Of a stretch of DNA of 30,807 nucleotides, positions 1 through 30,807 are shown piece by piece. Where the stretch lies: the NCBI GenBank assembly GCA_947629895.1, contig CANRFP010000005.1:1-30807 (forward strand), read 5' to 3'. Both the position numbers and the translations under genes were made by a program. Below the pieces are notes generated by a model. It saw only the letters and a program-made list of their open reading frames with translations. It made no database searches and had not been told where the DNA came from. The stretch's first letter is position 1. Every line of letters begins with the position of its first letter. This stretch comes from an uncultured Clostridia bacterium. GTDB lineage: Bacteria; Bacillota_A; Clostridia; Christensenellales; UBA1242.

Positions 1-3000
1 CATATCCTTGGTCATAAAAATTTGTTTCGGCCGAAATTGTGCAGTTTTTAATTTCGGCATTGGAGCCATAGTTCTTTCCAACTATGCCGCCAAAGGCAAG
101 AATAACCGTTTCGTGGCGAGCCCCCTGAGCACAGAAATTGCTACTGAAATTTTTAAGTTCAACATTTTCAATGTGCCCATTGTTCTCCATTGCCAAACCC
201 GCAAGAAGAATGTTTGTTCTAAACCATTTTGACCATTCTTTTTCATTTTCAAATTCAAATTTAACATTTAAGTTGAGAGCTGAAATTGAGCTTGAAGTTG
301 ACAAAATTTCAAACAATGCGCTGCCTTTGGTGAAGTTGCTTGTTTGTTGCCCAGACAAGTGAAATTTTGTGTCCGCTTCCGCCACAACAATTTGATTTGT
401 AAGGTCGGCAACATTTTTTGAGGTGTAAGTTATTGTGTGATTTCCGCCATTGATGTTTCCATCAAATGTGCCCTTAAACAAAAACCCGTCAATTGTGTAT
501 GGTTTTTCGTCAATGGTGGTTAAATCAATGTCCTCTTTGATTTCAAAATAATAAGTTTTTCCTTCGCCTATCACAACCTCTTTGCCTTCTGTTGTTGTGT
601 AAGTTGTGTTTTCTCGCGTCATACGATAGCGAATGTTCATAAATTGCTTTGCGCTTGTCACTTGATAAGGATTTTCCTTTGTTCCATCACCACCCTCAAA
701 AAGATTGAAATTGGCAACCGCTAACAAACCACCAACCTCATAGTCCTTTTTAACTGATTGAAGGCTGTTTTCGTTTCGTTTAATCCTTATTGAAAGTTGA
801 ATTTTGTCGCTTATTTTTGCTGGCGCATAGTAGTGATTATAAGTTGTTATATTGTATTCTTCAAGCACTTCATCATCACTTCCAAGATAAGAAACTTTAA
901 CAAGGAAAAGTGGATAGGAAATGTTGTTTTGGTCAACCTTATAATATTTGTCGCCTTGAACAATAATTGAGTTTTCGTTGTTTTCAACTTCAATTTTAAA
1001 CACTTCTTTATCTTCAAAAAGTTTGGTCACAGCTTGGCCTTCTGCATCTGTGACATTAAACCAGCTTTCAGAGATGTTTCGTTTGCTGTTTGTGTAAACA
1101 TCAAAGTATCTCCTCTCTTGCCCATCCTTGGTGCTTATTTTTAAATCTGGGTCATATGAGATTTCAACATATCCATCTGTGTCTGGAGAGTTTGTGATGT
1201 AAATTCTTCCAACTGAAAGATAAGACATTCCCTCTGCCTGCATTAAAGGTGATTCATAAATTGCAACAGTATCGTTAAGAGTCCATCCTTTTTCAACTTG
1301 GTTTAAAGTTTCTGGTTTCTTTAAGGAAAAGTTGTCATAATTCCAAGTGAACAAACCTTTTTCAGCCTCCCACGAAATTGAGCAATCTGCCGGCCATGGC
1401 ATACGTTCAAGTTCAAACTTCTCGCTGACATCACTCGTGAGTTTGTTTGAGCCTTCACCCTCCACGTTTTCGTCTTCAACATAGAAGGAAATTTTAACAA
1501 TTATGGATTGCGTGTCGGAGGCTTGAGTGTCACTTATTTCAACAAAACCCACATACTCTTGTTCAAAGTTGCTTGGTCGTTCAAAAACCCCCATGTTGCT
1601 GTTTGTGATAATCAAAAGCTTGGTTTTTTCTCTGTTAAATGTGAAATCTTGTGCCCTTGTTGTAAATTCCACTTTAAGTTGAACTAAAACATTTTGATGC
1701 GTTTCAAAATATTTTGAAAGGTCAAGCGTTTCATACACCGGTGTGGATATTATTTCATAATCGTTTTGTGTTAAAGTTGCAAGTTTTTCAATGTCTCCAA
1801 CATATTCGCTTGCAAATGAAGTTATTTGATTTTGTATAGGTTCGCTTCCTGGCGCAACATACACTTTGAGATGATGCGTGCCACTTGTAAGCAAAATCTT
1901 GTCTTTGCCAACTTCGCCAACATTTTCAACAAATGTAACAGTGAAGGTTAATTCCTCTTGTTGAAGTGTGTATTGTCCTGCAATCTCGTTTTCTTTTTCA
2001 TCTGCCACAATAAATCTGTAATAAAGTGAGAAGTTGTCGGTTGTGATTGATGTGTCGGAAACAGTGTAAGTCCATGTAAGCCTGCCGTTTACAATCTTCA
2101 AAGAGCCTTTATCAATTTCTTTGATTCTTGTTATATCATCCTTTGGCGTGCAGCTGCCCATTAAAACTTTATAGCCGTTGTTTTCTTGATATTCTGGTGA
2201 GCCGTATGCAAATCGACCATCTATCAAAGTTTTGTAAGCCTCGCCGGCTGGGTGTGTGGTTGCCACAGTGAGTGACAACGCTTGTATGGTTGCTTTTGTG
2301 TATAGTTCTCTGCCTTGATTTTCATAGTCCAAAATTTTTTGTGTCTTTTTAACATTGTTAAAGTCAAATTCTGCTTCTGTGGTGTAATATACAAATTTTT
2401 CGCTGACATTCGTTTCACTGTCATCAGCATTGCTCTTTGCATACATCTCAATGGTGACACGATAAACGATTTCAGCATTTGGAACAAGTTCAACACTTTC
2501 TGGCTCAGCCACCTTCGTTCGTGATGTAACTGGTGTCCAAACCAATTTACCGTCTTTAACTTGGATGTTTGTAACATCATTAAGCATGCTTGCCTTAATG
2601 TGCCCAACCGTTTTATTGCCCGATTCACCTCCTGCGCTATCTTCGTCAGCCCTAACCTCACTTCTAACTGCAATTGCATTTTTGCCAGAGCCTTCACCAA
2701 ATTTGATTTGTGTGATGTAATAGTCTTTTCCCTCATTTGTTTTGTCATAGGTGAAACCAGCATCGCTGCCAAGCATATACATATAAAATTCTTCCGCTTT
2801 TTCCTCGGTGCTCTTATAGTCATAATCGGTGTATGGGATGTCTGTGTTTTCGTCACCCTCTTCGTCTGGCTTTTCCATTCCTGTTTTGCCCACTTCATAG
2901 GTGTTTACAGTTCTTCCTCTCAAACCAATCTCTCTGTCATCCACCAAGGTTTTTGACATGGTTAGCATTTTTTCTTCATCATAGGAAGCATCGTTATAAA

Positions 3001-6000
3001 CAACATAAACAAACATATTATCCTTTGTTGAATAACAGTTTTCAATCGAAACGCTGTGGTCTGGCGTGAAGTTGGCAGACCCATCATAGCCCAAAAGTCC
3101 AAATTGTGTGGAGAGTGTTGGAGAGTGAAGCTTTAATATGTTGTTTATTCGATAAACTGAACTATCAACAGTTATGACATTTCTTGCATTGTCAATTTCG
3201 CCTTTGACAACAAATTTAACATAATCATAAAGTCCGTCCGCTGCCCCTTCCAAAGCAAAGGATGCGCTTACACTATTTTCATCTGCCCCAACATCTTCAT
3301 CTTCCTCTTTGCTTGTGTCAGTTGCTTTTTTGTAAATGACTTTTGTGTCTCTTCCTGCTGTTGGCTGCCAAACAAAAGTTCCGTCAGTTATCCTTATGCT
3401 TTCATCAAAACTTAGGAAATCCACCGTAAACACTTCTGACTTACTTGAAACAGAAAGATCATTGCCCACAGCAAAAATTTGCATTTCATACGCTTTTGGG
3501 TCCAGCCTATATTTTCCAAGCACAGAATTTCCTTCGTTGAGGTTGAGGTAGAACATAAAGTATCCCGTGCCATTTCCATTTTCGTCTCCGTTCACGCCCG
3601 TGACATAAACTTTCACATTTGTTTCAGCTTGTGGAATGGTGTATTCTTTTGGTGCATCAACCATAAGCATTGACCACGCATCATCACTTCCTGTTATATC
3701 AAAAACATATTCTCCAAGACGAATTTTATAAGCTTTTGCATCTTCTTCTGTGATGCCGCCAGCAGTTTGTGTGTAAACTTGACTTTTTGCAAATATCACT
3801 TTAAAAGATGTTTGCGCTTTATCTGTTGGGTGGTCAACTTTTGTTGCTGCAACAACAGGTTGATTGTTCACATAAAGTTTGTTTTTGTTTTTATCTTCAC
3901 TTGGTGCCGCATTTGTAAATGGATACCAGCCCGAACTCAAACTATCTTTTCCGCCAAGCAGACAATACTTCAACGAATAAGCGCCTGTTTGAATTTTTTC
4001 AAACTCATCATCAAAAACGCTTCTTCCAGATGCAATTCCGTGTTTGCCATTTTCAACTGCTGTAATAAAATCTTTTAAGGTGTTTGCAAGTGCATCGTTT
4101 CCGGTGAGATTTTGTATCACTTCGTTCAATCTTTTCAATATTTCTTGGCCTTTTTCTGTTTTGAATAGGTCTTGAAGCAAAATTGTGGCATCAAAGTTTT
4201 TGATTGTGCTCATGGAAGCCCCACCATCAACTTGCGAAATAAACTCAAAACTCATAATCACACTGCCATTGATTATGTCTTTCATTGTGAAGGTGAAAGG
4301 AATTTTAAACACTTGTTTTGTTAACTTGTCGGCAAAATCGGTGTATGAGTTTTCAAAATCTGCCAAAACTGCATCCACAAAGTCAGAATTTTCCCAGCCG
4401 ATTGACAGCACGCCTCCCGACAACTTAATTTCATTTGTGATTTCATTTTTGATAACTTCCACAGGAGCGCCTTCATTGTTTGAAACAAACGTTCTTGATG
4501 AGGAAATTTCAAACGCATTTTCGCTCACGCCTTGAACCGCCAAATAATATGTTCCGCCAACCCCGGCAAACTGAGATGCGTTAAAGTATGTCACATAAGA
4601 TGTGAACAAGCTGAAGTTTTTAAATTCTGTGCCTTCTGTCAATTCCTCTATAAAGTAAATTTTATAGAATTGCGTTTTGTCTCCGCTTCCACTCCATCTA
4701 AGGTCTCCACGATTTAGTGTAAGCGAGCCTGCTTGTGCACCTTCAAGCCTTACAAAATATTCGCTTCCATCACTTGGCTTTGGAACATACCAATCGGCAA
4801 AGGTGATTTTGCCATTCTCTTGTGTCAGTTTTGAAATTTCAATCTTGAATTTTCCAATAAGCTTCAATTGTCCCGAAACATCTTCTGCCTCAAATCTTTC
4901 AAAAATTTGCGTGAGGTTGAGTGCAAATTCTTTTGTTTCATCTGTTTTTTCAGAGGCATAAGCGCTGTTTTTTGCGCTATCTGCTGTTATAAAAGTGATG
5001 TATTCTGTGTGTGCATCCGTTGTCATATCTGTTATTCTAACGTTGAAGCCAAGAGTTTTGATTTCACCCTCATCCTTGTCCTCAAACACAGCAAACGTGT
5101 TGATGTAGTCCTCTTTCAAAACAGTGTCCTTAACATTTTTGCCAAGTTTCACAATTTTGCCTTCCACAGGGTCAACAAAATTTAATATAAATTTATCATA
5201 CACTTTTGCAACAATGCTCTCTTCTGGAACCGTTTGCTCTTCGTCCTCTGTCACGTCCTCCCCAGAAGATGGATTCTTTGCATTTGAATATGCCCAGAAA
5301 TATATTGTTTTTTCGCCCGTCAAGGTTCCACCGGCAAGCTTTTTCAACTGCGTAACAAGTGTTGAAATTGCATAAACAAATCCAACATTTTCTTCGCTTT
5401 GAAGGGTTGAAGGCTCAATATTTATCTCCACAACATTTGCATCATCTTTGAAAATTTCTTTATTTTCAAGTCCGGCATAAATTGTGTAACCTTCTTCTGC
5501 ACCCAAGAAAGTGAAGAACAAATTCTTTGGCTCCAATTCGCTTATCACAATGTCTTTTATTCCGTTTGTGAATATGAATGGCTTGCTTTCAAGCCCCAAC
5601 GAAGACAAAGCAAAGGCTTGTCCATCATAGGCTTTTCCAACTTGTGCTTCTTCGCCCTCAACAGTGGCAACAACAACTGTGAATTTCACAACATTTTCAT
5701 CAAGTTCTTCAGTGTTAAGTTTTGTTTGAGTAAGATTTTTCCATCCATAAGGCGCAACTGGTTCTTCCAATTCTGGCTTTGTGACATATTTTGATAATAA
5801 GACATATTTTATCGTGTAAAGCCTCTGTGTTTCTGGATTGTTTTTAATGTTAACAACGCCTTTGCCGTCAACAAAAATGTCCTCGGAAACAACTTCCTGC
5901 GCAATAACTTTCACTTTAAACTCATATTCAAGTGAAACATCTTGTTCTTCGTTAGTTGGCACAACCACAATTGTGATTATCATCTCATAGCCGGCTTTAA

Positions 6001-9000
6001 GCTCTTCCGCTGTAACCTTTCCTTGATTCAACAATTTTTCATAATTGTCGCCAAAGAGTTCTTGTGCTGTTATCTGCGTGCCTGTGATTTCTGTGTTGTA
6101 TTCATAAATTTCCTCGCCACGCGTGCCATCTTCACTCTTGTAAAAACTAAATTGATATTCTTTTGCGCCCGAAATTCCTGTCCAAGAGAAAGTAAATTCA
6201 TGCAATGCTCTTTTCATATACACTGCGGTGACTGGCGATATCCTCTTTAAAACCAACTCATGATTAAATTCCACCGATGGCAAATAGCCTTCTTCTGTGG
6301 CATAAATTTTTAAGTTGTGACCTTCATCTTTCCAACTGTTAGGAGACACAAACGCATAGTTGTTTGCGCTTGTAAGTTCTTGACTAAACTCTTTGGAAGG
6401 GCCCTCTTCTTGTGTTTCCTCATATTTTACTATATATTTCGTTCTTTCAGAATTGAGTTCTGTGGCTCTATTTAATCTAAATCCATTAACAGTTTTTTCT
6501 ATATAATCAGCATCTGGAATTGATTTCAAAACATTAAAATCTGCTTTTAACACCTCTTTTGATGGCAAAATGTATCTTTCTGATTCAAAATATTTTATAA
6601 ACGCTGAAACAGAAAGAGTGCCGCCTTGTTTCATGTGCTCTTCAAAGAAATCCGTTAAATCTATGTTTGACCAATCATTCAAATTGGTGTCACCTGTTTG
6701 AAGTTTGTAAACTGTGCCGCTTGACCCATTTGAATTGTATTCCAATTTCAAAACCACGCCGCCATTTGCTCGATTGTCAAAAATGCCGCCATCATTTGTT
6801 GTCACTGGAAGAGTTATCTTTAATTTGTGTGAAAGTTCCCCGTTATCATCGGCAAAACTCAGCCCAACAACTTTTCCCGCTCTCAAAATTGGTGTTTTCA
6901 GTGTTGCTGATGGAATTTTGTCCGCCGTGCTTGATATTGCTTGAATTTTAAGCTCTTCAACATCGTCAATCAGAATTAAATAATCTTCTGCATCAATTGA
7001 GAAAGAGTATTCATAAATCCCGCCTTCCTCATTTTCGCCAGAAAGCGTTCTTGCCGCTTCAATTTCAGTGTCTTTAATGAAAACTTTAAATTGTGCGCTC
7101 TCGCCATAGTTTCCTTTGAAGGTGACTTTCATTTTGGCGTTTTGCGCATCTTCAAAGGTATCTTTATTTGTATGCTCAAACTCAACCTTGCTGATTTCTG
7201 GCATTTTTAATTTTGTTATGGTGATATAATCGTTTGAGGTTTGTTGCTTATATATATAATAGTTATATTCTTCAATTTCTGTTATATCATTGTTTAACAA
7301 TGCTTGCTTGTCACTGTAATAAATTGTTGAGCCATAGGTGTATGATGTTTGAGGCTTGATGTGTGCCACAAGTTGCATCTTCAAAGTGCCCTCATATCCA
7401 GCCAAATTTTCAGCAAGTTCAGTGAAAACATTAACTTTGTTTGCGGTTGTTTTATACACAAACTGCTTCTTGTTTGTTTCGTCATCTTTCAAGAAAATCA
7501 AATTGTATTCAAGCCCAGAGTTTATGTCAATCGAAAAGGCTTGCCAAGAAATGTATTCGTTAACAATTTCATCTATGTCAGTTTTTGAAGGGGCAACAGA
7601 AGCCATATCTTCAACAGTCCAAGAATTTATTGTGCTGCCAAGATAATAAACATCCTGCTCCAACTTTCCCTGCAAGCCAAAAGTGTAAGTCCCTTCACCC
7701 GAAATGGTTGCAAGATAGGCATCTTCTGTTCCGCCCGCAACTTGCACTTCGCCGCCATCCTTCATGCCAACTATCTTTTCAAATTTATCATAGTCATCAT
7801 CAAACAAAATCAGTTCCAATTGCGCTTTATCGGTGAGTTTAACGCTTTCAATTCCGCGCAATAAATACACGAAAATAGAATCCGATTTGTCAGAGTTCAA
7901 ATAATTTGGATTTGTTGCTTCAACATATATTTCTGTGAGAGTTTGTGGTGTTAGGTCTGATTTTTGAATTGTATAACTTGTTGAGGAAGTTATTTCAACA
8001 GTTTTTTCGCCATAAGTAAGCACGAACGCTGTTTCATCGTCTGGTTCAACACATTCCCAAGACAAAGCAAATGTTTTTACGTCTGGCAAATATGCGTTTG
8101 CGCTTTTCAAGTCCATTGAAAGCACTGGTTTTGGAACTTTTTTAACAACCAATTCGGTTTTTGAGGCATCAGAATCTGTTTTTGCATCCGGAGAACAAAT
8201 TTTTATCGTGTTGCCCCCAATGTTCATGCAAATTCTCAAAAATACGCTGAAAGTAACCTCTTGAAATTGCACGTAGTTGGTGTCAAATTCGGTGTAAGCG
8301 TTTTGCAAAGCCTCAACCAAACTTGTGTAATTTATTGTTACCGCTGTTTCTTCCTTTGATAAGTAATCGTTTGAAGGGAGATTTCTTCCAATCTCGTCGC
8401 CGTTTAAATAAACTATTGTGGTGGATTTATCAAAGCAAACATCCGCCTCAACCGTTTGTCCTTCATTTAATGTTTTGCCAACAATTCTAAGCACAAAACT
8501 GCCATTTGTGCTGTCCCCATTTGTTGTGTCAGAAAACATAATTTTGCCGTCATAATATTTAAGGTTGCTTGGTGATTCTGCTCTTGAAAAGGTGAAATTC
8601 TCTTCACTTTCAAGCGCAACACTTCCATCAGCATCCTTTGTGTATAATTTTGTTCCTTCGTTCCAATATGAGCCAATGTATTTCACCGTCACAGGAATGG
8701 TGCTGGATGCAGGCTTTCGTTCAAGCCCCACAGAAGCCATTGAACCAGGGTAATAGTTCATTGTTTGAGAACTTGTGCCGGCTCTAACAAAAAAGCTTGT
8801 CATTCCTTCCACATTTCTTGGTTGAACAAACAAAGTTTCGCCCAAAGTGTCAAAAGACATGTCGCTGTCACTTGGTGCGGCATCAAACTTGGCTTTTCTA
8901 ATTTGTTTGATTGTGAGAGTTATTGTTTGTGAATCCTCATACAACAGCTTGTTGTCATCTGAGGCAATCGCTTTAAGAGTGATTAAAGTTGGCTCTCCAA

Positions 9001-11323
9001 CACTTACTGAAAAATCTTCGGCAAGATTAAACTTATTGTTGTTATCGTTCAAACTCTCATTGAATATTGGCCCGCTTGAAGCGCCACCAACGCTGAGGTC
9101 AAATTTATAAACATGTGCAAGTTTGGCAATTTGCAAGAAATATTGCCCATCATCAACGCCAAATTCAACATCTTTTAAAGTTAATTGCAGCTGCGTTGCC
9201 ACAGCAATTTTATCTTGCAAACATTTTCCAGAAACAACATATCTTTCGCTGTCCACAACTTGTGGATAAACTCTTATGTAATAATATCCAACATAGTCAT
9301 CGCCCAAACTTGCAAAATCAAATTGGGTTTGCGATGTTTCGGTGCTTTTAACAAGTTTGAATCTCTCTGGGTTGTCCGCATCTGGAACAACAAAATCTGT
9401 TGTATCTGCACTGAAATCTTCATATCCAATTTTGTATATTTCAAGTTTATAATTGTCTGCATTTTCAACTGCTTGCCAAGTGTATAACGTTTCCTTGTTG
9501 TCAGAGCGTTCATTTTTTTCAACTTCGCCAAGAAGCGTTATGGTTTTGGTTGGAGAGGTTGTGTTGATTGCCTTTGTGTCATCGTCTGTTTTTGCAACAA
9601 CTTTCAGCACATATTTTTGTTCAACCGCTTCAAGTTCTTCAAGGCGGCAATCAAGCTTCAGTTCAATCACACTGTCGCCGCTCTGGGTGTAGTTGGTTAT
9701 AACTTTGTCATTCAAATACAAATCATATTTCGTTGCGCCACTTATTGCCTTAAACGAAATGATTGAATTTTTGCTGCTTTCGTCATAACGGTGGCTGATA
9801 TATTGCCCGCCGTCAAACGCCTGAAAATCGGCAAGGTCAGTCACTGTCACGGAATTGGATTTGTTCGAATTAACAACAAACACTGTCTGCTCATTTGCAG
9901 TGGTTGCTGTTGACGTTGCAACCGCCGAGAAGGTGTGAGTTGTGGTTTGCGTTGTTGAAACCAAAATGTTCAAAGAAACTGTTGCCTCAATCAGCCCAGA
10001 ACTTAACTCATAAGTTTGAGTGTCGCCGCCCTGTTCCTCAAAAACTATGGTTGTGTCAACCAAGTTTTGGCTCATTTTTGCCAAAACATCCCATTTTGTT
10101 GCGCCAGATGAACCCACTTCTTCAAGTGTCACCTTGCCAAGTTTGTAAATTTTGCCCAAATTGTTGTTTGTGTTGTTATAAAACAGCCCGGAATTTTTCG
10201 CCTCCAAACTTATGTCAAATATTCCGCTCAATTCTTCGCCAGCCTCTTCGGCAGACAAAGTAGTTACAATATCCTCTTTAGCGGTGTTTTCAAAAGTTAT
10301 TTCTTTGTTTTTTATTTGGCTTGAAAGTTTTAAAACATACTCTTCAACGTTCTCTTGGGAAACAATCCTAAGTTCGCCATTCTCTTCAACAAGTTGTGGC
10401 ACGTCAAGTTTTGTGATAACAAGTTTTTCACTTTCGCGCTCATACTTGGCTGTGTCGCCCTCCACTGTGTCATGAACAACAACACTAACTTCATATTTGC
10501 CCGGTGTTGCCGCATCAAAATATGCCGTTAAATCTTTTGTTGTTTCCTCTTGCAAAGTGTCAAGCGTTTCTTCAACTCCGTTTTCTGGCTTAATCTTAAC
10601 TTGATATTTTGCGTTTTCAATCTCAGCCCCGCTCCAAGTTAAAATTCCGTTGTTCCAAACAAGTGCGTTGGCCTGAATGTAAGGCATAAAATTCACATAA
10701 ACTGTTTGAGTTGCCTCTTTGCCATCATCAAAATAATATTCGTCGCCAACTGCGGAAACCGTCACATCATAAATAAGCCCACTGCCCGCTTCGGCATCAA
10801 GTTCAATCTTTTCACCCTCAACCTGATTGTCAAAAATTGTCTCTTTGCCTTCTTGCCCTGCAACTGTTTTTTCCACTTTAACGTTGTAATGGGTTGCAGA
10901 AACAATTTCACTTCCAAAACTGTCTGAAACTTTTGCCCATGACAAAACAACCTTGCCTTCCGTTTCCTCAACCTGAAAATCGGTTGGCTCAACAAATTGT
11001 TTTCTGACAATCACGTCAATTGATGCAATGTAATTTTTGTTATATGTAGCGTAAACTTTTGATGTGCCTGCTTGCTTTCCAACCACTCCACGCCCAACAA
11101 TCTCAATTATGTCATCTTTGTCAGCGTGATAAGACACCTCGCTCTTTCCAACATTTTGCACTGAAAGCAAATTGTCAAGCGACAAAGGTTCTTCGGCAGT
11201 TGTTGAAATTGAAACAACCGATTGAGTAAACTTTGCCTCAACCTTTTTAAAATTACAGCCAACAAGAACACTTGTCAGCACAATGGTCAAAATTGACATC
11301 AGCACGAAATTCAACTTTTTCAT
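1..11323 (-). CDS. Giant cell-surface lipoprotein with fibronectin-III-like modules and GLUG repeats (3' end outside window)
   Basis: A single frame stays open from the ATG at 11323 to the left edge, at least 3774 codons with no stop, so the C-terminus is missing. The N-terminus is a lipoprotein signal: positive MKK, a hydrophobic stretch, then LVGC with Cys23 as the lipidation site, so the protein should be anchored on the outer face of the membrane. The body is a long series of roughly 100-residue modules. Many contain a 'G-x-L-x-W' strand followed by Y-x-(V/I)-x-(I/V), for example GILTWSGAEIENAKYQVKI and GKLVWTPV, which is typical of fibronectin-III/Ig-like beta domains. Near 640-720 the sequence turns into a GLUG-type region (GGDGTKENPYQV, GTFDGNINGGNHTI, then GGIVGKNYGSNAEIKNC at the edge). 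The ATG is preceded by AAGGAGAGG. An adhesin or polymer-binding role is likely but is inference; no catalytic motif was seen. Confidence 0.9.
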   Translation of the reverse strand, partial: MKKLNFVLMSILTIVLTSVLVGCNFKKVEAKFTQSVVSISTTAEEPLSLDNLLSVQNVGKSEVSYHADKDDIIEIVGRGVVGKQAGTSKVYATYNKNYIASIDVIVRKQFVEPTDFQVEETEGKVVLSWAKVSDSFGSEIVSATHYNVKVEKTVAGQEGKETIFDNQVEGEKIELDAEAGSGLIYDVTVSAVGDEYYFDDGKEATQTVYVNFMPYIQANALVWNNGILTWSGAEIENAKYQVKIKPENGVEETLDTLQEETTKDLTAYFDAATPGKYEVSVVVHDTVEGDTAKYERESEKLVITKLDVPQLVEENGELRIVSQENVEEYVLKLSSQIKNKEITFENTAKEDIVTTLSAEEAGEELSGIFDISLEAKNSGLFYNNTNNNLGKIYKLGKVTLEEVGSSGATKWDVLAKMSQNLVDTTIVFEEQGGDTQTYELSSGLIEATVSLNILVSTTQTTTHTFSAVATSTATTANEQTVFVVNSNKSNSVTVTDLADFQAFDGGQYISHRYDESSKNSIISFKAISGATKYDLYLNDKVITNYTQSGDSVIELKLDCRLEELEAVEQKYVLKVVAKTDDDTKAINTTSPTKTITLLGEVEKNERSDNKETLYTWQAVENADNYKLEIYKIGYEDFSADTTDFVVPDADNPERFKLVKSTETSQTQFDFASLGDDYVGYYYIRVYPQVVDSERYVVSGKCLQDKIAVATQLQLTLKDVEFGVDDGQYFLQIAKLAHVYKFDLSVGGASSGPIFNESLNDNNNKFNLAEDFSVSVGEPTLITLKAIASDDNKLLYEDSQTITLTIKQIRKAKFDAAPSDSDMSFDTLGETLFVQPRNVEGMTSFFVRAGTSSQTMNYYPGSMASVGLERKPASSTIPVTVKYIGSYWNEGTKLYTKDADGSVALESEENFTFSRAESPSNLKYYDGKIMFSDTTNGDSTNGSFVLRIVGKTLNEGQTVEADVCFDKSTTIVYLNGDEIGRNLPSNDYLSKEETAVTINYTSLVEALQNAYTEFDTNYVQFQEVTFSVFLRICMNIGGNTIKICSPDAKTDSDASKTELVVKKVPKPVLSMDLKSANAYLPDVKTFALSWECVEPDDETAFVLTYGEKTVEITSSTSYTIQKSDLTPQTLTEIYVEATNPNYLNSDKSDSIFVYLLRGIESVKLTDKAQLELILFDDDYDKFEKIVGMKDGGEVQVAGGTEDAYLATISGEGTYTFGLQGKLEQDVYYLGSTINSWTVEDMASVAPSKTDIDEIVNEYISWQAFSIDINSGLEYNLIFLKDDETNKKQFVYKTTANKVNVFTELAENLAGYEGTLKMQLVAHIKPQTSYTYGSTIYYSDKQALLNNDITEIEEYNYYIYKQQTSNDYITITKLKMPEISKVEFEHTNKDTFEDAQNAKMKVTFKGNYGESAQFKVFIKDTEIEAARTLSGENEEGGIYEYSFSIDAEDYLILIDDVEELKIQAISSTADKIPSATLKTPILRAGKVVGLSFADDNGELSHKLKITLPVTTNDGGIFDNRANGGVVLKLEYNSNGSSGTVYKLQTGDTNLNDWSNIDLTDFFEEHMKQGGTLSVSAFIKYFESERYILPSKEVLKADFNVLKSIPDADYIEKTVNGFRLNRATELNSERTKYIVKYEETQEEGPSKEFSQELTSANNYAFVSPNSWKDEGHNLKIYATEEGYLPSVEFNHELVLKRISPVTAVYMKRALHEFTFSWTGISGAKEYQFSFYKSEDGTRGEEIYEYNTEITGTQITAQELFGDNYEKLLNQGKVTAEELKAGYEMIITIVVVPTNEEQDVSLEYEFKVKVIAQEVVSEDIFVDGKGVVNIKNNPETQRLYTIKYVLLSKYVTKPELEEPVAPYGWKNLTQTKLNTEELDENVVKFTVVVATVEGEEAQVGKAYDGQAFALSSLGLESKPFIFTNGIKDIVISELEPKNLFFTFLGAEEGYTIYAGLENKEIFKDDANVVEINIEPSTLQSEENVGFVYAISTLVTQLKKLAGGTLTGEKTIYFWAYSNAKNPSSGEDVTEDEEQTVPEESIVAKVYDKFILNFVDPVEGKIVKLGKNVKDTVLKEDYINTFAVFEDKDEGEIKTLGFNVRITDMTTDAHTEYITFITADSAKNSAYASEKTDETKEFALNLTQIFERFEAEDVSGQLKLIGKFKIEISKLTQENGKITFADWYVPKPSDGSEYFVRLEGAQAGSLTLNRGDLRWSGSGDKTQFYKIYFIEELTEGTEFKNFSLFTSYVTYFNASQFAGVGGTYYLAVQGVSENAFEISSSRTFVSNNEGAPVEVIKNEITNEIKLSGGVLSIGWENSDFVDAVLADFENSYTDFADKLTKQVFKIPFTFTMKDIINGSVIMSFEFISQVDGGASMSTIKNFDATILLQDLFKTEKGQEILKRLNEVIQNLTGNDALANTLKDFITAVENGKHGIASGRSVFDDEFEKIQTGAYSLKYCLLGGKDSLSSGWYPFTNAAPSEDKNKNKLYVNNQPVVAATKVDHPTDKAQTSFKVIFAKSQVYTQTAGGITEEDAKAYKIRLGEYVFDITGSDDAWSMLMVDAPKEYTIPQAETNVKVYVTGVNGDENGNGTGYFMFYLNLNEGNSVLGKYRLDPKAYEMQIFAVGNDLSVSSKSEVFTVDFLSFDESIRITDGTFVWQPTAGRDTKVIYKKATDTSKEEDEDVGADENSVSASFALEGAADGLYDYVKFVVKGEIDNARNVITVDSSVYRINNILKLHSPTLSTQFGLLGYDGSANFTPDHSVSIENCYSTKDNMFVYVVYNDASYDEEKMLTMSKTLVDDREIGLRGRTVNTYEVGKTGMEKPDEEGDENTDIPYTDYDYKSTEEKAEEFYMYMLGSDAGFTYDKTNEGKDYYITQIKFGEGSGKNAIAVRSEVRADEDSAGGESGNKTVGHIKASMLNDVTNIQVKDGKLVWTPVTSRTKVAEPESVELVPNAEIVYRVTIEMYAKSNADDSETNVSEKFVYYTTEAEFDFNNVKKTQKILDYENQGRELYTKATIQALSLTVATTHPAGEAYKTLIDGRFAYGSPEYQENNGYKVLMGSCTPKDDITRIKEIDKGSLKIVNGRLTWTYTVSDTSITTDNFSLYYRFIVADEKENEIAGQYTLQQEELTFTVTFVENVGEVGKDKILLTSGTHHLKVYVAPGSEPIQNQITSFASEYVGDIEKLATLTQNDYEIISTPVYETLDLSKYFETHQNVLVQLKVEFTTRAQDFTFNREKTKLLIITNSNMGVFERPSNFEQEYVGFVEISDTQASDTQSIIVKISFYVEDENVEGEGSNKLTSDVSEKFELERMPWPADCSISWEAEKGLFTWNYDNFSLKKPETLNQVEKGWTLNDTVAIYESPLMQAEGMSYLSVGRIYITNSPDTDGYVEISYDPDLKISTKDGQERRYFDVYTNSKRNISESWFNVTDAEGQAVTKLFEDKEVFKIEVENNENSIIVQGDKYYKVDQNNISYPLFLVKVSYLGSDDEVLEEYNITTYNHYYAPAKISDKIQLSIRIKRNENSLQSVKKDYEVGGLLAVANFNLFEGGDGTKENPYQVTSAKQFMNIRYRMTRENTTYTTTEGKEVVIGEGKTYYFEIKEDIDLTTIDEKPYTIDGFLFKGTFDGNINGGNHTITYTSKNVADLTNQIVVAEADTKFHLSGQQTSNFTKGSALFEILSTSSSISALNLNVKFEFENEKEWSKWFRTNILLAGLAMENNGHIENVELKNFSSNFCAQGARHETVILAFGGIVGKNYGSNAEIKNCTISAETNFYDQGY

Positions 11324-11329
11324 GTTAAA

Positions 11330-11390
11330 CCTCTCCTTAAAGTGGAATAAAGCACGCCAGCATTTTACAATTTTATTTTACCACTTTAAG
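11330..11390 (-). promoter_or_regulatory. Leader inverted repeat overlapping the Shine-Dalgarno of the giant lipoprotein gene
   Basis: CTTAAAGTGG at 11336-11345 and CCACTTTAAG at 11381-11390 are a perfect 10-bp inverted repeat separated by 35 nt. On the minus-strand mRNA the downstream arm contains the first part (AAGG) of the ribosome site AAGGAGAGG that serves the ATG at 11323. If the arms pair, the ribosome site is partly masked. This suggests translational control by a ligand, temperature or protein. That is inference. Confidence 0.5.
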
Positions 11391-11588
11391 AGGCAGTTTA
11401 TCAAATAAAAATCAAAAAAAACATTTATTTTATTTAATTATATTAGAAAATAAAAAATCAGCAAAAAAATATTTATTCGCCGTTTGCCATGGAATTTTCA
11501 CGATTTTCAAAAAATTCAAAAAAAATAACATTTTTTATTAAAAAAATTGATTTTTTTGCTATTTTTTTAATAATTTTTTATTTTTTTA
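11391..11588. other. Very AT-rich intergenic stretch between the ferritin-like gene and the giant gene
   Basis: This stretch is dominated by runs of A or T with only a small GC island near 11478-11502. No open frame with a ribosome site was seen. The downstream end of the ferritin-like gene (stop at 11589) is followed on the minus strand by A/T-only inverted sequences and T-runs that could end transcription, but there is no GC-rich terminator stem. The region otherwise holds the candidate promoter of the giant lipoprotein gene. Confidence 0.6.
11437..11464 (-). promoter_or_regulatory. Candidate promoter of the giant lipoprotein gene
   Basis: Read on the minus strand, a perfect TATAAT (-10, 11437-11442) lies 16 nt downstream of TTGCTG (weak -35, 11459-11464). 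The predicted start near 11430 leaves a leader of about 105 nt that contains the inverted repeat at 11336-11390. The AT-rich background makes chance matches likely, so the call is tentative. Confidence 0.4.
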
Positions 11589-12050
11589 TTAATTTTTTCC
11601 AATTTTGAAGAAGTCCTCTTTCAATTTTCTTAACTCCAACTTTTTGTTGTTCAAAACGTCTTGCAAAAGTTGTTTTATTCCAAAAACTTCAATTTTGGAA
11701 ATTGAGCTTTTAACTTCAAGAATTGAATATTCCAAAAGTTCGATATCTTCCAAAAAGGCATCTTCAAACTTTTTTATGTATTGCACATTGCTGCCTGACA
11801 AAAATTTTCGCCCGGCGGAAAAATATTTGTTGTCGCCGCCAATTTTGATGATTATTTCGCTTAAAATCTTGCAATTTTCAAGTTCCAAAAGATACAATTC
11901 CTCAAAACAATTTACCAAATTTTCGTTAAAGAGTTTTGCGCGATTGTATTGATAAAAAAATTGCATGAAGCAGCAAAAACACCCTCTTGACCCTCCATAC
12001 AAATTTTGAATTAAGCCTTCATAATATGAATTAACTTTAAAGTTTTCCAT
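11589..12050 (-). CDS. Degenerate ferritin-like four-helix protein
   Basis: This is a 153-residue, all-helical protein with no signal peptide. The segment at residues 50-77, ELYLLELENCKILSEI followed by IKIGGDNKY, closely resembles helix 2 of small clostridial ferritin-like/rubrerythrin-like proteins, which usually read E-x-x-H...GGDP-x-Y. Here the expected metal ligands look lost: the His of ExxH is Asn59, and the last helix (LLQDVLNNKKLELRKL) lacks its ExxH pair. A cluster C24, C26, C27 sits where helix 1 normally has its Glu. The fold assignment is by recollection of the family pattern. The loss of ligands argues against ferroxidase activity. It lies downstream of the RluA-type gene but has its own promoter, whose -35 overlaps that gene's stop codon. 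No Shine-Dalgarno precedes the ATG. Confidence 0.55.
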   Translation of the reverse strand: MENFKVNSYYEGLIQNLYGGSRGCFCCFMQFFYQYNRAKLFNENLVNCFEELYLLELENCKILSEIIIKIGGDNKYFSAGRKFLSGSNVQYIKKFEDAFLEDIELLEYSILEVKSSISKIEVFGIKQLLQDVLNNKKLELRKLKEDFFKIGKN

Positions 12051-12057
12051 GTTTTTT

Positions 12058-12085
12058 ATTATGTTGTAAAAACAAAACTTGTCAA
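12058..12085 (-). promoter_or_regulatory. Promoter of the ferritin-like gene, apparently leaderless
   Basis: Minus-strand TTGACA (12080-12085), a 16-nt spacer, then CATAAT (12058-12063). The ATG begins only 8 nt after the -10 hexamer, so transcription should start at about 12051, one base before the start codon. The bases between are A-rich with no ribosome site, consistent with a leaderless message. The -35 overlaps the stop codon of the upstream RluA-type gene. Confidence 0.6.
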
Positions 12086-12897
12086 CTCACAAACCACTTT
12101 GGCTTTTTCTCAAATTCTCTAAAATTTAACTTTTCAAGGCCCAAATAATCAAATTTTAACAAAAAACATGCCAATTTTTGCTTATTTTCATGAAATTTTT
12201 TGTTATTTTCATTTTTTCCATATTTTCCATCGCCAATTATTGGGTGCCCAAGATGCGCAAGATGCGCCCTGATTTGATGCGTTTTTCCGCTTATAAGTTC
12301 CACCTGCAAAAGTGAAGTTTCCTCTCCCGCTTTAAGAGTTTTGATTTTTGTTTCAATCTCAACAGAGTTTTCGGCTTTTTTATCAAAAATTTTCACACTT
12401 GCTTTTTCGCTGTCTTTTGTCAAGTATGCTTTAAAAACTTTGTTAACTTCAAATTTTCCAATCACTTCTGCCACATAAATTTTGTGAACTCTGTGTTGCT
12501 TGAAGGCTTTTTTAAGAAGGTTTGCCGCTGTTTCATTTTTTGCAAACACCATAAGCCCTTCCGTGTTTCTGTCAAGCCTATGCACAGCAATGGCATCTTT
12601 TAAAACATTTTCAATTCCCTTTTCTCCCGCCGATTCCATGCCCGCATACTTATATATAATGTAATAATCCTCGCCCTCTTCCACAATTTCAAACTTCATT
12701 TCCAACATGTCTTGTGTGTAAAAGAAAGTGACCTCCTGTCCCGCCGCCACCATTTCATTTGTTTTTATCGGCTTTCCGTTGATTTTCACATCCTTCCCTC
12801 TAAGCATTTTGTTTACATCGGCAAAAGAGAATCCAAAATCTTGAAGAATCGGAACTATTTTTTTGTCTTTTTCTACTATTATCTCTTTCTTAATCAT
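12082..12897 (-). CDS. RluA-family RNA pseudouridine synthase
   Basis: The 271-residue protein isomerises specific uridines of rRNA or tRNA to pseudouridine in the cytoplasm. The N-terminal ~60 residues look like an S4 RNA-binding domain (VNKMLRGKDVKINGKPIKTNE). The catalytic motif HRLDRNTEGLMVFAK lies at 106-120 with Asp109 as the predicted nucleophile. The second conserved block GKTHQIRAHLAHLGHPIIGD is at 204-223. The length is a little short of the usual ~300 for RluC/RluD types, so the target site cannot be fixed. The start is the ATG at 12897. There is no Shine-Dalgarno, and the -10 element ends 7 nt upstream, suggesting a leaderless message. It is divergent from yabP. Confidence 0.93.
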   Translation of the reverse strand: MIKKEIIVEKDKKIVPILQDFGFSFADVNKMLRGKDVKINGKPIKTNEMVAAGQEVTFFYTQDMLEMKFEIVEEGEDYYIIYKYAGMESAGEKGIENVLKDAIAVHRLDRNTEGLMVFAKNETAANLLKKAFKQHRVHKIYVAEVIGKFEVNKVFKAYLTKDSEKASVKIFDKKAENSVEIETKIKTLKAGEETSLLQVELISGKTHQIRAHLAHLGHPIIGDGKYGKNENNKKFHENKQKLACFLLKFDYLGLEKLNFREFEKKPKWFVS

Positions 12898-12904
12898 ATT
12901 TTAT

Positions 12905-12933
12905 ATTATATAAAAACCAACAAACTTTTTCAA
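12905..12933 (-). promoter_or_regulatory. Promoter of the RluA-type gene, apparently leaderless
   Basis: Minus-strand TTGAAA (12928-12933), a 17-nt spacer and a perfect TATAAT (12905-12910). Only 7 nt separate the -10 from the ATG at 12897, placing the predicted start of transcription at about 12898. This is the same geometry as the promoter of the ferritin-like gene downstream. Confidence 0.65.
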
Positions 12934-12949
12934 GTAAAACGAGGTGAAT

Positions 12950-13198
12950 ATGGAACAAATATGTTTAGAGGACAGAAAGCAGCTTGTCATCAAAGGCGCA
13001 ACAAAAGTTGTGTCCTCCACAAGCACACAAGCGATTGTTGAGGTTTCCGACAGCAACCTAACAATTCTTGGGCACAACATTGAAGTCACAAAACTTGATT
13101 TGGAAAACAAAGAAGTGATTTTCAGCGGAAAATTCAACTGTTTGAAATACACGCAAAAAAACGAAAAGCAAAGTTTGCTCAAAAGGATTTTTAAATAG
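12950..13198 (+). CDS. yabP: YabP-family sporulation protein
   Basis: This 82-residue small beta-rich protein matches YabP. The pattern is: short N-terminus, RKQLVIKGATKVVSS, a central SNLTILGHNIEVTKLDLE, then VIFSGKFNCLKYTQK and a basic C-terminus ending LLKRIFK. In Bacillus subtilis YabP is needed for normal spore formation; its biochemistry is not settled. The start chosen is the ATG at 12950, because GAGGTG at 12941-12946 is then a properly spaced ribosome site. A GTG at 12944 would use that same site as its own codon. The stop overlaps the GTG start of yabQ by one base, so the two are translationally coupled. Confidence 0.88.
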   Translation: MEQICLEDRKQLVIKGATKVVSSTSTQAIVEVSDSNLTILGHNIEVTKLDLENKEVIFSGKFNCLKYTQKNEKQSLLKRIFK

Positions 13199-13551
13199 TG
13201 TTGTATGAAGCGCTGTCACAGCCAACCATATTTTTGTGGATGACTTTTGCGGGATTTTGTTCTGGATTTTTGTTTGATTTAAAAACAATAATTTGGCTTT
13301 ATTTTAAAAAAAATAAAATTTTGGAGCATTTTTTAACGTTTTTTTGCACTTTTTTCATGCTTTTTTTGTGTTTTTTCTTTAATTTAAAATTTAATTATGG
13401 ACAATTTAGGTTCTTTTCCCTTATGTCTTTTACTCTCGCTTTTTGCATAGAAAGATACTTTGTCAAAAATTTTCTTGCAAATCCACTTCTAAAATGTTAC
13501 AATAAACTGAGGGCAAGAAATGGAAGGAAAAGAGCCAAAAAGAAAGTTTAG
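13198..13551 (+). CDS. yabQ: YabQ-like spore cortex membrane protein
   Basis: This 117-residue integral membrane protein has three hydrophobic segments at about residues 10-35, 43-64 and 70-88 and a basic tail (RARNGRKRAKKKV). Size, topology and position directly after yabP match YabQ, which is needed for cortex formation and sits in the mother-cell membrane around the forespore. The motif around FAGFCSGFLFDL near the first segment fits the family. It starts at GTG 13198, overlapping the yabP stop, with AAAAGGA about 9 nt upstream. Its last 32 nt overlap the next gene. Confidence 0.82.
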   Translation: MLYEALSQPTIFLWMTFAGFCSGFLFDLKTIIWLYFKKNKILEHFLTFFCTFFMLFLCFFFNLKFNYGQFRFFSLMSFTLAFCIERYFVKNFLANPLLKCYNKLRARNGRKRAKKKV

Positions 13552-13759
13552 TTTTTTTGAAATCACATCCATCATTTTGATAGTTTTGCTTGTGGTTGGA
13601 ATTTTTGTTGAAATCATTGTGATGACAAACCTTAAAGGCAAAACAGAAAATCTTCAAAAGGAAGAGAAGGAAATTCCAAGTCCAGAACAAGAAAACTTTA
13701 GCCCAATTTTAAATTCGTATCTTGAAAAAATTGAAGCATCAATCAAAACAAAAGATTGA
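13520..13759 (+). CDS. Short DivIC/FtsB-like septum protein (probable)
   Basis: A 79-residue single-pass membrane protein: a basic cytoplasmic N-terminus (MEGKEPKRKF), one hydrophobic segment at about 12-34, then a charged segment (NLKGKTENLQKEEKEI) that could start a coiled coil. That topology and its place right after yabP-yabQ match divIC in Bacillus, which acts with FtsL and DivIB at the division septum. It is shorter than usual DivIC (~100-125 residues), and the coiled coil is broken early by Pro53 and Pro55. The identification rests mainly on gene order. The ATG lies inside the end of yabQ. The stop lies inside a terminator stem. Confidence 0.5.
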   Translation: MEGKEPKRKFSFFEITSIILIVLLVVGIFVEIIVMTNLKGKTENLQKEEKEIPSPEQENFSPILNSYLEKIEASIKTKD

Positions 13760-13767
13760 TGCTTTTT
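13734..13767. terminator. Bidirectional terminator inside two convergent gene ends
   Basis: AAGCATCAATC (13734-13744) and GATTGATGCTT (13754-13764) form a perfect 11-bp stem with a 9-nt loop. On the plus strand it is followed by a T run; on the minus strand by TTCAATTTTTTC. The stop codons of the DivIC-like gene (13757-13759) and of the convergent cvpA-like gene (13743-13745) both lie in or against the stem. Confidence 0.8.
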
Positions 13768-14393
13768 GTTATTATATTTTCATAAATCCATTTTGAAACA
13801 ATTCCGTTTTCAACAAATTTTAGCAAACTTTCGTTTAAACTTAGATGCGCAATTGAAGAGAGAACAAAAAACAGCAGCATTGCAATAAGCACCCCTTCCA
13901 CAATTCCAAGCACACCGCCCAATGTTCTGTTTAAAAACCCCAGGCCAAAGCCAAGCACAAATTTGTTTAGAAAAAACTGCAAAACCTTTAAAAAAATGCA
14001 AAATATAATAAACAAAACAACAAAAGCAATGATTTTGTTAAGCAAAAGGCTTATTTTAGGCGCCAAAATTTCCCCAGCAGAAAGGTTGCCCTCAAAGGAC
14101 AAGTCGCCCAAAAGTTTGGACAAAAAAGCGTAAAAAATTCCCGCCTGAGCAAGGGCAGACTGAAGTTCTTCAACAGATGAAAAAGTTCCAGAAATTTTTG
14201 AGTTTATCAAGCCTTCAAAATTGGCGGAAAAATTGAACCAATTTGAAAACATTTCACCAACCGCGCCGCACAATTTCCAAGACAAAAACGCCACAAGTGA
14301 AACGCCAACCAATGAAAAAACCGTTGAGAGAAACCCCTTAAAAAATCCCCTCAAAAAGAAAATTGAAGTTAGCGCCAAAAGCAAAATGTCCAC
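13743..14393 (-). CDS. CvpA-family membrane protein
   Basis: A 216-residue protein with four or five hydrophobic segments. The N-terminal DILLLALTSIFFLRGFFKGF and the later GFLNRTLGGVLGIVEGVLIA are typical of the CvpA (colicin V production) family; the 'N-R-x-x-G-G-x-x-G' block is the best family mark. Its role in Bacillota is poorly understood. It starts at GTG 14393; no in-frame ATG and no good ribosome site exist upstream, so expression may depend on read-through from pflA, which ends 48 nt upstream. The 3' end overlaps the convergent DivIC-like gene by 17 bp within a shared terminator. Confidence 0.85.
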   Translation of the reverse strand: MDILLLALTSIFFLRGFFKGFLSTVFSLVGVSLVAFLSWKLCGAVGEMFSNWFNFSANFEGLINSKISGTFSSVEELQSALAQAGIFYAFLSKLLGDLSFEGNLSAGEILAPKISLLLNKIIAFVVLFIIFCIFLKVLQFFLNKFVLGFGLGFLNRTLGGVLGIVEGVLIAMLLFFVLSSIAHLSLNESLLKFVENGIVSKWIYENIITKSINLLF

Positions 14394-14441
14394 GCATAAA
14401 TTTTTTACACATTCTTTTGTTTTAAAACAAAAAAGGACTTG

Positions 14442-15149
14442 TTAAGCCCTCAAATATTTTTCCAAATTTTTGCATTTTTTCTTGTCCATTTCTGGCAAGC
14501 CTTCCAACCTATACTTTATTCCAAGTTTTTTGTATTTGCTTTCCGCCATGCTGTGATAAGGCAAAAGCTCAACCTTTTCAACATATTTCAACTTGTCAAC
14601 AAAAGCCTTTAATTTTAAAACGCTTTCTTTGTTGTCGTTGTAATTTGGCAAAATCACCTGTCTAATCCACATTTTTTTGCGTTTTTTTTGACATTTTTCA
14701 ACAAATTTATAAAATTTATCTATTTTTTGCGCAACCAAATCCTCATATTTGTCAGCATCCAATTCCTTAACATCCAACAAAATTAGGTCAGTGTATTTTA
14801 AAAGTTCGTCACTTGCTTCGCCAAAACCTGAGGTGTCAAGGCAAGTGTGGATGCCCTCTTTTTTGCAGAGCTTAAAAACTTCTGTCACAAATTTTTCTTG
14901 CATTAAAGGCTCGCCACCAGACATTGTGACGCCACCATGATTTTTGAAATATATCCTATACCTTTTAATTTTGTCCACAAGCTGTTTTGGCGTGAAGGTC
15001 ATTTTGATTTCGTTTGCATTCCACATTTCAGGGTTGTGACAATAGGCACACCTAAGCGGGCAGCCCTGCAAAAAAACCACAAACCGCACACCCGGTCCGT
15101 CCAACAGCCCCATGCTTTCAAAACTATCTACATTTCCTTTAACCATCAT
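14442..15149 (-). CDS. pflA: Pyruvate formate-lyase-activating enzyme (radical SAM)
   Basis: This 235-residue radical SAM enzyme makes the glycyl radical on PflB using S-adenosylmethionine and a [4Fe-4S] cluster. Residues 30-37, CPLRCAYC, are the CxxxCxxC cluster motif (C30, C34, C37). MSGGEPLMQ follows at about 78-86, and the N-terminal [22 protein letters not shown] is the usual PflA opening. The length is normal. The start codon forms an ATGATG that overlaps the pflB stop TGA (ATGA overlap). The second ATG (15146) is better spaced from the weak GAGAG site, so either may be used. Coupling to pflB fits the need for the activase with its target. Confidence 0.97.
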
Positions 15150-17371
15150 CTTCTCTCGTGAAAAGTTCTTGCAATAACCTCTTCTTGATGCGCCCTTGAA
15201 AGTCTGTTAAAATTGACAGCGTAGCCCGAAACTCTTATTGTCAAATTTGGATATTTCCAAGGATTGTTCATTGCATCAATTAAAAGGTCGCGATTTAAAA
15301 CATTAACATTTAAATGTTGGGCATTTTGCATAAAATATCCGTCCAAAATTGAAACAAGATTTTCCACTCTTTCCTTGTCGCTGTGCCCAAGCGCATCCGG
15401 AACGATTGAAAAAGTGTTTGAAATTCCGTCTTGGCAACAATCTTTGTATGGGATTTTTGCAACAGAATTAAGTGAAGCCAAAGCCCCAGACAAATCTCTT
15501 TCATGCATTGGATTTGCCCCCGGAGCAAAAGGCTCTCCCTTGTGCCTGCCATCTGGAGTTGCGCCCGTCTTTTTGCCATACATAACATTTGAGGTGATTG
15601 TTAAAAGTGACAACGTATGTTTTGCGCCACGATAACAATTGTGTTTTTTCAAGCAAGAATAGAAGAATTTCACAAGGTCAACCGCAATTTTATCAACTCT
15701 GTCATCATCGTTTCCAAACTTTGGAAAATCGCCTTCAACTTTAAAGTCAACAATAATTCCGTTTTCGTCCCTTCTTGGCATAACTTTTGCATATTTTATT
15801 GCACTTAAACTGTCTGCCGCAACTGAAAAGCCGGCAACACCAAATGCCATAAGCCTGTCCACATTGGTGTCATGCAGCGCCATTTGTTCTCGCTCATAGG
15901 CATATTTATCGTGCATATAATGAATCACGTTCATGGCATCAACATAGGTTTTTGCAACTTTTTCAAGCGTTTTTTTGTAATCCTTCCAAACTTTTTCAAA
16001 AGAAAGAACTTTTTCCGTGTTTTTTTGCAGCCCTTCCACCACAAGTTTTCCGGACATTTCATCCACGCCGCCATTCAAAGAATAGAGCAAAGATTTTGCC
16101 AAGTTGCACCTAGCGCCAAAAAACTGCATTTGCTTTCCAACTCTCATTGCGGAAACGCAGCACGCGATGGCATAATCGCAGCCAAAAATTGGGCGCATAA
16201 CGTTGTCGCCTTCATATTGAATTGCATCTGTTTGAATGGAAATTTTTGCACAAAACTTTTTGAAGTTTGTTGGAAGTTTTTCCGACCAAAGCACAGTTAA
16301 GTTTGGCTCTGGGGAAGGATTGAGATTGATTAACGTTTGCAAAAATCTAAATGAATTTTTGGTGACCAAACTTTTTGTGTCGTTTGCCATTCCACCAATG
16401 CTTTCAGTCACCCAAGTTGGGTCGCCCGCAAAAATTTCATCATAATCTGGCGTTCTCAAATGGCGGACAAGCCTAAGTTTAATAACAAATTGGTCAACAA
16501 GTTCTTGCGCGCCCTCTTCGGTAAGCGTGCCATTTTTCATGTCGCGCTCTATGAATATATCCAAAAAAGTTGACGTTCTTCCCAAACTCATTGCCGCGCC
16601 GTTGTTTTCTTTTACGGATGCAAGATAGCCAAAATACAGCCACTGAAAGGCCTCTTGTGCATTCTTGGCTGGCTGAGAAATGTCAAAGCCATATCCTGCT
16701 GCCATTTTCTTCACTTCTTCAAGTGCCTTAATCTGCTCGGCAACTTCTTCGCGGTGTCTGATGTTCTCTTCGCTTGAAACGTCCATTTTCAGCCATTCAT
16801 TTTGTTTTTCTTCAATCAGTCTGTCAAGGCCATACAGTGCAACGCGCCTATAATCTCCAATGATTCTTCCGCGCCCATAGGCATCCGGCAAGCCCGTTAA
16901 AAGCCCCGCCGAACGCGCCCTCCTTATTTCTGGCGTGTAGGCATCAAAAACGCCGTCATTATGCGTTTTTCTAAATTCCAAAAAATGTTTTTCAAGCACA
17001 GGGTCAAGATGTTTATTATAGGCATCAAGCGCCTTTTTTGCCGTTCTTGTGCCGCCATACAAATTGACAATTCTTTTCAAAGGCTTGTCCGTTTGAAGCC
17101 CAAAAATAACCTCGTTGGGCTGGTCTATGTAGCCCGGAGCAAAATTGTTTATGCCAGAAATCACCTTTGTTTCAACATCCAGCAGCCCCGTTTTTCTTTC
17201 TTTGACAAGAAGTTGCTCACATTTGTGCCAAACTTTTTGTGTTTTTTCTGTTGGCCCAACAAGAAATTTGTCCGTGCCTTTATATTCCTTATAGTTTGCC
17301 AAAATAAAATCGGCAACATCTATTTCCTTTTTCCATTTGTTTCCTTTAAAACCTTCCCAAGCCTCAATCAT
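15146..17371 (-). CDS. pflB: Formate C-acetyltransferase (pyruvate formate-lyase)
   Basis: The 741-residue glycyl-radical enzyme converts pyruvate and CoA to acetyl-CoA and formate during anaerobic growth. The adjacent catalytic cysteines are C404-C405 in [10 protein letters not shown]. The C-terminal radical loop [13 protein letters not shown] places the radical glycine at about Gly716. Other hallmarks include [16 protein letters not shown] near 166-181. Length and ends agree with full-length PflB, and nothing looks broken. It begins at ATG 17371 with AAAGGAGC as ribosome site and has its own promoter and leader dyad. pflA follows with overlapping codons. The radical makes the enzyme oxygen-sensitive, supporting an anaerobic host. 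Confidence 0.98.
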
Positions 17372-17394
17372 AATTGCTCCTTTTAATGATAAAA

Positions 17395-17414
17395 AATGTA
17401 ATTTTAATTACATT
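17395..17414. promoter_or_regulatory. Dyad in the pflB leader (possible operator)
   Basis: AATGTAATT (17395-17403) and AATTACATT (17406-17414) are 9-bp arms around a 2-nt centre. The dyad lies just downstream of the predicted pflB transcription start (near 17420), where a bound repressor would block elongation. The sequence is not an obvious Rex, Crp/Fnr or cre site. An AT-rich chance palindrome is possible. Confidence 0.4.
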
Positions 17415-17426
17415 CTTTATACGCAT

Positions 17427-17455
17427 ATTTTATTATAATTTTCTTTTGTTGTCAA
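17427..17455 (-). promoter_or_regulatory. pflB promoter
   Basis: Minus-strand consensus TTGACA (17450-17455), a 17-nt spacer and TAAAAT (17427-17432). The spacing and -35 are ideal for the housekeeping sigma factor. The predicted leader is about 50 nt and contains the dyad at 17395-17414. Confidence 0.75.
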
Positions 17456-17466
17456 TTAAAATTGTA

Positions 17467-17940
17467 TTAAACATCCTCTCTCGCTTCGTTTGCCGGCAAA
17501 AGCGTTTTGATAAATTGGTCAAACTCACTCATATCTTTTTCATCAAGGTCGATGTATATGCATCTGCCATTGTAAACGCCGTTGTTGCCGCGAATAAGAT
17601 TGAACGCGTGATAATCCTTGTCCACCTTAAAAACAAGTTCGTCAAAAGGCAAGCCGTTCACCTCAAAAAGCCCGTCAAACTTCATTGAAACAAAATTGCC
17701 ACTCTTCAACTCTTCTGCAAACATCTCTGGCGTTGTCACCCCAAAGGCTGGCATGGTTTTTGAGCCTTCAAACAACTGCTCAATTTGCATGAAAAGTTGG
17801 TCTTGCTGCTCTTGAGAAAGTTCGATTGTGTTGCCATCAACAATCAAATTTGTTTGCGCCACATAAGGCAAAACGTCAATGGCTTCAAAAAATGACATTA
17901 TCATAAGTGGTATCCCCATAAAAAAGAATAAAAATTTCAT
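17467..17940 (-). CDS. Membrane-anchored protein of unknown function
   Basis: I do not recognise this 157-residue protein. Residues 1-25 are strongly hydrophobic (MKFLFFFMGIPLMIMSFFEA), which suggests a signal anchor or uncleaved signal peptide with the rest outside the membrane. The remainder is acidic, with an Asp-rich end (IYIDLDEKDMSEFDQF). No cysteine-based lipobox or enzyme motif is visible. The start at ATG 17940 has GAGGTG five bases upstream. It follows the two ABC-exporter genes after 66 nt with no clear promoter between, so it may belong to their operon. Its ribosome site and start codon lie in a perfect 12-bp inverted repeat. Confidence 0.7.
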   Translation of the reverse strand: MKFLFFFMGIPLMIMSFFEAIDVLPYVAQTNLIVDGNTIELSQEQQDQLFMQIEQLFEGSKTMPAFGVTTPEMFAEELKSGNFVSMKFDGLFEVNGLPFDELVFKVDKDYHAFNLIRGNNGVYNGRCIYIDLDEKDMSEFDQFIKTLLPANEAREDV

Positions 17941-17990
17941 AAAAACACCTCTTTTTCAGCATTATTTTGCAAAAAATTGGTGTTTTTATG
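17938..17990 (-). promoter_or_regulatory. Perfect inverted repeat that can mask the start site of the downstream gene
   Basis: CATAAAAACACC (17938-17949) and GGTGTTTTTATG (17979-17990) are perfect 12-bp arms separated by 29 nt. On the minus-strand mRNA the downstream arm holds the GGTG of the ribosome site plus the AUG at 17940. Pairing would hide the whole start region. It could also act as a weak terminator after the ABC genes, but the stem is AT-rich. Confidence 0.55.
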
Positions 17991-18006
17991 CGTTTTTTAT
18001 AAAAAA

Positions 18007-19776
18007 TTAAACTTTTTCAAATTGGCTGTTGTATAAATCGGCATAAAATCCGCCCTTGGCAAGCAGCTGCTCATGATTTCCGCTTTCAACAATATCGCCA
18101 TCTTTTAGCACCAAAATTAAGTCGGCATTTTTTATTGTTGAAAGACGATGTGCAATTATGAAAGACGTTCTGCCTTCCATAACTTTGTCCATTGCCTCTT
18201 GAAGCAAAACTTCCGTTCTGGTGTCCACCGAACTTGTTGCCTCATCCAAAATCATCATAGGTCTGTTTTCAAGCATTGTTCTTGCAATGGTGAGAAGTTG
18301 TTTTTGCCCAGATGAAAGGTTGACGCTGTCAGTTAGCACTGTGTCATAGCCTTTTGAAAGGGTTTGAATAAAATGGTCAACTCCAACTTTTTTGCACGCC
18401 TCAACAATTTGCTCATCGGTTACATTTGGATTGTTGTATCTTAAATTTTCTTTGATTGTTCCTTCAAACAGCCATGTGTCTTGAAGCACCATTCCAAAAA
18501 GTTTGTGAACATTATCACGCGATAAATCCTTTGTTGAAACGCCGTCAATTTTTATGTCGCCGCTGTTCACCTCATAAAATCTCATAAGCAAATTCACAAG
18601 CGTTGTTTTGCCCGCGCCCGTTGGCCCAACAATAGCCACCTTTTCGCCCGCCTTAACATTTGCGGAAAATCCTTTGATTATGATTTTGTCTTTATTATAG
18701 CCAAACACAACATCGTCAAATTCAACATCGCCCTTAACATCGTTTAAAACAAGCGTCTTTTCGCTTTCGTCTGCAAGTTCTTCGGCGTTTAAAAACTCAA
18801 ACACTCTTGTGCTTGCTGCCGCTGTGGATTGAAGTCTGGACAACGCTTGTGCCATTTGAGAAAGTGGATTTGAGAATAGTCTAACAAAAATCATGAAAGT
18901 GATGATTGTGCCAATGAATCCAATTCCTCTTTGCGCCGCCAAAACGCCGCCCACAACGCAAACTGCAACATATCCAAAGTTTCCCACAAAACCCATCACA
19001 GGCTGCATAACTCCGCCAATGAATTGCGCTTTCCAGCCGCTTGTGTAAAGTTTTTTGTTGACTTTTGAAAACTCTTTATGCATTTTGTTTTGCGCATTGA
19101 AAAGTTGAACAACATTGTGCCCTGAATAGTTTTCTTCAACATGCGCATTGAGTTCTCCAAGATTTTTTTGATTTTGCGTGAAATATTTCTGCGCTCTTGT
19201 GAGGAAAATAAGCGAAAATGAAAATCCAACTATGGTTGCGCCAATAACGGTCACCGCCATGATTGGCTCAATGACAAACATTGCAATTAAAACGCCCAAA
19301 AACAACGTTGCGCTTGAAAAGAGTGTGCCGATGCTTTCATTTAAACTCTGCCCAATTGTGTCAACATCGTTTGTCACACGGCTTAAAATGTCGCCATACA
19401 TGTGCCCATCAAAATAGCCAAGTGGCAAGCGGTTGATTTTTCCAGAAATGTCCCTTCTAAATCGTTTGACAACTGCCTGCGTGCTTGTTGCCATTATGAA
19501 TTGTTGGAAATAGCCCAAAATTGCGCCAATCAAATAAATTATAAGCAAAAACAGCGCAATTTGTGTGAACGCTTCAAAATCCACGCCCACAGCAATGCCT
19601 GTCACAATCATGTTGGTGAGGTCTTGTATTTTAATTGGCCCGATTATTTGAAAAACTGCTGCTATTGCCCCAAACAAAATTGCAAGTGCGAGCCAGCCCC
19701 ATTGGAATTTGCAATATCGAATAAGTTTTTTCATTGGCTCTTTGAAAGCGCCCTTTTGCTTTACCTTCTTTTTCAT
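18007..19776 (-). CDS. ABC exporter half-transporter, canonical-site subunit (membrane plus ATPase)
   Basis: This 589-residue half-transporter has an N-terminal six-helix exporter domain (about 20-320) and a C-terminal ATPase. Walker A GPTGAGKT is at 384-391, Walker B is MMILDE with catalytic Glu512, and the H-loop His543 is in IAHR. The signature is LSSGQ (487-491), with Ser in place of the usual first Gly. Together with the partner gene, which lacks the Glu and His, this fits a heterodimeric exporter with one degenerate ATP site (BmrCD or TM287/288 type). The start is the ATG at 19776, preceded by AAAGGAGG; a longer frame upstream would run into the previous gene. Its gap to the partner gene's stop is one base. 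Substrate unknown; drug or lipid export is typical of the class. Confidence 0.93.
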   Translation of the reverse strand: MKKKVKQKGAFKEPMKKLIRYCKFQWGWLALAILFGAIAAVFQIIGPIKIQDLTNMIVTGIAVGVDFEAFTQIALFLLIIYLIGAILGYFQQFIMATSTQAVVKRFRRDISGKINRLPLGYFDGHMYGDILSRVTNDVDTIGQSLNESIGTLFSSATLFLGVLIAMFVIEPIMAVTVIGATIVGFSFSLIFLTRAQKYFTQNQKNLGELNAHVEENYSGHNVVQLFNAQNKMHKEFSKVNKKLYTSGWKAQFIGGVMQPVMGFVGNFGYVAVCVVGGVLAAQRGIGFIGTIITFMIFVRLFSNPLSQMAQALSRLQSTAAASTRVFEFLNAEELADESEKTLVLNDVKGDVEFDDVVFGYNKDKIIIKGFSANVKAGEKVAIVGPTGAGKTTLVNLLMRFYEVNSGDIKIDGVSTKDLSRDNVHKLFGMVLQDTWLFEGTIKENLRYNNPNVTDEQIVEACKKVGVDHFIQTLSKGYDTVLTDSVNLSSGQKQLLTIARTMLENRPMMILDEATSSVDTRTEVLLQEAMDKVMEGRTSFIIAHRLSTIKNADLILVLKDGDIVESGNHEQLLAKGGFYADLYNSQFEKV

Positions 19777-19777
19777 A

Positions 19778-21538
19778 TTACAATTCCTCCTTTGAAAGTT
19801 GTGAAAGGGCAATTTCTTTGTAAATTGGACAAGTTTTTAAAAGTTCTTCATGCGTGCCTATGCCAACCATATTGCCGCTGTCCAAAACCACAATTTTGTC
19901 CGCATCCTTAATTGTTCCAATTCGTTGTGCCACAATAAATTTGGTGGCGTTGCCCGTGTGCTTTTTAAGCGCCTCCCTAAGTTTTTTGTCCGTTTTGTAG
20001 TCAAGCGCCGAGAAACTGTCGTCAAATATGAAAATTTGTGGCTCGCGCGCGATGGCTCTTGCAATGGAAAGCCTTTGTTTTTGCCCGCCAGAAACATTTG
20101 TGCCGCCTTGCGAAATTTCGCTGTCAAGACCGCCCATTCTGCCAACAAAATTTGATGCTTGTGCAACAGAAATGGCCTTTTTGACAACCTCTTCACTTGC
20201 TTTGTTGTCTCCAAAGTCCACATTCTCTTTAACCGTGCCTTTGAACAAAACTCCCCTTTGTGGAACATATCCAATCTTTTGGTTGAGCCGGTGAAGGTCG
20301 TATTCTTTCACATTCACGCCCTCAATTAAAACATCGCCCTCAGTTGCATCGTAAAGTCTTGGAATGAGGTTTATCAGCGTGCTTTTTCCGCTTCCCGTTG
20401 AGCCAATAAATGCCACCGTTTCGCCCTCGTTGGCCTCAAAAGAAATGTCTTTTAACACATATTCATCTGCATTTGGATATTTGAAAGAAACATTTCTAAA
20501 AGCCACAACAGGAACTTTTTCTCTTTCCTCGGCGCCCTCGAACAGTCCCGAAGTGATGTCATTTTTGCTGTCCAAAACTTCGTTTATACGCCTTGACGAA
20601 ACCAGCACTCTTGGAAGCATGATGAAAATCATAATCAAAAGCATGAACGCCATCACAATTTGCACAGAATATGACATGAAAGAAATCATAAAGTTAAGCA
20701 TATTTGAATCTTTAACAATGTAAGCCCCAATCCAAAAGATTGACAAACTTAAACTGCTCATAATAAGGCTCATTCCCGGACTCATGATTCCCATAATTCT
20801 GCTTGCAAAAAGGTTGTTGGAGGTGAGTTCTTGATTGGACTTTTCAAACTTGGCGTTTTGATAGTCCTCCGCATTTGCCGCACGAATAACCCTAATGCCG
20901 GTTAAGTTTTCACGCGTAACTCTGTTCAAATTGTCGGTTAACGTTTGAATTTTCTTAAATTTTGGAATGGCAAAAATGACAACAATGGTTATCATCACAA
21001 TAAGCAAGCAAATTGCAACCCCAGTTGCAAGCGACCACTGCCAACTTACATTAAGCATTTTTGTGAGCGCCCAAATTGCCATGACAGGCGCTTTAAGAAG
21101 CACTTGAAGCCCCATTGCCACAAAAAATTGAACTTGTGTAACATCGTTTGTTGTTCTTGTGATGAGGCTTGCAGTTGAAAATTGGTTGATTTCAGAAAGC
21201 GAAAGGTTTTGAATTTTGCTGTATATTTTTTCCCTCAAATTAAAAGAAAAGTTTGCCGCAATTTTTGCAGTTAAATAGCCAACAATGATTGCACTTGCCA
21301 AGCTTCCAAGTGCGCAAGCAAGCATGAAGCCACCATTTTGCAAAATAACAGGAACTCGGACTGTCCACTCCGGATGCCCCATCAAAATGCCCGTTTGAGG
21401 ACGTTGCAGTTCGCTGGTGATGGCCCTTGTGTAGTCGGGAATTTTGATGTCCAGCCACACTTGCAGCACAACAAGCCCAGCAACCAAAAATATATAAAAC
21501 CAATCTATGCATTTTAAATTTTTCAGTAGTTTAAACAT
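19778..21538 (-). CDS. ABC exporter half-transporter, degenerate-site subunit (membrane plus ATPase)
   Basis: A 586-residue half-transporter with an exporter membrane domain (about 10-320) and an ATPase. Walker A GSTGSGKS is at 379-386 and the signature VSGGQ at 482-486. Walker B reads IFIFDD, with Asp507 where the catalytic Glu should be. The H-loop has Gln538 (VAQR) instead of His. These two changes mark the non-hydrolysing half of heterodimeric exporters, matched by the altered signature in the partner. The start is the ATG at 21538 with GAGGGGG just upstream; the longer TTG start at 21571 has no ribosome site and overlaps a leader hairpin. It is the first gene of the exporter operon, driven by the promoter at 21593-21622. 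Confidence 0.93.
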   Translation of the reverse strand: MFKLLKNLKCIDWFYIFLVAGLVVLQVWLDIKIPDYTRAITSELQRPQTGILMGHPEWTVRVPVILQNGGFMLACALGSLASAIIVGYLTAKIAANFSFNLREKIYSKIQNLSLSEINQFSTASLITRTTNDVTQVQFFVAMGLQVLLKAPVMAIWALTKMLNVSWQWSLATGVAICLLIVMITIVVIFAIPKFKKIQTLTDNLNRVTRENLTGIRVIRAANAEDYQNAKFEKSNQELTSNNLFASRIMGIMSPGMSLIMSSLSLSIFWIGAYIVKDSNMLNFMISFMSYSVQIVMAFMLLIMIFIMLPRVLVSSRRINEVLDSKNDITSGLFEGAEEREKVPVVAFRNVSFKYPNADEYVLKDISFEANEGETVAFIGSTGSGKSTLINLIPRLYDATEGDVLIEGVNVKEYDLHRLNQKIGYVPQRGVLFKGTVKENVDFGDNKASEEVVKKAISVAQASNFVGRMGGLDSEISQGGTNVSGGQKQRLSIARAIAREPQIFIFDDSFSALDYKTDKKLREALKKHTGNATKFIVAQRIGTIKDADKIVVLDSGNMVGIGTHEELLKTCPIYKEIALSQLSKEEL

Positions 21539-21566
21539 TTTCCCCCTCACTTTTAGCCAAACAAAA

Positions 21567-21585
21567 GACAAGCATTATGCTTGTC
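21567..21585 (-). terminator. Stem-loop after the ESCRT-like operon / at the 5' end of the exporter mRNA
   Basis: GACAAGCAT (21567-21575) and ATGCTTGTC (21577-21585) form a perfect stem. On the minus strand it is followed by TTTTGTTT, like an intrinsic terminator for the operon ending at 21638. It also begins at the predicted start of the exporter transcript (about 21586), where it may act as a 5' stabilising hairpin. Which role it plays cannot be told from sequence. Confidence 0.55.
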
Positions 21586-21592
21586 AGATGTC

Positions 21593-21624
21593 ATTATATC
21601 AATTTATATGTTGACGTGTCAACA
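21593..21624 (-). promoter_or_regulatory. Promoter of the ABC-exporter operon with an overlapping palindrome
   Basis: Minus-strand TTGACA (21617-21622), an 18-nt spacer and perfect TATAAT (21593-21598). A dyad TGTTGAC-N2-GTCAACA (21609-21624) covers the -35, the position of a typical repressor operator. MarR- or TetR-type regulators commonly use such sites at exporter genes, but no regulator gene is nearby, so the identity of the binder is open. Confidence 0.7.
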
Positions 21625-21637
21625 AATTTTCTTGATT

Positions 21638-24600
21638 TTAATTATTTTCCCAAATTAATCGTGGAAGAATTGAAGCCTCTTGCGGAATAACCCAAATTTT
21701 TGTGCTGAAATTCATGGAAGAATCATATTCGCTTAGCTGCTTGCAAGAGCCCGCACCCATTGTGTAGTTTGGATTTTCATCCCCAATAGGATTTATGAGC
21801 GAGAAACAATTTTTGACACTGCCAGAAAAATATCCAAAAACTCCGCCAACTTTAATGCCACTTTTAGCGGAAATTGTTGTGGAAGAATAACTGTAAGAAA
21901 CGCCGTTTGGATTGTTGATGCTTTCAAATTTTCCATAAAGCCCGCCAACATTTAAAACAGGGCTTGTAAGTTCCAAAACATCGATGCTTCCTTTGGTGTA
22001 GTTGTTGTCGCTGCCGCTGTATCCAAGCCCAACAAGCCCGCCAATTTGCGCCTCTTGAGCTGTGCCAGAAACTGTTACGCTTAGATTTGCAACATTTTGG
22101 CTTATGGAATGGCCGCTAACTTTGTTTAATCTTCCAATCAAGCCTCCCAAGTTTAATTTTGCATTTTCGCTTGTGGCTGTCACTCTGCCTTCGCTTGAAC
22201 TTTGGAATATTTGCGTGCCAGCAGAAACTTTGCCAACATATCCGCCATAAACAATTTCGCAATTTGTAACTTTGATTGTCACAACCAAATTAGTTTTGCA
22301 GTTCAAAATTTTTCCGCCCATGTCCTCGCCAACCAAGCCACCAATCACACTGTTTATGTTTGTTTCAATGGCAAGCGTTCCGCTGACTGTGCAGTTTTGC
22401 AAAGTTCCGTTGTTTCTTTGTGCTATGCCACCAAAAAGTGTTCCATTTTTGAAGGTTTGAGAGAGTTCAATTTGCAAATTTTTTATCGTTCCACTGTTTG
22501 TTGAAAGCAGTCCGCCACCAGAAGCATTTAAATTTTTTATTGTGTGATTTTTTCCGTCCAAAACGCCCGAGAAGGAAATTGCTTTCCAAGAAAAATCTTT
22601 CATATCAATGTCTTGCGAAAGTTCAATATTGCCATATCTAACATTTTCAAGATAGGTTTTAAGTTCTTTTGCATTTGAAACTTGAATGACGCTTGGGAAA
22701 AGATAGAAACAAACAACAAAAAGTATTAAATTCACAATTCCAATGGCAAACAAAACAATGTTGATGATTTTCCATTTTGTGTTAAGTTTTTTTCGTTTTA
22801 TGTAATAGAAAATGATGTTTGCCAGTGCTATCACCATTGTGCAAAGCAAAGAAACAATCAAAAATGTTTGATTGAAAAACGCATAAACTTGTTTTGGATA
22901 AAATATTGTGAACGCCAAAAGAAAAGTTAAAAAGCAAAGTGGGAAAAATTCCAAAAAGCCACACAAATAGCCCTTTATAAATTTGTCCTCTCTTATCTTT
23001 TTAAGTTGTTTTTGATGTTTCTTCTCTTGAATTTCCTTTTCCGCATAAATTTGTTTCAGCCCCGCATCTCTTTCGGTGACATTCAAAACATTTATCGAAC
23101 TTTCAAAGGTGAGGTCAAGAAGATCCAGCCTCGTTTCAATCTTTGATGTGATTTTGGCAAATTCGTCATAATTTTGGCAGTTTCCAAGGCTTGTCAGGCA
23201 CTGTTCAAGAGGTTTTAATTGGGATTGAAAATAGTCCGCTTTTGCCTTTGCTTCAATGCCCTGCTCAGCATTTATTTCAAGCAAAATTTTGTGGTTTCTG
23301 TTCAAAAAATCACTTAGTTTTTCTTTTAGGTTTTTCTCATCTAACATGTCCGGCAAAAACTTTGTCCTTTCGCCTTTGAACAAGTTGTTTTTGCTGACAA
23401 TTTCGGCATATTTTTCGCGTTGGCTTTCACTTGAAACGCTTATCAAACTTTCCCATTCTTCAAAATCTGAAAACTTAACGGGCGACGTTATCACTTCCCC
23501 GTCTGAGTTGCAGTGCGCTTTAACTTTTATTAGTGTCCAATAAAAATCGGCGTTTTGATTGTTCTTTGAAAGCGCAATGGAAATGTATTTTTCTGCTTGT
23601 TTGAAAAACCTCATCTCTTGAAGGGAAGTTGCAATTTTGTTTAAGCACAAACATAGTTGAGCGCTATCAGTGATGTATGAAAGATAGAAATCAAGTTGGC
23701 TTTCTGCCGCCTCCAAATCTTTATATGCAATCGGCAAAATCATATCAGCAACTTGCATAACAAAATTTGCCCTTGAACTTTCACTTAAAAATTTGAAAAT
23801 CTCTTCAATTTCGGCTTTGTTTTTATAGGACAAAATTTGCTCTGGCGTTTTGAAATGTTCCAAAAACTTGGTCATGTTGCTTTGTTCATGGCCCTGGTCT
23901 AGGCTTAAAATTTTGTCATAATATTTTTGCTCGCCGCTTTTTTGCGCAAGCGCATAATAAAAATTGACAAATCTATCAACATCTTTTGGGTTGAAGCACT
24001 TTTGAACATCTTCAATCAAATTTTCATCCATTGTTTCCACAGCCAAATTTTCGGCCTGCTGGATGAAGTTTTCACGATTTGGCGTGTTAAATCCTGCAAG
24101 AAAAAGCAAATATTTTTGATAATATTCCACTTCTGCCAACTTTATTATCTGCCCTTCCAAATTGTCAACAAAATTCTCTGCAAAATCTTTTTGAGAAAAA
24201 CTTAAAATTTTTTGGATTTTGTCCATGTCTTTGAAATTTGAAACGCTGGCAAAAAAATCTTCTTGCGTTCTAATTTTTCTTGAACACAAAAGTTCTGCAA
24301 ACATAAGGCGCGCATTGTTAGAATCTTTTTCAAGTTCTCTTTCAATCAACTTGTTGGCAGTTTCAAAGTCGCCATTTTTTAAAAGCAAGAAAATCCACTC
24401 AATTTTGTTCTCATCGCTGAGTGCCATGTTCTCAACTTCATAGTGCCCCAAGTCCACCGGATTGATGCTTTGAATTTCAACATTTTCTTTCTTTTGAGGT
24501 GCTTCATTTGAAAGCGTAACCGTGTCAATTTTTGCAACCTCTTTCGAGGTTTTTTCCAATTCTTGCAAAACTTTGTTCACAATCTCTTCTGCTGGTTGAT

Positions 24601-25399
24601 TTATTGAAACAATGTTTTTAAAGTTCAAAAATTCTTTTGGCAGGTCTTTTTTCTCAATTTTTTTCTCATTAACAGCCACAATCAGCCCAGATTTGGACTT
24701 TCTTTTTTGAGTTGTGAAATAAAAATACCTATCAAAAACATTTTTGACATCGGAAAAATCTGCATTCTCTTCATTTATCAAAAGCAAAACGTTGCTTGTT
24801 TCAAGCGCATGAAAAAGATTTGGCTCTTTGTCACCATTTTCTGGCACAAAATACACTCTTTTGCTTTGCCTTAATTGCCCAACAATCTCATTCACAAAAA
24901 TGCTTTCTTTGTTCTTGTCGCACTCTGCTGGCGCAACAATAACATCAAATTCATCTTTGATTTCGTCATATTGTTTTTTGTATCTTTCAATTTTTTTGGC
25001 TATATCATTGTAAGTTTTAATTGTGTCCTCTGGGGCAAGTTCCACAGCCTTTTTAAAATCGGCATCGTCAAAAAGATTTATGATTTTGTCAAAAAACACA
25101 GGGTTTCGGCTGCTGCTTCTTCGGTTTGCTGTTAAAACAATTTTGTTTCTTGCAAGTGCTCTGCCAAAATATCCTTCAAAAGACATTGGAAATAGATTTA
25201 AAATTTTGTTGAACTCGTCAACCGCATCCTCAAAGCGAAGCGCGCGGGCAATTTCGTTTGCCCCAATAACCAAAACTTCTTCCTCTTTTGAGGCGTGTTC
25301 GTCAACATATAAAGTCCCACAGAACCTGCACTTAACCATGTTCTGCCCAACAACTTTGTATGATTTGCCTCCGCAATTTTTACAAACACGCTCTCTCAT
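21638..25399 (-). CDS. Zinc-ribbon / TPR / TIR-like / three-TM / extracellular GLUG protein
   Basis: A 1253-residue multidomain protein. In order: a zinc ribbon (C6, C9, C24, C27); a TPR-like helical segment (about 48-140); a TIR-like fold at about 150-265, starting FDVIVAP, with VYFVPEN and LFHALETSNVLLLI strands and helices; a long TPR/helical region (about 325-760) and coiled coil (about 775-805); three membrane segments (about 814-834, 845-867, 877-902); then about 350 residues of GLUG-type repeats (GVLDGKNHTIKNL, GGLVGEDMGGKILNC, GGLIGRLN, GGLVGLGYSG). Three TM segments put the N-terminal domains inside and the GLUG domain outside. From memory, Clostridia have a zinc-ribbon-TPR-TIR family with the same front half; here the residues around the TIR catalytic Glu (VKN-E-W in those) read VKNVF, so NADase activity is unlikely. 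It is the last gene of the ESCRT-like operon, with AAGGGG overlapping the ATPase stop. Confidence 0.75.
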   Translation of the reverse strand: MRERVCKNCGGKSYKVVGQNMVKCRFCGTLYVDEHASKEEEVLVIGANEIARALRFEDAVDEFNKILNLFPMSFEGYFGRALARNKIVLTANRRSSSRNPVFFDKIINLFDDADFKKAVELAPEDTIKTYNDIAKKIERYKKQYDEIKDEFDVIVAPAECDKNKESIFVNEIVGQLRQSKRVYFVPENGDKEPNLFHALETSNVLLLINEENADFSDVKNVFDRYFYFTTQKRKSKSGLIVAVNEKKIEKKDLPKEFLNFKNIVSINQPAEEIVNKVLQELEKTSKEVAKIDTVTLSNEAPQKKENVEIQSINPVDLGHYEVENMALSDENKIEWIFLLLKNGDFETANKLIERELEKDSNNARLMFAELLCSRKIRTQEDFFASVSNFKDMDKIQKILSFSQKDFAENFVDNLEGQIIKLAEVEYYQKYLLFLAGFNTPNRENFIQQAENLAVETMDENLIEDVQKCFNPKDVDRFVNFYYALAQKSGEQKYYDKILSLDQGHEQSNMTKFLEHFKTPEQILSYKNKAEIEEIFKFLSESSRANFVMQVADMILPIAYKDLEAAESQLDFYLSYITDSAQLCLCLNKIATSLQEMRFFKQAEKYISIALSKNNQNADFYWTLIKVKAHCNSDGEVITSPVKFSDFEEWESLISVSSESQREKYAEIVSKNNLFKGERTKFLPDMLDEKNLKEKLSDFLNRNHKILLEINAEQGIEAKAKADYFQSQLKPLEQCLTSLGNCQNYDEFAKITSKIETRLDLLDLTFESSINVLNVTERDAGLKQIYAEKEIQEKKHQKQLKKIREDKFIKGYLCGFLEFFPLCFLTFLLAFTIFYPKQVYAFFNQTFLIVSLLCTMVIALANIIFYYIKRKKLNTKWKIINIVLFAIGIVNLILFVVCFYLFPSVIQVSNAKELKTYLENVRYGNIELSQDIDMKDFSWKAISFSGVLDGKNHTIKNLNASGGGLLSTNSGTIKNLQIELSQTFKNGTLFGGIAQRNNGTLQNCTVSGTLAIETNINSVIGGLVGEDMGGKILNCKTNLVVTIKVTNCEIVYGGYVGKVSAGTQIFQSSSEGRVTATSENAKLNLGGLIGRLNKVSGHSISQNVANLSVTVSGTAQEAQIGGLVGLGYSGSDNNYTKGSIDVLELTSPVLNVGGLYGKFESINNPNGVSYSYSSTTISAKSGIKVGGVFGYFSGSVKNCFSLINPIGDENPNYTMGAGSCKQLSEYDSSMNFSTKIWVIPQEASILPRLIWENN

Positions 25400-25407
25400 A
25401 AAGCCCC

Positions 25408-26541
25408 TTATTTTTTTGTTTTCTTTGTTCTAAGCCCCAATTCTTCATTGTAAAGTTCAAACTGCTTGATTTCTTTTTCGGTGACACTTGGTGGAAATGT
25501 TTCCAGAACTCTGTCAAAATCCTTATTTGAAACAAGCACAATTTTGTCGGTTTTAATTGCTTCCAAAAGAGGCTCATCTTTGGCGCGGTCACACAATTCC
25601 TCAATGTCAGCGCCGCTGTAACCCTCCGTTTGTGAAACGATTTTGTTTATGTCAAATCCCTTTTCAACCGGAACATTTTTCATGTTTTTTTCAAGCATAA
25701 ATTTTCTTGCTGGGGCATCTGGAAGTGGCAAATATATCTTTTGCGAAAATCTGCCCGAACGCATGGCGGCACTGTCTATGTCCCAAGGCCTGTTTGTTGC
25801 CCCCAAAAGCAAAAGATTTGGATTTCTTCCAGCAAAGCCGTCAATTTGTTGCAAAAATTCGTTGACACGCTTATCGTTGTGAGTGTCAAGTCCACGCTTT
25901 CCAATAATGCTGTCCATCTCATCAATAAAAATGATTGCCCTATCTTGCTTGTTCGCCTCTGCAAAAAGCGAATTTATGTTTTTTTCGCTGTCGCCAACCC
26001 ATTTGCTGACAATATCCGAGCCTTTAACAGCATAAAACTTTGCCTTAACCTCGTTGGCAATGGCTTTGGCAATCATGGTTTTTCCTGTGCCGGGAGGGCC
26101 ATAAAGCAAAACCCCGCCGCCCGTTTTTTTGCCATATAATTTGTATTTGTCTGGATATTTCACAGGATTTATCATTTTCAGCGTTATGGCTTTTTTAACG
26201 TCATCAAGGCCAGCAACATCATCAAATGTGATGTTTGGAATTTCTGCTGCTTGCCACTTTTTTAAATCGTCATCCTCTTCTTGTTGCTCGCTCTTTTTTG
26301 TTGTGTTGGAAAGAGGGCGTTTTTGCAAGTTGTCGGATATTTCAACCAATTTCCTTGCACGTTCCATTCTCACTTCTTTAAGTTTTCCCTGACTTATCTT
26401 TGCCATTTTCATCATTGTTTCGCCGGCAAGCAAAAAATTACGCTTGGCAAGGGTTATGTTGCCCTTGTCTTTTGCCTCTTTGCCTTTTTTCATGTAAAGT
26501 TCAAATGTGTCTGAAAGGACATCGATATTTTCTTCCGTCAT
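25408..26541 (-). CDS. Vps4/katanin-class AAA+ ATPase with N-terminal MIT-like domain
   Basis: A 377-residue cytoplasmic ATPase. Residues about 8-74 form three charged helices with the MIT pattern (FELYMKKGKEAKDKGNITLA, then NFLLAGETMMKMAK). Such domains bind ESCRT-III tails. A linker leads to one AAA module: Walker A GPPGTGKT (148-155), pore loop SKWVGDSE (179-186), Walker B IIFIDE with Glu208, sensor-1 Asn250 in GATNRP and arginine finger Arg264. The pore loop and the C-terminal helix (PPSVTEKEIKQFELYNEELG, 350-369) are strongly Vps4/katanin/spastin-like. The beta domain of eukaryotic Vps4 is absent, as in archaeal CdvC. Expected role: pulling ESCRT-III subunits apart with ATP. It starts at ATG 26541 with TTGGAG upstream and sits 24 nt after an ESCRT-III-like gene. 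Confidence 0.85.
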   Translation of the reverse strand: MTEENIDVLSDTFELYMKKGKEAKDKGNITLAKRNFLLAGETMMKMAKISQGKLKEVRMERARKLVEISDNLQKRPLSNTTKKSEQQEEDDDLKKWQAAEIPNITFDDVAGLDDVKKAITLKMINPVKYPDKYKLYGKKTGGGVLLYGPPGTGKTMIAKAIANEVKAKFYAVKGSDIVSKWVGDSEKNINSLFAEANKQDRAIIFIDEMDSIIGKRGLDTHNDKRVNEFLQQIDGFAGRNPNLLLLGATNRPWDIDSAAMRSGRFSQKIYLPLPDAPARKFMLEKNMKNVPVEKGFDINKIVSQTEGYSGADIEELCDRAKDEPLLEAIKTDKIVLVSNKDFDRVLETFPPSVTEKEIKQFELYNEELGLRTKKTKK

Positions 26542-26565
26542 GTAAACTCCAATTATTTATCTGCG

Positions 26566-27126
26566 TCAATTTTCTTTCTCAATGTTTTCAGAAGAAAGTT
26601 CGTCTTGGCTGGCTTGCTCCATGATAAACTTTTCAAGTTCTGCATCACTCATTTCGTTGCCGCTCTTGTCTTTGCCTGCATTATAAAAGGTTTCTTGGCT
26701 CATCTCCATAAAGTTGTCCATTTGGTCGGTTTGAGTTTCAACGGCAACCATCGCCTCTTCAAACTGTGCTTGGATTTTTGCAAACTCTTTTGCATCTGCA
26801 AGTTTTGTCATCTCTTTTGAAATGTCACTCATTCCACGCAAAAATTCACTTGTCATCATTGTGACATCCTTCATTTGAGCGGTTATTTCAAAGTTTAAAA
26901 GCATCTCTTGCGCTCTCTTTTGTTGTTGAACTGTCATTTTGTAACCAGAAAGCGCCAAATTAAACTGAGCATCAAGCCCTTTGAGTTTTGCCTTTTTTGC
27001 AGCCTCAATAAACACTTTCTTTTGGTCTTCCAAACGGTTGATTTGTTTGTTCATTGCGTTGATTGTTCTTTTAATCAACATCTTCTTTTCGATTTCTTTT
27101 TCTTGTTTTGATTTAAAAAGTCCCAT
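26566..27126 (-). CDS. ESCRT-III-like protein, Vps2/CHMP2-type
   Basis: A 186-residue all-helical protein starting MGLFKSKQEKEIEKK. The first ~80 residues form a basic helical hairpin (INAMNKQINRLEDQKK, AKKAKLKGLDAQFN). The middle is acidic and Met-rich (MMTSEFLRGMSDISKEMTKL, then FEEAMVAVETQTDQMDNFME). The basic front, acidic back, length and the 'L-x-x-Q-x-K-K...A-K-x-G' pattern follow ESCRT-III of the Vps2/CHMP2 class more closely than PspA, which is longer and lacks the acidic tail. The C-terminal helix DAELEKFIMEQ (161-171) partly fits the MIM1 motif bound by MIT domains, and the next gene encodes an MIT-AAA. It should polymerise on membranes; that is inference from the family. Ribosome site GGAGG; 3 nt after the preceding gene. 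Confidence 0.72.
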   Translation of the reverse strand: MGLFKSKQEKEIEKKMLIKRTINAMNKQINRLEDQKKVFIEAAKKAKLKGLDAQFNLALSGYKMTVQQQKRAQEMLLNFEITAQMKDVTMMTSEFLRGMSDISKEMTKLADAKEFAKIQAQFEEAMVAVETQTDQMDNFMEMSQETFYNAGKDKSGNEMSDAELEKFIMEQASQDELSSENIEKEN

Positions 27127-27129
27127 TTT

Positions 27130-27738
27130 TTATTCCTCCAATTTTGCTTTTTTTCTTTTGATAGGCTCTTCCTTTTGCCCATCTGCCATCATTTCATCGT
27201 TAAGTTCGTTCTCTTTTTCAAACATTGTTAAAATTTCTTCCTCGCTTGCCCCAACGCCATATATTGCTTCGTTTGTGTCATATGCCGCCTGCACTTCTTG
27301 GAAAAGTTCATCTGCACTTGTAAGCACATCCTCAGATGCCGTTCGCGTGACAAGCGCTTTGTTCAAAAACTTTGCCAAGCCTTTTTGGTCTTTAAGCAGT
27401 TCTGACAAAGGAACTTTTGTTTGCGTTTTGAAAAAAGTGTTGCTGTCATAGGCGTCTTTCAGTTTGTTCATAAGCCGAATGTTATACAAAAGATATATCC
27501 CTCGCTCCATGCAAACTTTTTTCTCTTCGTTTATGTTTGATATCTTCTTTGCATAAAACAGTTGCAACTCTCGGCTCTTTTCCTTCTTGCCTTTTTCCAT
27601 AAGCGCATCAATCTCTTTTATTTTTTGCAACACTTCCGCCTCAACTGTTCGCTCTTGCCTTTCAAGCTCGCAAATTGAGTTCACCAAATCCTCGCGATTT
27701 AAATTTCTAAATTTGTTCCTTCTAAAAGGATTCCACAT
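27130..27738 (-). CDS. Second ESCRT-III-like protein, Snf7-type (probable)
   Basis: A 202-residue helical protein. The very basic N-terminus (MWNPFRRNKFRNL) could contact acidic lipids. Helices at about 15-100 carry the pattern L-x-R-Q-E-R...I-x-E-I-D-A-L-M-x-K-G-K-K...Y-A-K-K, like the first hairpin of Snf7/CHMP4. Helices then lead to an acidic end with SEEEILTMFEKENEL (165-179), which resembles the C-terminal helices of Snf7-class proteins. It ends with a basic patch (IKRKKAKLEE). Together with the neighbour at 26566 it forms a two-member ESCRT-III set. The identification is weaker than for the neighbour and leans on context. Ribosome site AGGAGGG; 9 nt after the TPR gene. Confidence 0.58.
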   Translation of the reverse strand: MWNPFRRNKFRNLNREDLVNSICELERQERTVEAEVLQKIKEIDALMEKGKKEKSRELQLFYAKKISNINEEKKVCMERGIYLLYNIRLMNKLKDAYDSNTFFKTQTKVPLSELLKDQKGLAKFLNKALVTRTASEDVLTSADELFQEVQAAYDTNEAIYGVGASEEEILTMFEKENELNDEMMADGQKEEPIKRKKAKLEE

Positions 27739-27747
27739 ACTTCCCTC

Positions 27748-28107
27748 CTAATAATTGTCGCCTTCGTTTATGCTGTAAATTCTTTCAAGTAAGCTGTTGT
27801 ATTTGTTTTTTAAGTCCTCATCAGCAAGTTTTAAGGCCTCAATGCACTCTGGCAAAAATGGCGCTAGTTTATATTTCACCGCATTGGAGAACAATTCGTC
27901 CTCATTACCAAGCCCAAGTTTCACAAGCATCAAGCCCCAATAAGCATCTGCACATTTAGGGTCTAGGCCCAGCGTGATTTTGAAGTTCATTTCTGCCTGC
28001 TCAAAAAATCCATCTGCCAAATTCAAGTAGCCAAGTTGCAACTCCTTGCTTGCTCTGTTTTTATATTGCGGATTTATGTCTAGTGAAATTTGATAAGTCC
28101 TCTTCAT
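27748..28107 (-). CDS. Small TPR-like protein
   Basis: A 119-residue helical protein with one clear TPR pair (about 23-68: LGYLNLADGFFEQAEMNFK, then LDPKCADAYWGLMLVKLGLG) and further helices. TPRs bind partner proteins; here it is likely an adaptor in the ESCRT-like operon. The 'A-x-A-Y-W-G-L' pattern is the style seen in clostridial zinc-ribbon-TPR-TIR proteins, a possible link to the large gene of the operon. There is no signal peptide or membrane segment. Its ATG overlaps the stop of the upstream gene (TGATG), implying coupled translation. Confidence 0.75.
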   Translation of the reverse strand: MKRTYQISLDINPQYKNRASKELQLGYLNLADGFFEQAEMNFKITLGLDPKCADAYWGLMLVKLGLGNEDELFSNAVKYKLAPFLPECIEALKLADEDLKNKYNSLLERIYSINEGDNY

Positions 28108-28517
28108 CAGTTCTGCTCTTCCTTCTTTCTTTGCACAATATACGCTTCAATTTCTTCCAAAACTCGAAAACATGTCTCTTGTGTGTTGTCCTTCGCAACC
28201 ATAATTTTCAAATCGTCCAGCCTGTTTGCAATTTTGTTGTCCACAAGAAGCACCTTGTCGTTTGTGGTTGGATTGAAAAATCTTATATTGTCCTTAACCT
28301 CAACAAGCCTTCTGCACAAAACATCGTTTCCGTTGGCATACACTATTATGCTCTCAACATTCGCAACCATATTTTCAATGGATTTTTTGTTCTTCATAAT
28401 GCCCCGGCTTCCAACATTTGCCTCATCTTTTGGCTTTTTTATGTATTCTCTAACTAAATAAAACACCGCAAAGCCAACAATGGCAACAATGATTATCACA
28501 TACAACGCGATTAACAT
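28107..28517 (-). CDS. Single-pass membrane protein of unknown function
   Basis: I do not recognise this 136-residue protein. An N-terminal membrane segment (residues 2-23, IALYVIIIVAIVGFAVFYLV) is followed by a basic stretch (REYIKKPK), so the rest should face the cytoplasm. The soluble part is mostly helical and charged (NKKSIENMVANVESI, ANRLDDLKIMVAK) and ends basic-acidic without motifs. In this operon it could recruit the ESCRT-like proteins to the membrane; that is inference from topology and position. The ribosome site AAGGAGGAG starts inside the stop codon of the SPFH gene. Confidence 0.75.
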   Translation of the reverse strand: MLIALYVIIIVAIVGFAVFYLVREYIKKPKDEANVGSRGIMKNKKSIENMVANVESIIVYANGNDVLCRRLVEVKDNIRFFNPTTNDKVLLVDNKIANRLDDLKIMVAKDNTQETCFRVLEEIEAYIVQRKKEEQN

Positions 28518-28526
28518 ATCTCCTCC

Positions 28527-29348
28527 TTAAAGTTTTTCGCCGCAAGCCGGACAAAACACCGAACCTTCTGGCAATTCAACTCCGCACTTTGGACAAACAT
28601 TTGCTTTTTGCGTGCTTTTGCCGCACTTTGAACAAAATTTGTCGCCCTCACGCAGCGGCGCACCGCAACCCGAACATATCAAATTTGAATTTCCTGATTT
28701 TAACAATGCATTCAACCTGTCTAGGTCCTCTTTGTCAATAATAATGTTTGCAGTATTAAAGAAAAAAACCGCAACTCCATATTCACTCATAAGTTTGTGC
28801 GAAAGGGCAGTTAAAATCTTTTGCGACATTTGCTTTTTGTAAGTTGAAATTTTGTTGAAAGGAATGCCGTTTGCTTGAATGTATTCCACTATCACCGTTT
28901 CAACAACCGATACAACGTTTGACATCAATCTCTCTTGCAGAGCATCGGAAATTAAATCATTTGAAACGCCAACCAAATAGAGATAACATTTTCTTGGGTC
29001 TCCAATCTGAACTTCAAAATCGCCCGAAAGCCCCAAGTGATAGTTATCCTTAACAAAATCATCGAACATAAGCAGTTTGTTTGCCGTTCCCCAAAGCAGT
29101 TTCAATTTTGCAGTTTTGCTCATATACAAAATTTCAATACTGCTGCCAAGTTCTGTTTTAACATCCAAAAAATCAGTGAGATTATACTTTCCCGATGACA
29201 AAGTTTGAAGCATTTGCCCGTCTTTGATTAAAATGGCATTATGCGTTTCTGGCACAATCAAAGCTGGCTTTGAAGAAAGGTCGCTGACAACATATCTTGC
29301 CAAAAGTTTTTCATTGCTTCCACTAAATGTGATGATGTTTTGTTCCAT
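28527..29348 (-). CDS. SPFH-domain protein with two C-terminal zinc ribbons (YdjI-like)
   Basis: A 273-residue protein. Residues about 15-215 fit the SPFH/band-7-like domain of the YdjI group: a beta-rich start (LIVPETHNAILIKDGQ), an 'SGKYNLTDF' turn, a second beta part (LGLSGDFEVQIGDPRKCY) and helices. The end carries two zinc ribbons: C225, C228, C239, C242 and C252, C255, C266, C269. There is no membrane segment, so it would associate peripherally. In Bacillus subtilis the related ydjI is in the operon of a PspA protein, and PspA belongs to the ESCRT-III superfamily. Its place at the head of an operon with ESCRT-III-like genes is therefore consistent. The start is at ATG 29348 with AGAGG upstream. 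Confidence 0.85.
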   Translation of the reverse strand: MEQNIITFSGSNEKLLARYVVSDLSSKPALIVPETHNAILIKDGQMLQTLSSGKYNLTDFLDVKTELGSSIEILYMSKTAKLKLLWGTANKLLMFDDFVKDNYHLGLSGDFEVQIGDPRKCYLYLVGVSNDLISDALQERLMSNVVSVVETVIVEYIQANGIPFNKISTYKKQMSQKILTALSHKLMSEYGVAVFFFNTANIIIDKEDLDRLNALLKSGNSNLICSGCGAPLREGDKFCSKCGKSTQKANVCPKCGVELPEGSVFCPACGEKL

Positions 29349-29358
29349 AAAACCTCTG

Positions 29359-29376
29359 ATGGATATTATTATCCAT
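29359..29376 (-). promoter_or_regulatory. Dyad at the 5' end of the ESCRT-like operon mRNA
   Basis: ATGGATA (29359-29365) and TATCCAT (29370-29376) are perfect 7-bp arms with a 4-nt loop, at the predicted transcription start (about 29375) and just before the ribosome site. It may be an operator or a stabilising 5' hairpin. Confidence 0.45.
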
Positions 29377-29380
29377 TAAA

Positions 29381-29409
29381 ATCTTAACAAATCGGCACAA
29401 AAAAGTCAA
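29381..29409 (-). promoter_or_regulatory. Promoter of the seven-gene ESCRT-like operon
   Basis: Minus-strand TTGACT (29404-29409), a 17-nt spacer and TAAGAT (29381-29386), preceded by TG one base upstream (extended -10). It lies just after the terminator of the ABC-2 genes and 33 nt before the SPFH start codon. No other convincing promoter was seen inside the operon, where gaps are 24 nt or less. Confidence 0.65.
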
Positions 29410-29419
29410 AAAAATAAAC

Positions 29420-29446
29420 AAAAAAAACAGGCTAACCTGCTTTTTT
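29420..29446. terminator. Intrinsic terminator after the ABC-2 transporter genes
   Basis: CAGG-CTAA-CCTG (29428-29439) is flanked by a run of A on the left and T on the right. On the minus strand it reads as a short GC stem followed by eight T. It sits about 80 nt after the permease stop and separates that operon from the ESCRT-like one. The same stem works on the plus strand. Confidence 0.75.
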
Positions 29447-29522
29447 CTTAAAATTAAAACCAATTTTTCTCGCAATACCAAACAAAGTTTCAGTTTTCCT
29501 TTCTTTTTGAAGCAAAAAACAA

Positions 29523-30554
29523 TTATTTCTTTTTTCCTTTTGCCATTTTTGCTTTGATTGAAAACTTGGCTTGTTTTCTCTTTCGCCGTGCATCAAAGAA
29601 GTTTGTTTTCTTGTTTGAATACAAAATTAACACCAAAGAACCAAACACAACAACCGAACCTATAAGAACAAGCCACATTGCAAGTTCCGACACGGTTAAG
29701 TTGAAAAATTTGAGTTCAACTTTATAGTCATTCAACAGTTGATTTACTTCCGCCCCGGATATGCCAAGCTTCTTTCCAAAAACATTTATCGGCCCTTCCA
29801 TGAAAATTTTTCTGAACAGTCCCGCCGAATATGCGCCCGGAATGAAACAGCAGATATATTGCACTGGCTTTGGAAGCATGCCAACAGGCGTGTATGCACC
29901 AATCAAAAAGCCAATCAGCGCGCTGAAAACTGAGTTAAAGGACGTTAAGGCGCTTTCCGTTTTGATGAAGCTTATGATAAGAACCATAAAGAAGGATGAT
30001 GACAAAATGGACAAAAAGGTTGCAAGCAAAAGCTTTAAAAATGTCACAAAACTCATCAAAAATCCGCCCGTTGCCGCAAGATAAATCATGGCAAAAATGA
30101 GCACGGCACAAACAATGCATGAAGTGATAACAAAGGTTGAAAGAATGTAACTTAAATACAAAACCCAACGTGGTATTGGGGCCGCCAAAACATCGTCAAT
30201 TGTGCCTCTGTCGCGGTCTCTAACCATAACTGTGCTTGCATTAAACGCAACCGTTATACAAGAAACTGAAATAACTCCGGCAATCATCCAATTGTTTATA
30301 ATCATTTGAATTGCAGATGTTATTTCTGCATCGGACACGCCTTCAAGCAAATTTTTAAATGTTTCTTCAGACCTTATCACGTTGTCAATGTTATCCACTT
30401 GCATCTTGCCCAAAAATAGAATATAAAGCAAAAGAACAATGACTGGCGCCAACATAGAAAAGAACACCATCATCTTGTCTTTCATAAAAAGTTTTACGTT
30501 TCTAACAACAAGCGCCCTTAAAGGCAGCCACAAACTTGCTTTTTTTGCTCCCAT
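29523..30554 (-). CDS. ABC-2 type transporter permease
   Basis: This 343-residue membrane protein has a first helix near residues 27-48 (MMVFFSMLAPVIVLLLYILF), an external loop, five further hydrophobic segments between about 90 and 320, and a very basic cytoplasmic tail (RRKRKQAKFSIKAKMAKGKKK). The pattern, including VRDRDRGTIDDVLAAPI after the second segment, is that of ABC-2 permeases used for export of drugs, lipids or polysaccharides. The ATG at 30554 is chosen over the TTG at 30566 because GGAG lies six bases upstream and the gene then follows the ATPase stop by one base. Substrate unknown. Confidence 0.9.
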   Translation of the reverse strand: MGAKKASLWLPLRALVVRNVKLFMKDKMMVFFSMLAPVIVLLLYILFLGKMQVDNIDNVIRSEETFKNLLEGVSDAEITSAIQMIINNWMIAGVISVSCITVAFNASTVMVRDRDRGTIDDVLAAPIPRWVLYLSYILSTFVITSCIVCAVLIFAMIYLAATGGFLMSFVTFLKLLLATFLSILSSSFFMVLIISFIKTESALTSFNSVFSALIGFLIGAYTPVGMLPKPVQYICCFIPGAYSAGLFRKIFMEGPINVFGKKLGISGAEVNQLLNDYKVELKFFNLTVSELAMWLVLIGSVVVFGSLVLILYSNKKTNFFDARRKRKQAKFSIKAKMAKGKKK

Positions 30555-30555
30555 C

Positions 30556-30807
30556 TCAATCTCCAAACTTCTTGCCGGTGATGTTCAAGAACACATCGTC
30601 CATATCACCTTTTGTAATTTCTATGTCTTTAAAAAATTGTGGCTGTTTCTTGATTAATTCAAGTGCTTCCTCGCTGTTTTTAATGTTTATCCTGTAATAG
30701 TCGCCATAATAAACAGCCCTTTCGCCCATCAACTTTTCAAATTCTTCGCTTTTTGGAATGTAAACTTTGATGTAGTCACTTGTGTATTGATTTTTCAAAC
30801 TGTGTGG
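30556..30807 (-). CDS. ABC transporter ATP-binding protein, C-terminal end only
   Basis: The frame is open to the right edge, so only the last ~83 residues are present. The segment SLKNQYTSDYIKVYIP and the final KGDMDDVFLNITGKKF are typical of the C-terminal part of ABC-2 ATPases (the 'x-x-L-x-D-V-F-L-x-x-T-G' end). The nucleotide-binding motifs lie outside the window. The stop TGA is next to the permease start, so the two form one transporter operon. The TTG at 30796-30798 is an internal codon, not the start. Confidence 0.85.
   Translation of the reverse strand, partial: PHSLKNQYTSDYIKVYIPKSEEFEKLMGERAVYYGDYYRINIKNSEEALELIKKQPQFFKDIEITKGDMDDVFLNITGKKFGD

Follow-up and report, generated by a model that had tools for sequence, protein, structure and literature searches.

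Organization of the locus

The window, by which we mean the whole 30,807-nt stretch of DNA analyzed, carries seven open reading frames (A to G) on the minus strand from 29348 to 21638, in the order SPFH-zinc ribbon protein, one-TM protein, TPR-like protein, D, E, AAA ATPase F and giant protein G (Table 1). By ORF coordinates the intergenic gaps are 9 nt (A-B), -1 nt (B-C), 9 nt (C-D), 3 nt (D-E), 24 nt (E-F) and 8 nt (F-G), which bears out the seven same-strand genes with gaps of 24 nt or less described in an earlier note on this DNA. The nearest named relatives of the seven-gene set belong to uncultured Clostridia. The complete set of seven, in unchanged order, recurs in 11 of the 12 nearest relatives (L001-L012), an arrangement that exceeds chance; in the remaining one, L008, the contig stops inside F. 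The packing is looser in some of these relatives, with ~0.9 kb between E and F in L003 and ~0.5 kb in L009. The single promoter proposed in the earlier note was not confirmed: minus-strand sites within genes at 29209, 26708 and 24168 score at least as well as the site upstream of A, and the region holds 27 promoter-like sites against 16.1 (sd 4.2) in shuffled sequence. Rfam gave zero matches over the whole window.

Table 1 Features of the seven-gene locus, in window coordinates
Feature	Position	Strand	Remarks
Promoter-like site	29381..29409	-	upstream of gene A; 9/12 consensus positions, TG before -10; chance-level on its own
Gene A, SPFH-zinc ribbon protein	28527..29348	-	273 aa; SPFH/Band_7_1 (~28728-29264), C-terminal zinc ribbons (~28530-28682)
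Gene B, one-TM protein	28107..28517	-	136 aa; single N-terminal hydrophobic (TM-like) segment, read from sequence
Gene C, short TPR-like protein	27748..28107	-	119 aa; weak TPR_16 match, E=0.079
Gene D, ESCRT-III-like protein 2	27130..27738	-	202 aa; predicted fold
Gene E, ESCRT-III (Snf7-branch) relative	26566..27126	-	186 aa; sequence homology and predicted fold
Gene F, Vps4-like AAA ATPase	25408..26541	-	377 aa; AAA (~25723-26112), Vps4_C (~25435-25533)
MIT-like N-terminal region of F	26317..26541	-	residues 1-75; profile of F N-termini against archaeal Vps4-like N-termini
Gene G, giant protein	21638..25399	-	1253 aa; zinc-ribbon-like start, TPR-like, TIR-like (~24530-24952, by eye), about four TM-like helices (~22595-22948, by eye), repeat domain

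Pfam confirmed gene A as the SPFH/zinc-ribbon protein of the earlier note, with matches to Band_7_1 (PF13421; 45.3 bits, cut-off 24), Zn_Ribbon_1 (55.5 bits) and Zn_ribbon_3 (39.1 bits). The SPFH domain of YdjI is of the Band_7_1 type. Homologues of B occupy the matching position in all 12 near relatives; C is found in the near clade and resembles part of G, as seen from cross-matches between the two. G begins with a CxxC..CxxC zinc-ribbon-like segment followed by a TPR-like part, and its C-terminal repeat part matches Pectate_lyase_5 (24.7 bits, cut-off 24.3) instead of the GLUG repeats suggested previously, which are absent from the Pfam results. The TIR-like label given to G has indirect support through homologues: none of the ten families that Pfam listed for this protein at E<=1 is a TIR domain, and its tie to the TIR protein of locus L016 runs only via the L014 proteins.

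Gene E is related to archaeal ESCRT-III

With a protein of the Thermococcus Vps4 operon as the query, the window's E was the top match among 1,200 ORFs (2e-16), and the 188-aa protein of the Thermococcus ESCRT locus aligns with E over its full length. The E profile matches the archaeal ESCRT-III profile over 187 aligned columns (7e-19), and the homology of the E family to Snf7/archaeal ESCRT-III spans the core; D and PspA were the negative controls. Judged by sequence, E is homologous to archaeal ESCRT-III. One E relative, in L056, exceeds the Pfam Snf7 cut-off, and the window's own E reaches only E=0.51 against this model. With halobacterial proteins encoded beside Vps4-like genes as yardsticks, the best rows were 0.069 for E (HL_206) and 0.032 for D (Hu_225), in both cases with unlabelled ORFs close behind. 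Searches of the PDB by sequence with the E and D profiles gave no significant ESCRT-III chain.

The predicted model of E (pLDDT 71.8) contains helices at residues 7-48, 52-107, 112-150 and 161-185, a pattern that fits a long α1-α2/3 hairpin followed by α4 and α5. The best Foldseek match of this model was archaeal CdvB, with none of the rows significant. A C-terminal motif is conserved in 32 of 40 E tails; the window's E, whose C-terminal end is shorter than in its relatives, is without it, and the textbook MIM1 pattern occurs in none of the 40 tails.

Two other readings of E were considered. First, an assignment to PspA/Vipp1 was not supported: E gave a probability of 0.6 against a profile of two PspA proteins, a weak control since the archaeal family also gave 0.1, and PspA_IM30 is missing among the 25 families listed (of 72) for E members. 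Second, recent nested transfer from the archaeal family is not seen in an unrooted tree with a single archaeal family: its 20 archaeal rows cluster together (98/98) against the 30 E rows, several of which have long branches.

A predicted second ESCRT-III-like protein

The likeness of D to ESCRT-III comes from its predicted fold and, weakly, from sequence. The top five Foldseek rows for its AlphaFold2 model (pLDDT 65.1) were all CdvB2, with E-values of 0.1-0.2 that fall below significance alone. With the 201-aa Thermococcus protein (Tp_201) as the query, 19 of the 22 top rows were D proteins, and the weak match to D had E=0.0018 among 1,200 ORFs. A profile-profile comparison gave no match between D and E, and we therefore do not treat them as recognizable paralogues. 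The earlier proposal of two ESCRT-III-like proteins thus agrees with sequence homology for E and with the predicted fold for D, and its 186- and 202-residue proteins have CdvB and CdvB2 as their respective best structural matches, none significant alone.

The Vps4-like ATPase

Gene F encodes an AAA domain (Pfam, 144.3 bits) followed by the Vps4 C-terminal oligomerisation domain (Vps4_C, PF09336), which scores 22.1 bits in the window (cut-off 21.3) and 23.9 bits in L016, and is below the cut-off in L057 and L058. The NCBIfam CdvC model aligns to residues 15-367, covering the N-terminal domain and reaching almost to the C-terminus, at 216 bits, far under its cut-off of 650. A profile built from the N-termini of 23 F proteins matches those of three archaeal Vps4-like proteins, Thermococcus Vps4 among them, and in the PDB it matches 2w2u (0.014) and 2mpk (0.013), which we take to be MIT domains although the entries are named 'hypothetical P60 katanin' and 'chitin synthase 1'. 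Pfam MIT was found in 1 of the 23 N-termini, TPR matches are also present, and a single-sequence search with the F N-terminus was non-specific; the prediction of an MIT-like domain is weak. In the AAA tree, the domain of F groups with actinobacterial AAA proteins, away from archaeal Vps4; a grouping of F with Vps4 had p-AU 0.062 in a tree with only three Vps4 rows. For the MIT-domain, Vps4-class ATPase of the earlier note, the AAA and Vps4_C domains are present, the MIT match is weak and the AAA domain groups apart from archaeal Vps4.

Conservation, neighborhoods and distribution

E is accompanied by F in all 12 near loci and lies near an F-type AAA gene in 22 of 24 distant loci (two of the 22 weak or cut). 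The genes do travel together, and the interpretation in the earlier note survives both refuting outcomes that it named, separately travelling genes and folds other than ESCRT-III for the 186- and 202-residue proteins. Around this core, trypsin-like proteins are encoded in 7 loci and BrxL in 4 (BrxL_ATPase, 4e-111 and 6e-115), and nine proteins among the neighbors, counted by homology, are homologous to the zinc ribbon-TPR-TIR protein of L016. TIR_2 scores 1e-8 in L016 and 5e-13 in L064, and in L060 a RelA/SpoT-domain protein adjoins E. Ten near relatives have enough contig beyond G to show what comes next (the contigs of L001 and L008 end too early), and in nine of them it is a pair of ABC exporters; the exception is L010. 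A strong promoter-like site belongs to this pair itself, and in L013-L017 the pair is not found directly after the core.

Within its order, 21 of 200 genomes carry E, which is scarcely seen beyond it, and its family is confined to one clostridial order in the samples searched. All 23 carrier genomes tested have the FtsZ/tubulin family over the cut-off, and none of the 23 has PspA over it. PspA is likewise missing in 198 of the 200 genomes of the order, so its absence from the carriers is uninformative, and we rejected the idea that ESCRT replaces PspA.

Comparison with known systems

The Thermococcus-type archaeal 'Main clade' locus encodes ESCRT-III, Vps4, a kinase, a phosphatase and a winged-helix protein. 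The window's operon resembles it in E, in D (weakly, through the 201-aa protein) and in the N-terminal profile of F. It differs in having SPFH-zinc ribbon, TM and giant membrane proteins and no kinase, phosphatase or recognized winged-helix protein, in its bacterial host and in the separate grouping of F's AAA domain from Thermococcus Vps4. The best structural matches of E and D are Sulfolobus CdvB and CdvB2, and the CdvC model spans F; unlike in that system, the CdvC score is far under the cut-off, CdvA was not recognized and the tested carriers have FtsZ. Archaeal Meth_adaptin loci (Makarova et al. 2024, PMC10936438) likewise join Vps4/ESCRT-III to an SPFH-zinc ribbon protein, but with adaptin-appendage and GOLD proteins, neither of which is in the Pfam results for the window.

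Among bacteria, the pspA-ydjGHI genes of B. subtilis, in the account excerpted from PMC8581546, also place an ESCRT-III superfamily protein beside SPFH and membrane proteins (YdjI, YdjG/H). Unlike PspA/Vipp1, E has its matches in archaeal ESCRT-III, with none to the two PspA proteins that were compared, and unlike their operon, the window has two filament-type proteins plus a Vps4-like ATPase. A 2024 survey places the pairing of ESCRT-III with a Vps4-like protein only in archaea and eukaryotes, and a passage of a review (PMC7615534) says that a clear Vps4 homologue is absent from bacteria. The bacterial Vps4 section of Ravi et al. 2024 (PMC11237479) does describe a Vps4-like AAA in bacteria, and TM-bearing Snf7 homologues or PspA together with AAA ATPases, among them a double-AAA form comparable to L015, L017, L050 and L052. 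Unlike the window, the bacterial Vps4 in that section accompanies a TPR-6TM protein replacing snf7, or else PspA/Snf7 stands beside a different AAA gene and ABC and OmpA genes. The window's gene set is undescribed there.

Proposed function and alternatives

The identities of A, E and the AAA and Vps4_C domains of F, the gene order and its conservation, and the presence of FtsZ in the carriers tested are directly supported. We consider that A to G probably form a bacterial ESCRT module that assembles on the cytoplasmic membrane and remodels or repairs it. In B. subtilis, PspA is brought to the membrane by the SPFH protein YdjI acting with YdjG/YdjH, which are membrane proteins (PMC8581546); by analogy, A together with B and its single TM segment would bring the filament proteins there. 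The filament would have two components, D and E, polymerised jointly, and F would use its MIT-like domain to grip the C-terminal motif conserved in E and extract subunits at the expense of ATP. G would serve as an anchor or sensor, with its zinc-ribbon, TPR and TIR-like parts inside, its membrane helices and a repeat domain facing outward.

In a defense reading, which we regard as unlikely, the ESCRT core would be a membrane-surveillance platform that triggers variable effectors (TIR, trypsin-like protease, BrxL) upon phage or toxin damage to the membrane. The varying neighbors around a fixed core and the RelA/SpoT-domain protein of L060 are in its favor, but the neighborhood is stable in the window's own clade, and the glutamate of the L016 TIR seems by eye to be missing from the TIR-like region of G. 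E relatives were also found neither in IMG/VR (84 pattern matches, none confirmed) nor in phage records; a mobile or prophage origin was rejected on the same result.

A cell-division or abscission machine resembling archaeal Cdv is improbable. The nearest structural matches are division proteins, and the review part cited above (PMC7615534) allows that ESCRT-III homologues might act in a final division step in some bacteria; however, FtsZ in all carriers tested and the presence of E in so few genomes of the order mean that the module is not the sole division machinery, and replacement of FtsZ in that role was rejected. Neither a CdvA-like nor a winged-helix domain is in the Pfam results for the seven proteins.

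Quite improbable is a non-ESCRT explanation by convergence, in which D and E are ordinary helical-hairpin coiled coils and F is an unrelated bacterial AAA chaperone whose N-terminus is TPR-like. The individually insignificant fold matches, the AAA tree and the TPR matches point that way, but for E the full-length homology to an archaeal family, the L056 protein and the negative controls make convergence very unlikely; F by itself may be a case of convergence. It is highly improbable that the module, coupled to the ABC exporters, buds vesicles outward or exports envelope material: the exporter pair follows G in most near relatives and Sulfolobales vesicles depend on ESCRT (per a passage of PMC10936438), but the pair has its own promoter-like site and is not directly behind the core in L013-L017.

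In a broader view, which we regard as rather unlikely, Bacteria would possess a complete, separately evolving ESCRT system: a deep sister of archaeal ESCRT-III with a Vps4-like motor, connected to an SPFH/zinc-ribbon membrane platform with exchangeable effectors (TIR, trypsin-like protease, BrxL) rather than to ubiquitin, kinases or division, and serving membrane-damage or anti-phage surveillance. What is new is that E and, weakly, D match by sequence particular genes of the archaeal Vps4 operon, together with the restriction of the E family to one order in the samples searched and the short C-terminus of the window's E. A clostridial Snf7-branch ESCRT-III with a Vps4-like ATPase would extend the ESCRT motor-filament pair to a third domain and offer a small system for its pre-endosome role. 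It would also bear on the history of the pair, which may predate archaea, have passed from one domain to another or have been put together twice. The SPFH link, known from PspA and some archaeal ESCRT loci, now has a third setting.

An ESCRT-III/Vps4-like operon

The seven ORFs A to G are separated by gaps of 9, −1, 9, 3, 24 and 8 nt and constitute a real, conserved bacterial ESCRT-III/Vps4-like operon. E is an ESCRT-III relative, D is a second ESCRT-III-like protein by its predicted fold, and F is a Vps4-like AAA ATPase. Checks with ORF calling and Pfam agreed with the coordinates, strand, packing and most labels of an earlier note made from the sequence alone; the single promoter that it proposed was not borne out by a promoter-site scan.

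Features of the window and of related loci
Feature	Position	Strand	Length	Characteristics
Operon	29348–21638	minus		seven ORFs, A to G
A		minus	273 aa	SPFH (PF13421, 45.3 bits, cut-off 24) and zinc ribbons (Pfam)
B		minus	136 aa	single hydrophobic segment at N-terminus
C		minus	119 aa	TPR-like
D		minus	202 aa	helical by prediction
E		minus	186 aa	helical by prediction
End of E	26566–26600	minus		stops ~11 residues short of relatives
F		minus	377 aa	AAA ATPase (AAA 144.3 bits; Vps4_C 22.1, cut-off 21.3; Pfam)
G		minus	1253 aa	CxxC..CxxC start, TPR-like parts, ~4 TM-like helices (by eye), Pectate_lyase_5 domain match (24.7/24.3)
Promoter-like site	21622–21593			sigma-70-type, 12/12 positions
ABC-exporter pair	18007–21571			immediately after G
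Open frame	2–11377	minus	~3,790 codons	open at low end of window; lipoprotein-type signal start near beginning
Fusion protein	L059:9506–11419		637 aa	ESCRT-III-like (E), FtsK alpha and FtsK/SpoIIIE ATPase domains
Second E locus	L060:9501–10769			no F-type AAA recognised; E adjoined by a protein with a RelA/SpoT synthetase domain

Conservation of the gene set

A scan of a genome collection with the E alignment yielded at least 17 loci, which are a sample. Among the near relatives (L001–L012, E 84–93% identical), 11 of the 12 loci preserve the full set of seven genes and its order; the exception is L008, where the contig ends within F. In L013–L017 (E 55–65% identical), A, B, D, E and an F-type AAA are retained in four of five loci, and C and G are missing or substituted; L015 retains E and F, has a different gene at the position of D, and lacks A on its contig. 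Of the 24 distant loci examined (L013–L017 and L046–L064), 22 have a recognisable F-type AAA (weak in L063, cut by the contig end in L054). D was identified in 15 loci and A in 20 loci; the A match is weak, at 19–39 bits, in six, and that of L060 lies above the Pfam cut-off. One or two other ORFs lie between E and F in three loci (L013, L052 and L057). L060 and L061, where no F was recognised, are each the second E locus of a genome that carries F at its other one. Two further E-positive genomes (L086 and L087) have SPFH, E and F together in one locus. Because of these counts across near and distant loci, we regard A, E and F as the core, D as a usual member, and C and G as additions of the window's clade. 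In L061, an ORF similar in appearance to the RelA/SpoT synthetase-domain protein of L060 lies at the matching place.

The accessory genes vary. The N-terminal 330 residues of G match proteins in L014, L051, L056, L052 and L013, which also match a zinc ribbon-TPR-TIR protein of L016; G and the L016 protein showed no direct match at E ≤ 1e-3. Pfam places TIR_2 in L016 (1e-8) and, as a separate protein, in L064 (5e-13), and by eye the glutamate of the L016 TIR is missing in G. Trypsin-like proteins occur in seven loci (Pfam run on three), and a BrxL-type ATPase adjoins the ESCRT core in L014, L016, L049 and L056 (Pfam run on two). In L059, an E domain is fused to FtsK-type domains; this locus also holds two more E-like genes.

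The ATPase and the tail of E

Judged from its sequence, F is Vps4-like in architecture, and it may or may not descend from the Vps4 branch. First, Vps4_C exceeded the Pfam cut-off in the window and L016; L057 and L058 scored below that value, and among the matches at E ≤ 0.01 the domain did not appear for the F proteins of L059, L062 and L064. Second, the NCBIfam CdvC model aligned from the N-terminal domain onward in eight of ten F proteins, with scores far under its 650-bit cut-off, and CDC48 outscored it in nine of ten by 2 to 53 bits. Third, a profile of 23 F N-termini, searched against a 19-protein set, matched three archaeal Vps4-like N-termini (27.5, 14.7 and 12.5 bits) and no other protein above the inclusion threshold. 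Against the PDB, its rows included 2w2u (0.014) and 2mpk (0.013), which we take to be MIT domains, ranked under a designed protein and another protein. Pfam matched MIT in one and TPR_8 in five of the 23 N-termini, and the N-terminus of Vps4 from a Thermococcus ESCRT locus, as a single query, did not rank F proteins first. Finally, in a small tree that kept 27 of the 31 rows (an FtsH and the F proteins of L059, L062 and L064 had been omitted as long branches or divergent), the AAA domain of F grouped with two actinobacterial AAA ATPases (97/93) and not with three archaeal Vps4 rows; an F and Vps4 grouping was disfavoured, not rejected (p-AU 0.062).

F takes a double-AAA form in L015, L017, L050 and L052, and the first AAA domain scarcely matches that of the window F in the latter three. 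This form resembles the double-AAA partner of PspA in PMC11237479.

ESCRT-III proteins bear C-terminal MIT-interacting motifs, as PMC10936438 describes. In the relatives, E ends in a variable linker followed by a conserved stretch. With the 637-aa fusion set aside, 32 of the 40 E tails conform to a pattern derived from these same sequences. The pattern occurs in none of the 28 D proteins, in 5 of the 1,131 other ORFs, in 46 of the 8,000 shuffled tails and in 10 of the 20 archaeal relatives; the textbook MIM1 pattern fits none of the 40 E tails or 20 archaeal relatives. The E of the window lacks the conserved C-terminal motif, either because the protein is truly truncated, through a fault in the assembly, or because the contact with F has been lost in this strain.

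Distribution

Whole-genome searches of the order to which the L017 genome belongs detected E in 19 of the 200 genomes sampled (21 with a wider alignment). At class level, 4 of 391 genomes matched, all of them also in the order sample; at phylum level, 2 of 398 did so, namely the centre genome itself and one partial match at 5e-4. The loci (at least 17) come from records labelled Clostridia, Christensenellaceae, Christensenella sp., Clostridiales, Eubacteriales and, once, uncultured bacterium; P0005, a protein from a "Clostridia bacterium", is 94% identical over E. Phyla beyond that of Clostridia were covered by protein searches (best 120 matches listed), and no E relative was found among the viral contigs or phages searched.

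Proposed function and relation to known systems

The best-supported working model is membrane repair, in which an ESCRT-III filament would be recruited upon stress, would polymerise, and would be disassembled or remodelled with ATP. In Bacillus subtilis, the SPFH protein YdjI, together with YdjG/H, recruits PspA to the membrane (PMC8581546), and Meth_adaptin ESCRT loci contain SPFH-zinc ribbon proteins (PMC10936438). PspA was above cut-off in none of the 23 carrier genomes tested, and in the order sample 198 of the 200 genomes likewise gave no PspA match at that threshold; the FtsZ/tubulin family was above cut-off in all 23.

According to PMC7615534, a clear Vps4 homologue is absent from bacteria, and PMC11237479 reports Vps4-like ATPases without snf7 in some bacteria and AAA ATPases accompanied by PspA or TM-bearing Snf7 homologues. 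Overlap between the latter set and our double-AAA loci is possible. AEY64321.1, an example accession in PMC11237479, presumably belongs to a Clostridium. No title or abstract among the matches listed by literature searches, such as the best 12 of 219 and the best 12 of 380, describes the operon, the coverage lying outside preprints and most subscription papers. An ESCRT-III/Vps4-like operon, a known kind of system, is here placed in a new domain of life.

Flanking genes

The ABC-exporter pair, which has its own promoter-like site, is kept in nine of ten near relatives with a long enough contig. At the low end of the window, the long open frame perhaps encodes a giant surface lipoprotein.
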